A stretch of DNA of 64,000 nt from Ustilago trichophora (Eukaryota; Basidiomycota; Ustilaginomycetes; Ustilaginales; Ustilaginaceae), in the NCBI GenBank assembly GCA_900323505.1, contig OOIN01000032.1:1-64000 (forward strand), in the 5' to 3' direction. A program made the position numbers and the translations under genes. This document shows, piece by piece, positions 1 to 64,000 of this stretch. The stretch's first letter is position 1. Each line of letters starts with the position of its first letter. Under the pieces are notes generated by a model. It saw only the letters and a program-made list of their open reading frames with translations, did no database searches and was not told the origin of the DNA.

Positions 1-179
1 AACCCTAACCCTAACCCTAACCCTAACCCTAACCCTAACCTAACCCTAACCCTAACCCTAACCCTAACCCTAACCCTAACCCTAACCCTAACCCTAACCC
101 TAACCCTAACCCTAACCCTAACCCTAACCCTAACCCTAACCCTAACCCTAACCCTAACCCTAACCCTAACCCTAACCCT
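1..179. repeat. Telomeric repeat array (AACCCT)n
   Basis: Six AACCCT units are followed by one 5-bp unit (AACCT at 37-41) and then 23 uninterrupted AACCCT units ending at 179. On the other strand this is TTAGGG running toward the left edge, so the window starts at a true left chromosome end or its cloned terminus. The array is short, which is usual for fungi. The single short unit could be a telomerase slip or a sequencing error. Confidence 0.98.
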
Positions 180-280
180 CAAGTCGAAAGGAAATCTGGG
201 GGTCAAAGCTGAATTTCAGAGTGGAGGCCAAAATCCCCCCCAACTGGATGGAACGAGACCTCCTGCCAAATGGCTGGAAG
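180..280. other. Telomere-adjacent linker
   Basis: About 100 bases lie between the telomere array and the stop codon of the first ORF. No repeat or coding sequence is evident apart from short C and G runs. The first ORF therefore ends only about 100 bp from the telomere. Confidence 0.6.
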
Positions 281-1306
281 TCACGATGATCCTCCTTTTG
301 ACTGATACCCAAAGATGCTATCGAGCCTCCATTCTGCTACCTTGCACACTGTTTCTCTATGATAGATGGCATCTCGAAAGAATCCACTGAATGCCCACCT
401 GTTTGCAGCAGCAGAGTGTCCAGGAGGAACGAAGGGTCTGGTCCTGTGGTAAAAAGATCGAGAGTTGAGGATGACCAAGTCCATAGGTTCGACAAGGATC
501 TTGACTGAGAACTCTGGTAACTCGATCCAAGCAGCTTTTCCAAAGTTGAATAAGAAGGATGGAATGCAGTCATCATTGTCGAGATGGATGCCACCTGCAA
601 AGTTCGAGAAGAAGGCTACAGTAGTCCACCAGGGATGGAGAAGCTCGATGCTTTTGGAACCAAAGATGGATGCTAGCCACTTTCTGCCTTTGGATCGAGA
701 TGAAATGTTGCTCCTGAAGCTGGGATGGATCAAAGGTTGTGCAGTTCTCATCACCAGGTCTGTGTGCATCCTTGCCCAGAAGAGAAGATCGAGTGCTTCA
801 GGTTTGTATCGAGGGTCAGTGGTCTCCTTGGTGAAGTCCAGAGTCTGTTTGCCTCGAGAGTGCCAGATTCCTAGGTGATGCTCGATGACTTTTCTCTTGG
901 TGAGCTTGATCTTGAGCTTCTGTGTGCTGATTGTCGAGATGGGGATGGGTTTCTTTGCCAGATATTGATCATAAAGGTGCTTGCCTATGAGGGAACTCTT
1001 CTTGGCTTCGAGAAACTTGGCATAGCTGGTGGGTGCAATCCTCTGGAGCACGATCTCTTTGGTGTCTCTGTCTGCTAGAGTAAGGTTGGGTCGAGTTGAA
1101 TGGCTGCTGCTGCCTTCTGCTAGTGCTTTGCACTCGATAAGATCAAACTGGCTGAGGTCTGTGTGCCTTTTGATATGATGTTGTCGAGACAGATCAATGT
1201 GGGTAGATTCTTCCTGGGAGTCTCGATAGCTCTGCCTCCTGCAGGCATCTCTCTCTGCATTCCTCTTCCTCTTTCGATCCAAAGCTGCTTCACCCTTGGC
1301 TGGCAT
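281..1306 (-). CDS. TET/JBP-like 2OG-Fe(II) dioxygenase ORF, telomere-proximal copy
   Basis: An uninterrupted 341-residue reading frame starts at the first ATG (1304-1306) and ends with TGA. The first ~60 residues are basic (DRKRKR, RRQ). The C-terminal half has the features of the JBP/TET double-stranded beta-helix: HLD near residue 239 (iron ligands), a following N-F-G and ELPE strand, a P-x-D-L-V-I turn, a distal His near 287 (FYHRTRPF) and an Arg in RWAFSGFFR near 303 that would bind 2-oxoglutarate. It aligns over this region with the dioxygenase ORF at 1534-2976, including HxGIW upstream. Members of the family oxidise methylated bases in DNA; the substrate here is inferred. It may be an independent gene or the last exon of the upstream gene, since an acceptor (CCAG at 1312-1309) just before the ATG is in phase with a GTGAGG donor at 1583. 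Expression is unknown. Confidence 0.65.
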   Translation of the reverse strand: MPAKGEAALDRKRKRNAERDACRRQSYRDSQEESTHIDLSRQHHIKRHTDLSQFDLIECKALAEGSSSHSTRPNLTLADRDTKEIVLQRIAPTSYAKFLEAKKSSLIGKHLYDQYLAKKPIPISTISTQKLKIKLTKRKVIEHHLGIWHSRGKQTLDFTKETTDPRYKPEALDLLFWARMHTDLVMRTAQPLIHPSFRSNISSRSKGRKWLASIFGSKSIELLHPWWTTVAFFSNFAGGIHLDNDDCIPSFLFNFGKAAWIELPEFSVKILVEPMDLVILNSRSFYHRTRPFVPPGHSAAANRWAFSGFFRDAIYHRETVCKVAEWRLDSIFGYQSKGGSS

Positions 1307-1417
1307 GGCTGGAATGGATGATTGGATTGCTGGCAAGTGGATATGGAACGATGATGGATGATTCTATGGTGGAGCTGGTGTCTACTGGTTGAATCTTTCT
1401 CGAGAGCCCAGCCTGGA

Positions 1418-1579
1418 GGGGGACTTGTCTCTTTCAGCCATTTTTGCTTCGACAAACAGGCAAGTCCCCCTCTGTGCTCACCAGCCAAAATTCATTGCCT
1501 GATTCTCGAAAGCAATTTTGGCTGGGGGACTTGTCATTCTGGACTCTTTTTTACAGCTCCAGAGGCAAGTCCCCCAGCC
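1418..1579. repeat. Nested inverted repeats between the dioxygenase ORFs
   Basis: GGGGGACTTGTC at 1418-1429 faces GGCAAGTCCCCC at 1459-1470. CCAGCCAAAATT at 1481-1492 is the exact inverse of AATTTTGGCTGG at 1514-1525. GGCTGGGGGACTTG at 1520-1533 is the exact inverse of CAAGTCCCCCAGCC at 1566-1579. The arms can form alternative hairpins with loops of about 20-32 bases. The last arm overlaps the 3' end of the upstream ORF. It could be a small foldback element or a transcript-end structure. Confidence 0.75.
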
Positions 1580-2976
1580 TCACCGCACTGCTCCACCCTG
1601 CGCTTCTTTGATGCTGCTTGCCGCTCTGCCTCTTGCTCCTCCTCTGCCTTCCTTGCATAGTATGTATGGTTGTGCTTCTTTGGCTCTCTCTGTTGCTGAA
1701 GCCCTTTGCGGAAGAAGCAGCTGATGGCCATGCGCTCTCCAGGGTCTGATCTTGCCTTTACATGAGCTGGGTGTTGGACGGTGAGGTGTTCCACGCTGTT
1801 GGAAAGGAACATGACGATGTCTTGTGGTTGCAGCTCCACTGCTATGCCATACTCTGGCAGCTGCAAGAGAGCATGTTGTCCGAGGTTGACCAGGATAGAC
1901 ACGTCTGCATCCTTCACGTCTTTGTGCACATTGCTGGAGAAGCCAAGGAATGGTGAGATGGTGGAGTACAGCGGGTGGCAGTACCGGTCCAGGTCATCCA
2001 CTTGCTTCTCTGCCCAAGGGAAGTGGACATCCATGCGCTCTTGAAGCTCTGACCTGAAGGTATCACAGAGACCAGAGTGGCCATTCTTGATGATGGGGAG
2101 AACAAACTTGCGGGTGAACTCTTTGAACCAGATGCAGAACTCCGCCACAGCTTGCCTGCCTTCCTCCCTGCCTGGCTGCTGAGTCTCTTCCAATAGAGTC
2201 AAGCTGACCATCATCTTGTCGTACCAGATGCCAAAGTGGTAGTGTGGAAAGTGCTGCTGCTGATCCACTGTCTGCCGAGTGTCTGCCTTGTGTTTCTTGC
2301 ACTTGGCTGTCTCCATGACCTTGCGGAACAAGGTGGCACCTTTGCTATAGCTCTTGGTCATGCTGGAGGCAGCAGACTCAGTGGCCGGACAGAAGCGCTG
2401 GAGGAAGACATTCCCGGTCTTGCTGTCCTGGAGGCTGATGTTGTGGGTGTAGACTGTGTTCTTGCAGTCATCAAAAGAGGTGATGGCCTGGCCGGTGATG
2501 ATGGGCAAGGTCCAAGAGCACTTTGCCTGCCGATCCTTCTCCATTACCTTGTACTGTTTGTCAAGGGTGTACGTCTTGGCATTGATGGACGCAAGGCTGT
2601 ACTGCAGCCTCTTGATGCGCTTCTGATCTGCTTGAGAAGTGCCGCCAGGTACAGGTATGTATGTCATTGTGGTGTGATGTACCATGGGAAGTGTGATCCA
2701 ACTCAAAGAGACGTGTCCAGTTTGGATTTTGATCCATCTCTTTGAGACATGTCCAGTTTGGATTTTGATCCATCTCTTTGAGACGTGTCCAGTTTGGATT
2801 TTGATCCGTCTCTTTGAGACGGACTGATTTTGAATTTTCATCCATCTCTTTGAGACTGACTGATTCTTGGAATTTGCGCGTCTCTTTGAGATGGACCAAT
2901 TTCTGAAATTTGCGCGTCTCTTTGAGATGGACTCATTCAACCTCATTGACGCGTCAGGCCTCCACTTTGTCTGCAT
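1534..2976 (-). CDS. TET/JBP-like 2OG-Fe(II) dioxygenase with 12-residue repeats (probable C-terminal part of the helicase gene)
   Basis: The open frame gives 480 residues from the ATG at 2976 to TGA. The N terminus carries six 12-residue basic repeats of the type SKRWIKIQTGHV. The C-terminal half has HFGIW, then VHKD near residue 351 (HxD iron ligands), an N-L-G strand, QLPEYG, QPQDIV, a distal His near 398 (VEHLTV) and Arg in RMAISCFFR near 413. These are the ligand and 2-oxoglutarate positions of the TET/JBP fold. The ATG lies only 61 bp below the helicase stop codon, too little for separate fungal transcription units. A GTGAGA donor (3099) and CCAG acceptor (2988) would remove both intervening stops and join the frames exactly (G + AG = Glu). 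I therefore think this is the C terminus of a fusion protein of about 2,101 residues. The tail is Glu/Lys/Arg-rich. Confidence 0.7.
   Translation of the reverse strand: MQTKWRPDASMRLNESISKRRANFRNWSISKRRANSKNQSVSKRWMKIQNQSVSKRRIKIQTGHVSKRWIKIQTGHVSKRWIKIQTGHVSLSWITLPMVHHTTMTYIPVPGGTSQADQKRIKRLQYSLASINAKTYTLDKQYKVMEKDRQAKCSWTLPIITGQAITSFDDCKNTVYTHNISLQDSKTGNVFLQRFCPATESAASSMTKSYSKGATLFRKVMETAKCKKHKADTRQTVDQQQHFPHYHFGIWYDKMMVSLTLLEETQQPGREEGRQAVAEFCIWFKEFTRKFVLPIIKNGHSGLCDTFRSELQERMDVHFPWAEKQVDDLDRYCHPLYSTISPFLGFSSNVHKDVKDADVSILVNLGQHALLQLPEYGIAVELQPQDIVMFLSNSVEHLTVQHPAHVKARSDPGERMAISCFFRKGLQQQREPKKHNHTYYARKAEEEQEAERQAASKKRRVEQCGEAGGLASGAVKKSPE
2715..2937. repeat. 36-bp tandem repeat (coding, 12 residues per unit)
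   Basis: Units beginning GTCCAGTTTGGATTTTGATC start at 2715, 2751 and 2787, exactly 36 bp apart. They are followed by three or four diverged units up to about 2937, each ending in CTCTTTGAGA. All units keep the frame of the dioxygenase ORF and encode S/H-V-S-K-R-W-x-K-I-Q-x-x. The gradient from near-identical to diverged units suggests recent expansion at one end. Confidence 0.9.
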
Positions 2977-3037
2977 TTTCACAGACTCTGGAAATGCAAT
3001 TAATGATTTATTTTGAGAAACATGCAAAGTCTTCTAT

Positions 3038-6000
3038 CTACATAGCCGCTGCTTCTACAGCCGCTGCAAACATGGCAAATGCCAGAAGCATACTCTCACC
3101 TTTGTAGGTCACGGCTGTACCTAGCTCACCTTGTACCACTACCGCATGTGGGTCCATCTGATCCAAGCCAATCAACCGCAGCACATTGGCAGTGTGCTCT
3201 CTGCATCTGAGCACTGCCGCAACTACGGGCAGCACAATGTCAGCATACCTGCGTGAGCATGCTGTAGAATTGGTTGAGCTGGTGTTGGCGCAAATGTTGA
3301 TGGGAACCAGACATGCGTAACAAGCAATGTGCTTTGCTTTCTGCATGCGGCGCTTGAGGCCGCCAATGTAGGTTGCATTGATGCGTGGCTCTGATTGTGG
3401 CAACTTGTCCTTGATTTGCGGCCAGCAGTTGCAGTTGCTGAAAGAGTGTCGGATTCCATGTTGTCCAGAGCATGTGTGCTGGTTGCGGAAGAGGTAACAC
3501 AAAGAGCACACACCGGCAAGGCTCTGCAGTAGCGATCTGCTGCTTGATGTGTCAATGTCAATGTGCACAGGTGGATGTGCCGGTGATGGACTTAGGCTGA
3601 ATGCAAATGGCGGAGGCGTAAAACTGAGAACCGGCAATGCTGGCTGAAGCTGGTTTTGAGCAGTGGAGGATAATATCTGGTTTGGCGCTCCTCTGCTTGC
3701 TGAGTGCTGATGGTTCAGGTCTAGAGCTGCCGTAAAACCTTGATGCCGCCGCTGACGTGGTGTAGGTGAATCCAAGGCCGTGGTGCTGACTTGCAACCGC
3801 CTACTGCTGCTGTTTGCAGCTTGGAGTTGACCAGCAGTCTGGGTCTTGCCATTCTGCTGCCGCTCACGCTTGTCAGACTCTGGCGGTGACTCCAAGCCAA
3901 TGATCTTCTTTGGCGGTGTGACTGGTCCTTCCACACGCTGCTGGCAGAGGTCGCACAGCGCAAAGTCTGGCTGGCTGAGGCAAGTCACCGGCATTCCGTC
4001 CAGATAGCGTGAGATGGCCAGACGCCGGCAAGTACGCTCCTCTATGTAGAGCTGCACCTGTGCTTCACGTGTTTGGACTCTGGTGGCCAACAGCACCGCT
4101 GATGCTCCACTGCCACTACGTCCAGCGCGTCCTGACTCTTGCACGTAACTGACCATGTCCCATGTATCACCGCAATGGACCACCAGACTGACATGTTGCG
4201 GATTGATGCCTGTGCCGATAGCTGTTGTTCCAACAATGACGCGTTTGCCAGTGTTGGTCTCTGTGGCAGAACACCGCAACCATGTTGAAACCGTTCTCTG
4301 CTTCTGCTCCTCTGGCATGTCTGCGATCACGCAAGTGCAATTGAGATCCTCCGCTGTGGTTTGTGCTGCAGTGGTGGACTTGCAGAAGATCATCACTGCA
4401 CCGGCAGGGTGAGCTTCAAGGAGACGCTTGATTTGGAATGGCATTTCCACACTTGATGTAAGTTGCTGGACCTTGTAGGAGATGTTTTTGCGGTTGGTGG
4501 CCGCCCTGATCATGCCAGTACCATCTTGCGGGAGACAGAGTGTGGTCTTGAAGGTGGGAACCAGAGTTGGTGGCAGCGTAGCCGTAAGGAAGTACTGCTG
4601 CACCCGCACAGCAGAGATGAGTGCCTTGATCTTCTCCATTGCCGGACGGAAGGTGTTTTGAGTTACGCAGACATGGCACTCATCAAAGAAGATGGCTGCC
4701 AACCGCTTCTGCTGATCCAACTCTTGCGCCCAGTTGGCAAATGCTTGACTGTAGCAGTTCTCTGCTGCAACAAAGACCAGCTGACTGCCCTCTACTCTGT
4801 CTGCACTCCGGTAGCCTGTCCACTTGCTTGCCACAATTCCAACCCACTGACACTGCTCCATCAGATCATCTGTGAGTGCAATGAATGGCACCACCACAAT
4901 AATGACAGAGGCTGGCGGCAGCCAATGCAGCGGTGCCATGAAAAGTGCAGACTTGCCGGACCCAGTGGCCATGACAATGATCAGTGGTGTCTCCTTGGCA
5001 TAGATGGCATTGAGCGCATAGGCCTGCTCCAGTGTCTTGGTGCGGTGGCTGCCGGTCACCTTGAAGAGTGCATTGCTGACTGGTTCTGCTAGCACAGCAG
5101 AGCGTGAAATGGGGGCAGCAGGCACCGCACTTGTAGCGCTTGGTGGAGCAACTTCAATTGGATGCTCCAGCCTTTGCTTGACACACCGCATGTCCTCCTG
5201 CAAAGCATCCAGCTGCCGCTTCAGTGAAGATACTGCCTTGCAGTCATCTCCTGCTGCCTTTCCTGCCATGAGGTGGTCATATGGCTTGACGTCCTCTTCA
5301 AAGCGGGATGGCATACCCCAGAATGCATGCCACCGCTCTGACACTTCCAACATGACATCCATGCTCTCTTGCGTGAGCTGATGCAGCATGCTTGCATCCA
5401 GGCCATAGTGCTGCTCTGCAGTCCGTGTTGAATGTCCAGCTTGAAGATCGTGAGCGCTGTCCAACACCTCTTCTGCAGTCATGGACCTCGGACAGATGAG
5501 CTTGCGGTCAATGCTCACTGCCAGTTGCCGCCAAGTGCGCATGTTGAGGCCAGCCGTGATAGAGCTGATGTGCTCCTGGCAGAGTGCTTGCAGCATCTTG
5601 GTGACGGCATTTGTCTCCCATGCATTGCCGTGATGGTCCACCAAGAGCATAGAGCTGGCCGCACGGGGCTGCAGCACTGCATTATGTAGGAGATGGACAA
5701 ACGGCACCACCTGAGCTACGTAAAAGACCACCATGCATCCCACTGGGTATGGCAGGAAGCGTGGAATCACCTTTTGACGTCCAGTGCCTTTCTTGCTGGG
5801 CAGAGCGGTGAAGACACTGCCATCATGCACAAAGAGGTTGCGTGGACCAACAAGCGTGTTGGTGTGCTGCAATTGGAGCAGCTCTGTACCTCTTGCAGGC
5901 AGACCGCTACCAAGCTCAATGAGCACCGCAAGCAGCTTGGTGAATTCATTGTGCATGCTGAAGTACGCATTGGCAGCATCTGCATCGAACTCCAACTCAT

Positions 6001-8027
6001 CAGAGTATGGATCCATGAGGGGTTGCGCAGCAGGTACGTTACCAGCAGCAGCACGGCAGAGAACACTGCTGATGCTCTGCAGCTCCGGAGAAGCGGCCAC
6101 AAAGCTGAAGTCTGGTTGCATGTTGCGGTGATCATCCAGAATGTGCTTCAGGTTGAGCGCAAGTGATGCATCCTCTGGCAAAAGGCAGAGCTGACGTAGC
6201 AAAGCTTCTGCCCGCTTTTGCGCACCATGCATCAGAGCTTGGAGACGGTCCACTTGGATGGTCTCTGTTCCAAACTTGACGCTCTTGAGATCTTGCTGCC
6301 AGGAAAAGTGGAAGTTGGTGCCATCATCTTGCGCAAGTACTGTGCCATACCGGTGAAGGGATTGTAGGTATGAGCTGGCGGAGCTGCTGGTGCTGTACAG
6401 ATAGCGCTTCATCTGTAGATCAACCTCGGCAGCAATCTCCTCAGCAGAGCGCTCAATGAGCACACCATCTTCTGGATCCAACAGCCACTGCCAGAGCACT
6501 GCACGGCAGCAGAACTCCAAGCTGGCAATGATGGACGTAGCGGCATTGACGGGAATGGGAGTGCCATCTGCGCTGACGCAGAGGTGGAGGAACAGCCGTA
6601 CCAAAGCAAGCTTGTCATTCTCACCATACACCTCTGGCTGTTGCGTGACCAAGAGGTGAGAGAGTTGGAGGAGGAGCGGCACTGCCTTGCTTGCCAGATC
6701 TTCATCAGTGAGCGGATCAATGTCTGCATCTGCACCGTAGTAAAGATCATGCAGATCTTGCAGTACAGAGTCCAGGTGTGCGCTGAGACCAAGATGCTCA
6801 GTCTGGTCACTGTCACCGTAATAACCAAAAGAGACACCGTCAAAGACCGCATGGATAAGCAGAGCAAGTAAAAAGGCCCACATGTCCGCACGTTTCTTGA
6901 CTGTTGGTAGGCTGAGGTTGTACGGCTGGCTTGGTTCAGGACTGTAGGCACGGAAAGTCTGTTGCACCTGCCTGCCAGTCTTGAGGAAAGCCATCATCCA
7001 TGTTGCGGCTGCTTGCTGTGTCATGACCAATACCCAATGGACAAAGTCTATATGAGCACCAGGCCACACCTTTTTTGACTTGCTGAGTGCGCCGATGGCC
7101 ACAATAGGCTTGCCAGCCCAGTACGCATGCCAACCCAGCTGCTTGGCCCAAGGACCAATGTTGCCGCTGGCAGATTCAGGCTGAATGCCTGGCTTGAGCA
7201 GGTCTGCTTCACAGAGGCAATCTTCATTCTTCTTGAGGAAGGCATCCACCTTTGTCTTGATATTGGCGCTGATGGTGCTGGCATCCAGAGCGGTGGTGAG
7301 AATGGCAGGAGGCGGTGTGGGATCCAGATCTTGATTGCGGACGTGAAGGTAGCGGATCTTCTTGCCGCACTTGTGCAACTTCTGCATGGGAACAGGATGG
7401 GTGTATGATGCTCTGCCTTTAGCATCAGGATGCCCACGCAGATGCTCGTAGAAAGCAGACTTGGCTTGGACGGCATAGGAGCACAAGTTGCAGCGGTAGC
7501 CTTGGAAGAGCTCACCCAGCTCAGGAATCATGCGCTCTGGCAGAAGATCCTTGTTGATGCAGACCGTGCCAGGAGACGGTACATCCAGTTCATCAAGGAG
7601 GCTACGCAGCATATCCTTGGCAGACCCAACCAGCGGCTTCTTGTGGACCTTCTTGATGTGAGCCGTGACGTGCTTGAAGTCTGGGATGAGCGGCAATTGA
7701 GGACAACAGCTGTCCAGGGTGCAGAGCAGGATGCGGGGATGGTCCACCAAGCGTAAGTTGAAGCGTGCCAGCTGAGCGGTGTGCTGAGGATCCACTGGAG
7801 TGGAAATGGTGGTTTCTTGATTTGCGGCTTGGTTGGCAGCAGGGAGAGCGTGACTGAATTCAAAAAATGCAAATAGTGATGTCAGCTGCTGATCATTGAT
7901 GATGTGTGGTGATGATTGCCCAAACATACCTGTCCGTATCACTGACTGCGTCCATTGTGTTGATGCCTGCATCAACAAGTTCAGCAGCAAGTATGCTGTC
8001 ATCAGGATGGAAAGATTGCTGAGACAT
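3038..8027 (-). CDS. Telomere-linked RecQ-type helicase with C2H2 fingers and tyrosine-recombinase-like domain
   Basis: Exon 1 is 8027-7930 (ATG, 32 codons plus 2 nt). A 76-nt intron (GTATGT...CTGAC...TTCAG) joins it in phase to exon 2, which runs from 7853 to a TAG at 3038; alone this gives 1,637 residues. An upstream ATG in the unspliced frame (8002) is a weaker start. Domains in order: C2H2-like fingers (one near residues 152-175, CNLC...H...H); a tyrosine-recombinase-like region with RGTEL near 685, RTWRQLAVSI near 802 and GHSTR...HYG near 839-850; then a superfamily 2 helicase with ATGSGKS near 993, DECH near 1088, TAT, and QESGRAGRSG near 1271; and a Cys/His-rich tail. RecQ-like ORFs are known in U. 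maydis and other fungal telomere-associated sequences. The frame probably continues by splicing into the dioxygenase ORF at 2987. Nuclear DNA action at chromosome ends is inferred. Confidence 0.88.
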
Positions 8028-8140
8028 GGTTGAAGAATTTGCTGGCGGTGGATAAAAGTGGTAGAGTACGGTAGAGAGAAGCTGGAATGGATTGTTGGAT
8101 TGATGAGCAATGACGGTCAGCAACGGTCAGAAAGGCACAG

Positions 8141-8147
8141 TATATAT
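8141..8147 (-). promoter_or_regulatory. TATA-like element of the helicase gene
   Basis: TATATAT lies about 115 bp upstream of the proposed helicase ATG at 8027, a typical distance for a fungal core promoter. It supports the exon 1 start. A direct repeat of AACGGTCAG lies between it and the gene. Confidence 0.4.
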
Positions 8148-9400
8148 GCTTCAGAGGAGACAAGCAGCGCACATAGCAAGCACAGTCAGATGTACACTGT
8201 CAAGGATTCCAGCAAGCGTAACGGGTTACAGCAACAGCCACTTGAAGCACACAATGTGTCCAAGAGGGAAACGTACAAAGGTAAGATGGTTTCACTTGCG
8301 CTCACACTCACGCAGACACACACCGTAAAGCAATCAAGACAAGAAAGGATAGTGCAGAGCTGTGAGCGGTGTGGAAAATTTTGTTTCAGTGACGGACAGA
8401 CAAAGCTGTGTGGTGAGCAACAAGCAGACAAAGATGTGTGGTGTGTGACGGACAACAGACAACGGACAACAGACAAAGGTGTACAGCGTGTGAAGGACAG
8501 ACAAGCATGTGGGTGCATGGCGGACAAAGGACAAGTACGTCAAAGTCAAGCTGTGAGAAAATCTGTCTGTCAAACACAAAGCTCACTCAAAGCAAAGGTC
8601 CGCACTTGGGAGCATCTGAGTTAGCTTTGTTGGTTCCAGCCGTGAGAGTCATTGACTGTTGTCTCAACATTGTCCTTCACACGCTTCCAGACAAAGGAGC
8701 CATGACTTGACGGACCAGCTGCTGTTCAGAGTGCTGTTGAAGGATGTACACGCTGCCAAGATGAAATTACTGAAATTTGACGCGTCTGTCAGTCAGTCAG
8801 CGCAGACGCGTCTGTCAGTCAGTCAGCGCAGAGTCAAATTGTGCGCGGTGCAATTAGAATCTGTCTACTCATGCCCAGACACATCACGCTCCTTGCTCCA
8901 AGGACACATTGCGCTCTCAATTTTGAGGCCAGCATTCTGATCAGATTTTTGGCAGACATATTTTTTGACATTGTCCGTCAGTGTTGACATTTGAGCCTTG
9001 TCTGTCTGCTGCAGTCCATGGGTACACATTGGTCACCGTCACACATCTGATCACTGCATATGTCTGCAGCACGGGTCACTTCCTCAATCATGTCCGCCAG
9101 TCAGTCACGTCTGTCACTTCACCAAGTCAGTCAGTCAGTCATGTCTGTCACTCATGCTGTCTGCCAGTCAGTGAAGTGACGGACAGCTCAGTGAGTCTGC
9201 TCCATGAGTAGGCCGCTCAGCCAAAAAAGTTGGATTGGTCTGTCAGGCACTAGAGAAGTGTGGGTGAGCGTGTCTGTCACGCTAGCAATTTCCCTGAATT
9301 TTGACGCGTCCGTCACCCACCTGTCCGCTGCCCAGCCAAGGAAAAAGAATTTTCCGTTGCGGCACTGCACCAGTGTTTTTTGACGCGTCCCTCAGGCTGA
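8148..9400. other. Non-coding subtelomeric segment rich in short degenerate repeats
   Basis: No convincing gene. From about 8390 to 8545 the sequence is a mosaic of GACGGACA, CAACAGACAA and GACAGACAAG words. From about 9090 to 9190 CAGTCAGTCAGTCA and GTCTGTCACT words recur. GACGCGTC palindromes occur at 8779, 8805, 9303 and 9382. This looks like telomere-associated repeat DNA upstream of the helicase. Its right edge at about 9400 coincides with the 5' truncation of the next gene. Confidence 0.6.
8779..8830. repeat. Two perfect 26-bp tandem copies
   Basis: A 26-bp unit beginning GACGCGTCTGTCAGTCAGTC occurs at 8779-8804 and again, unchanged, at 8805-8830. It is flanked by AAATTTGAC on the left and GTCAAATT on the right, so the pair sits inside a short inverted repeat. 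Confidence 0.9.
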
Positions 9401-9406
9401 CGGAGC

Positions 9407-11335
9407 GTGGTCAGGTTGGCCATTTTGGCAGGACGGACTGGTGCTTCTCCTGCGGCTGGCGCACCGCAGCCTAGGGCTAGGCTATGGGCGGAAGTTGCGC
9501 CTCGCTTTACGTGGCTCATGTTCATCGACACCGATTCCAAGGTAGCACCCCTCGCCGGTCCACAGGTCCGCCTCGCCTCGGCGCGACTTGATGCCAATGA
9601 ACAGCTCATGGTCATCCCGCCTTTCTCCAGACTTGGCTTCGATGCTGTTATTCAACACGAGCTTGAGACGTTGCGTCAGCCCCTCTTGTCGGGTCAGCTC
9701 ACCTATGGTCGACTCCTCGACATACTCAGTTGTTTCGGTCGTCCGCTGTGGAGTACCAGCCTCTATCGCTCTGTCGATCATCCGCGACGGCCTCATGTTG
9801 CAAGCATCTTGCTCAAGCTGCTTGGCAAAGAGCGATGGCCCGACGTCTGGCCCAAACCCACGCGCGGCAATCTGGACTTTGCTGATCCAACCAGCTCCTT
9901 CTTCAAGAGCGTCATGGCCATCGCTGGACAGCACTTGCCCCTCCGCTTCGTTGGTCATCAAGGGGTTCAGCTTCTTCACAAAGGCAGGTGGACCCCTTCC
10001 GCTTCTAAGCTCGCCGAATCTGCTCAAGCATCAGTGCAATCTGAATCAATCAAATTTCTCCAAGATCAGGCGTCGCACCACTTGCGCGTCATCAGCAAGG
10101 TGCGCGACAACATCAACTTTTTCAAGACCTCAACCGTCTCAGAGCCAGCACTCTCGCTCTCAGTTGCCACTCTGTTCAGAGGCTTGACTGTCTCAGACAG
10201 CACGGACAGCGCGTCCGCGTGTGCCTCAAAGTGGTCTTGCATCATCAAGGTGCTAAGTCACGCTCATCGCGCCATTGGCCTGATGCTGGGCGAAGAGGGT
10301 GAGGAAGGCGTCCGTCTACTGCTGAGCATGGCTGCTGACCTGGTCGCATTGCAGCGTGTCGAGCAATTGCGTGAGATGACTGTTAGTGAAAAGCTAGACA
10401 ATAAGATAGCCATCCCCGGCCTCGTTTCAGCACAATGCGATCCTATTTGTTTGCGCGACTGGCTCGATATGCTATTTGGCAAACAGAACCTCGACTCTAA
10501 ATTGCGTCTGTGGGCAAGCCACCACTATCTCAACTTCACGCACTATCTACGGCTCAGCACATATGTCTACTCGGACAAGCAGCACCGCCGACTGGAGTGC
10601 AACGCCCTGGTCAAGTACTGGATGCATCAAGTTGCTTTCTACGGTCTCGACAAGCAACCCGGATGGGACCTCGTGATTCCCATCTACCGGTCTGATTACA
10701 CGCCACCCACCAACTCGGACTTGTTCAATCCCGCCAACTTGTCGTATGTGGCCATCCAAGTCAAAAACTGCAAGAGCGACATCAAGGCGACGCGATTCTT
10801 TGGTCCTGCCTTGCGGTCCAGCAGCGACGGTGGCCTCGACTCGTCGATTTTGCAGAACGGGTGTTTGGAGATTTTTGTTGATCTTCGATCGCCGAAAGTG
10901 ATGCATTGATTCGAGATATTGCAACCGACCGAAGACGAGAAACAACAAGCCCCGCTTAAGCGCCTTCATCTCACTGTCGGCGGCTGCAGCGCGCAATCGC
11001 TGCCGCTGATCAGCTGCTTGACGGATGAAGCGTTTGGTTTAATCAAGCTGTTGTTGGGACACATCGAGGCCGACACACCCCTAGATTCTGGTCGGGCAAA
11101 GCTGGACCAGGCTCTCGATGCTGGTTCACCTCACAAGGAAGAATTTGAGCGTCTTCAGAGCATTATTGACGGCGACGGCCCTGCATATTTGTGGGAAGCG
11201 CACCGTTATCCGACAAGGCGCAGCACCACAGGCATTCCTTGGACCAAAAAGCGAACAGCTGACCATATCGACGACGACAGTGTCAATGACAGTAATGATG
11301 GTGATGTTGCCATGGCTTCGGCCCAGGATGGGTAG
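9407..11335 (+). pseudogene. 5'-truncated Crinkler-like PD-(D/E)XK nuclease gene, copy 1
   Basis: One frame stays open from about 9407 to a TGA at 10907-10909 and continues in the same frame to 11335. There is no ATG at the left end (the first in frame is 9509), and the sequence begins in the middle of the homologous region, just before LMFIDTDSK, which matches IIIDTNIRI in copy 2. The NTPase half is missing. The C-terminal half keeps the nuclease signature: QPGWDLVIPIY followed by YVAIQVKN, the D...QxK pattern of PD-(D/E)XK enzymes in Crinkler-type proteins. Text after the TGA (HLTVGGCSAQSLPL, then an acidic tail) still reads like the family C terminus, so the TGA looks like a mutated Trp codon. 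Probably non-functional; function in these fungi is not established. Confidence 0.7.
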
Positions 11336-11582
11336 GACGCGTCTCTTGGTGTCTGTCCTGCCTCTGGTTCCGACAGCATCCAAAGGCAAGGATTATCAGA
11401 TAGCCCAGCATACCTGGTCTTAGCGTCTTAATGTGTTCACTGAGGTAGGAAATGTGCTGTACGCCCTGTTCTCATACAGATTGTCGTCTGTGCACCACAT
11501 CGTGGAGGCACGGAAGTAACGTGATTCATGCATTAGTCTCGCATCTGTCCGAGGCTCACCGATACCTGAGCAAGATAATGAC

Positions 11583-11760
11583 GATGATGATGATGATGAT
11601 GATGATAAAAACGCTCAGTTGGCCCCTGCATGCTGAGTGCAGAATGCAGGAACTCGGAAGTCGGCCCAGTTGGGTTTGTGGGCGTGAAATCCAGAGATGA
11701 GTCACAGTGCACGGGCTGAGCAGCCACCACCACCACCACCACCACCATCACCATCACCAT
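11583..11760. repeat. Trinucleotide tracts (GAT)n and (CAC/CAT)n
   Basis: A run of about eight GAT units spans roughly 11583-11606, and a CCA/CAT run spans 11724-11760. The ATG-type and CAT-type units are complementary in opposite orientation and could pair. They lie between the two nuclease pseudogenes. No gene is seen here. Confidence 0.8.
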
Positions 11761-11813
11761 CGACATCATGACCATCATTGTCGCCTCTTCATGCAAAATG
11801 CACGGCCAAAATC

Positions 11814-14800
11814 ATGGATAATCTCAAAGAGCATTCCAGCGACGATTGACTGGACATCTACTTGGCACAATGGCACCGCACCATCAATGCCTCTTTCTTT
11901 AACGACGTCGTTCAAGAGATCAAGCAGACGCTGCGTCATTGGAGAGTCCCAGGACTCGCTCGCCACCGCGTCGACAGTGTCTGCCGTCATCCGATCACTA
12001 CCACACTTGTCAGTGCCATCAAATCCAGTCCGCCTGAGGTCGCTTCGCAGCTAGCTGCCAAGTTGCTCAACGGCACCGTCTCCTCCCAGTCGCTCGATTG
12101 CATCGAGATTCTTGTATTGGCGTGCTCACACGCCTCGGATTCTTCCATTTTTTTCGACTTTCTTGACCCGTTGCTTCTGTATCGCCTCTTTCTTGACCTT
12201 GCCTTGGAAAACCGGCCTCGTCACCCGGATATCCATCGCGATCCATCAAAAACGACGTCGTCCAATCAAGCGTGCGTTTCTCTTTCGCCTCTCGCTTCCG
12301 TGGTTCTGCTGTAGATTTGCTCGTTGCACATCTCGTCGCACACGAGCGTGGTAACCTCCGCCATGCACGCGCCCGTGAAGCCGCTGTGGCACGCATCATA
12401 GCTCAACCTCATCCCCAGGACGTCGAAATGCCTGACCTTGCTCACGTCACTCAACAGCTCGCATCACCATTGTCACAAATCTCTGCATCTACCCTCGCAC
12501 CGCCAAATCGTACATCGCCTCTACCTCATTCAACCATGGTGTGTGACGACGGCAACAGCGACAGTCTGCCAAACCTCTACTGCGCCGGGGTGCTCCCCAT
12601 CATCCAATTATCGGGATTCGGCAGAACCAAGCTCTGCGTCACCTTGAGCGCTTCGCTTCCAGGCATGCTGATCTGCATGTGCCCCAGGCCCAAGGTGTCG
12701 GTCTCGTTCCCACCTCAAGACGAGCCTGTGTTCGAGTACTTTAGCCAATGCCATACACAATTTCCGCTCCAACTCGTCCGGTGTCCCCATTGGCCTGACC
12801 ACGCTCGAGCAGAACGCTGTCCACGTCCATGTCTCTTCATTTCTCGCCGCGTATTGCACCAAATCGCACTCGCTCTTGAGTCAAGTCATGCTCATCTCGG
12901 GCTGCCCTCTGCTCGCGACCTCCTCCTCCTCCGCCTCGACCGATGCCACCGCCCACAATGTTGACGCTTGTTGGAACTCGGCGATTCATACGCTCGCCAC
13001 TGCTCTTCACGTCAAGCCCGACTTCCTAATAGATCTAAGCCTCACACCCCACAGGCCCATATGCCATCACGCCAGGGTGAGCGGCCAAGATCTTGCCAAT
13101 CCACGGCAATACGCTATTGTCGCATTGAAGCAACGCCTTCCGCTCGAACATGGTCAGATAATTGATCTGTTGGCTGGCCCAAACACCCGCTCCGACATGC
13201 TCACACGCATCTCCAATTTGGCTTCGACGTATGTCAACGAGTACACGCCAACCTCCACTCCGGACGAATACTTGGGCCCTCTGAAGAAGCATCTCGTCCC
13301 GGCGCTCAGGCAACTTGAAAGTTTGGTGCCTCCGACGATGCAAAACATACACAAAACGTTTTTCTTCCTTGCTCTGGACGAGTGCATGACATTTTCCAAC
13401 ATGCTTCCTCACATTTATAGGGTGTGGAACGCCGCCAAACCCAGCCGGACCTGGCTCATCATCATCGACACCAACATTCGCATCGCTCCGACGGCTGAAC
13501 GCGCGGTCAAGGATGCCTCGATCCGAACTAAAAACCAAGTATTGCGCCTCGCACAGCCATTCGTCGATGTGCCCTTGGACGTCTACATGACCCGGGATGA
13601 CAGTCGGTTGATCCATCGCCAGATCCTCGACGGCACGTTGACGCTTCGACAACTCAGTCAACTGATCCCCAAGCTCAGACGGCCTTTGTGGAACGACCAG
13701 GTCTATACTGATGAGCGCCACATCTTTGTGCCGGACGACATCTTGTCCAAGCTTGTCCAACCCAACACATGGCAATGGCCGTCTATCCTGGCGCCGTCCG
13801 CCTCAAGCCTGACTCAGAGTGTTTTCAAAATATCCTCACCATTGTCAGTCAACGTGTCGCGCTTCAACACTCGAGCCTGGCCCGAGACATGCCCTGGTCG
13901 GCTTTCTTGCGCCAACAGGTCTCTCATCACCTGCGCTTTCTGTGCAAATACTACCCGGATAGCGATGTTCTCACTACCACCGTCCCCAGTGAATCTCCGC
14001 TGAGTCTGGCGGTCACGTGGTCGTTTCGCAGCGGTGGACAGACAAGTCTGCTGTCCAAGTGGTCGATGGCCATCCAGATGATTGGATCGGCATACACCTC
14101 GATCGGACTCAACGTAGGCCTTCAAGGTGAAGAGAGAGTGCATCTGATCTGCTGCATCGCCTCGGATTTGGCGGCACAGTTGCTTTACGCGCCCCAGTTT
14201 GTCCAAAACCGGCCGAGCTTGTCGGCCATCACTGGCCTGGTAAGACTGAGCGATTAGCTGACATGTCTGCTTGGTTCCAAGTGGCCACGCAAGGATACAC
14301 ACTGCTGGCAGTGGTGCCAACACCAATGGCTTAATTTCACACATACGGCTGAACTCCATTCCCAAATCTTGCAGGGCAGCGGCATCGATCAGAGTATGCT
14401 TGGCGAGTTTTGGATGCGACATGCTGCGCTGCGCGGAGTCTCAAATCAGAGCGGCTGGGATCTCCTCTTACCCGTCTATCAGCACACGTCCTTGGGCTCG
14501 CCCTCATCCCCAATTGGTGATGAGCCGTTCGAGTTGGACAAGCTGTCATTTGTTGCGATTCAAGTCAAGAAGTGGGCGACACGTCCCCCAATCCCCGACA
14601 TGATCGGACCCTGCCTTTTTGGGCCGACGATGAAGGATCTGACCACGTCTCTAGAGCTGTTTTTCGACCTTCGCGGCGCTCAAGCCGAGGTTGTGCACTC
14701 GTGCCATCGGCATTTCAATCACCCCTTCCAGACGGTGCATCGCCTCGTGGTCCGGGCCATTCTGCTGCAACATTTCCGCTCGTGGATGGGCTCGACAAGA

Positions 14801-15099
14801 CGGGTAAGGGCAAAATACCCATCTTGCTTGGCTTGCCGACCGCCGGCGACGACGATCATGCGTATGACTTGATCGAGTACATTCGAGAGGAGGAGATTCA
14901 GCCGCTGCAGGAATATAGCCATGTCGCCCGCGTACGAGGTGGACAACACAAAAGCCCCACCTGTCGGGAAAGCTGGCACTTATCCCGAATTTCGATCACA
15001 CGTCCATGAGGGCCTCCTGCAATTATAGCATCGGTTGTCTTCATCACCGCAGTCACAGACGAAGACGGCGACGATCTGGATGAGTCGATGGAGCTCTGA
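11814..15099 (+). pseudogene. Crinkler-like NTPase/PD-(D/E)XK nuclease gene, copy 2, with several disruptions
   Basis: Coding similarity starts at ATG 11814 but meets TGA after 11 codons (11847). The frame then passes to the +2 phase at about 12290-12315, where a P-loop-like SGFGRTKL (GKT changed to GRT) follows LYCAGVLPIIQ; to the +3 phase at about 12750-12780; and back at about 13770-13810. A TAG at 14255-14257 sits where copy 1 has Trp (D-stop-LTCLLG versus DWLDMLFG). Beyond it, WLNFTH, SGWDLLLPVY and FVAIQVKK preserve the nuclease core. A last frame change near 14770 leads to an acidic tail ending at 15099, itself interrupted by TGA at 15007. Some shifts could be missed introns, but the nonsense codons argue for a pseudogene. 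It keeps the N-terminal half that copy 1 lacks. Confidence 0.7.
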
Positions 15100-15815
15100 T
15101 CCAGGACGTGAGAGTGAACACACAGCATTTTCATCCCCTCTTATTCACACCTCTTCAGAGAGGACTCATTGTCCGTTTTTTTGCAGGTCCAAGACCAAGA
15201 AAGGGATTTATCTTGATTGACTGTCTCTCCATCGTTGTTGGCTTGTTTTATTCTGTTGTGCAATGCATTTGATAATTTTGATCAATGCTGCAGCTCAACA
15301 CCGTCATCTGGCTTGACCTCTAGCTGCATTACTTTCCTTGGGATTTGTCCTTTGATGCTCTCCAGCCTCAGCTTGCGACCGTCATACCATGCAGTACGCC
15401 GCTCACACGCCATGGGGCGACTCCCTTGAGCTAGGCAATCCTTTCTTTTTTTTTTTTTTTTTTTTTTCGCTACCTCATTTTCTGTGATGGGGGGTTTTTT
15501 TTTTTTTTTTTAATTGGAAATTCGGCCGCTTTCAAACTAATACTTACCACCGCATAGCCAGTTAGGATGTCAAACGTACTCGACAACGAGCCGTCGCTTA
15601 TTTGCAAGCTCGCCTCATTCAACGTACACATCTCTGGTTTGATCTAGGCGCTGTCAATCTCTTGCGGTGAATCTAACTGTGGACGTGCCGAGAGCGCCGG
15701 TGATGTGTATTTGTGTTCACAACTTGCATTTTCTTGCCATTTTGTTCATACATTCAAGCCTCTCTTTCATTGCCCACTGCAGGTCTGCATGTCTTTGGCA
15801 TTGAAACGGGACTCG
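15100..15815. other. Intergenic, two poly-T tracts
   Basis: No gene is seen. T22 spans 15446-15467 and T17 spans 15495-15511. The segment separates the decayed subtelomeric genes from the siderophore cluster and contains the 3' flank of the ferric reductase gene. Confidence 0.6.
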
Positions 15816-18487
15816 TCACCAGGTAAAGCACTCCTCAACGAGCTCGACAGGAATGCCTTTCTTGAGCAGACCGACGGCCTCGTATCTGATGTCGTCGCAC
15901 AAGCTCGATGGGCCACAGAAGGCAACTGTCAGAGCCTGATCACGCTCGCGTACCAGCTGTTCCTTGTCTAGGTGTCCGAACAGGGATAAAGACAAGGATT
16001 TGGGGCGACCGAAGAATCGGCACACCTTCACCGCATCGCCTTTGACGCCGTCCCAAAACAGCTTGGCCTGCTGTTCCTCGTCGCTGTTTCCTGACTCGGT
16101 GTGCGACAGCGCTGGGACCTCGGCCTCAAGGATGATATCATCCTTTCCTACAGAAGTCAAGACTTTTTCGTGGTGAAGCGAGCCGGCTTCATCGGCGTGC
16201 TCCTTGATTGAGTTGGACGCAGATGAGCTGTGCAGAGCCTGGGAGACAGTCGAAGTGACGTAGATGTCCATCGTGAAATGGCAGCCCGTCAGATCATGTT
16301 CTCCTTGCACTTGCTGAACAAGATCGAGGAATGCTTCCTCTAGCAACGCGAGCGTGCCTAAAAGAGATAGAGATGAGCATGATTGCAGGGGGTAATTTAT
16401 CAGTGGGTTGGTGGTCTCAGAACATGATTCGCCTCAAAGTTCCGTACTCACTCTCGTGTCGAAGTATCCAGACCAGCTTGCAAGTAGCGAGCTTCGGCTT
16501 GCCAGCTTTAGTCAAGCAGGACTTGAAAGCGGCGACAAACAGCGGCCAACAGAAAGTGATAGCAATGCCGCCCGCCACCAGAACGAGGTCTGTAGTACCT
16601 TTGCTGATTTCTGGCACGGTACCGAAAGGTCCTTCGATAAGCACAGACATCTCGAGTGGGTTTGGGGGTGCGCCAGCCAGTTCGACGTCGTTGTCCGCCT
16701 TGCACGTCTTGCTTGATCTGACCGCGTGCTTGGCGAGCTTGCGCGTGAGTCCGCCTTCAGTCTTGATCAGAAGGTCAATGTAACCTTGCGATGGCTCGTC
16801 ATCGAAGGTGCCCGCTGCAAAGACAGTGAAAGGATGCTCTCCTAGCCATTGCAATCGAGGAATGGTGACTCGAATATCATCGCCCGCTGCAATGCCTTGG
16901 ATCAGAGGCTGAGGCTGGTCAGCAAGGCGGAGCTTGCTTGCTGGCACCGAGATGCGAAGGCGTGTGTAATCTGCAGCTGCACTGAAGGCGCGGATCTGAG
17001 CAGAGGCACACTTGATGACGGACGAGCCCTTTTCCGACGATACGTTTGATCGCGACTCGAAGGAAAAGGTCAAGTAGACGCGTGATACCCATCGCACGAC
17101 ACGGTCGAAAGCCCAGAATGCGGCAGCGAGCTCTGTCATCATCTTGAAAATGGTGTACTGGATCCATTTAACAGAGAAGTGAAAGGCAAAGAGTGTCGTG
17201 AGCTACTGCTGCGACGCCGCGAACTCTTTCAGGGGCTGTCATGGTAGGTTGATTCGTTCTCGGTTGTCAAAGACTTCCTGGGAACTAGTCGAATTCGGTG
17301 ACTACTTACGGGACCATATTCGATCAAAGCAATATGGAGGTACGTGCCCAGAATAGCAAAAATGGCCATGACCATGTGAAGCATGACGAAGACCTACACA
17401 GTTGATTCACAGAGTGAATCCATTAAGTAAATTTGGAGTCAGTGAACGGTTCGTGACATCTTTGTGGCTGCGGGCAAAGAGGGGAGGAGGCCAAGAAGAA
17501 GCGAATACAAATGGTGGGAAGAACATGCGCTACAGACTTACCTCATAGTAGCTTTGTCGAAGGGATCGTAGAGACAGAAAAACGAGACCGAAAGCCATGG
17601 CTAGACCGACAATGCCCCAGCGGATGTATGTTTCGGCGAGCATCTCTTTGAGACCATTTGGACGAGACGCATAAACGACACTGTACGAAACTCCGTGGAT
17701 GAAGATATGGGTCCAGAACCATCTGGCAATCCAGCGATGATAGAGCATCAGGCTGTTTTGTCCGAGACCAGAGACGATGGCCAAGGGTGTGCGCTTGGTG
17801 GCCATGAGAATCAGCAGAGGGAGCTGAGCGGTTCCGAGGACACCAGTGCGGTCGGCCAAGGCACGACAGACTTGTGCAGATCTGCTGCGGATCAATTTAG
17901 AGCCTGCGATGGGATCCAGCAGCTTGTAGAAAGCGACGAGTGGGACAAGGTTGATCAAGAAGAGACCCAATATAACTAGCGCCTCACTGCGCAATGGAAG
18001 TTGAAGTGTGAGCCATCGAAGGCCAGGCAGAGAAACAAGAGTGGCGTGGTTGCGGCTCAGTAGTGGGTGTTCCCAAAGGTGTGCACGAATCCACTGCAGT
18101 TTTCGATTGATCCGGCGGTGCAACGCAGGAGATTTCCATGCCAGCAAGTTGCGGCAAGCAGCGGCGAAGATCAGAAGGACGAAGAGGCCGTACATGGCGA
18201 AGCTGGGAGAAGACGGACAAGAATAAAGGAAACTTGGTCAATCAGCGAGAGCAATGACGGTGCCACGACGAGACCGAGCCAGACACCATGGAGTCTCTGT
18301 TCAAAGTCAAGTCCGGACAATTGATGCGTTGGACGCATCGCTTAACTTACGCTGCAAAGCAGGGCACCTTCATGGAGTTGTAGTAATAGCCTTGGTATGC
18401 TACGAACGCAGGTCCTTGTTGGTCAGGGGGAAGAGCGTTGATGTACTTCAACTGTTTCGGGCTCATCGTCCAAGGATTGGGGATCAT
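15816..18487 (-). CDS. fer9: Ferric reductase (FRE/NOX family), siderophore cluster
   Basis: Proposed exons: 18487-18351, 18294-18259, 18202-17542, 17393-17310, 17202-16452 and 16357-15816, giving 736 residues. The last three introns are clear (GTAAGT, GTAAGT and GTGAGT donors, phases match). The 36-nt second exon relies on a weak GTCATT donor, but it completes a continuous membrane helix. Two H-x13-H pairs (HRW...HIFIH and HMVMAIFAILGTYLH) are the four haem ligands. HPFTVFAAG is the FAD site, LVLVAGGIAI the NADPH site, and the protein ends in CGPSSLCDD...EECFTW, the usual family terminus. It would reduce ferric chelates at the plasma membrane for iron uptake. U. maydis fer9 in the ferrichrome A cluster is described as a ferric reductase. 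ATCWGATAA motifs lie upstream. Confidence 0.88.
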
Positions 18488-19304
18488 CGTGGGCAATCAA
18501 AACTCGACTTTGGCCGACAATGACTGCGGGGTGCTGGTCAATATGAGGGGTGAAGAGAGGCTTGGACTGCTCAGCTAGGTCAGTGAGACGGAAAATGTCA
18601 GTTCCAAAAGAAGGCGAGCTTCAGGAGCAGCAGGAGCAGATAGGTGGGGATATCTGCCTTTGGGGCCAAAAAGAAGTTTTGAAGTGCTGCCTTTTATACA
18701 ACTTGGAAATGTTGAGGGAGAAGTCATCCAGTAGTGCGTGGGCGTGCACCTGGAGGAGTGCCTTACTCAGCGCAAAGATCTCAAGCCTCCTGGGAGAAGC
18801 TGCAAATCCTGGCGTGGCACCAGTCTCTGCGCAGAATCCTTTCTGATCGTCTAGAGAGAACTTATTGCTCTGGGCTTAGCCAAGTATAACCAAGTTCTGT
18901 TTGACAAAAGACAGAGGGGAAGACGCAGCTGTGCTTGTCAGGCACGATCATTTTTCACGAGCCTGGGATAGAGCTTCGAGAGGCAAAGCCTCGGGACGAA
19001 ACAACCGGCAAATTGAAACTAAGCGGAGCAGCTGAAGGTGAAAAGAAATGAAGAGCCGACACTGCTGCTCATCATGGCAGTCGCTGATTGGTTTCAAGTC
19101 TACTGAGAAGAAGCGATGGTAGCTTTCGAAAGTCTTGCGCGTGGGGTTAGAACAGGAACTGACAGCAAAGCCACGCCGACGGATCACCAGATGCTTGCTG
19201 CCATGGGAGGCAGACCGCTTTCAACCTGCGGACGAAGCAGGTGAGTCGGCGGAAGTGGTGCGATAGCAAACTGTGCATGCGAGGTGTGGGAAATGTGTTA
19301 GTGT

Positions 19305-19313
19305 TTATCAGAT
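19305..19313 (-). promoter_or_regulatory. Urbs1/SreA-type GATA motif
   Basis: TTATCAGAT, the complement of ATCTGATAA, lies about 820 bp upstream of the ferric reductase ATG. It is followed by overlapping GATCAGATCAGA. Confidence 0.6.
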
Positions 19314-19834
19314 CAGATCAGAGAGAGGATCAGCCACATGGTTCGCTTTCTGACACTCGAATGCTGGCTTCAGCACGAGCATCTATCCAGTTGGGTCCGT
19401 CCGCCAGCAGCAGCTCGTAAGAGGGAAAGCCGTGTCAACAGCCGAGCTGGTTGCCGGATGGATACTTTTCGACACGCCATTCGATCCGCATTGTCACTTT
19501 TGTGGTATGATTCCCTGTTATATCGTCGTTTATTTCTGGTGCCTTGGGCCGTTGTGGACGAAGTGCGATCAGTAGGTCTCATTCCAGCTCTCATTTGCAC
19601 ACTGCACAGAGCAGAACTGGGGGAGCGAAGAGGTACCAGGCCGACACCCAAAAAGCATCTCGAGACGAGGAAGGTACAGTGCGTTCTTCACAGCGGAGGA
19701 GATCGGAGGCGACTGTAAGTCGCAAAGCAGGATTGCCACTCTTACCATGCATGAAAGACGAGCAAATTTGTTTGCTCTCATGGCAAACAATAGGCAGGGC
19801 TCGGAGATTGAATCTCGCGAGGCGGCGGCGAAAC

Positions 19835-19843
19835 TTATCAGAT
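19835..19843 (-). promoter_or_regulatory. Urbs1/SreA-type GATA motif
   Basis: TTATCAGAT (complement ATCTGATAA), 30 bp from the next copy in opposite orientation. Confidence 0.6.
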
Positions 19844-19872
19844 TTTGGCTCTTTTGTCGATTTTCGCGCTGC

Positions 19873-19889
19873 GCCAATCAGATAAGGCC
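19873..19889 (+). promoter_or_regulatory. Composite CCAAT-GATA element
   Basis: GCCAATCAGATAAGGCC contains a CCAATCAG box overlapping ATCAGATAA. The same 17-mer occurs at 41011-41027. Weaker TATCTGA words follow at about 19977 and 20029. Confidence 0.65.
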
Positions 19890-20475
19890 CTGTCTGAGAA
19901 GGGCGGGCTGTCAAACATTGCAGTCTGAAATTGGCAACATGAACGCATAAGCACGCAAAGCCGCCACGCCCGGACCTATCTGATGCCTTTTGGTTCTAGG
20001 CTCTCGCCCTTGGTCTCTCCTATCTGAGTGGCTCATGATTAAGATGCATCAGAAAGCTGCAACTTCCCGACTAAGCCTCCTGATTCTTGCATGCACTTCG
20101 ACATGCCTCTCAACAAGCCTCGTGATCCTTTCGAATCGCTATTCGAAACCAAATTACAAATCAATGCAACGGAAAGGCTAGCGAGTCGATTGCATTGCCA
20201 ACTTGAGCGGAATTCGAGCTTCTAAGAGGGGACAAGGGCTTGTTCGCCACGCTTGTTCTGAAGCTCGTCGTCTGTGTTGTGGATTTGACATCCGGTTGAG
20301 CAGACACTCTCACTCAAACACTACATGTAGTTTCACAGTACAGATCCTCTCCCTGGTCAAACTCATGGGTGCGCAGTGCTCGGAACGACCGCTAGCCTCC
20401 ACCAAAAATCACAAGGCCGAATACACAGAGATCAATAAGCGCAAGATTAACCTCCTGAAATGCTCAGCGAGCGCA

Positions 20476-21177
20476 TCACTTGCCCTCTGCTTCTGACTTC
20501 AATGTGAAGAGAAGCCGAGTATCAAGAACCGTAAAAAACAGAGGCAAGAAAGAAAGGTGGAAAAAATACCATTCCTGACTTGACGGAGTCGCTTGCACGC
20601 TCCCAGCCTTGGCCGTACAGGCCAGGGATGGTCGAGAGTCGCTCGAGAGCGAGGCAGAATGCGCGTGAGCCCTGACAAACATGAGGAAATGCAGAACAAA
20701 GCGAAGAAAGCCTCGAGAGAGTGGATGTATCGGGTGTGGCGGGTGTGTCGAAAACCATTGCCTGTCCGGTGCTTGTGCGATGATGATGGTGAGAAGAGAG
20801 AGGGAGGCGACGAGGGCCAGCGCTTCGACTGAGCGCGCTAGCACACATTTCTTACCGAATTCCGAGTTTTGCGTGTGAATGAATGTGTGTGATTGAATCT
20901 CTGCCGACACGACGCATTGGAAGATGCGACCCACATTCGTTTCCTCATCAGTAGCGGTCAGCATGCCAACAGTACCGGCAATACAGCCACACACAGCTCC
21001 CGAGAAATGAGTCTTCGAAAAGGCTGCCCACACAAGGCCAACCTTACCCCGCAGTACTAGCAGAAACGCAAGTGAGAGCAAAGATTTTAAGCATACTTGC
21101 AAACCAGTCGACGTTTGAATGCACACCCTGCACCTTATCTTCCAATCACACGTTGAATGCACCACAGTGTACGACAT
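20476..21177 (-). CDS. Uncertain small membrane protein ORF
   Basis: An uninterrupted 233-codon frame starts with ATG at 21177 and ends with TGA. It contains four hydrophobic stretches (SLLSLAFLLVL, ALALVASLSLLTIII, FLRFVLHFLMFV, FHLSFLPLFFTVL) and several Cys residues. I recognise no family. It lies on the same strand as and 300 bp below fer3. Embedded GTAAGG and GTAAGA sequences could be splice donors, so the real product may be shorter or spliced. It could be one of the unassigned cluster genes of U. maydis or a chance frame. No ATCWGATAA motif was seen just upstream. Confidence 0.3.
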   Translation of the reverse strand: MSYTVVHSTCDWKIRCRVCIQTSTGLQVCLKSLLSLAFLLVLRGKVGLVWAAFSKTHFSGAVCGCIAGTVGMLTATDEETNVGRIFQCVVSAEIQSHTFIHTQNSEFGKKCVLARSVEALALVASLSLLTIIIAQAPDRQWFSTHPPHPIHPLSRGFLRFVLHFLMFVRAHAHSASLSSDSRPSLACTAKAGSVQATPSSQEWYFFHLSFLPLFFTVLDTRLLFTLKSEAEGK

Positions 21178-21476
21178 GCAACGCTCTTACATCACAGAAC
21201 TCGAATGCTCTTATCACAACTATCATCTCCACAAACTTGGCTCGGGAGTCCATCTGCCAAGACGACAATGGGAGCCCAACTACTGCCTAGAATCATATAG
21301 TATCGCATGTGAGCTTCAATGTTGAGTAACTACACTTTTCTGTAGCTACAGTATGGCTGGACGGCGGATGAAACAACCAACGCAAGCACAGTTTGACATT
21401 TAATGATGGCAAGTCCGCCTCCTGTTCCTCTTGCCTCTTTACCACCATTTATACGTATCTTCTCGATCACGGAGAG

Positions 21477-24400
21477 CTACAAGACGGCGCGCAGCTTTTC
21501 AATCTCACCAACAAAGCTATCGCAAAACGCTTCGAGCTGCGATTCATCCATGGCGGATCTATCACACCGAGCTCCTATCGAAATTGTCCCTGCCCCTGCA
21601 TCCAGACCCACATCCATGTAGAGCTGTGCACCGCCCGAGCTCCTCTTTGCGTTCAAAGCACCGGCATCTACAGTAGTTCTACCCGGCATCATAGGGTGGC
21701 GTGTGAAGTAGTCGCTGTCGTGCCGCAGCTTGTGCGGTACTAGCAGCGCAGCCGTTGCTTCGGACTCCTCACCTTTACCTCTTGTTACAGTCGGTTTGTG
21801 CCACAAGAGATTCAGGTGGGCGTCGAAAGCTACAGGTGATTCGACATCGTCCTGTTGGTGCTCAGCTCGACGGACAAGCTCCATTTGGATGGATCTGAGC
21901 CGTTCCAGCACGTTTTCCCCACTTGCAGCCTTGAATCCCACCGCTACTGTCATTGGCTGCATTGATGTCGTTGGTCCCACCAGTTCCCCCAGACCATCAA
22001 ACGCAGAGGATCGGCCTGCCGTGTAAAAACCAAACGTAGGAGATTCAGGCTCCTTCTCGACCGTCTGCGATGACAGCAGACGTGCGTACGCCAGAATCAC
22101 CACAACTTGTAGCCCAAATCCATATGTATGGCATCGAGCTTCCATGTCATTCGCACCCTTTATAGCTGCCTTCCGAACGTGCATCGTCTGCTCGATCGAC
22201 TGCGCTGCACCTTGGCACACCAGTGTCGTCGAAGAATTGTGCAAGATCTCGTCCCAAAACACTTTTCTGACAGCTTGAGTACGCATAGCCTTGCGACATG
22301 TCTGTTCGACAAACCGAGTGAAGCTGACAGGCGTTCGCATTGTCTCGAGATTTCCCGTCTCGACAGCTTGGTAAAGCTGTGCAAGTTCGTTCGCCATCAG
22401 ACGCATGCTCCAAGCATCGTAGCTCGTATGGTGAAAGGTAAACAGAACAAAGTCTTTTTGTCGGCCTTGCACCAGCGTCAACCGCGCAGATGGCCTCGAC
22501 AGATCCGTGGGAGATGCATTCAGCCTCTTCACCGCCTCAAAGGCTGCAGATTCTGCGTCGTCACCGCCGTCTATGCGTGCCAAGTGGCTGCGCTCAAAGT
22601 CTCGCCAGAGTGAGCTGCTCTCGTTCAACACTACCTGAATCAACGTCTCTCCATCCTTCAAACGTACAAAGGCAGTTCGAAGTGCAGCGTTACGTCGACG
22701 CAATTCAACCCACGCAGCCTCCAGTGTCTTGGCGTCGAGCTTGTGTGCAGCGGAATAGACAAATGTGGGCTCCAGAAATCTTCGACCGCGCTGCAGCCAG
22801 AGGTCGATGTGTTGCTTTTGCCCTGTCAGTACGGGCAACACGGCCTCAACTTCTGTAGCAGGAATGTCTAGCATCTCCAGCGCCTCTTGTCTGGCTGGAC
22901 TGCTGATCAATGCCGCCTGTGCCTGCTCCGTGGTGACTGCTTCAACGTTGTCGAAACTATAGCCTTGCTTGTCAGTAGCGACAGTCATTTTGGAGAATGT
23001 GCCCGCCGAAAGTACATCGATCGGAGTCAAAGGCACCTGATCGTTTCGAGCATCACCCGAGATGCAGATGGCCAGCAACGAATCGATTCCCAGAAGGAAG
23101 AGGTTAGGACAGGCCTTGATCGTCGCTGTATCGACTTTGAGTCGCTTTGTCATGTGTCGCAGCACAATGGCCTGCTCTTTGCTACTCAGACCACGACGCC
23201 CTTCGCCGATTCCTGTGGAGAGGTGGCCGTCTTGCTGACTGCCATCTGTGGTAACGGCGAGAGGAAGAGTTGCAAGAGCTTCGGGGAAAGCACCGACTGG
23301 TCGGTTGGGTCGCACTAACAGGTCCATGAACACCTCTACAAACAGCTGCAACATCTGTGGCAGCCACATCGCTCCTCCGACTCTATCGCTAGCTCCTGCT
23401 TTGATCAGCACCACAACGTCATCCTGAATCACCGAAATATTGACAGGATACTCGGATGCCGCTTCCATCTCTGTCTCCGACACGCCCTCTTCCACTCCAA
23501 GCGAGTTTGTGGACGCATCGATGCTGGTCCAAAGATCCTGCCCAAGGTCGGTAGGTGCTTTGGACTTGCCTTCAACATTGTGAAACACAAACAGGCTATC
23601 GAACAGCGTTCTCTGGGAGCCTTGCGCTCGCCTCCAAGCACCCTGAATGCGTGCCAGCGATGCATGCTGGAAAGGCTGTGACGCAACAATACGCTCCTGT
23701 AACTCTCGTGTCACTGTACCATTCGACAAGAAGTCGTTCTTCAGATTGACTCGGATAGGCACGGTGTTGATGAGCGGACCGCTGATATCCTCGATTCCAG
23801 GTAAAGCAAGGTAGCGTCCAGATACGACTTGACCAAAACAGACGTCACGCTGCCCTGAAGATACAGCGAGCACCTTCGACCAGCTTAGCAGTGCAATTGC
23901 TTGCGGCGCTACACCTAGTTCAGCGCAAAGTCGCTTTAGCTCACCCGTAGTAACGGGAAGACGCACCTCGTCAAGTCGATACGGTATCAGAGATTTTGCT
24001 GCTGCATGTGTGGTGGGGTTGACCAGCAGGCTGGGATGTTCGAAGTTGTCTAATGTTTGCTGCCAATACTGCTCTGACTCCTGGGCAGTTGAAGCAATCA
24101 AATCTGCTGCGAGTGAGAACGGCGGATGGACAATTAGCTCTGTTGCCTCATCGCAGTAGGCAGACCGAAGATCTGCAAAGAGAGACGGCAGAGAAACACC
24201 ATCGTACAAGCTGTGATGCATCGAGACGACCATAAGATCCTGCTCGGACGCACAATGTAGCACTGCAACACGCCAAGGGCTGACGGCGAATTGCTCTGGA
24301 CGGTCGAAGCAGAAATCAATTCTGTAGTCTTGCAGCGCCTGTGAGGGGCTCTTATCAAAATGATGATGCAATATTTGTATAGGGAGGGCACCGACAGGAG

Positions 24401-27400
24401 CCACCTTGGCAGCCCACGATAGAGACTTCTGCTCTGCATCGCTTTCCATGTGGAAGCCCGTGCGTAGGATATCATGCGAAGCTGTGACGCGCTGCAAAGC
24501 TCGCTGCAGTCTCTTGTAGTCGAGTGCCTGTTTCAACTGTACAGCATGATGGTGAACGTAGAGGTTGTGTGATCGAGAGCTCAACGTCCCATTCAGCATG
24601 CCTGCTTGCAAAGGTGTTGCCGTATAGATCGTCGAGCCCTGTTTTGATGACACGGGAGTAGTTGTCTCGTCTTCCGCTACATCTTGCCCTTCAGTAAGCA
24701 GTTGCGAGAGATTTGCAATCGTTCCGGTCGAAAGAACATCGTGTGCGCTCAGCTGAAGCCCGTAGTCCTTCCTCAGACTCGCTGAGAAGCGCAGTGCAAC
24801 AATGGAATCGAGACCAATGCGCAGGAATGGGGTGTCGAGTTGAAGCAGGTCGGCGGGAGACACACTGCACATGTGGACAGCCAGATCGCGGATTTGCTTC
24901 TCGACTTGTGTCATTGGCCGGGAGGTGCCTGTAGCCTGGCCGCCTACCCGAACAGTCCTGGCTGTTGGAGAGGAAAGTGGGACACCTGCTGCCTTCAGAT
25001 CCACCTCGGCGGCTTCACCCGAAGCGATCTTCTCGAGCAGAAGGCACAAAGTCTCCATCACTGCGTCAAGCCCGTCACTTGGAAGCAGGTACCTGACCAA
25101 AGCCGAAATACGAAGCTCGTCGTTGGTAGCATCAGCAGTGACCTCAAATGCAGCTGGGGCATCCGTTTCGGCATTGACTTGATCCAGGTGCCAGCTTCTC
25201 TTCTCTTGACTGTTACCAGTCGCGTTCATCTGGATGAAGCTGAACAATACGTCAATGAGCGATCCTTGGCGTTCTGATCCGGTCCATCTGCGAATCTGAC
25301 GTATCGAAGTGTGCTGGAAGGCAAGACACGAACTGTTCCATTCGTAGCAAGCCGAAACCACATCCCGGATACTGCGCGACCCTCGATCAACGCATAGTGA
25401 GAAAGGCATGGGTACCGTCGTGAGACACGGAGCAACGATCTTGTCTGCAGAGATGTGGTCAAGGGAGCGACCCCAGAGCACATTGCCAAGCGTAAAAGCT
25501 GTGGTTTCCAAGGTTTGACTTAACACGATACCAAGAGCGGCCGCTACTAGTGAAGAAAGCGTTACCTGTTGCTTTTTCGCGGCTTCTTCAAGTGGACCGA
25601 GCTGCAATCTGCCACGACAGCGAATCGAGCCCGAATCAGCTCGAGGGAAGCGGCTCCATGCGCTTGGCTCGCTGACGGGAAAGTCCGCGAAAGTTCGGCA
25701 CCAGAAGGTTTGAGCTTTCTGGGTCGGAACGGCCAAGATCGATCCGATGAGCTCCTCAACTCCAGGCTGATGGTCATCCCTGTTCTCTCCTTCATCTCGG
25801 AGTATTCTTGCCAAATCATCGAGCAACAAAGGAAGCGAATGGCCGTCGTACAGTGCGTGGTGCACATGTAAGACAAACGACCCCATGCGGATCGCTTCCT
25901 CATCAACCTCAATGCGCCATGGTGGGACCGCAGTGATGTTTTTGAGGATCTGAAGGGCTGTTCTGGTATGATCTTCGTCTGTTCCCGCATGCACAATGTG
26001 ATTTTCGAGAACGGTCTCGGCCAACACCACCTGCGCAATCGTATCGTCATCTGCGTGATCAAAACACGTACGCAAGATGCTGTGTCGCTGAGCCAGAGAC
26101 AACCAAGCACGTCCAAGGGAAGCTGTTGAGCAAGCACCTTGCCCAAGGGAATCAATATCAAGACGCACTTGCATGCGCGCAACATAGACCGGCTCGCTGT
26201 TGCTTGTGAGAGACAGCGCAACCATGCCTTCCTGTGACGGCAGACAAGGTAATACATTTGCCAGTCGTTCTCTTCGTGGCGCTTGGAGATTCTCCCTATG
26301 ATGAGCTTGGAAAGCTTTCAGAGCTTTGATTCCCATCGCAAGATCAAGATCAGCGATGTTCTCGTCACGGCCTTGACTGGACGAATCTGATGCGATCTGG
26401 TGGATTCGATGACGCACACGAAGTCGACTGATGGGAATGATCAATCCCATCTTGCGCAGCTGACCAGCCAATTTAATCACGCTGAGACTGTCGATGCCTA
26501 GGTCAAAGATAGAAGTAGCTGGACGGATGTCCGTGGGACACTGCGGGAGGGCAAGGCGTACTGCCCTCACCACCTTCATCTCGACAATTGAGAGGGGACG
26601 CTCGGCATCGACCTTAGCACCATGACCAGGACTGCTTTGACCGCTCTGGAAATGAAAGAGTTGTGCGAGGTCCATCGATGCAAGCCAGGATTTGAGTTTT
26701 CGTGTATCAGTCTTTCCCGAAGCGGCCAGTTGGGTAAGGTGAGACAAAGCGACAACCAAGTCTGGCACCATGTAGCTCGGAAGATGCTGTTTACAGTGCT
26801 GATGTACCTGCTCAACCAATTTGCCAGTCTCGGTAGATGCCTGAAGGATTTGAGGCAGCAAATCGTGTCTCTGCTTGGTTGAGATGTCGGCCTTTGGGGT
26901 AATCAATGTGATGAGGACCGGCTTTGCAAGACTTCTAGGCTGGCAGATTACTGTTGCAGCATTGATCCTTCCATCAGCTCCGTTGATTGCGCACTGAGAT
27001 ACCTCTCCGAGCTCTAGCCGCTGGCCACGGATCTTTTCCTGGTCATCGCGTCGACCGAGGTAGTGCAGACGCCCATCCGCCATCATCCTGACTGCATCTC
27101 CAGTTCTATACATCCGCCTTCCGTCTGGAAGCCGTAAAAATCCGCTCGTTGCCTTTTGCGATGGATCGAGGGAGTGGTAGCCTAAGGCGACAAGGTCACC
27201 TTGAATACAGAGTTCTCCAGATCGCCCACGCAACACAGGACAGAGCTGATCTCTATCGTCAAAATCGATAACCACTGCAGTGTTGCCCGGTAGCACGTGT
27301 CCAATGTCACGCACATGGCTGTCGGCACGTACACGATTGACAGTGCACATGATCGTCGTCTCCGTAGGTCCGTACGCGTTAAGGACGGTGAGTGAGTTGG

Positions 27401-30400
27401 CCAGCGTATCTCGAACTCGGTCGGTCAGTTTTTCTCCGCCAACACCGAGGAACACCAACGAAGGCACCTCGTGAGCAATAAGGTCACACTGGTCCAACAA
27501 CGAAGGCACGCAACTCATGTGCGTGATTGCCATCTTTTGAATCGTACCCTTGAGATCGCCAAGTAGTAATGACCGCTCACCTGTTGCGAGTGCCATGCCA
27601 AAACGCCACGACATGAACATCTGAGAAAGATGCACGTCAAATGCTCTACCTGCCAAGCCCAGATAGCGTCCTGTGCCTCCGAGTTGTAGAGAGACCGGAC
27701 ACTCCTTGGAGACCACCTCGGCATAAGACTCGACAAAGCTGCACAAGTTGGCACGTCCCACGAGAACACCCTTCGGTTTCCCTGTCGAGCCAGAAGTGTA
27801 GAGCAAATAAGCACCGTCATCTGCTGAGGCATTGGTGGAGGCAAATTGTTCCGCAGCACGCTCGCCATCGTCATAATTCAAGGCAAGCAGGCGTTGCCCG
27901 AAGGAGTTGTCGCTGACGTTCAGTACTAGGCATTCGCAATCGTCTTCAGCATCACCAAGGCAGTCCTCTTCGGTAACCACCAATGCACAGCGACTGTCGG
28001 AAATCAAAAGACGCTTGCGTTCGGCTGGCAATTGGTCATCGATCGGGAGATAGGTTCTTCCACACTTGAAGATTGCAACGGTGACCGCGATAGAGATCAA
28101 CGATCGTTTCATGCACAAAGCGATCGGGCCCTCTGATGGTAGACCGAGCGTCTTGATCAAAGCAACTACCTGATCGGCTTGGCGTTCAAGTTCTGCATAA
28201 GACCAAGTCGATAGCGCAGCATCGTGGATGGATCCGGTCTCGAAAGAGCTTGCAGCAATCATGACGGCAGGCCAAGATGGATGGCTCTTTGCATGATGAT
28301 GAAGCCAGTACAGCGGATCATGGTTGTGGCAAATAGCGCTTGGTACCTCTGTAGGAGGAGAAGCTCGCGGAATGGTGCTTATCGAGGCTAGAGATTCGTT
28401 GATACGCCAGACCTTCTCCAGAAGCTGTTGCACCGTCTCATCTGGACTCGCTAACATCACAGAGAGCATGGCGACGACTTGGTCGAGTAGCATCGCTAAC
28501 ATCTCCTTCGAAATGCGGTCCTCCTTCACGGAGAGCTCCAGAATGACCCCATCGCCATCGCATTCGCCTTGCTCGAAAACATTGAGGACCGAGCTGTGCT
28601 CGACGCGGATTTCGGTTGAACTGTTACCCAACAGCGTCCAACGATCTTCGTCGTCCGAAGAAATTAACTGCTGTGTACAATCACCGTCCAACTCGGGCTT
28701 TTGGTGGTAAACGTACATGGCTGTGAATATCTCCTGATCGGGTCCTGTGCCCATGATCTTGGCCAGATCTCCGAGAGAGGTGAATCTGTGCTTCATAGAC
28801 TGATGTACGACAGCATCACCTTGAAGCAGCGACTGCAAAGACTCGCCCTCCGAATCTGCAGATAGTAGCAGCGAAAAAGGTAGTGTGGCGAGGAGCGGGC
28901 CCACAGCTCCTTCCTCGATGGAGAGGGAGGGATGTAAGTTTCGAAGAGACAGAACTTCTCCCAGTACTATGTGGCGACGCTCTCCGCTCTCGACGTACTG
29001 CGCCAATACCACGGCAAATGCTATTTTGATCAGCGTTGAGATTCCGGCAGTGAGAAGTCGGGACGAGCTTGGTCTGAAAAGTCGAGAGGCAGCAACGAAT
29101 GTAGCCGACGCAGCTTCGGTCGAAGGTTGTTTGACACTCGTCAGGTCTGGAAGCATGGCTGCTGGTCCACGCGCTTGTAGGCGTGTTTCCCAATACTGAG
29201 TGCTATCCCTTTGCTCTTCTGCAGTACACGCGAACGAATACTTGCATTGAGCTGAGAGAGAACTCGGAGCTGGGAGAGCAATAGCTCGCTGGGGGCAATG
29301 AGCTGCGCTGTTCGGATCAAGCGCTGCATATTCCGCACGAACTCGGTTCAAGATTATCCGAATCGACGGTCCATCGTACAAAGCATGATGGATACACAGT
29401 GCCGCATATACGGCACTTTCACCTTCGCCATCATCGACTTTGAAAGTTTTGATAGCCCACAGCGGACTTGCTCCAAGGAAAGCATCTGCACGATCGAGCG
29501 CCACCGATTTTGTCCATTTTGTCACTGCTTGGTGCATTTCTTGCTCCGAATGAAGAGTGTTTGGACTTATCACGTCGATGCAAGAAGCATCCACGGATTC
29601 GTACAGCATTTGCAGCGCAAAGACATCGAGTTCGCCATCAAAATATACTGGACCGTCTACACCTTCAGTCTGAGAGACGATGGCAAAGACGGTACGCAAC
29701 ATCTGATGAGCAGTAACCGTACGTTCCCATGACTGTGCGAAGCGATTCAAATCCACAGCGACCCCAAGACGAATGACGTGGTCCGTCCAGTACGCCAAAG
29801 GATCTGCCAGCGTTTCTGCCAACATGCCGCCTTGTAACATACTGCAAGGATACACCGCCTCGAGACTGTCTTGCAATCGCAGTGGCAGCAGCTTGCGGAC
29901 ATCAGTGTCGAATTCACTGAGCTTTGTCGTGAGGTGCTGAATTCTGGAATCATGCACTTCCCCTGCACTCGCTTGTGTATGTTGCTTGGCAAGTTCATTG
30001 ACGAGCATGCGCACCGTTGAACAAGTCAGCAGCGTCGAGATGTGAATTTTCATTCCTTTCTGCTTGAGCTTGACGGCAAGGCGAATGGCTCGGATCGAGT
30101 CGAGACCAACGCTGGGGAGTGAGCTGGTACCGTGGATATCGAGCATTTCTGTTCCAGTGATTTCGCTGATCGCTGCGATCACCTGAAGCTGGAGCGCTCT
30201 GTAGGCCTCGTCACTCTCTTGTTCTAGCACCCGTGCCACATCCTTCGAGGAGGACGACAAGTCCCATACTGAAAGGTCGGCAGATGTGTAAGCTGCTTGA
30301 AGCTTGGCACGATCAATCTTTGCGGAAGCGGTTTGCGGAATATGTGACAGCACAAGGATCATTGACGGCACCATGTAGGGTGGCAACACGTCACGAACTT

Positions 30401-33400
30401 CCCGCAACGTCCAATGGGCAAGGTCAATGGCACCGGCATTCGTTAGCAGTATGTCTGTTGATGACGCCGACGTTCCCAATGAGTCAGCGGAAGAAGCGAT
30501 GTCGGGACAGGCGAGGAAACCAATCACCTGCTTGGAAGGTCGATCAGGCCGACTCAACATCATGACCTCGGCTCGCTCCACCAACACCCTGCCCTGTCTT
30601 TGTACAGAGACGATTGCCGCCGAGATCTCACTAAGTTCGACCCGGATACCGCCCAGCTTGATCAGGTCGTCACGTCTTCCGATGAACTCAATGCTGCCAT
30701 CGTGAAGCATCCTGACATAGTCTCCGGTGTAGTACAGCCGCTGCTGCAGTTCATTCGAGAAAGTGAAAGCAGCTTTGGTCTTTTCCTGGTCGTTCAGGTA
30801 GCCACGACCCACCTGCTTGCCCGCTAAAACCAATTCTCCGACAGCTCCCTTGCCGCAGGGCCGAAGTGGCTGACTTCGATCTCTGCAAACGAAAGCATTG
30901 ACACTTTGCATCGGCAAGCCAACGTTGGCACTCTGTAGTTTGTCGTTACGATCAAGGCGACGTAAAGTCGCGACAACAGTCACCTCTGCTGGTCCATAAG
31001 TGTTATACACTGCGATCGGGGCAAAGTCTTCAGCCCGACTAGCACCGGTCCAGTCAGCTGCGACCGCCTCTGTCAGCTTCTCGCCGATGAAAGTGACCGA
31101 TTTGAGGCTGGGGCAAGAAGCTCTAGGCAAAGCTGCTGCAAAGGCGGGCGTGAGATGCGCATGGTTCGCTTGAGAGGCCGCAACAAGCTCAGCTGTCGAT
31201 CCTAGCATGATTTCACGTGTCGCTGCTATCACCGTTCCCCCCAATCCCCATGTCCAGAAGAGATCTTGAACAAACACATCGAACGTATATGCTGAGAACT
31301 GCAAGCAGCGTGGTGGTTGTCCCTCTTGCGGGGGACGCACATGGTACTGCAATGCTTGCATACTCGTTACGGCGGCACTGTGTTCGATCATGACTCCCTT
31401 CGGTGCTCCTGTGGTACCACTCGTCCAGATCAAGTAGGCAAGCGTGTCTGGCGCTGCCGACGGCTCGAGATTGTTGGAAGAGAGTTGGCCCGATTGTCGG
31501 AGATCGCAGACATCCACTCGAAACAGTTTGGCCTGCCCCTCTTCTTGGATCACGCCAAGACTAGCCGATGTGAACGGAGTTACCAAGATGATGTTGCTTC
31601 GTGTCCTAGCGATCAGCTCTAGCTGTCTGGCCCGTGGAGACTGGACGTCGATCGGACACCAAGCACCTCCAGCCTTGAGAATTGCGAGCACTGCAATGTA
31701 CATTTCTGCACATCGTTCCATACAGATAGGTACAGGCTGGTCGCAGAGTGCCGTCTTACCCGTCAACGACAACAAGTGCCTGGCCAGACGATTTGCACGG
31801 GCATTGAGCTCGGAGTACGTCCAGCGTTGCGAAGAACTTTTCGCATGAGAGCTCAAGGCTGTGAAGAACTCGAGAGCAATGGCGTCAGGATTGCTAGCAG
31901 CTATACATTCGAATTCAGAATGCAGCAAAGTTTTCTTGGCAGCTGGACTAGCAATTTCGCTGTTGCGAGAGATCGAGAGCGCTGTGGAGCGCAGAACTTC
32001 GCCATTAAGTATCTGAGCAACAGTTGTGGTGTCTGGTTCACTCATCAGGCGATGCAGCACGTCATCGTACTGTTGTAGCAACAGCTTGGCCGACGAAGCA
32101 TCCAGAACAGATCGGGAATACGTCAAACGCAACCGTAGCCCCTGTTCAGCTTGATTTGAGGGCCACACCTCTACCATAATAGCAAAGTCGTTCGCCATAA
32201 CTGGATAAGAAACCGATGTCCATGGTGCAGATGCATAAGCACTGTCAGGAGCATCGAAGCGCTGCACAGCGAACAAGGTGTCAAACGGCATGCCTCCCGA
32301 AGAAGCGAGTGCTCCAAGCGGGATCTCTAGATGAGCCAAAGCAGCCGTGCTAGCTTTCGTCGACTCAACAAGAAGTTGCTTTGTGCTCGTGTTGTAAGGC
32401 TCGTTCCCTTTTTTCCCCATACGAGTGATGAAAGGGATCACATTAAAGGTCGGGGCCATGCAGGAGCGCGTACGCTCATCGAGTCTTCCGGAATGAACGC
32501 TGCCACTGATGACATGATCGACATCTTCATCTTCAGCGTAGGCTGCGAGAATAAGGTTCCAAGCAGTTTGCATCAGGACCAACGCAGTAGTTCGCTGATG
32601 TCTTGCTTGCTTGACGACTTCATCCATCGACGAGCGCGAACGCAATTCCAGAACTGCACTGCTGGTCGCTAACTCAACCTGCATCTTCGTCTTGATGCCG
32701 TTGACGCAAGGGAACCGTGTCGTGCCGATGCCATCGAGCTTCTCCCGCCAGAACCGACGCGATCCGTCGAGTTCACCTGTGAAATGATGACGGACCGCGC
32801 TCTCGATCTCTGTGCAGTTCGTAGCTGCGGCTCGATTGACACAGTTGTCTATCGAGGCAGCTACCTCCTGTTGAATCAAGTCCAGGCTGCCTCCGTCAAA
32901 GATAGCATGCATCATGCTCAATACCACAAAGCTTTCCGCGCCTTCATCGTCTGTATTAGACAGCAGAAGGCCAAGGTGCCAAGGGGGCCGATCCAGAGTG
33001 ATGCTGCTATCGACACGCTCCAAGTGCTCCTCCAGAGATGTTTTTAGAGAAGTCCTTGAGATGTGTTCGCTGACATTGCCGTCATAAGATCCTGGGGAGA
33101 GGATGCACTGCGCGAATGGTGCAAGCTTGTCATCGATCGGAACAAACACTGTTCGATAGATATCGTGCCGCTGAGTGGCCAGTTGGAAAGCCTCGTAGAC
33201 GTGGCGAGCTTCCGATGCGGAAGCCATGTGATAGACAGTATGATTGATGTACGATCTTTTGGAGCCAGAGGAGGTAGCCCGAGTCAGAAAGCTCGTCAGC
33301 ATGCCAGATTGGGTTGCCGTGGTGGGGAGAATCCCACGCACACGCCTTCGCGTTTCTTCGTCAGTCAAAGCTGCGAGCACTCCGGGGCGACATCGAAGCT

Positions 33401-36049
33401 CGAACGAGGCCACAATGTTGCTCCAGTCGCGATCTTGCTGATTTGTCGAACGACCGGCCTCGTCACTATCAAAATGAGAAATCGAGAGGTCGGCGTTCGA
33501 AAGCAAGCGGAAGAGATCATAGCACGAGCCGGCTTTCAGCACTTGCGCAACATTGAGTCTGGTAGCAGCGAGAGACGTGACCTCGTTCTGTCTCAGCAGC
33601 TGAAGAAGACGCATAGCTGCCAGGCTATCCATTCCGAGCTCGAACATATCAGCGGTCATCGAAACTGCACCGGCCTCGAGACGGCATACAGTGTAGACCG
33701 CCTCGACGAGGGCTTGTGCTATGGGGTCGTCCCTGACGCTTGCTTCAGAAGACTCTCTTGATAGCATATCGAATTTTGCCGACGAAGACAGAAGTTGCGA
33801 AACCATATTAGTGAGCCGTTTTCGATCTGCCTTGCCCGATACAGTGACGGGCAAACTTGGCTGCACGATGTACTTCCAGGGTCGCATGTGCGGAGGAAGC
33901 TGCGCATCAGCAATGGCTCTGCAATCGGCTTCCGCTTCATTGCTGCTGGCTGCAGAGGCAAGCACAAGGCAGCACACCAGGCGTTCGCTTCCGAGCGATT
34001 GGCTGTTCGACTTCGCCATTCGCCAAAGAACGCTTGCAACGTTCTGGACCATCTTGCTTGACTGTATCACCGAGTCGACCTGACGAAATAAACGTGTCGT
34101 TTGAAACAACAGTTGGTCAGTCTTTGTTTCCTTTGCTTACATTGCTTGGCAGCATCACTTACCTCTCCTAGTTCGACTCTTCGACCGCTCAACTTCACCT
34201 GTTCGGCATTCATTCGGCCCAAAATCTCGATCATTGGGTGTCCCTCACGATCCCAGACAATTCTTGCGCGATCTCGGGTTCGATATACCCGTCCAAGCTG
34301 AGTTAAGTTCGTGAATGCATCTGCGGTTGCGTCAGGCATGCCGAGGTAGCCCATCCCAACATGTGGACCCCCGATGACGAGTTCGCCCGTCACACCTCTC
34401 GGGACTGGCTCCAGGCAGGGGCTGCTGCTTCCAGTCTCGCATTTGTCGCGTACTATAGCTAGCGAGCAGGAGGGAAGTGGCAAACCAATGATCGATCCAC
34501 GATAGTCGACCGGAAATGGCTGCAAGAGGGTGCAATTCACGCTTGCTTCGGTAGGGCCGTACGCGTTAGCCAACCAAGTTGAACCATCGTTGGATGCAAA
34601 ATTGCGAATCACCGATGGGTTCAAGCTCTCACCCATCGTCCACAGAAATCGCAGTTTGGGGACCCGACTCGGACATAGCAGGGTAGCCACGCTGGGTGTT
34701 GCCATCATGATGTCTGCTTCGCTCAGAGCCACCACATTCTCCAAATCCGACAGGGTCAGTGCTCGAGCTGCTGAGCACAGCGTTCCACCCGTCGAGAGCG
34801 TGACAAAGATCTCCATGACTGAAGGGTCGAAAACGGTAGAGGCAAACTGGAACCATTTGAAAGTTGCTTCTGGTCTTGTGGACGGGGTTTGCAGCAGTGA
34901 CGGATGAAGGTGTGCGGCGTGTGAGGCGATTGAAACGCTTGCAGAGTAGTGGGAGATCTGAACACCTTTTGGCGTACCCGTTGTGCCACTGGTGAAGAGA
35001 ACATAGGCACACTCTTGCAGGTGCTCTTCCAGCAATTCGCTGTGAATGTCAGAAGAGTCATCAGATTGTAAGACGTCACTGACGTTGATCCACTCTACGG
35101 AAGTTGGTACCCAATGAGGCGACTCGGCGCTGTCAGCACCCAACAGTACAAATGCATCGAGCTGACCAATCAGCGAAACGAGCCTAGCGTCAGGTGCATC
35201 CACTGGCAGTGGACAGAATGCGAATCCGGCCATGAGGATGGCAAGATAAGATACGTATAGCTCGAGCGAAGGAGTCAGCAGCATGGGAACCACCACTTGT
35301 CTTTGTTTCTGCTTTGCGCCCTTAGAACACACGATGCGAATCTTGTTCGCGAGTAAGGAGGCTGCCTTTCGAAGCTGGGCATATGTGAGGGTGCTGAAAC
35401 GAGCGGTGCCATCTTCCCTGATTCCCTCGAGAAATTGTACAGCGATTCGATCTGGGGTGTGTCGCGCCTGGTCGAGGAAGGATTCGTGAAGTCTTGTATC
35501 TTCGGTGACCTTGGTCTTCGGGCTAGGATTGAGGATGGACAAGGTCATGGGTTCTTCAAGTAGCTCAGAATCCAGGATTCGGCGGCAGAAGTAAGCACAG
35601 ATTCCCTGAGCAGCCTCTCGTGGCACTGGACTGGCAAAGTCAAGCAGCACTTGGACGTCACCAGCTTCCTTGACAGCAACGGTGAGATCGTCAGTCTCAG
35701 CTCCTGCTTCGACTTTAGGGGGATCGCCAAAGCAGAACACGATTCCTGACGGCAAAACTGCATCTACTTGCTGCATGCCTTGTTCTGAGGCAATGAAAAG
35801 ACCTTGCTCGCCGAGTTGAAGCTTGAATCGAGCTTCATCGGGATCACATCCAACTAGCTGGGCGACGAAAGAGGCTAGCGAGGAAAGGAATTGCCGCTGA
35901 GCTTCAGCGTTGTTGAACTTCTTGAAGTAGTCTTCATGCTTCTTAACCGTGAATTGGAAGCTCCTCTCTCCACCCAAAGCGTCTACAAGGACAGCTTTCG
36001 AGTAAGGATGTAGCATAGGAAGGCGGCTGAAAACTGTCGAAGCGGCCAT
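21477..36049 (-). CDS. fer3: Ferrichrome A non-ribosomal peptide synthetase
   Basis: Exon 1 is 36049-34163 (629 codons). An 83-nt intron (GTAAGT...CTGAC...GTCAG) leads in phase to exon 2, 34079-21477, giving 4,829 residues. Domain order read from core motifs: A1 (FTSGTTGTPKG ~350, VELGE 629), T1 (LGMDS ~780), C1 (HAIFDG ~1017), A2 (TSGTTGAPKG ~1515), T2 (VGLDS ~1953), C2 (HHALYDG ~2193), A3 (TSGSTGKPKG ~2721), T3 (LGIDS ~3156), C3 (HHALYDG ~3368), T4 (IGLDS ~3716), C4 (HHSLYDG ~3916), T5 (LGIDS ~4292), C5 (HHTSYDA ~4511). This (A-T-C)3-(T-C)2 order is that of fungal ferrichrome synthetases, which join three acylated hydroxyornithines with Gly/Ser and cyclise them. Ferrichrome A itself is inferred from the neighbouring fer4 and fer5. 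There is no Te domain; the terminal C domain is expected to release the product. Confidence 0.95.
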
Positions 36050-36251
36050 CTTTGGAAAGCGAATTCACAAAGTAGAATGGATCGAATGTGGTTCTTGAGG
36101 TTGAGATGGTGCAACGACAACCTTCTTTCTTTTGAGAGATGATGACTTTGTTTGAAAGTGATCCGACGATGGTTTGCTTGCAGATGAGCAAGGTTTTGAT
36201 GTAGCGTTGGATCCGATTCAGAAGAACTAGGGTCTGCTAATGCCTTTTTTT

Positions 36252-36262
36252 TATCAGATAAA
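36252..36262 (+). promoter_or_regulatory. Overlapping double GATA motif
   Basis: TTATCAGATAA holds ATCAGATAA on the plus strand and ATCTGATAA on the minus strand in 11 bp, about 200 bp upstream of the fer3 ATG. Confidence 0.65.
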
Positions 36263-36621
36263 GGCGGAATTCCAAAATTTTCAGCTTAGCCCGGTTCCAA
36301 CCCTAGCCTTCTTTGCGCCCAAAGTAGATTGTATGCTCAAAGTATGTATCTCGTTGCAACCTCCCAGCATACAGCCCGAGCGAAAGTTGCCAGCTCTACA
36401 GAGTGATTCTGCTGATCTACCCACTCGGAGCCGCAGATACAAGCCAGCATTTCACCTCATTGGTCCGGGACACTTCGGAAGAAGGAGTAGCATCTGTCGA
36501 AGACTCATGCATCAAGGATGCTGTGATCGGTATCTTCAGCCCAGCCGACGAATACTGGAGTTTGCGTCATTGGCTTACAAGAAGTCTTGCTTGCACAGTT
36601 CGGTCTGTGTTCTGCGACATG

Positions 36622-36630
36622 ATCTGATAA
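36622..36630 (+). promoter_or_regulatory. Urbs1/SreA-type GATA motif
   Basis: ATCTGATAA in the divergent fer3/fer4 region, about 575 bp from fer3 and 1.16 kb from fer4. Confidence 0.6.
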
Positions 36631-37792
36631 CTAAGACGAATCTCTCGGGCCACTTTACGGCCACTTTACCGAAGTGCCGTGAAACAGCGACAAGCCTCTT
36701 AGCGTACAGACTGCCTTCCCATTCTTGAACGACCCAGGGTCTTTGCGACTTGCGGCACATTGTCACGGTTCGACTGTGCATAGCTTTGCTTCCCCCCACG
36801 CCGAAAGGAACAAGATGCCACTTTTTTAATACTGTAGTATTCTTATTTTTAATTTTTAATTTTTTTAATTTTTATCTTTTATTTTCGTTATTCTCAATAT
36901 ACAGTAGATTTTCTGGATACAGGGAAAGGTGTGGACCCGGAATCGCCAAGTGTAACTTTTACTAGTGCATATGCTCGGCCATCAGCTTTTCCGCCTTCAA
37001 GGCATTACGGAAGACTGCGACGTATCATCGCAGCCAGGTCAAAATCTGATCCAACGAAGCAGCTCGGCCCGGCAAAATCTCGCTGCCCGAAGACATTACG
37101 GCACCGTTCAAACGTAAGCTTCGAGTCATGCAGATTCGGATATCGATGGAGCAGGTTCAAGCAGGATGAATGAGTCTTTCTTGTCTTCCTGCCGAGTCCA
37201 AGCACAAAGCATGTTTCAGTTTGGGTGACATCAGTCCCGTAGGTGGACAGCCCAAAACCCTTTCTCCGTCAAAACCGCTATGCGCGCGATCGCATGGTCC
37301 AAGAAAGTATTCCCACGGTGTACAAGGTTTGTGAATCTGGTGTTTGGCTACAAGGTGCTGGCCTAGCTCGGCAAGCACATTGTCTACATGCAGCAGGTAC
37401 GGCTCTCGCTTGCTGTGGTTCAGGCGGTCCCTGTGGTGCGTGAAACCGAAGATCGGTCTGGCAAGACGTGCTTCAAAGCGACCATTTCTTGCTATGAACC
37501 CTCAAACTCGATGCTCCTCTTCCCAAGCTACTCAGCAACATACACCCTTCCGACGTGCAAGGACGCTTCCTGCTTCTTCCGTGGATTCTCTGAGCAATGA
37601 TCTGCTCAGGAATTCTATGAAAGCGCTCTAATGGCGTCACGGTCCAGCTACCTAGAGTGTTGATGCAAGTGTGTGCTACCCGCAGTAAGAGCATAAGACT
37701 ATCAGCAAGCCCCAAATTGAGTCCTCCCACCTACTGATCACAGTAGACGTCTCTACTATCGCCTTCAAACACTCTTCAACTCTACGAACACC

Positions 37793-38690
37793 ATGACAGC
37801 CTCACCACTGGCTTTCTTGACGCCGGATCCATCTTCGGAACTGGCAGGAGTCTACCACCTCATCTTGAACCGTCCCAATGCGCACAATGCCATAAGTCGA
37901 GCCTTGCTCCAAGAAGTCTTAGGCTGCCTTGGAGAACTGCTTCGCAAGATCTCGAATCCCAGCGCGGCAGAGCCGTTACCGCGCGTTCTCATCCTTCGCG
38001 CCAACGGACCGACGTTCTGTGCAGGCGCCGACCTTAAAGAGCGAAGGGGGATGTCAGAGACCGAGGTGGTTGGATTTCTTCGTGACTTGAGGCAGATGCT
38101 TGATCAGGTGGAGAAGTTACCCATTCCAACTGTCGCGGCAATGGATGGACCTGCTCTAGGTGGTGGGCTGGAGCTAGCTTTGGCATGCGACTTTCGTATT
38201 GCAGGTGAGTCTGTAAAGTGTGGACGAGCACGATTAGCACACGACTAACGGCTCTCTTCCTTGGTGATGATCAACAGCCGAGTCGGTTGGAAAAATCGGT
38301 TTCCCCGAAGTCAAGCTCGGCATCATACCCGGCGCAGGTGGAACACAAAGGGCTCCTCGAATCATCGGCATGCAACGAGCGAAAGAGCTCATCTACACCG
38401 GCATCCAGCTCAACGCAACACAAGCCAAAGAGCTCGGCCTGATCGACCATGTTTCTCCGGGTTCGTCTTGTCTGAAATTATGTCAAGAGCTAGCACAGCA
38501 AATGATCCCGTCAGCACCCCTCGCGCTTCGAGCTGCAAAGATGGCTATCAGTATGGGTGCCAATGTGGAGCTCGCGCGTGGACTCGACTTCGAATGGGCG
38601 TGCTACGAGCCCTTGCTCGACACAAATGACAGAAGAGAAGCATTGGATGCTTTTCAGCAAAAACGCAAGCCTGTTTTTATGGGAAAGTAG
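37793..38690 (+). CDS. fer4: Enoyl-CoA hydratase/isomerase of ferrichrome A synthesis
   Basis: Exons 37793-38204 and 38278-38690 (intron GTGAGT...CTAAC...CAACAG) encode 274 residues. Crotonase signatures: GADLKER (oxyanion hole), GPALGGGLELALACDFRIA across the splice site, then GFPEVKLGIIPGAGGTQR. The glutamates of EVKLG and the IPGAGGTQR loop are those of active hydratases such as AUH. In U. maydis, Fer4 converts HMG-CoA to methylglutaconyl-CoA, the acyl donor for ferrichrome A. There is no obvious PTS1 at the C terminus (FMGK). It is divergent from fer3 and convergent with fer5, with only about 180 bp to the fer5 stop. Confidence 0.93.
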
Positions 38691-38874
38691 CTTCAACTCT
38701 TACTCGCAATCAAGCTATACGTAGCTATTCAGCAACGGCTTTTTTCTGCCCTGGCCAAACAAGAATCGATCTTTGTGGACTTTGAGAAGTGGACTGCGTG
38801 TCTTCGACGATTCCAGAGAGATCTAGATTTACAAACATGTTCCTACACTGGATTTTACATGAATATCCTTAGTC

Positions 38875-40396
38875 TCACTCGAGAATTCCTTCCTCAAGGA
38901 AGCGGTCACGGCGCAATACGAACTGTTCATTGATGACCAGAAAGTAGAGTCAGTAAACATCAAGTAATTCAGAGCAGCAGGGTCAATGGCAACTTACAAA
39001 CACAGCGCGCTTATGGGGTAGTTCGACTTCCTTCCTGATCTCCTGCGGTAGGAATGTGGCAAGCAGAGGGATGATGTCGAGATCATATCGTGGCTCGCCA
39101 ACCACCACATCGGTACGAGGATCGCGAAGGAAGCAAGCATGCTTGAGAGATACCATGCAAGCTGTGAACCGATGTTTGCCCCGGAACTGCTCTTCTCCGA
39201 TGAGCAGATGTGTGCCTGTATAAAATCAAGCATGTGAATGATTCTGTTTAGCAAAAGTCTCTGGACTGAGAAAAGAAAAAGAACTAAGAAACAATGCCGA
39301 TACATACCCTGATCGTAATCACCTAGACCACCAACAAAGGCAGCCATGCCATCCTCTTTGCTCCAAACCATCTCGCCATATCCAGCTGGGACACCGTCCC
39401 AAAGCACCAAGACACCCATGGCGTGTGGGTCTGCATTCTTCTCTCGAATGTACTTGAGGTGTTTTTCATCGGGTCCCCTTTCGCGCCAACCGTGATTAAC
39501 CCGGTCACTATTCTGCCACCTGCTGTAAGCCTCAAAATGCTGTGGGTTTGTCGCGTCGATATGAACAAGCTCGAGATGTTGGGAGCAAGAAAAGATGTAA
39601 CGTGAGTAGACCACGGAGCCAGGTGCGGGCTTGGGGGGACGCAGCGGATGTGTGGCGAGCACGGGAGGAGAAGTGCTCTGAGTGAAGGCGAGAATGTGAG
39701 GGAAAGCTCCGCGAGCAGGGACGGGCGTTTGCAGCCAGTGAAGATCGGAAGGTGCACCAGCTCCTTGCCAAAAAGCATTGCGGTCGAGCAAAAGTAGGTC
39801 GGTCTCGGTCGGTGAAGCAAAACTAAGACCTGTCTGGATTAAGTAGGATCGTTGATTGTTTGCCACTTGACCTTCAAGGCGGATGGCAAGACGATCAGAG
39901 CGCTTGTGGCGAATCCAGACTGGGGGAGAGTGAAGTCAATGTCAGCAGATGAAGCTCGAAGTATGTCTTTACCTCTGCGGAGTGACTTACAGGCATAAAC
40001 AGCAGCCCAGATCGCTCGATGGGGATCGAATGCGCAATCGAGCAGCTCGAAAGACCAAGCATGCTGATAGGTCGCTCGATCCTCATTGACCACACCGTGC
40101 AAGCTCGTCTTCGCAAGGCGATTCAGCTTGATCCACCTTGCAACAGAGGCAAAGTCGAGCCTGCCAGCCTCTGCCAAGGAAACGTTGATACAAGTCTCAG
40201 CTGCATCTAGAGCTTCCTCGTCCGAGACAGCATCAACATGTACTTGCACCTTGGCACGAGCTTCGCGACCAGGCAAGGTGAAAACGTGTTCTCCTCTTGC
40301 GAGAAAGACCTTTTCCTCTTTCCGTGGATTGAAGGTGGCACGCAGTCCCGGTTGACGCGGGGCTGGGCTGGCGTTGACGATGGTTGCGGAAGTCAT
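38875..40396 (-). CDS. fer5: N5-hydroxyornithine acyltransferase (SidF/IucB-like)
   Basis: Four exons, 40396-39991, 39919-39308, 39215-38998 and 38922-38875, give 427 residues with all phases matching. The start is the first ATG (MTSATIVN). The C-terminal half is a GNAT fold of the IucB/SidF type: DATNPQHFEAYSRWQNSDRV, GVLVLWDGVPAGYGEMVW, THLLIGEEQFRGKHRF, SLKHACFLRDPRTDVVVGEPR, and finally VLRRDRFLEEG. It would transfer methylglutaconyl from CoA to N5-hydroxyornithine, giving the hydroxamate loaded by Fer3, as known for U. maydis Fer5. The last exon is only 48 nt. It diverges from fer6 across a 1.25-kb region rich in GATA motifs. Confidence 0.92.
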
Positions 40397-41010
40397 TGTG
40401 ATGAGCACAGAGCTATGATAGCGTGGAGCAATAGCGGATGGCTTTGCAATGTCGGACCTTTTCTATTTGCACGAAAATTGAAAATCTTGGAGCAGTTTGG
40501 GTTCCGCACCGTTTTCACAATGCTCCACGATGAGGCCGATGTCGTGTCCAGGCGAGGGCACTGCGGTGCAGTATTCAAAGGTCTGACTGCGAGTGGATTG
40601 AGTTGGTCGCATCACAGTGGCCTTCTGGTCACTAATGATACAGCGTCAATGTAGACATGATCGATTAGTTTTGGAAAAGCGAGACCGAGTCGCAAATTTG
40701 CCTCAATGACTCATTCGCACAAAGCACAGGGCACGGCAAAGCAGAACACGGAAGGCAAGCAGAGACTCGCTTTGCGGTGGTAGAGGACAGAAACCTTACC
40801 TTTGCTCGCAATGTTCTCAGGGAGTTCTGGCGACAATCGACAAACTTGCTTGCGTCGGAGTACCTCTTAGCGGAAGAAGCGGGTCAAAGCCCACACTCAG
40901 CGACAGGAACGGGAGGGAATGCACAGGTGGGTGGGGGGGAAAGAGGCGTGAGACCGCATCGTTGGCTGCAGTAATTAGGTGCAAGACGGAATGGGCCGGA
41001 ATGCAAACGT

Positions 41011-41027
41011 GCCAATCAGATAAGGCC
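41011..41027 (+). promoter_or_regulatory. Composite CCAAT-GATA element
   Basis: GCCAATCAGATAAGGCC, identical over 17 bp to the element at 19873-19889 in front of the ferric reductase gene. Confidence 0.68.
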
Positions 41028-41101
41028 AACAAGTACAAATGTCGTGGCATGTCCAGCAGAGTAGAGAAGAGTAGTGTAGAGTGGGACATCAGTGGAAAGA
41101 G

Positions 41102-41126
41102 TAATCTGATTGGCACAATCTGATAA
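41102..41126 (-). promoter_or_regulatory. CCAAT-GATA half element plus GATA motif
   Basis: On the minus strand GCCAATCAGATTA (41114-41102) repeats the composite with an imperfect GATA. ATCTGATAA lies at 41118-41126 on the plus strand. Confidence 0.6.
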
Positions 41127-41651
41127 TTTAAGCGCGGAACCCCTTGGCAAACGCGCTAATGTACAGCTCAGCGCTTAGCCGAGACATCCGAATTTTTTTC
41201 GGGTTGACGTCGACAATTTATCACAGAATAGAAAACATGGGTGTATGCTCAACATGGGCAGCAGGGCATGCAGCTGCTTGATCCATTCCCGAAATCTGCT
41301 AGCCTTCTTGATCTCTGATGCGGCTGCAGCAGTGAGAAGGTTCTATACGCACCTTCTCTGGCAGACGCTTGATCCTTTTGACACCCTGTCTTCCTGTATT
41401 CCTCGACGAGCCCGTCACCTGTTCCCTCTCCCTCGTCTAACGAACAAGTCGAACTGATCGACAGAGAGCGTCAAGCTTTGGTTGCCGTGACACTTGGATT
41501 CGGTCGACTTGACAAAACATTTTTCGATCGAAAAGTCTCTTCCTCTTGACCTTCAATCACACCCGACTCGTTTCGCTCACTACTTCTTGACGCTCCACCA
41601 CCATTTCTTCGCATTTGACTTTTAGCAGTCGTTTCAGCCTCGGTAACGACG

Positions 41652-44600
41652 ATGATCACCGTCAGCGAGAAACAAACGCCGCCGCTGTCGGTCTCTCAAG
41701 ACGACCCAGAGAAGGCTCAACAGCTTCAGCCGACAGTACAGCCATGGGAGCCACGAACATGGTGGAAAAAAGTCCCGTTCTTGAGCACACGGGTGCGGCC
41801 AATCATCTCAGCTTTGGATCCTGATCATCCCAACGCAAAGATGACCCCGGAAGCAAGCGCCAGCTGGTTCTCCATCTGTTGGTTTGCATGGATAGATCCT
41901 GTCCTCACCGCTGGCTACACAAGGCCCATGGAGAAAGACGATCTCTATCTTCTTCCGCCTGATCGCTGCTCGGACAAACTCGGCGCTCAACTCATGGCTG
42001 CACTGGAAAAAAGGCAACAGCAGCGCCGAGACTCGATCCTTGCGGATCCTCACAGAAAAGACAAGCCCGCTAAGATCCCACCTCTCATGTGGGCCATGAA
42101 CGATCTCGTCTTCCGCTACTTTTGGTTTGGAGGTCTGCTCAAGCTTCTAGCCGATGTCGGCACCATCACCAGCCCACTCCTTCTCCGAGCGCTCATCACA
42201 TTCGGCAGAAAATCTTACAACCTTCGCAACAACCGCGATCAAGCTCCCCACCTCGGAGAAGGCGTAGGTCTCGCCATCGGTCTATTCCTGGTTCAGGCGC
42301 TGTGCGTTTTCCTCAACGTACACGCCTTCAATCGCGGCTTTGGCACAGGCATTATTCTTCGTGGTGCTCTTATTCAAGCCATCTTCGAGCGCGGTATGAA
42401 TCTCTCAACGCGAGCAAGGACAGCTGGCGGTCTAGGAGTCAGCAAATTGGTGACGCTCATCAGTGCCGATGCAACACGCATCGACTATGCAGGTCAGTTT
42501 TTCCATATGGCTTGGACAAGTGCTATCCAGATCATCATCTGCGTTGCGCTTCTCATATGGAGTTTGTCGTACAGTGCACTACCTGGCATTGCTGTTCTGG
42601 TGCTCATGAGTCCCGTTCAGACCGCCATCACGAAGCGGCTTTTTGCGCTGCGGAAGAAGAGCATGGTGTGGACGGATAAGCGCAACAAAGCGGTCAACGA
42701 AGTGGTCGGGGGGATCCGCGTCGTCAAGCAGTTTGCGTGGGAACAGCCCTACTCGCAACGCATCGCTGAGTTGCGAGCAAAGGAAATGTCGTTTCATCGT
42801 GTTCGACTCTACTTGCGCTCTCTCAATCTTGCACTGGCTTTTGCCACGCCGACGATTGCAACCGTTCTCAGCTTCATCACGTACGCGTTGGTAGGCAACG
42901 AACTCGATGCTGCCGTTCTGTTCTCATCGCTTTCCTTCTTCACCTTGCTTCGCACTCCACTTCAATTCCTGCCCATCGCCTGGAATGCCGTGGTGGACGC
43001 CAAGAATGCTGCTGATCGTATTGAAAAGGTCTTTGACGCCGAAACCCAACAGGATCAGATCGTTCGCGATCCCACTGCAGAAAATGCGATTCAGATGCAA
43101 GAAGCAAGCTTCACCTGGGAAACCACTCCATCCGAGACTGCCACAGAGTCTGTTGCCACACTCGATCAACTTAATCTTTCCATACCGCGCGGAACACTGT
43201 GTGCCGTTGTTGGCGGTGTTGGCAGCGGCAAAAGCTCTCTCATTTCAGCGCTAGCCGGCGAAATGCGACAAACATCTGGCAAAGTCATCCTCTCCTCCTC
43301 CACCGCCGTCTGTGCCCAAACCGCATGGATCCAGAGCACCACTATCCGCAACAACATTATTTTTGGCAATATCTTCGATGCCAAACGGTACCACTTCGTT
43401 CTGCAAAAATGCTGCCTGCTTCCCGATCTGGCTACACTGCCGGAGGGAGACCAGACAATTGTTGGCGAAAAAGGTGTTTCCCTTTCCGGTGGTCAAAAGC
43501 AAAGGATCAATATCGCAAGGGCTCTTTACCACAACAGCGAGATTGTATTGCTTGACGACTGCCTCTCGGCGCTTGATGCAAGGGTCGGTGCGGATGTTTT
43601 CCGCAATGTCATCGCGGGAGCTGCTATGAAGGGAAAGACACGGCTGCTGGTTACGCACTCGCTCGATGTCTTGAGATCGTGTGAATGGATCGTATTGATG
43701 GATGGTGGTCGGATTATCGAACAAGGCACGTACAATCAGCTGGTGGAAGGTAAAGGCCGGGTCGCCGAGCTCCTGTTGAAGCACACCAAGGAGCATATCC
43801 AGCAAGATCAGGATAGCGAGAATGGCGAGAAGCCAAAGGGTGAGATCGAAGACAAGGCCGAATCTCTCGTTGAAAGCGATTCGAAAAGCACAACCACCAC
43901 TACTACAGTCGGCGACAGAGCCAAGCCCAGCTTGCTGCCCGATCGACCTGGATCTCAAGGAAAGGTTGCAAAACCGGCTCCCCGCAAAGATCTGATGCAA
44001 GCAGAAGAACGATTCAGCGGCTCAGTCTCACGTTCTACCTATCTCTCCTATCTCAACGCGGCACCCCTTTCACTCCTACTTCCACTCTTTGTCGTCGCAG
44101 TGTTAGTATTCCAGGGCTCGACAATTATGTCACCCGTCTGGTTGTTGTGGTGGCAGAATCACACCTTCTCACTGCCTCAAGGCGTGTACATGGGCGTCTA
44201 TGCAGTCTTTGGTATCACCCAGTCTCTCGGCCTGCTCAGCATGGGAATAATCTTCTCCACATTCACCATCAAGTCGGCCACCAACCTTCATCATCGTGCA
44301 TTGCAGCGAGTGCTTCATGCACCATTCTCGTTCTTCGACACCACCCCCCAAGGTCGGATCACACATCGATTCAGCAAAGACATGGACACACTGGATAACA
44401 TTATCGGCGAAGCGATGCGAACACTCATCGGGACAGTGGTTCAGGTTGTGGGCTCTATCGTGTTGATCGCGATCTTGACGCCGTACTTTTTGATTCCTGT
44501 GGCAGTTATTTTGGTGCTGTATTTCTGGATCGCCGCTTACTATCGTTCGACAGCACGAGAGTTGCGCAGAATCGATGCCGCGCTGCGGTCCAACATGCAC

Positions 44601-45758
44601 GAGCATTTCAGCGAGTCTCTGCACGGCTTGGTCACGATTCGTGCCTTTGGTCAAGTCGACGCGTTTGTGGCCGAAAATTGTCGACGTATCGACAAGCAAA
44701 ACCGTGCCTATTGGCTAGCACAGACGTGCCAACGCTGGCTCTCTGTCAGACTGGATTTTCTCGGCTCACTACTCATCCTGTCGGTGGCGATTCTTGTAGT
44801 TGCGAGTCGATTCAACATCAGCCCAGGCGAAACGGGTGTGGCGCTATCTTATATCCTCACTGCACAGAGTATTTTCGGATGGATGATTCGACACGCTGCT
44901 GAGCTAGAAAACAACATGAGCGCTGTCGAGCGCGTGTTGCACTACGCGAACCAGATCGAACAGGAGAAAGCCTACCATGTTCCAACCGTTGACGAAGCAC
45001 TGGTGGCTCGAGACTGGCCCGAGCGAGGCGAAATCAGCTTCAACAAAGTCGAAGCCAAGTATGCCTCGTCAGAGCGCAACGTGCTCGATAAATTGGATCT
45101 TCAGATTGCGGCTGGGGAAAAAATCGCTTTCTGTGGCCGTACAGGTGCAGGCAAAAGTACGCTGGTCACGACCCTCCTACGAACGCTAGAGCTGAGTGCC
45201 GGAAGCATCGAAATAGATGGAGTCGACATTTCTTCTATCGGTCTACATCGTCTACGAAGCTCAATCTCACTCATCCCTCAAGACCCTGTCATCTATAGCG
45301 GTACACTGCGTTACAACCTCGACCCGTTATCAGAACACACAGATGCGACACTCAACGACGCCCTTGTACGCGCCAGCTTGACCGATCTGTCACTCGACAT
45401 GAATATCACGGAAGAAGGTGGCAATCTCTCGGCGGGTCAACGGTCGCTTATCTCCCTTGCACGTGCTATGGTTCGCAAAACAAGGGTCGTCATTCTGGAC
45501 GAAGCTACGGCGAGCATTGATCAGCAAACCGACGTGCAGATCCAGGAAGTACTCAAGACCGAGTTCGACTCGATTACTACACTGACGGTTGCGCATAGGA
45601 TACAGACAATTTTGCATTCGGATCGTGTATGCGTGTTGGACAATGGTAGGATCGTTGAGATCGGAAAACCGGAGGAACTGTACGGACGAGAGAAAGGTGC
45701 ATTCAAAGCATTGTGCGACAGTGCCAACATTCAGTTTCACGATGGTAAGTGGCAGTGA
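41652..45758 (+). CDS. fer6: ABCC/MRP-type ABC transporter of the siderophore cluster
   Basis: A single exon encodes 1,368 residues. Layout is TMD1-NBD1-TMD2-NBD2. NBD1 has GGVGSGKSS near 520, LSGGQKQR near 611 and VLLDDCLSALD near 632, with Asp in place of the catalytic Glu as is usual in ABCC NBD1. NBD2 has GRTGAGKST near 1163, LSAGQRS near 1259 and VVILDEATASID near 1279, with the Glu present. A charged linker with a run of Thr follows NBD1. Fer6 of U. maydis is the cluster ABC transporter; export of ferrichrome A or an intermediate is inferred, not shown. Location is probably plasma membrane, possibly vacuole. Confidence 0.92.
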   Translation: MITVSEKQTPPLSVSQDDPEKAQQLQPTVQPWEPRTWWKKVPFLSTRVRPIISALDPDHPNAKMTPEASASWFSICWFAWIDPVLTAGYTRPMEKDDLYLLPPDRCSDKLGAQLMAALEKRQQQRRDSILADPHRKDKPAKIPPLMWAMNDLVFRYFWFGGLLKLLADVGTITSPLLLRALITFGRKSYNLRNNRDQAPHLGEGVGLAIGLFLVQALCVFLNVHAFNRGFGTGIILRGALIQAIFERGMNLSTRARTAGGLGVSKLVTLISADATRIDYAGQFFHMAWTSAIQIIICVALLIWSLSYSALPGIAVLVLMSPVQTAITKRLFALRKKSMVWTDKRNKAVNEVVGGIRVVKQFAWEQPYSQRIAELRAKEMSFHRVRLYLRSLNLALAFATPTIATVLSFITYALVGNELDAAVLFSSLSFFTLLRTPLQFLPIAWNAVVDAKNAADRIEKVFDAETQQDQIVRDPTAENAIQMQEASFTWETTPSETATESVATLDQLNLSIPRGTLCAVVGGVGSGKSSLISALAGEMRQTSGKVILSSSTAVCAQTAWIQSTTIRNNIIFGNIFDAKRYHFVLQKCCLLPDLATLPEGDQTIVGEKGVSLSGGQKQRINIARALYHNSEIVLLDDCLSALDARVGADVFRNVIAGAAMKGKTRLLVTHSLDVLRSCEWIVLMDGGRIIEQGTYNQLVEGKGRVAELLLKHTKEHIQQDQDSENGEKPKGEIEDKAESLVESDSKSTTTTTTVGDRAKPSLLPDRPGSQGKVAKPAPRKDLMQAEERFSGSVSRSTYLSYLNAAPLSLLLPLFVVAVLVFQGSTIMSPVWLLWWQNHTFSLPQGVYMGVYAVFGITQSLGLLSMGIIFSTFTIKSATNLHHRALQRVLHAPFSFFDTTPQGRITHRFSKDMDTLDNIIGEAMRTLIGTVVQVVGSIVLIAILTPYFLIPVAVILVLYFWIAAYYRSTARELRRIDAALRSNMHEHFSESLHGLVTIRAFGQVDAFVAENCRRIDKQNRAYWLAQTCQRWLSVRLDFLGSLLILSVAILVVASRFNISPGETGVALSYILTAQSIFGWMIRHAAELENNMSAVERVLHYANQIEQEKAYHVPTVDEALVARDWPERGEISFNKVEAKYASSERNVLDKLDLQIAAGEKIAFCGRTGAGKSTLVTTLLRTLELSAGSIEIDGVDISSIGLHRLRSSISLIPQDPVIYSGTLRYNLDPLSEHTDATLNDALVRASLTDLSLDMNITEEGGNLSAGQRSLISLARAMVRKTRVVILDEATASIDQQTDVQIQEVLKTEFDSITTLTVAHRIQTILHSDRVCVLDNGRIVEIGKPEELYGREKGAFKALCDSANIQFHDGKWQ

Positions 45759-46565
45759 TGGCCGCAAATTGCTTCGGGAGCATGTAAATTTTTCAAGAAA
45801 ACAGTCAGCTGTCTTGCTTCAGATACATCAGAAACGGCTGCTAGTGTAGGGCGTGAACTTGTTTCTCATTCTTCTTGAGACGTCTGTAGTTGAAAGTGAC
45901 CTGAAGCCATTCGCATTCGCTGAATCGTTCTCAGCACAACCAATGTTTCGGCCGAACTAGAGTACAGCCGATGAACCTCCGTGGACACAATTATTTGCTC
46001 CTCCTGAGCATCTCGGCGTTTTTCGGCCACACAGCCACCAACCAGCAGAACAACAGGAGCTCAACGAGAGGCCGAAACCAATTCGGGGTCTTTTCACAAT
46101 TCTTGATCAGATCTTTATCGTAGCCGACCTAGCAATGTAACCTTTGCCAAGAAAAAGACTACTCTCTCCAAGCGGAAGGCGGAAGTCAGATGATTGTTTT
46201 CGGTTGATAATTTTCACACGCCGATAGAACCGAAATTGCTGAGAGGTGCTGAACTCGAGCCCTACGTCTGACTGGACGGGAGCGCTTGTTCGGAGTAGGG
46301 TCAACCGCGAATGACTGCGAAAAGGACCATGTGCTGGCGAAACGGAAATGCTTTCGAAGAAAAAAAGGGGAAAAAAAAAATGATAAAATCTGGGTGAGCA
46401 ATGAACTGGACATTACCGAAACAATTGACTCGTTTGGCGACTCAGTGTTCAACAGCCTGGAGCAACACCAACACTGTTACCACACCCGAGCTGCCCTTTC
46501 AGTCTCCTGGCATGTTTTCCAGATTCCAATGCGGATCCCACCCCCACCTCGACCCAACTTTGCAT

Positions 46566-46574
46566 ATCAGATAA
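46566..46574 (+). promoter_or_regulatory. Urbs1/SreA-type GATA motif
   Basis: ATCAGATAA, about 720 bp upstream of the fer7 ATG. Confidence 0.6.
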
Positions 46575-46774
46575 TTTTTTTGTCTCTGATCATGCTTTCC
46601 CCTTCTGGGCAACCTGCAATGCTCTGCAAGTCGCCTTCTCACTGTCCCAGTTCGGTCCTCGGAAGATCACGGAACCGTTCGTTGCTTCAAACACCAGTCT
46701 GCGTCCAATAAATTAATCTAACCAGCCTGAGAAAACTTGCACGCACGGTTTCAGTCATGCAAATCTTCGAGAAT

Positions 46775-46782
46775 CCAATCAG
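46775..46782 (+). promoter_or_regulatory. CCAAT box (CBC-type)
   Basis: CCAATCAG matches the CCAAT half of the composite elements but is not followed by GATAA. It lies about 520 bp upstream of the fer7 ATG. Confidence 0.4.
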
Positions 46783-47293
46783 CTTGCGAACCGGCTGCAG
46801 CTGGCATGCTGCAGGACAGACTAGGCCGAAGAGGCCAAGGTCAGTCGTCGTTTCAGGCAAAGATTCTGTTTCGTTCCTGCGAGTAGTACAGTACGTAGCA
46901 ACCAAGTTGTCCGGGAAATTTTTTTTCTTTGTCATGTGTGTACAGTAAGACAGTCGAACGATTCCTGTCCTTTCGCATTCTCAACTGGTTTTTGGTCCCT
47001 CGGTTCGAGAAATGTCTGCTTCCGAAAGGCAAGTTCTGGCTGCAAGGTACTGCCGAAGCATTTCGCTGGTTATGGCTAGCCGTCCGCCCTCTAGCTTTGC
47101 CACCTCGTGGATGGACAGAGCCGAATCTTCGCTTCGATACTTGGCGATAATCTAAAGTCGACTACTGCTCCAGCAAGAGATACATAAGGAGCGCACAAAA
47201 TTGTGCAAATTCCCTGAACCATTCTCATCATATCCATCTGTCCCTTCGCAGGTAGTCAAAGCTTTACCGGTAGCAGAAACTTCCTCTGCAACC

Positions 47294-49346
47294 ATGTCGA
47301 ACAAAATCCAGGACATCGAGCCTCGTGCTTCTTTGTCGAGCGCCAATTCGCCATTCAAGGACGACGAGGCTGCTGTTGACCAGTCCATCTCTGCTCACGG
47401 TGAAACCTCTGTCGTCAAAAAGCACAAAGTGAGTGCGGTGCGCGATGCCGATGCTTCGAGCGCACACGAGGGCCAGCAGCCAGGCGTGAGCCGTATTGAG
47501 GCGCTGTATCGTGTCTTCCCGCGCAATCACCCTGTTGTCTGGTTGGTCTACGCCAGTCTGGCGGCGGTCAGCATCTGCTTCTCTCTGGACCAGTCAACTA
47601 CCGCTGCGTATCAGCTGTACGCTACCAAGACGCTTGGAAACCACGGAAAGCTCTTTGGTATCATCGCTACTGTCGAAGCGATCATCAGTAAGTTGTCCAG
47701 CTACCGTCCCTTACTGTCGTTTATCCAATCGAGATGATATTGACTGTATTGCTCTGCAACCAACAGACGCAGTATCCAAGCCATTCTTGGCCAAAATTTG
47801 CGACGTCTTCTCGCGTCAGACCGCCTATCTTTTGGTCGCCATCTTCTACACGATTGGCTTCGTCGTCGTTGCATCTGCACAGACCCCCGGAGCATTTTGT
47901 GTTGGAAGGATTATCACCGAGGTTGGACAGGCAGGTTTCGATCTGGTGACTGACATTGTGGTTGCTGACCTTAGCCCGCTGCAGTGGCGAGGTGTTGCTA
48001 CCGCGTTGACCTCGTCGCCGTTCATTGTGCTGCCGTGGGTGGGCAACTTGATCCAGGCCCGGCTTAACACGCCCAGTCGTCCTGAAGGTTGGCGATGGGG
48101 CTATGGTATGTTTGCCATCATGGCACCTGTTTGCGTTGCGCCCATCATCCTCGTGCTTATGTATGTGGACCGTAAAGCACGCCAAGCAGGAGAGCTCTCT
48201 TTCGCTTCCAGTCGACTCGAAACGCAGCGAGCACAGCAAGAGGGGACAATGCAGGTTCGCCGTGACACGCTCAAGCAACGCTATGCCAACTTGATCCAGC
48301 TTTGCAAGGAGATGGACTTTATCGGCCTCTTCCTTCTGGCACTGTCTTTTGCTCTCCTCCTGGTACCGTTTAGCATCTACAAGGATGCGGATAAGCAGTG
48401 GCGCAATCCTTCGATCATTGCCATGTTCGTCTGCGGAGGCGTCATCCTGGGCATGTTTGTTTCTTGGGAAATGCTCTATGCGACGCATCCTGTGATGAGC
48501 AAGCGAGTATGGTACAATCGAACCTTCTTGCTCGCTGTTACCATCGATATCTTTTACTTTATGGGTGGAAACTTGCGCTCGACGTACTACGGCACTTTTG
48601 TGCTGGTGGGTACCAATCTCTCGACTTCGAATTGGGGTTATGTGGTCAATGCCCTGTCTACGTGCGCGCTCTCGCTGTTTGGATTGCTCGCCGGTCTATA
48701 CCTTCGAGTATTCCATCGGTACAAGTTGCTTCAGATTGGTGGACTGATGATCCGTATCGTTGCCATGGGTCTGTATCTGTACGGACGCAATGGCAATCTG
48801 ACGACTTTGGTGGTGGCATGGTCGCAGATCCTCAACTCGCTGGGTGGCGCTTGTTCGGTGGTAGGCACACGAGTGGCGTCGCAAGCATCCGTACCTCATC
48901 AGGATCTGGCATCGATCATTGCGCAGCTTGGCATGTGGACGCGTCTCGGCGGTGCTATCGGCTCAGCCATCTCTGCAGGTATCTGGACTGGAACGCTTCC
49001 AGACCATCTTGCAGAGACCAACTTGACTGCAGCGCAGCAAAAGCGCATCTATAACAGCCCTACTACAGCCAAGAGCACCTACCCTTGGAACTCGCCTCTG
49101 CGAAATCAGATCAATTCTGCTTTCAGCAAAACAATGACGCCCATCTTTATCACGTCGCTGGTGCTGGCGTTTATTCCTCTGGCTGCCGGTCTTGTGATGC
49201 CCAACTACTACTTAGGCAAGACTCAGAATGCTGTGGATGGTACCGATAACTCTGGTAGAATGATCGAATCGCCCGAGGACAACCCAAATGCCCAGATCAA
49301 CAAGAAGAAGAGCTTGTTTGCTCGCTTCCCGTGGGTAAAGAAGTAG
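47294..49346 (+). CDS. fer7: Siderophore-iron transporter (MFS, SIT family)
   Basis: Exons 47294-47687 and 47767-49346 (GTAAGT...CAACAG, phase 1 maintained) encode 657 residues. The start is the ATG of MSNKIQDIEP; further upstream only non-ATG codons extend the frame. A charged ~85-residue N terminus precedes about 14 membrane segments. SIT-like features are ASICFSLDQSTTAAYQLYAT in helix 1 and NAVSKPFLAKICDVFSRQTAYL across the splice junction, followed by GFDLVTDIVVADLSPLQWRG. It should import ferrichrome-type Fe(III) complexes by proton symport at the plasma membrane. It pairs with fer3 to fer6 to complete synthesis and recovery. Confidence 0.93.
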
Positions 49347-50197
49347 ACGCCTCTGATGGCGGCTGCGACTTGGCCGAAACAGTAACAAAGTAGGAATCTC
49401 TCTGTCCATGACCAGATCAAACTAGCAAAGCATGCAGACTCTTGACCAACAGAATGTTATAGGCTTGTACCATCGCAGCCAGCGTGTCGGCAGTATTGTG
49501 TGAATGTGCGATCTCGCTCTGGTTTTGCGGCTTGTTCAAAGTCTTCGGGCCGACTTTCTCGAAGTGCGGAGCGGGAAGAGTTTGTCTTTGGCTGTGTCCA
49601 AGCCTTTTCCGTCGAAGCAGCTCAAGGTTTGCCGAACAGCAAGGACGACGACGATTCGCCATTTGTACGAGTTTGCCTGCGCTGCCGAACAGATTCTGGG
49701 TGTCAGTTCGAATTAGACAAAAATAAAATTAAAAATTAAAAATAAAACTAAAAATTAACCCGCACGTTTTCCGACTTATCTGATTAGGGCTTCTTCTAGC
49801 GAGTCATGTACCACATTGACGTGGACGAGCAACTGCACGATGATTGGGCGCTGCACGCCAGCAGCCGAGAAGAAAGCCAAAGAAGCAACGCAGGCCATCG
49901 TGCAGGACCGTGTGAACCTGTGCTGTCTTCAACCAGAATCAATGGTGGAACAAACGACTTTCTAGGTTCCGAGACGCGCGCTTTCTGAACGCTGCTGCCT
50001 TTGTGCCCGAGTAGCAAGCAAGTGGCTTCTTAAAGCTCAAGAGGAATGCCCCCCTCGTGTTCAGTGTCACAGCTTCCTCACGACACCCCATCAACACCTC
50101 CTTTGCCATCCATCGTCTTGCCATTGTTCCATCATCGCTGCCAAAACAACATCACACCATTCGAATCATCGCCTTTCTGCTTGCAACAGTCGTTGTA
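49347..50197. other. fer7-fer8 intergenic region
   Basis: Contains an A/T-only style stretch at about 49720-49758 directly before a GATA motif at 49776. No gene is seen. Confidence 0.6.
49776..49784 (-). promoter_or_regulatory. Urbs1/SreA-type GATA motif
   Basis: TTATCTGAT, the complement of ATCAGATAA, about 415 bp upstream of the fer8 ATG. Confidence 0.6.
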
Positions 50198-51556
50198 ATG
50201 ACGATCGACATGACACGTACCTCGGGCGCTAAAAAGACGATTGCAGTGCTGGGCGCATCGTATGCCGGACATCGAGCAATCCAGGTGCTCGTTGCGAGCT
50301 TGTCAGAGGACTGGCGAGTGGTCGTACTCGAGCGAAACACTCATGCCAACCATTTGTACGCTTTTCCCAGGATGAGCGTGGTACGTGGTCACGAGCAGAA
50401 AGTGTTTATCCCTTATACCAACATGTTCAAGCCTGCACTTGGACTCAAAGATCAACATATTCTTTTGCATGCCAATGTCATCGAGCTGGATAGAGGCAAT
50501 CGCCGAGTGTCGTACGAGCTGATCGATGACAAGACAGCGGGTACACAGTGGCTGCATTGGGACTACCTCGTGTATGCACTAGGCAGCCATCTGCCAGACC
50601 CCATCAACGTGTGGAGCACTAGTCAACACGTAAGTCAATACGATGGTAGCAAATTGCTGGGTGTCAAATGGCTTAGAGATGCGCAGGATAGGATCCAAGC
50701 GGCCAAATCGATTGTGATTGTCGGAGGCGGCGCTTTAGGTGTTCGTGAGTATGCAGCTACTACAGTTTGTCTGAACGCCGTTATTCGAGACTGACAACCG
50801 ATGATTGTTATGGAAAAATTTCAGAGCTGGCCACCGACATTGCCGTGACATACGGCACCTCGAAAACGATTACATTGACGCATTCTCGCGAGCAGTTGTT
50901 GCCTCGTTTCAATCCGTGGATGCACGAGAAAGCCGCAGCAAGGCTAACAGAGCTCGGCGTCGAGCTGGTTTTGGGCAGTCGTGTCGATGTTGGCTCGGTT
51001 AGCAGCGACAAAAAGTCGTTCAAGCTTATGGATGGACGTCAGCTCGAGGCTGATTTGACGGTAAGTGTTGAACTGTGCAGTAAGAAAGAATACTGAAAAA
51101 GTTAGGACAGAACTGACCATTCCGGCTTGTTCTCTCGGCTACCGACAGTTGTTCTGCCTGGGCCAGACACCCAACACCCGCCTGCTGGGTGAATCATCGC
51201 TGAGCGAGTCAGGCATGGCTAGAGTGGAGCGAACGCTTCATCTGCCGGACGACAAACGCATCTTTGTGATTGGTGATGCTGCCGACGCATTTGGGGCTAT
51301 CAATGCAGGACATACGGCATGGGACCAGGCCGAGATAGCGGCTAGAAACATTCTTACACTCATCAACAACGATCAAGCCGATTTGGAAGAGTACAAACCT
51401 ACACCACCTGCAATCAAGGTGTCGCTGGGGATCGAACAAGCCATTCGACAGACCATGGCAGGCGAGCTTATCGAAGTAGATAGTGGCACGATCGATCTGA
51501 ATTCGACGAGCATGTGGACTCGACGAGGTCTTGGCACAGACGACTTGTGGCTATAA
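50198..51556 (+). CDS. fer8: AMID/FSP1-like FAD-dependent oxidoreductase of the cluster
   Basis: Exons 50198-50744, 50825-51060 and 51149-51556 encode 396 residues, with GTGAGT and GTAAGT donors and phases that match. It has the two-dinucleotide fold of the AIFM2/AMID family: TIAVLGASYAGHRA (FAD), SIVIVGGGALGVQLATD (NAD(P)H) and IFVIGDAADAFG (FAD closing motif). The family passes electrons from NAD(P)H to quinones or other acceptors. U. maydis fer8 is, as I recall, an unassigned cluster gene of this type, so the symbol is tentative. A role in reductive release of iron from ferrichrome A is possible, but nothing in the sequence shows it. No signal peptide or membrane helix is evident. Confidence 0.82.
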
Positions 51557-52307
51557 AGATGATCGATTGCAGTCGTGATTGTCTTGGGCAGCCAATGGAA
51601 GCTACAGCTGAGCGGTGGGGCGGAAGGGAGGTGCATCTTGCGGTAATACAGAGGCGCAATAATGTATATATGATTCAAGTAGTAGCGTGACAATGCAAAG
51701 ACAAGAACAGAGCAATACAGTACATTGGTATACACAACATGATACGCGCTTCGCTTACCCTCTCTTTCGACTGGTGGACGGTTGTTAGAAGCTGTATCCC
51801 ATTGGCATCCTTTTTCGTCATGTCTACTTTGGCTGGGCCGTAAATGGTGTTCGGCAACTGGAATATGGAACACGGAACAAGCGGAAGACGGAGAGTTTGA
51901 CGAAAAGGTGGATTTGACAGCTCGGATCGGCCATGTGACGTTTGTAGTGAAAAGCGCCGAGGAATGCTCCAGATGAGCCGAATCGTGCGTCAAGAGGTGA
52001 ATTGTTGGGAGTGTTTGCAACCATACAGTATACGGACAAGACAACCAAGGCTGGAACCCAGCAAGTTTTTTTTCTTTTTTTTCTTTTTTTTTTCTTTTTT
52101 GGTTTTTTACGCCTTGTTGGGAACAAACAAATTCGACCGGATCGGCATTAAGAAACTGACTTTTTACCGGTCATCTGGTGGTCGCTGACACAATTTTCAC
52201 TTGGACCCTTTTTCCAAAGTTTCCACTTGGTCACCACCAACATTGACGGATATAAAAAGGGGGAGCACCTAGGGTTTCAATCTTGACCTTCTACCATCTA
52301 TCCTCAA
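51557..52307. other. Intergenic region right of the cluster
   Basis: Contains a 45-bp pyrimidine/T-rich tract at about 52066-52108. No ATCWGATAA motif was seen, unlike the upstream regions of the siderophore genes. Confidence 0.55.
52251..52258 (+). promoter_or_regulatory. TATA box
   Basis: TATAAAAA, 57 bp upstream of the next ATG, followed by a short C/T-rich leader. Confidence 0.55.
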
Positions 52308-53354
52308 ATGACGGCCTCATCATTGAAAACCTCTTCTTCGCTCAAGGTGACATGGTTGGCACCTCTTGGAGCCGTTGGCGTCATGTTGTCCACTTGGGGT
52401 TTATCAACGATCAAAGTTCTACTACTTGAACCGATTCGTCTGAATCCTCCCATCTGGCTTCGCGTGCTAGTTGCTGCTGTCGTTGTCACAAATATTCGCT
52501 CCACACCGTTCGCATGGCACATTCGAGTGCTCGCACCCGCATTCAAAGCGGTACTTGTTGCACGAAAATGGCGATCATCGTCAAAAACAGAGCTCACTTA
52601 TACTCCAAGTGAACCACAACTCAATCCTCAACGTCTTCCCTTCGGTCTCGACATCTTTACCGATGTATCCTCGCACAATTTCATCGCAACTCTGGATGAG
52701 TGCGACTGGAATGGTCACTTGTCCAACTCTTCCTATTCTAAATCGCTCGATTACACGCGTATGGCACATAACTCTCCGCGTTTCTTAAAAATGTACTACG
52801 ATGGCGGCTGGGTTGCTCTCGGTGGTTCAGGATTCAACTTTCATCGCGAGATTCCGCTGTTAGCGCGCTACACGATCAAGATGAGTGTCGAAGCATGGGA
52901 TGATAAATGGATGTACGTCGTCGGTCGATTCGTCTCGCCTGGAAGCAAGCAAACACTTTACTGTACCTCTATCTCACGCTACGTCGCAAAGGCTAATCGT
53001 CGAACCATTCCGCCTTGGCTCGTCATCGCTACCTCCGGCTACGGCACCCAGCCAAACACAAAGACCAACTGGGAAAAGGCCGAAAAGCTTCGCAATTACT
53101 ATGTTGAGAAAGGCCGCAAACAATACCTCGCCAAGACGGGCAAAAAGACCATCCCTTCCAAGGTGGATGCCAAGCTGGTCAAGCAGGCGGCGCTCTTGCG
53201 CCAATTCAGAACGCAAGCCGAGAGACAAGGCACCGAGGAGGAGGCTTGGATGTCAAAGAGTTATTGGCATCTCGATGAGTGGGAAACACGACGTAAGCAA
53301 GGGTTACAGACACTTGCCGATACCGTGGGCATCCTGCCGCCACTTGAAAAGTGA
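52308..53354 (+). CDS. Hotdog-fold thioesterase-like protein (THEM6-type)
   Basis: A single exon encodes 348 residues. A hydrophobic N terminus (about 10-65, two likely membrane segments, LAPLGAVGVMLSTWG and PPIWLRVLVAAVVV) precedes a 4HBT-like domain with TLDECDWNGHLSNSSYSKSLDYTRM, FNFHREIPLLARYTI and WMYVVGRFVS. The D-x-N-x-H-x-x-N core is conserved. The C-terminal third is basic and likely helical. Members of this fungal family are membrane-anchored hotdog proteins of unknown substrate, possibly acyl-CoA thioesterases. It follows fer8 on the same strand but lacks an iron-type GATA motif upstream. It could still be the U. maydis fer10 counterpart, which I cannot confirm. Confidence 0.8.
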   Translation: MTASSLKTSSSLKVTWLAPLGAVGVMLSTWGLSTIKVLLLEPIRLNPPIWLRVLVAAVVVTNIRSTPFAWHIRVLAPAFKAVLVARKWRSSSKTELTYTPSEPQLNPQRLPFGLDIFTDVSSHNFIATLDECDWNGHLSNSSYSKSLDYTRMAHNSPRFLKMYYDGGWVALGGSGFNFHREIPLLARYTIKMSVEAWDDKWMYVVGRFVSPGSKQTLYCTSISRYVAKANRRTIPPWLVIATSGYGTQPNTKTNWEKAEKLRNYYVEKGRKQYLAKTGKKTIPSKVDAKLVKQAALLRQFRTQAERQGTEEEAWMSKSYWHLDEWETRRKQGLQTLADTVGILPPLEK

Positions 53355-53861
53355 GATCGCCCATGATTCGAGCTATTCGCAGTGTACTAATTTTGGCTCA
53401 TACAATCTTGTAGGATAGACCACACTGGCTTCAGTTGCTGTATAGATTCTCTGTATCAAATCTCGCTCCATGTATCTGCATCTCAGTAATCTTTTGAAAA
53501 AGCGCCCCCCTCCCCGAGTTGGTGGTGATGCCCCCCTTTCTTTCTTACCTCAATTTGTGATGAAACTCAGTCGCACTTTGCATTGACTGAGCGAGATTCA
53601 TCAGGTAATTGTCAAGTTTGAACCAATTCCAACAAAAACTCAACTGAGCGTGCCCTCATACTGTCCATGAGCGTCTTCAGCGGGTCAAAATCAGTCAACG
53701 AGATACTGTGCTGTATCCAATTTTGCTTCACTTCGGCATTGATAGAGCCGCGCAACTTTGTGGTATCGGTAGCGAGAATGAGAATGAGCAAGTGAAACTA
53801 CTATTACAACGAGATCAGAGAGCGGGTGGATATCACACCGATGTGAAAGGCTCCCGACGGT
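53355..53861. other. Convergent intergenic region
   Basis: A 507-bp region between two convergent genes. No ORF or repeat of note apart from short C-runs. Confidence 0.5.
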
Positions 53862-55418
53862 TTATGCAGAGGTTGTGCCCTTGCCAGTGCGCTCGGCGAG
53901 TACGACACCACTGGGTCCAGCATAGCTGTTCCTGCCCCAGGTCAGGTAGCCGACCGAAGAGAGGGCAACTACGCCGGCGAGAATGACACTAGACCAGTTC
54001 ATTGTGTTGGTTGTGGTAGGATAGACGTATGGGAAGCAGAAGAAGACGCCAAACACGATCATATAGATCATAGCAATCGTGTTGACCGTCCAACCGACTG
54101 GGGAGGAAAGACGATACGGCCCCCTCTTCTCGATGTAGCGCTTGTTTAGCATAAACGAGCCAATGACCATGGCGTAACAAGCGAAGAAGAGGATGGTGAG
54201 AGCCGACAGGAGCGAATTGAAGGCGGTGATGCTGCCGAGGTAGATGACGCCGATGCAGCTAGCGACAAAGGTGCAGAGAATGAGTGCTTGCACGGGGACG
54301 TGGAGGCGGGAAGACATCTTGGAGAAAGTGTTTGGCAAGAGAAGGCCACCATCTCGTGCAAAGGCCCAAGAGACTCGACTGGCGACAGTGATCGAGGTGA
54401 CAGCGCCGTACATGGAAAGAATGATCATAAAGAGAGACAGAACGACGGTGGCGCCATTGGAGCGAGTCGCATTCTTGATGATCTGGATGTATGGTACACC
54501 AGTGGCGGAGGCGAGGACACTATCAATGTCGACGATGGAGAACATGAAGCAGAGCGTGACAAAGAGACCAGTGACGGTGCCAATGAGGACCGAGTAGACC
54601 ATGGCCCTGGGAACGTTCTTTTCAGGATCGATGGTCTCCTCGGAGAGATGGCTGGGCGAGTCGATAAGAATGAAAGCGCCCGAAGTGGCGACCTGTCCCA
54701 AGCACCAAACGAGACCATTCGAGCTCCAACCAGTGGTGTTGATAATGTCGACAAAGACGAATCGTGCCGACTGGTGGGTGGGAGCGCTGGCAGCGACGGT
54801 GATGCTGAGGACAAAGCAACCGACAAAGAAGGTCACGAGGCCAATTTTGTCGAGCGCAGGCATGATCTTGACTGCGAACACATTGATGAGCAGACCGATG
54901 ATCAATACAGCTTGAAGAACAATCCAGGTGTGCCATTGCTTGATGACAAAGTCGGGATGGTAAAGTACGGCGAGCGCCAAAACCTGTTGAGCTACGAGGG
55001 AGGACCAAGTGGCTGCAGTGACGATCCAGGCGAAAGTGTTAAGCCAAGCGGTGGTCCAAGCGACAAACTTGCGGCTGGACTTGGACGAAGACTGGTAAGC
55101 CCAGTCGAGGACGCCTCCAGAAGTGGGATAGGCAGATGCGAGTTCAGCGAGCGAGATAGCGATACAGAGAATGCAAAATGCACAAAGAAAGATACCCCAG
55201 AAGAGACCAGGCGGACCGCCGACACTGATGACAGTAGTCATTGTGACAATCTGACCGGCCCAGTAGCCAGCGCCAAGGAGGCCGACGCCGAGAAGTGGCA
55301 TCAGACCGAATTGTCGAATCAGAGGATCTGAGTGACCATGCTGTTCGTGACTGCCGTAGCTGACAACATCTGTCGAGTGTTCTCGCTCGGCGCCCTTCTT
55401 GTCTGCGATGTCCGACAT
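53862..55418 (-). CDS. APC-superfamily amino acid/choline/GABA permease
   Basis: A single exon gives 518 residues starting at MSDIADKKG. A polar ~35-residue N terminus is followed by about 12 membrane segments. Signatures of the amino acid/choline transporter group are GLMPLLGVGLLGAGYWAGQ, GGPPGLFWGIFLCAFC, ISLAELASAYPTSGGVLDWAY, DSPSHLSEETIDPEKNVPRAM and a late VGWTVNTIAMIYMIVFGVFF. Its length is usual for the family, which includes Hnm1 (choline) and Uga4 (GABA). The substrate cannot be told from sequence. It lies convergent with the thioesterase-like gene. Confidence 0.9.
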   Translation of the reverse strand: MSDIADKKGAEREHSTDVVSYGSHEQHGHSDPLIRQFGLMPLLGVGLLGAGYWAGQIVTMTTVISVGGPPGLFWGIFLCAFCILCIAISLAELASAYPTSGGVLDWAYQSSSKSSRKFVAWTTAWLNTFAWIVTAATWSSLVAQQVLALAVLYHPDFVIKQWHTWIVLQAVLIIGLLINVFAVKIMPALDKIGLVTFFVGCFVLSITVAASAPTHQSARFVFVDIINTTGWSSNGLVWCLGQVATSGAFILIDSPSHLSEETIDPEKNVPRAMVYSVLIGTVTGLFVTLCFMFSIVDIDSVLASATGVPYIQIIKNATRSNGATVVLSLFMIILSMYGAVTSITVASRVSWAFARDGGLLLPNTFSKMSSRLHVPVQALILCTFVASCIGVIYLGSITAFNSLLSALTILFFACYAMVIGSFMLNKRYIEKRGPYRLSSPVGWTVNTIAMIYMIVFGVFFCFPYVYPTTTNTMNWSSVILAGVVALSSVGYLTWGRNSYAGPSGVVLAERTGKGTTSA

Positions 55419-57154
55419 GTTTGGTCTTGGGCAAATTTGCTTTTGTATGAGTGGGACGGGCGAACGAGTGACGAAAATCGAGTGGTTTACAATTGGAAGA
55501 TACTGACGCTCTTCAGCTGGCGAAAGGTGGGGAAAGACGTTGTCGAGAGTACCGGCCGGCGACGGGGGATCACGTTGAGTCTTGCAGCTATATACAGTCA
55601 GGACACGAAAAGAGCGATGGAGTCAAAGGCACAGTCAACGCTCAGCGTTGCGCGGAATTGGTCATATGACTGGCTCCTTTGCGCGGGCGGGTAAAAGGCA
55701 CTTTGTGGGAGTAGCGGCGGCTATCAACAGAGGGATGCACCGCAAATTGCAAAGGTAGTGTGATAAGTAAAGGTGCAAGGGTACAATGCCTGAACGTGTA
55801 ATTCGATACGGCGGTCGACCGCATAGCTGATACCGTTGCGACTGCTGACAAGAGTCAACATGAGATCGTGCAAAGTGCACAATCTTGACTGCAACGCGAA
55901 AGATTATTATTGTCAACAGAGCGCCGAGTCTGTCAAGCCGTGGTAGCCGAGATATCGAAGACCAGATGCTTGTTTGATACAGTGCAATGCGGATTGGCTA
56001 TCTGAATCCACAAGTTTGGAACGGATAGCAGACCCTTGTAGATAGCAGGGTTTGTGGCGGGATAAGAGGTGCAAGGCTTGGCGCCACTATAACAAAGATA
56101 TGTGAAGCAAGGCAGGGTGCCGGCGGAGTTGAGGACGCAAATCTCACACTAGGAGCATGAGCAGTGATGAGGCGGCTAACGCGGCATGCTTGTTCTGACA
56201 GATGCCGAGGGTTTAGCAGTACAATAGTATCGCTTCGAAGCGATAGCTTAATATTGTCTTCTTTGGCATCACTCATATACTCTCTCTCTTTTTCGTCTCG
56301 GGCCAACTCGAACTAGACTAGACGCGCTTGCAGCGCAAAGCAAGTTGTTGTGCCTCGTAGGAAAACAGATACTCGGCTATTGAGGCTCTCTTCTATACAG
56401 TGGTAAAATCCAAAAAAGACGAGGTTGAGAGTCACAACAAAAGCCCTATTTGATCTTGAACAAGGATCTGTCAAGTAGAGGTTTTGCGCGTTTACCGCCG
56501 TTACCGCTAGTTGCGAGCCCTTGTCACATGTCCTTCCAGCTTTGACGCTGCAGCCGCGCTATGCGCATATCTGTTGATTGTCTCTTCAATTCCTCGATAT
56601 GTCCCGTCCCTTGTGACCCTCTTGCGTGTGATAAGATAAATGTTTGCAAGCAATGTTCGATACGGGATTTGCGAGTCAGCAGATTAGCATGTCTTTGCAG
56701 GAAAAAAAGAACAAGGCTATAGGCTCATGTTATCCGACGATCGTCAAACAATGGGAAGTGGTGCCCAAACGTCGGTTGGAACAACTACACTTACTAGCTT
56801 GGTTCTTTTGTTTTCTTCAATGGAGCTTCGCTTATGCGGTTGATGTGATCAAAGCACACTTGCCATAGTCACGCTGCAATGTGCCCGTATGTGGGATGGA
56901 CCCTACATTCTATGTTTGCGTTCTTTACCCGGTCTCGCCTCGATGGCTCGGCTACAATCGCTGGGGAAATCGTGAGATACTAACTAGCGCTATGATTTCC
57001 ACAAGGGCAATGGTAACTCCAGTACGAGATTACTGAGACGGTCAAGGATGTCGAATGCTCTTTATAAGACACGCCCGCTGAGCTTTCGACAGACGTCTAC
57101 CGAGATCCAATCCTCAGCTTCTTTGATTCAAACACGCAAAGTCTCCTCATCATC
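55419..57154. other. Divergent intergenic region
   Basis: About 1.7 kb with no gene recognised. It serves as promoter for the permease (minus; TATATA at about 55589-55594) and the secreted protein gene (plus; TTTATAAG at 57061-57068, about 90 bp before its ATG). Confidence 0.55.
57061..57068 (+). promoter_or_regulatory. TATA box
   Basis: TTTATAAG about 87 bp upstream of the ATG at 57155, with a C/T-rich leader in between. Confidence 0.5.
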
Positions 57155-57893
57155 ATGTGGTCACTCGGACTTGTAGCAGGTCTGCTTCCATTGCTTAGCG
57201 TAGCAAGTCCACTTCCAGCGACAGATGTAGAGGCACGAAACAACAATGGTCATCATTACAAGATTGACCCCAAATGTCCGGCAGGTACTACTCCAGGCTT
57301 CGAAGTCTACACGGCGCGATACGATGTTCCTGCCAAAGAGTTTTACGCCAAGGTCGGATCCTTCTTTGACGAGGTTTGGTATGTGAGTATCCTTCCACCT
57401 TTTTCTAAAGAAAAAAACTTAGAAGATGTCCGAAAGCTGACAGCGTTGCTTCTATATATTATTGTCGAATCATCGTTATCAGATTGGCTTGCCTCCCAAC
57501 GCAACTCACGGTCCAGACAATACAGTCGGTTCAATCCGCGAAATCGATTTTGCAGGCACCATCTTGCATGAACAGCTGATCAAGTCGATCCATAAACCAG
57601 CACTGCTAGAGCTCGAATGGCATCTCGTCAACGGACCCATCAATGTCACCGGAGCTGTAGCTGATGATCCGCCCGATGAAAAGATCCTTTTCGGTAGCTA
57701 CACAGAAGACCTTCGCGTCGAATCAATCTGTCAAGGCACAGCCACCTTCATCACCTTTACTGGCCGATACTGCTTCGATAAACCAGGACCGGCTTACAAG
57801 GTCTTTGACGTAGCGCACTCAGCGTCGATCGAAGCAGTTGCAAAGGATCTCAACGCCACGCTGCTTCAAGGTAATGGCACTTGCCCTTCCTAG
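57155..57893 (+). CDS. Small secreted protein, SRPBCC-like
   Basis: Exons 57155-57382 and 57483-57893 (donor TAT|GTGAGT, acceptor TTATCAG, phase 0) encode 212 residues. The N terminus MWSLGLVAGLLPLLSVAS is a signal peptide. The mature part has DVPAKEFYAKVGSFFDEVWYIGLPPNA and VGSIREIDFAGTILHEQLI, resembling the W...GPN..VGS-R pattern of fungal SRPBCC/polyketide-cyclase-like proteins. Three NxS/T sites and three Cys suggest an extracellular glycoprotein. The ligand is unknown. The family assignment is by eye and uncertain; secretion is well supported. Confidence 0.75.
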
Positions 57894-58142
57894 AGCTCCA
57901 CCGTCTCGGTTTCATCTCAATGTTTGCTTGCTGTTTCCTTGTTTTTCTTGTTCATAAGTTGGATGCCAGGATCCTATCCACAAATTGGTCACGGTATTGG
58001 GTTCGACTGGAACATCCAGCCTCTACATTATTTCCATCTTTTGTGGTTTTCTCTTTTTATTTTATGCAAATTCAGGTACGATTAATTTCCTTTTTAACAT
58101 TTCCATTTTATCATCTGCACGAGTGCCACTATCTTATGCCGT

Positions 58143-59643
58143 CTAGGCCCATTCGATGACGGGCTTGATAACTTTACCGCTCTCCTGGTCCTGAACAGCC
58201 TGGTTCATATCGGAAGGCTTGTAGACCCGAACCATCTTTTCGAGGAATGAGAGCTCGCCGGCTTCGAGCTTGCCTACGAGGTATGGAAGCGTGACCTCGG
58301 GGAGCGAGTTACCTATTGACCAAGTCAGAGAAAGGGACAGGAGGTAGAATGTCTTAGTTAGGCTTTGCAACGGGACGTACGACTTTGAGGAGAGCACGGA
58401 GAGGGCTTACCCATCAGAAGACCTTCCACGGAGGTCGCTTGCGCCTGTAGGGAATCATTGGAACCAAAAATTTCAGCGGCACTGAGTCTTGAAATGCCAT
58501 CTTTTTACTTGTAGCGTCAACTTACGAGAATATGTCCGTGAGGCACAGGGAGTGGTGCATCAGGCGGTGGGGCACCAACTACGACCGATCGTCCACCCAC
58601 TGCTAGGGCCATGATAACGTTACCCATGGCCACAGGCGCACCACTCGCTTCGATAGCCAAAGATGCACCTCTCTGATCCGCGCTATACTCCTTGACCTTG
58701 GCAGCAAACGCAGCTGAATCGAGACGTTTGGCGTTGATAGTGTGTGTAGCTCCGACCTCTTTTGCGAGCTCAAGTCGGGTATCGTTGAGATCGCATGCGA
58801 TGACGCTACCAAAGCCGAGCGTCTTACCGCCGTAGACGGCTCCAAGACCGACGCCTCCCATGCCGGTAACGAGAAGGGTTTGCTTGCTACGCTCATATCG
58901 GCTCGAGGTCTTGGCAGAGACGGGAACAGGGACACCGACCGACTCGAAGAGGTCGAAGGATCTAGGCTTGTCCGAAGGCGCCTTCTCGAAAACGGTAGCA
59001 AAACCTGTCTGGAAACCGCATGCCAATGCGCAGACGAGCTTGGTGGGGACATTGGAGCTGACCTTGGTCAACTGTGAATGTGAGTAGTAAAAGCAACATG
59101 GTTAGCAAAGTGATGCACTCTGAAAAATTGGTTGAAGCGAGCTTTTGAACTTACACTGCGATCGGTGACAATCATCCTGCTTGAGAAGGAGCTCTGACCA
59201 AAGTACTTGATGAGTGCCTCACCCTTGGTACCGTCTTGTGCGTTGTAAGGGACTTTAATCTGCTGCATGTCTTTGGTGAAGCTTGCGAGGTTGATGGGGA
59301 CAAATATGTCACAGTAAGCAGGACGACTGGACTGACAGTTGTTGCAGCCTCCGCAGCTGCAAAAGCTGGCGAGAACCGAGTCGCCGAGCTTGAGTGGGCC
59401 AGTGTAGGAGCTGGGGAGCTGTTCTACGACACCAGCGCCTTCGTGACCATAGATGGCAGGTAGAAGCTGCGGTGTAGCATGATCACGGGAGTGAAGGTCA
59501 GTGTGACATACACCAGTATGCTGGTATCGGACAACGACTTGGTCCGACTTGAGCTGGGTTACATCGAGTTGGATGTCGACCAGCTTAAAGGGACCGTGAG
59601 CTTGGTCGATGACCAGTGCAATTGCGTCGAGCTGTTGCGCCAT
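58143..59643 (-). CDS. Zinc-containing alcohol dehydrogenase (MDR family)
   Basis: Exons 59643-59155, 59071-58526, 58444-58411 and 58312-58143 encode 412 residues; all phases agree. Catalytic zinc ligands are C46 (GVCHTDLHS), GHE at 66-68 and the Cys of ALACGFQTG. The structural zinc set is C97, C100, C103 and C111 (CGGCNNC...C). LLVTGMGGVGLGAVYGGKTLG is the Rossmann loop, with an acidic residue (CDLND) after strand 2 that favours NAD. The arrangement is closest to aryl/benzyl alcohol dehydrogenases, though it is longer than the usual 370 residues because of an insert before the Rossmann loop (SVGVPVPVSAKTSSRYERSK). The third exon is 34 nt. Cytosolic. Confidence 0.9.
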
Positions 59644-60010
59644 GGTGAGAAGGTTTTAGGTTGGTGATTGCTAGTCGTGTCGATAGAGACTTGGAAAGAG
59701 TTTGGCTAGAGTTTCAGCTGGAATTGGTGTCGACAAAAGTCGAGTATATGAGAAGGTATTTGGATCGTGTGGGGTGCAGAAGTGCGGGGTAGATAAGTCA
59801 ATTCGGCATGGCTATGCTACGCGGGTCCGATGCGGCGCCAACATCATGTCGACTGCTAGTTACGCCCACGCTTCTCTCCACAATCTCGCTACCGTAGAAG
59901 TTGCGTGTTGGCGAAATGCACAGCTTGGATTGACCGAGGACGTCTCTCGGAAGAGTTGGTCCGAGCACTTTGACTCGTGCTGCAGTACTTTACACACGAC
60001 ACTCTGGGGA

Positions 60011-60013
<3 letters not shown>

Positions 60014-60043
<30 letters not shown>
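60014..60043. repeat. (GA)n microsatellite
   Basis: About 14 consecutive GA units, about 370 bp upstream of the alcohol dehydrogenase ATG. Confidence 0.9.
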
Positions 60044-60046
<3 letters not shown>

Positions 60047-62380
60047 TCGTGGGCAAGCTAACTCGGACGCAGGACCCGCGGAAGACACGGCTAAACTAAG
60101 AGAAAGAAGGCGATACAGAGTACTGTACAGTATGTACTTTGTATGTGAGTGTTGAATTCTGCGGGGAAATTAGAGCTCGTGCGTGTTTGAGCTTCTTTTG
60201 GAACTGTAGCGGATGCAGAGTGTCGCTCGACACGTTTTACTTTGTTTGGGTAGCGTGGACGTTGATGAAGCACATGAACTGTGTGAGATGAGCACATAGC
60301 GGGAGTTGAGTTAGCAGTTGAGGCGAAGGGTGGCGTGAATTTGGATCGGATCGGGACGCGTCGTGCCGATGTCGTTTTTACACCAACATGGCTTCATTCA
60401 CGGTGCAGTGACTTGGGGGTACATGATCGGGCGATTGAATCGATCGAGATGTGGATCGGATCCGATCTGATTCCAACGGAATTGGAATTGGTCGGAATTG
60501 GTACCATGCGGACAAGCAAGGCACGCGTCTGCACCACACCGTGGCTTTGCAGTACAATAGGGATCTGCGCGATTCGCTCAAGCAAGGAGCGATCTGAATT
60601 TTCGAGCTAGCGCCGATAGACAGCAGATACAATAGCAGCAAGTCGACTCAAGAAGACTCGCTCTGATCCGCTCTGTCGCCTCCTGACGTCTTGCTCGCCT
60701 CGGCTGTGCATGTGTTGCATCTCTAAAACAAAGGGTGGTACAGCACAGTGTCAAGTAAAAAGAGAATACCGGATCGGGATTGTGGTTCCGAAGCCAGAAT
60801 GGATGTCCATGGATTGATCGCCTGCATGGACGCTTGGGTTTGTGATCCAGTATACTTTAGTATCGAATTTGAGAGCATACTAATGCCAACAGGATGCCGT
60901 GCGGAAACAGCCCGTCAGATGCTCCCACGCCAGCACTTGAAATGTCGAAGAGTGATCCCGGTTTCCGATACAAAAAGCAGGTGCGGGATGTCCCGACAAA
61001 AAACAAGGCAAATTCTCTCTTTCTCGATCCGACGACCGACGGTGCGATTCTACTGTACTGTATAGTAGTTGAGGCCATGTGATTTCATCCCCCCTTGCCT
61101 TGCCACTGCAGCTCGCAGCAATGACCACCTTCTACTCTACTGTACTGTCACTCTGGTAGTGCTTCGGCCCCTTGCTCCATTATTGAATACTACACAGCTG
61201 CTCTACGTGTCGCTACACTTGACTGGCTTAACCGGTAAAGCTCAGTCGAATACTTGGAATCGACTCGGCACGCTTTGTGTACGGTCATATCTCTCGTTTC
61301 TTCTCTCTTTCTCTCTCTGCGTGTGTCGGGGCGTAAAGACTGCGAAGAACTAACATTCTGGCTTTGAGCGTGGTTTGTCAACAATGCTTCCTTGTAGGAA
61401 TGAAAGGGAATGAAAACAGAGCTTGTTTCTTGCTTCTCAACGGGCTCAACGGGAACAGCGTCAATGTTGAGATCTGCGACGGGTAGAGCGGAGTGTAAAA
61501 TTCAAACCATCACCACCTACGGTACAGTACAATACAGTACAGAACAAAGACGACACCAAATTCTGCAACTTTTTTTGTTCCGCCATTCTCCCCGTCGCAG
61601 CCACAAAAACAAGAAAGAAAAGAATAGAATAGAAAAATCAGCCCCGCTCGTTTGCCATCTACTGTACGCACGCCTACCTTTTTGGCGCCTGTCAGAATGT
61701 GCCATGACTTATTGCACCATGCTACGTTATACAGTACACTGGTTTTCAGGAACATACACAGGCAGTCGCTTCCAATCGTGTCTGCATCCACGCTGAGGAC
61801 CCCTGGTGTCGATCATGCACCAACTCTACTGATGCTAGTCAAGTACAATTCCAATTTGTCGATCCCTCGCCGTTCAATCATGACTTCCAATCCTTCCTTC
61901 TTTCCATGTTCCTCCTCAAGCCTCTTTTTGCTATTCATCTTCTCCTTACCTCTGCTCGCACATCATTTCCACATCACACTGCTGTGATACGCTCATCATC
62001 CATGTGATCTTCAAAGGTAGGGTAGATTTACCACCATGATTCCCGCTCGTCAACTTGTAGCTTTAGTACGGAGTACCGTGCACATGCACATGCATCCACC
62101 CGTCTAAAACCTTGATCCCGTTTGCCTTTCCCTTGTCTCGCACCCATCTGCCCCGCTTCTCATGCCTTTACGAGTACTGTCATTTCTCTGCATTGTGGCT
62201 CGTGCTTGCGTGATCTGCACACTTTGCTACCCGCACACTTGACCACTAGCTGAGCTTCTACCTTCCCCAACAGTGATTGCTGCACATCCTTTCATCTTGT
62301 ACAACGAGCGTTCTCTGCTCTGCTTCCTTTGTTGTTCTCTTTCGTCAAACGAATCATAATTGTACCATCTCCAAAAGGCA

Positions 62381-62386
62381 TATAAG
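62381..62386 (+). promoter_or_regulatory. TATA box
   Basis: TATAAG, 105 bp upstream of the ATG at 62491. Confidence 0.45.
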
Positions 62387-62490
62387 CAAGCCTTTTCGCT
62401 GCTCCCCTTTTGTCCATTCCCTCGTCATTCCACACCTTTCCCTCGTCGATACTTTAGCACAAGAGATATACCTTTGCTCTTGTATACAAC

Positions 62491-63744
62491 ATGGTTCGAT
62501 CTATCCGTGGTCTTGTCGACCTCCTTCCTTTGGCGGTGCTTTTGCTCGCCACTTTGCAGATCGTTAGCGCTGCTCCTTCTACAAATGGCGCCAACACTTT
62601 TTCTCAGGCCATGCGTCGTCGTCGTGCTCTAGTCGCACGACAGGATCTCATTCCTCGCGCTACCTCTGATGAGATCGAGCGAGCTTTTGAGATCCTCAAA
62701 CGGTCCGAATTTTGGAGCGTTGACCTTCAGAAGAGAGCCGCTTCTACTGCAGGCAAGTCTGGTAATAACCAGTGGACAGTGAACGACGATGATCAGAGCA
62801 TTTGCTTCTGCGTAAATCGTAATGCTGCTGGTGGTGATGCTCATGCTTCCAGTGGCGCGTACTCCGGTGCCAGTTCGGGTACTTTGTCAGGTAGCAGCTC
62901 CGGATCTTCATCGTCTTCGTCTGTAGGCTCGAGCGCAGGCTCGTATGTCGCTTCGGGATCCAGCTCTAGCTCTGGCTCTAGCTCTGGCTCTAGCTCTGGC
63001 TCTGGATCTTCGTCTGGATCTTCGTCTGGATCTTACTCTGGAGCTTCTTCTGGAGCTTCTTCTGGCTCTAGCTCCGGTTCGTCTTCCGGTTCTTCCTCCG
63101 GCTCGAACTCTGGTTCTTCCTCGGGTGCCTCGTCAGGCTCTTCCTCTGGATCGTCTTCTTCCAACGGTGGTGGAGGATACAATCCAACCTTTGTCTACAA
63201 TAACTCGTATGACAACTCACAATCTTCAGCCATTACCAACAACAACACGACCAACATTGATCAATCCACTCACGATTCTCACGATACCTACAACACTCAA
63301 CAAACCACGACCAACAACAAGATTGATCAGACCAACATTGCTGGTGATCAAACCAACACGCAAAACAACGTTGATCAAACCAATGTTGCGGGTGATCAAT
63401 CCAACACTCAAAACAACATCAATCAAACCAACAACACTTCCAACACCTCTAACACTGTAACTGACAACAGTCAGAACTATCAAGACAACAGTCAAAATTA
63501 TCAGGACAATAGCAAAACTACCAAAGACAGTCACAACGTTGACAATTCCCAATCTACAAGTTCCCAAACTACCAACAATAACACTCAGAACAACTCGCAA
63601 TCTTCCACCACCAGCACCACTACGAATACTACCAACAATAACAATCAAAAAGGCGCGGCTGGTGGTGATGCGGCAAATAAAAACACTGGTATTGATGCAA
63701 GTGGTAGTAAGGCGAATGTTTGCATTCTTGCCTCTTGCAAGTAA
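62491..63744 (+). CDS. Secreted Ser/Gly- and Asn/Gln-rich repeat protein with Kex2-type sites
   Basis: A single exon encodes 417 residues. Residues 1-28 form a signal peptide (LLPLAVLLLATLQIVSA). Dibasic sites lie at 42-45 (RRRR), 70-71 and 81-82 (KR), so the propeptide is probably cut by Kex2. CFC at 105-107 is followed by AAGGDA. A Ser/Gly tract spans about 118-227, then an Asn/Gln/Thr-rich region to about 390 holding two near-identical 16-residue units (QTNIAGDQTNTQNNVD and QTNVAGDQSNTQNNIN). The protein ends AAGGDA...NVCILASCK, so the AAGGDA word flanks the whole low-complexity region. Likely a cell-wall or surface protein able to aggregate; I recognise no family. There is no GPI signal. 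Confidence 0.85.
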   Translation: MVRSIRGLVDLLPLAVLLLATLQIVSAAPSTNGANTFSQAMRRRRALVARQDLIPRATSDEIERAFEILKRSEFWSVDLQKRAASTAGKSGNNQWTVNDDDQSICFCVNRNAAGGDAHASSGAYSGASSGTLSGSSSGSSSSSSVGSSAGSYVASGSSSSSGSSSGSSSGSGSSSGSSSGSYSGASSGASSGSSSGSSSGSSSGSNSGSSSGASSGSSSGSSSSNGGGGYNPTFVYNNSYDNSQSSAITNNNTTNIDQSTHDSHDTYNTQQTTTNNKIDQTNIAGDQTNTQNNVDQTNVAGDQSNTQNNINQTNNTSNTSNTVTDNSQNYQDNSQNYQDNSKTTKDSHNVDNSQSTSSQTTNNNTQNNSQSSTTSTTTNTTNNNNQKGAAGGDAANKNTGIDASGSKANVCILASCK

Positions 63745-64000
63745 AGCCAACTGAGATTTCATCATGTTGATCACTTAAGGGCCAGAATTCTATGACAGGA
63801 AACGGTTGCTTTCACATCAAACACAAACACAAACACGCACTCTCTCTTTTCGTTCCAAGGGATTTCCTCCAATCATCACCATATGATAGAGAGCTCTGCT
63901 TTCCTCGATTCTGACCCATCACAATCTCTCACTCTAGTGTTCCATCTCGTATCAAATCACACTCTTTCTTTTTTTTGTTCTCATCTTCATTCAACCCTAC
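63745..64000. other. 3' flank to window end
   Basis: C/T-rich sequence with CACAAACACAAACACAAAC-type words near 63822; no gene is visible before the window ends. Confidence 0.5.

Follow-up and report, generated by a model that had tools for sequence, protein, structure and literature searches.

Telomeric genes for a recombinase-like RecQ helicase and predicted TET/JBP-type dioxygenases in Ustilago trichophora: separate genes of a probable end-attaching element

Telomere-linked RecQ helicases are known from Magnaporthe (TLH) and fission yeast (tlh), and a 1998 paper, judging by its title, reportedly placed them in smuts (U. maydis). Among eukaryotic mobile elements, the Cryptons and the Starships (in their captains) carry a tyrosine recombinase, and HeT-A and TART are telomeric retrotransposons with many truncated copies. 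In kinetoplastids, JBP2 combines a dioxygenase and a SNF2 helicase in one protein associated with telomeric base J, and a 2014 paper is said to have dealt with TET/JBP genes and transposons. Passages on UTASa and UTASb of U. maydis and on TLH of Fusarium describe subtelomeric RecQ helicase repeats, and the passages on telomere-linked helicases offer no settled role for them; FoTeR is likewise described as a chromosome-end element with many truncated copies. Kojima (2025; PMC12730594) presents fungal TET+ DNA transposons that are proposed to undo silencing by methylation.

Here we analyze a window of 64,000 nucleotides at one end of a U. trichophora contig (OOIN01000032.1), which an initial annotation had correctly placed at a smut telomere. 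We find separate same-strand genes for a helicase and two dioxygenases (diox1 and diox2), all reading toward the telomere, and copies of this block are present at 18 to 22 contig ends (Table 1).

Table 1. Coordinates of features at the telomeric end of the window.
Feature	Position	Strand	Details or basis
Telomere repeats (CCCTAA)n, chromosome end	1..180	+	sequence
diox2, second TET/JBP-like 2OG-Fe(II) dioxygenase, 341 aa	281..1306	-	H-x-D...H...R kept
diox2 upstream region	1307..1533		inverted repeats GGGGGACTTG / CAAGTCCCCC
diox1, TET/JBP-like dioxygenase, 377 aa, UTRI_00930	1534..2667	-	ATG at 2667
Non-coding tandem array	2699..2938		36-nt period, palindrome CGTCTCTTTGAGACG
Helicase gene, 1,637 aa, UTRI_00931	3038..8027	-	one 76-nt intron, 7854-7929
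Conserved helicase C-terminal tail, GESMLLAFAMFAAAVEAAAM	3041..3100	-	helicase alignment
RecQ helicase domains (DEAD + Helicase_C)	4112..5029	-	Pfam, PDB profile matches
Tyrosine-recombinase-like domain	5282..6034 (borders approximate)	-	catalytic residues and fold
Recombinase residue codons	R 5891-5893, K 5789-5791, R 5528-5530, H 5432-5434, Y 5405-5407	-	
Element 5' region upstream of helicase	8028..9481		repeat-rich, no TCG-context CpG
Proximal element terminus	9450..9481	+	CTGCGG-N8-CCGCAG (6-bp stem), then CCTAGGGCTAGG
Host frame truncated by element	9482..10909	+	

The domain order first read from the helicase frame, with a zinc-finger-like region ahead of a tyrosine-recombinase-like domain and RecQ, is borne out by our analysis. 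Assignment to the RecQ class rests on Pfam matches to DEAD and Helicase_C (E-values of 3.3e-14 and 1.1e-14), with WRN, RecQ1, RecQ5 and BLM at the top of the PDB list. The first helicase intron (GTATGT..CAG) yields the same N-terminal join as in UTRI_00931, and all 22 full-length copies lie at most 8.0 kb from a contig end, in agreement with a telomere-linked helicase.

The presence of a tyrosine-recombinase-like domain in the helicase protein is supported by its catalytic residues and by its fold, which is the catalytic fold of these enzymes. The catalytic R, K, R, H and Y are kept in 14/14, 14/14, 12/14, 12/14 and 14/14 helicases, respectively. Tyrosine recombinases usually carry a His three residues before the second R, a position occupied here by R, H, L, A or N. 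Neither Pfam nor PHROGs returned a sequence-profile match to tyrosine recombinases, and hhalign, working with shallow profiles, gave a probability of 0.2%.

The initial annotation had proposed that the helicase and diox1 frames encode one protein of about 2,101 residues, joined by a 112-nt intron. Several elements of that proposal are present in the sequence: the helicase stop codon (3038-3040) and an ATG upstream of diox1 (2974-2976) both lie on the minus strand, and a GTGAGA donor from 3099 and a CCAG acceptor ending at 2988 delimit 112 nt in phase 1, so that removing this stretch together with the 76-nt intron gives 2,101 residues. These sites, which bring the two frames together in phase, are kept in every telomeric copy read. 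The 309-nt linker between the frames is also unusually open: because it is open in this one frame, 81 in-phase GT-AG pairs could join the two genes, five of them with consensus-like sites. By comparison, 200 Markov-resampled linkers averaged 1.02 joining pairs and 0.055 consensus-like ones (2.5% had a consensus-like pair), and the other five frames contain 2-8 stops each. The codons of the linker are not independent, however, since its tandem 36-nt unit is a multiple of three.

Donor, acceptor and phase stand, but the existence of the intron is not supported. Its removal (2988..3099, minus strand) would cut away the last 20 helicase codons, a motif common to 9/10 aligned helicases, and then the stop. 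The copy at C12, about 50% identical, has no GT at the proposed donor, and its reading frame meets a TGA 105 nt ahead of the dioxygenase start codon. Dioxygenase relatives begin at the Met equivalent to 2667, which discounts the ATG at 2974..2976 as the start of diox1. The array between the genes is considered non-coding because its counterpart at C12 retains palindromes (CGGCTCTCAGAGCCG) in a 37-nt unit; an apparent "12-residue repeat" between the frames is this palindrome array. No conserved splice sites or contiguous frame joining helicase and dioxygenase were found in relatives, a search for fused helicase-dioxygenase proteins returned none, and the public annotation lists two genes. A single fused protein is therefore not supported, and we regard the spliced 2,101-residue product as highly improbable.

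The TET/JBP dioxygenase of the initial annotation is upheld in kind, and the Tet_JBP (PF12851) profile suggested as a check does match diox1, although at 22.6-24.6 bits (protein E-values of 4.5e-5 to 6.6e-5) it falls short of the curated Pfam cut-off of 34.9. Tet_JBP matches at E<=0.1 occur in 5/9 family members, and a scan of the genome with this profile found 0 proteins above the curated cut-off. Among PDB profiles, the only matches of diox1 at E<=1 are Tet-like dioxygenases (E of about 1e-3), and its H-x-D and distal H align with those of Tet-like chains 5cg8 and 4lt5. The Fe(II)-site residues are H248-K-D250 and H294, accompanied by R312, which we take to be the 2-oxoglutarate residue of TET/JBP dioxygenases; the PDB match stops short of R312. 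Taken together, these profile matches and residues support diox1 as a predicted TET/JBP-type dioxygenase, even below the Pfam cut-off. The second gene, diox2, is 24-25% identical to diox1, and its upstream inverted repeats have C12 counterparts (AGGGGGCCTTGCC / GGCAAGGCCCCCT). A third dioxygenase (diox3) is present, inverted, at some contig ends.

The dioxygenases might instead be relics, or act on RNA, thymine or 6mA with no role in silencing, as could be argued from the weak Tet_JBP score, from the lack of any Pfam match of its own for diox2 at E<=1 and from an interior paralogue (P0010) that has lost its metal-binding H residues. Against this, H-x-D, the distal H and R are kept in diox1, diox2 and diox3 (with the distal H of diox3 one alignment column off), and diox1 and diox2 show pN/pS of 0.43 and 0.37 against their C12 copies, the pattern expected of kept proteins, with synonymous sites near saturation. 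We consider the relic or other-substrate explanation somewhat unlikely.

The copies share a fixed proximal terminus (at 9481 in the window) in 38/42 rows, with 12 distinct flanks at 13 junctions. In the window the terminus abuts a truncated host frame, a copy of which continues past the junction position at C16 (L068). The distal side of the copies read is either telomere or a truncation, and in arrays the inner copies are truncated where the outer copies begin. No two-ended insertion was seen among the copies, which display one terminus only. As an alternative, host genes forming a telomeric family of the yeast Y'/telomere-linked-helicase kind, spread as ordinary subtelomeric repeats by end-to-end recombination and not self-moving, would accommodate the perfect identity of the 281 nt between the genes at 21 ends, and the telomere-linked helicases of smuts, the blast fungus and Fusarium are, in the passages available on them, subtelomeric repeats. 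Gene conversion alone, however, would not be expected to produce a fixed terminus at 12 different flanks, a truncated host frame or inner copies that end where outer ones begin, and we find this account unlikely.

The reading we favor, and hold to be probable, is that these are separate genes of an end-attaching element carrying its own predicted DNA-modifying dioxygenases, which would keep off silencing; the earlier suggestion of a mobile element's own enzyme proved a sound lead. The element would attach to broken or eroded chromosome ends through its telomere-like CTAGGG terminus, which at some junctions shares an AGG microhomology with the target, and the joining may be carried out by the recombinase and helicase parts of the helicase protein or by host repair. 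Telomerase would then cap the outer copy, and copies would stack head to tail, the inner copies being truncated distally. With one-ended attachment, no target-site duplication is expected. The dioxygenases probably oxidise 5-methylcytosine (cytosine methyltransferase genes are present in the genome), and it is proposed that the element would thereby be kept from silencing.

CpG context flips within the block, the helicase-diox1 part being nearly devoid of TCG and the diox2 part containing TCGA. A broader and more tentative reading, which we rate as possible, is that these copies represent a mobile element of the telomeres belonging to a class of its own and new. In such a class, the tyrosine recombinase-RecQ protein would add copies to broken ends via the fixed CTAGGG-type terminus, the element's own set of TET/JBP dioxygenases would rewrite telomeric DNA methylation, and the almost TCG-free and TCGA blocks may be the footprint of two sequence-specific methylation/oxidation regimes.

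Should the helicases serve an end-attaching element as its recombinase-helicase, this would account for how many copies there are, where they lie and why their arrays are truncated, and the idea could be tested through new junctions. The carriers of TET/JBP genes would gain a recombinase-type telomeric element and the smut lineage, and the fungus would allow methyltransferases and element-borne oxidases to be studied jointly.

The literature searched, mostly excluding subscription papers, ties TET/JBP genes to other transposons, and no link between TET/JBP genes and telomere-linked helicases was found in it. Like the TET+ DNA transposons, this locus would place dioxygenase genes on fungal mobile DNA; those transposons are assigned in the abstract to Pucciniomycetes, Agaricomycetes and Pezizomycetes and are DDE-type or Helitron, and a word search of the main text gave 0 hits for Ustilag*, Crypton, RecQ and tyrosine recombinase (PMC12730594). 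HeT-A/TART, MoTeR and FoTeR share with it a location at chromosome ends and many truncated copies; unlike in these telomeric retrotransposons, there is no reverse transcriptase among the Pfam matches of the helicase, diox1 and diox2 (diox3 lay outside the scan). Unlike in Cryptons and Starships, the recombinase here resides in one protein with RecQ, the copies lie at chromosome ends, and one terminus is seen with no two-ended insertion. The juxtaposition of a TET/JBP oxygenase and a helicase at telomeres recalls JBP2, but here the two are encoded separately and the helicase is of the RecQ instead of the SNF2 type. Fungal telomere-linked RecQ helicases are, in the available passages, likewise RecQ, subtelomeric, multicopy at chromosome ends and found in smuts; no tyrosine-recombinase domain and no neighbouring dioxygenase is mentioned in those passages, and in contrast to the repeats they describe, the copies reported here combine a fixed proximal terminus with two or three TET/JBP-like genes.

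The helicase of this telomeric block (UTRI_00931), with its zinc-finger region, tyrosine-recombinase-like domain and RecQ domain, and the adjoining TET/JBP-like dioxygenase (diox1, UTRI_00930) are separate genes. The initial annotation had joined them into one protein through a 112-nt intron, and the sequence does contain two minus-strand frames, the stop at 3038-3040, the ATG at 2974-2976, the donor at 3099 and the acceptor at 2988; its length of 2,101 aa is likewise correct, provided that a 76-nt intron (7929-7854) is also removed. The single protein is nevertheless contradicted by the helicase tail, the copy on contig C12, the diox1 starts, the linker repeat, a protein search and public annotation. 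The 112-nt intron was rejected because it spans the last 20 helicase codons, which are conserved: a motif of roughly YKGExxxLAFAxFxAA lies at most 14 residues from the stop in nine of ten aligned helicases, five of the nine being from named smuts and the tenth, from Tilletia, being distant. Eight of the 18 relatives found were excluded from this alignment, namely P0017 and P0022-P0025 (which stop short), P0026 and P0027 (distant) and P0019, which begins the tail and then diverges.

The C12 copy represents a diverged lineage, its helicase being 51.7% identical across 1,406 codons. At the tail position it reads GQRVLLAFAIFVSAMDAMSLFG-stop, with no GT at the donor place, and it differs from the window's tail at 8 first, 2 second and 13 third codon positions; the decaying C43 copy has GC at the donor place. 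Nine of ten dioxygenase relatives start at the methionine equivalent to window 2667, and the tenth, P0004, has a methionine there behind an extension of ~40 residues, although these are predicted proteins, in which gene-finding software had a part in setting the start. C12 DNA has an ATG at this position and an in-frame TGA 105 nt upstream. A query of residues 1600-2101 from the joined protein gave no match at E<=10 among 4,883 scored candidates, which share short words with the query and have 0.55 to 1.75 times its length. In public annotation the two are listed one after the other as separate genes, both in U. trichophora (UTRI_00930, 377 aa; UTRI_00931, 1,637 aa) and in U. loliicola (NDA16_004184, NDA16_004185).

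The linker between the genes is open for 309 nt and holds 81 frame-joining GT-AG pairs, against a mean of 1.02 in 200 Markov resamplings, and the splice sites are kept in every telomeric copy examined for them. These points speak for a single fused protein, but the open frame and abundant GT-AG pairs arise from the linker's repeat, and the retained sites from the near identity of the copies. The array repeats every 36 nt in the window but every 37 nt in C12, both units having a palindrome core, and a 37-nt unit cannot keep to a single reading frame. The palindromes occupy the same place with different sequence in the two lineages and look like putative co-evolving protein-binding sites.

Coordinates of features in the window and at related loci (L030, C12 copy; L049, C2 end)
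Feature	Location	Strand	Basis
Helicase gene	3038-8027	-	
diox1	1534-2667	-	
diox2	281-1306	-	
diox3, 306 aa, nearest telomere	L049:2128-3045	reverse orientation	
Tandem palindromes, 36-37 nt spacing, helicase-diox1 gap	2699-2938; L030:1323-1530		
Inverted GGGGGACTTG/CAAGTCCCCC repeats upstream of diox2	1416-1579		
C12 counterpart, AGGGGGCCTTGCC/GGCAAGGCCCCCT, upstream of diox2	L030:2910-3166		
Peptide-synthetase-like / ABC-transporter-like frames	21477-36049; 41652-45758	-; +	by eye
417-aa frame, long Ser/Gly and Asn/Thr/Gln runs, signal-peptide-like start	62491-63744	+	by eye

Pfam's Tet_JBP profile matches diox1 (E 4.5e-5), but under the curated cut-off. In PDB, Tet-like dioxygenases alone match the diox1 family profile, and they align with it at H-x-D and the distal H. 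Both diox2, which has no Pfam match of its own, and diox3 are related to diox1. They retain H-x-D, the distal H and R, with an offset of one column for the distal H in diox3. In an interior paralogue, P0010 (UTRI_00407_B), neither the H of H-x-D nor the distal H remains. Besides C2, coordinates place diox3 at six further ends, plus one partial; interior loci L034-L038 carry single TET/JBP-like genes with no helicase within 1.5 kb.

The window is the left end of contig C31 in a 38.8-Mb genome of 45 contigs (genome search). Since a table in PMC8951962 gives 20.7 Mb for another U. trichophora strain, the assembly probably contains two haplotypes, and counts of ends are therefore counts of contig ends. 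Beside this reading we mention that cytosine DNA methyltransferase genes (PF00145) lie at four loci (C32, C38, C24, C19) that look like two pairs, one of them in frames >2,500 codons; one gene has a 598-aa frame with PCQGFS and ENV. Judged by eye, the translation near this telomere also shows large peptide-synthetase-like frames of 4,191 and 660 aa, besides a frame resembling an ABC transporter.

With 28 of 68 candidates scored, 22 of the 28 helicase matches are full-length (one with an internal stop). Each of the 22 sits at a different contig end, 0.26-8.0 kb away, and every one reads toward that end. Directly downstream of 21 lies diox1 (17 intact, 4 broken or cut), and the 22nd copy runs to the edge of its contig. 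At 17 ends diox2 is complete, and one further end has part of it. At 21 ends, 281 nt of the sequence between the genes show 100% identity, and the diverged C12 end keeps the order helicase-diox1-diox2-telomere.

The proximal terminus of this element was located with a 2,401-nt query across 9481 (40 of 45 candidates scored): 38 of 42 matches end at query 1382-1390, or window 9481-9489, the others being the window itself, a flank-only match, an inner piece of the C28 copy and a C43 piece of 74% identity that stops at 1361. At 13 junctions read, the element ends in ...GGCGCACCGCAGCCTAGGGCTAGG, with small variants, against 12 different flanks, one common to C41 and C30; the C41/C30 and C2 flanks are different points of one repeat. 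The window's flank at C16 is a frame open through the junction and for 140 further codons fetched upstream; the window lacks this upstream part, and AGG is common to both at the junction. Eight junctions were compared with an intact site and seven were informative, sharing 3, 4, 4, 3, 1, 0 and 0 nt, where one 4-nt value holds if a third CTAGGG unit is assigned to the element. In C30 and C7 the junction lies within another copy of the element, and in C30 and C2 the inner helicase ends where the outer terminus starts. Together, the junctions and truncations match what one-ended attachment to truncated chromosomes would produce.

CpG contexts are opposite between 181-1533 and 1534-9481. Expected numbers come from synonymous resampling in which codon usage was taken from two neighbouring genes (own usage in brackets). 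The helicase coding sequence has 11 CpG in TCG context where ~144 (99) are expected, whereas CpG without TCG on either strand are as expected (167 against 174). In diox1, TCG is reduced (5 against 29) and the remaining CpG are also low (23 against 35). The pattern is reversed in diox2, with 20 TCGA against 10 expected and 2 CpG in all other contexts against 57 (29). By block, TCGA accounts for 24/29 CpG and VCGB for 0 in 181-1533, while VCGB accounts for 202/218 in 1534-8027 and 58/58 in 8028-9500. No TCG/CGA occurs in 9001 to 9481, and the first lies at 9502. In the C12 copy the split is weaker than in the window: helicase and diox1 hold 55 CpG (2 TCGA, 16 one-strand TCG), and beyond them TCGA makes up 38/52.

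Mechanistically, the terminus would be joined to a broken end by the recombinase-RecQ protein or by host repair, and telomerase may cap the outside of the element. The dioxygenases are predicted to oxidise 5mC; PF00145 methyltransferase genes are present in the genome.

A literature search for tyrosine recombinase, RecQ and telomere in fungi found a single, unrelated paper. Kojima 2025 (PMC12730594) lists transposons that carry TET genes in rusts, mushrooms and morels; in a word search of its main text, Ustilag*, RecQ, Crypton and tyrosine recombinase do not occur. Telomere-linked helicases of U. maydis, S. scitamineum and F. oxysporum are described as subtelomeric repeats (PMC10532341, PMC7593156, PMC4466345, PMC12857005), the F. 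oxysporum account counting helicase-containing regions, both full and truncated.
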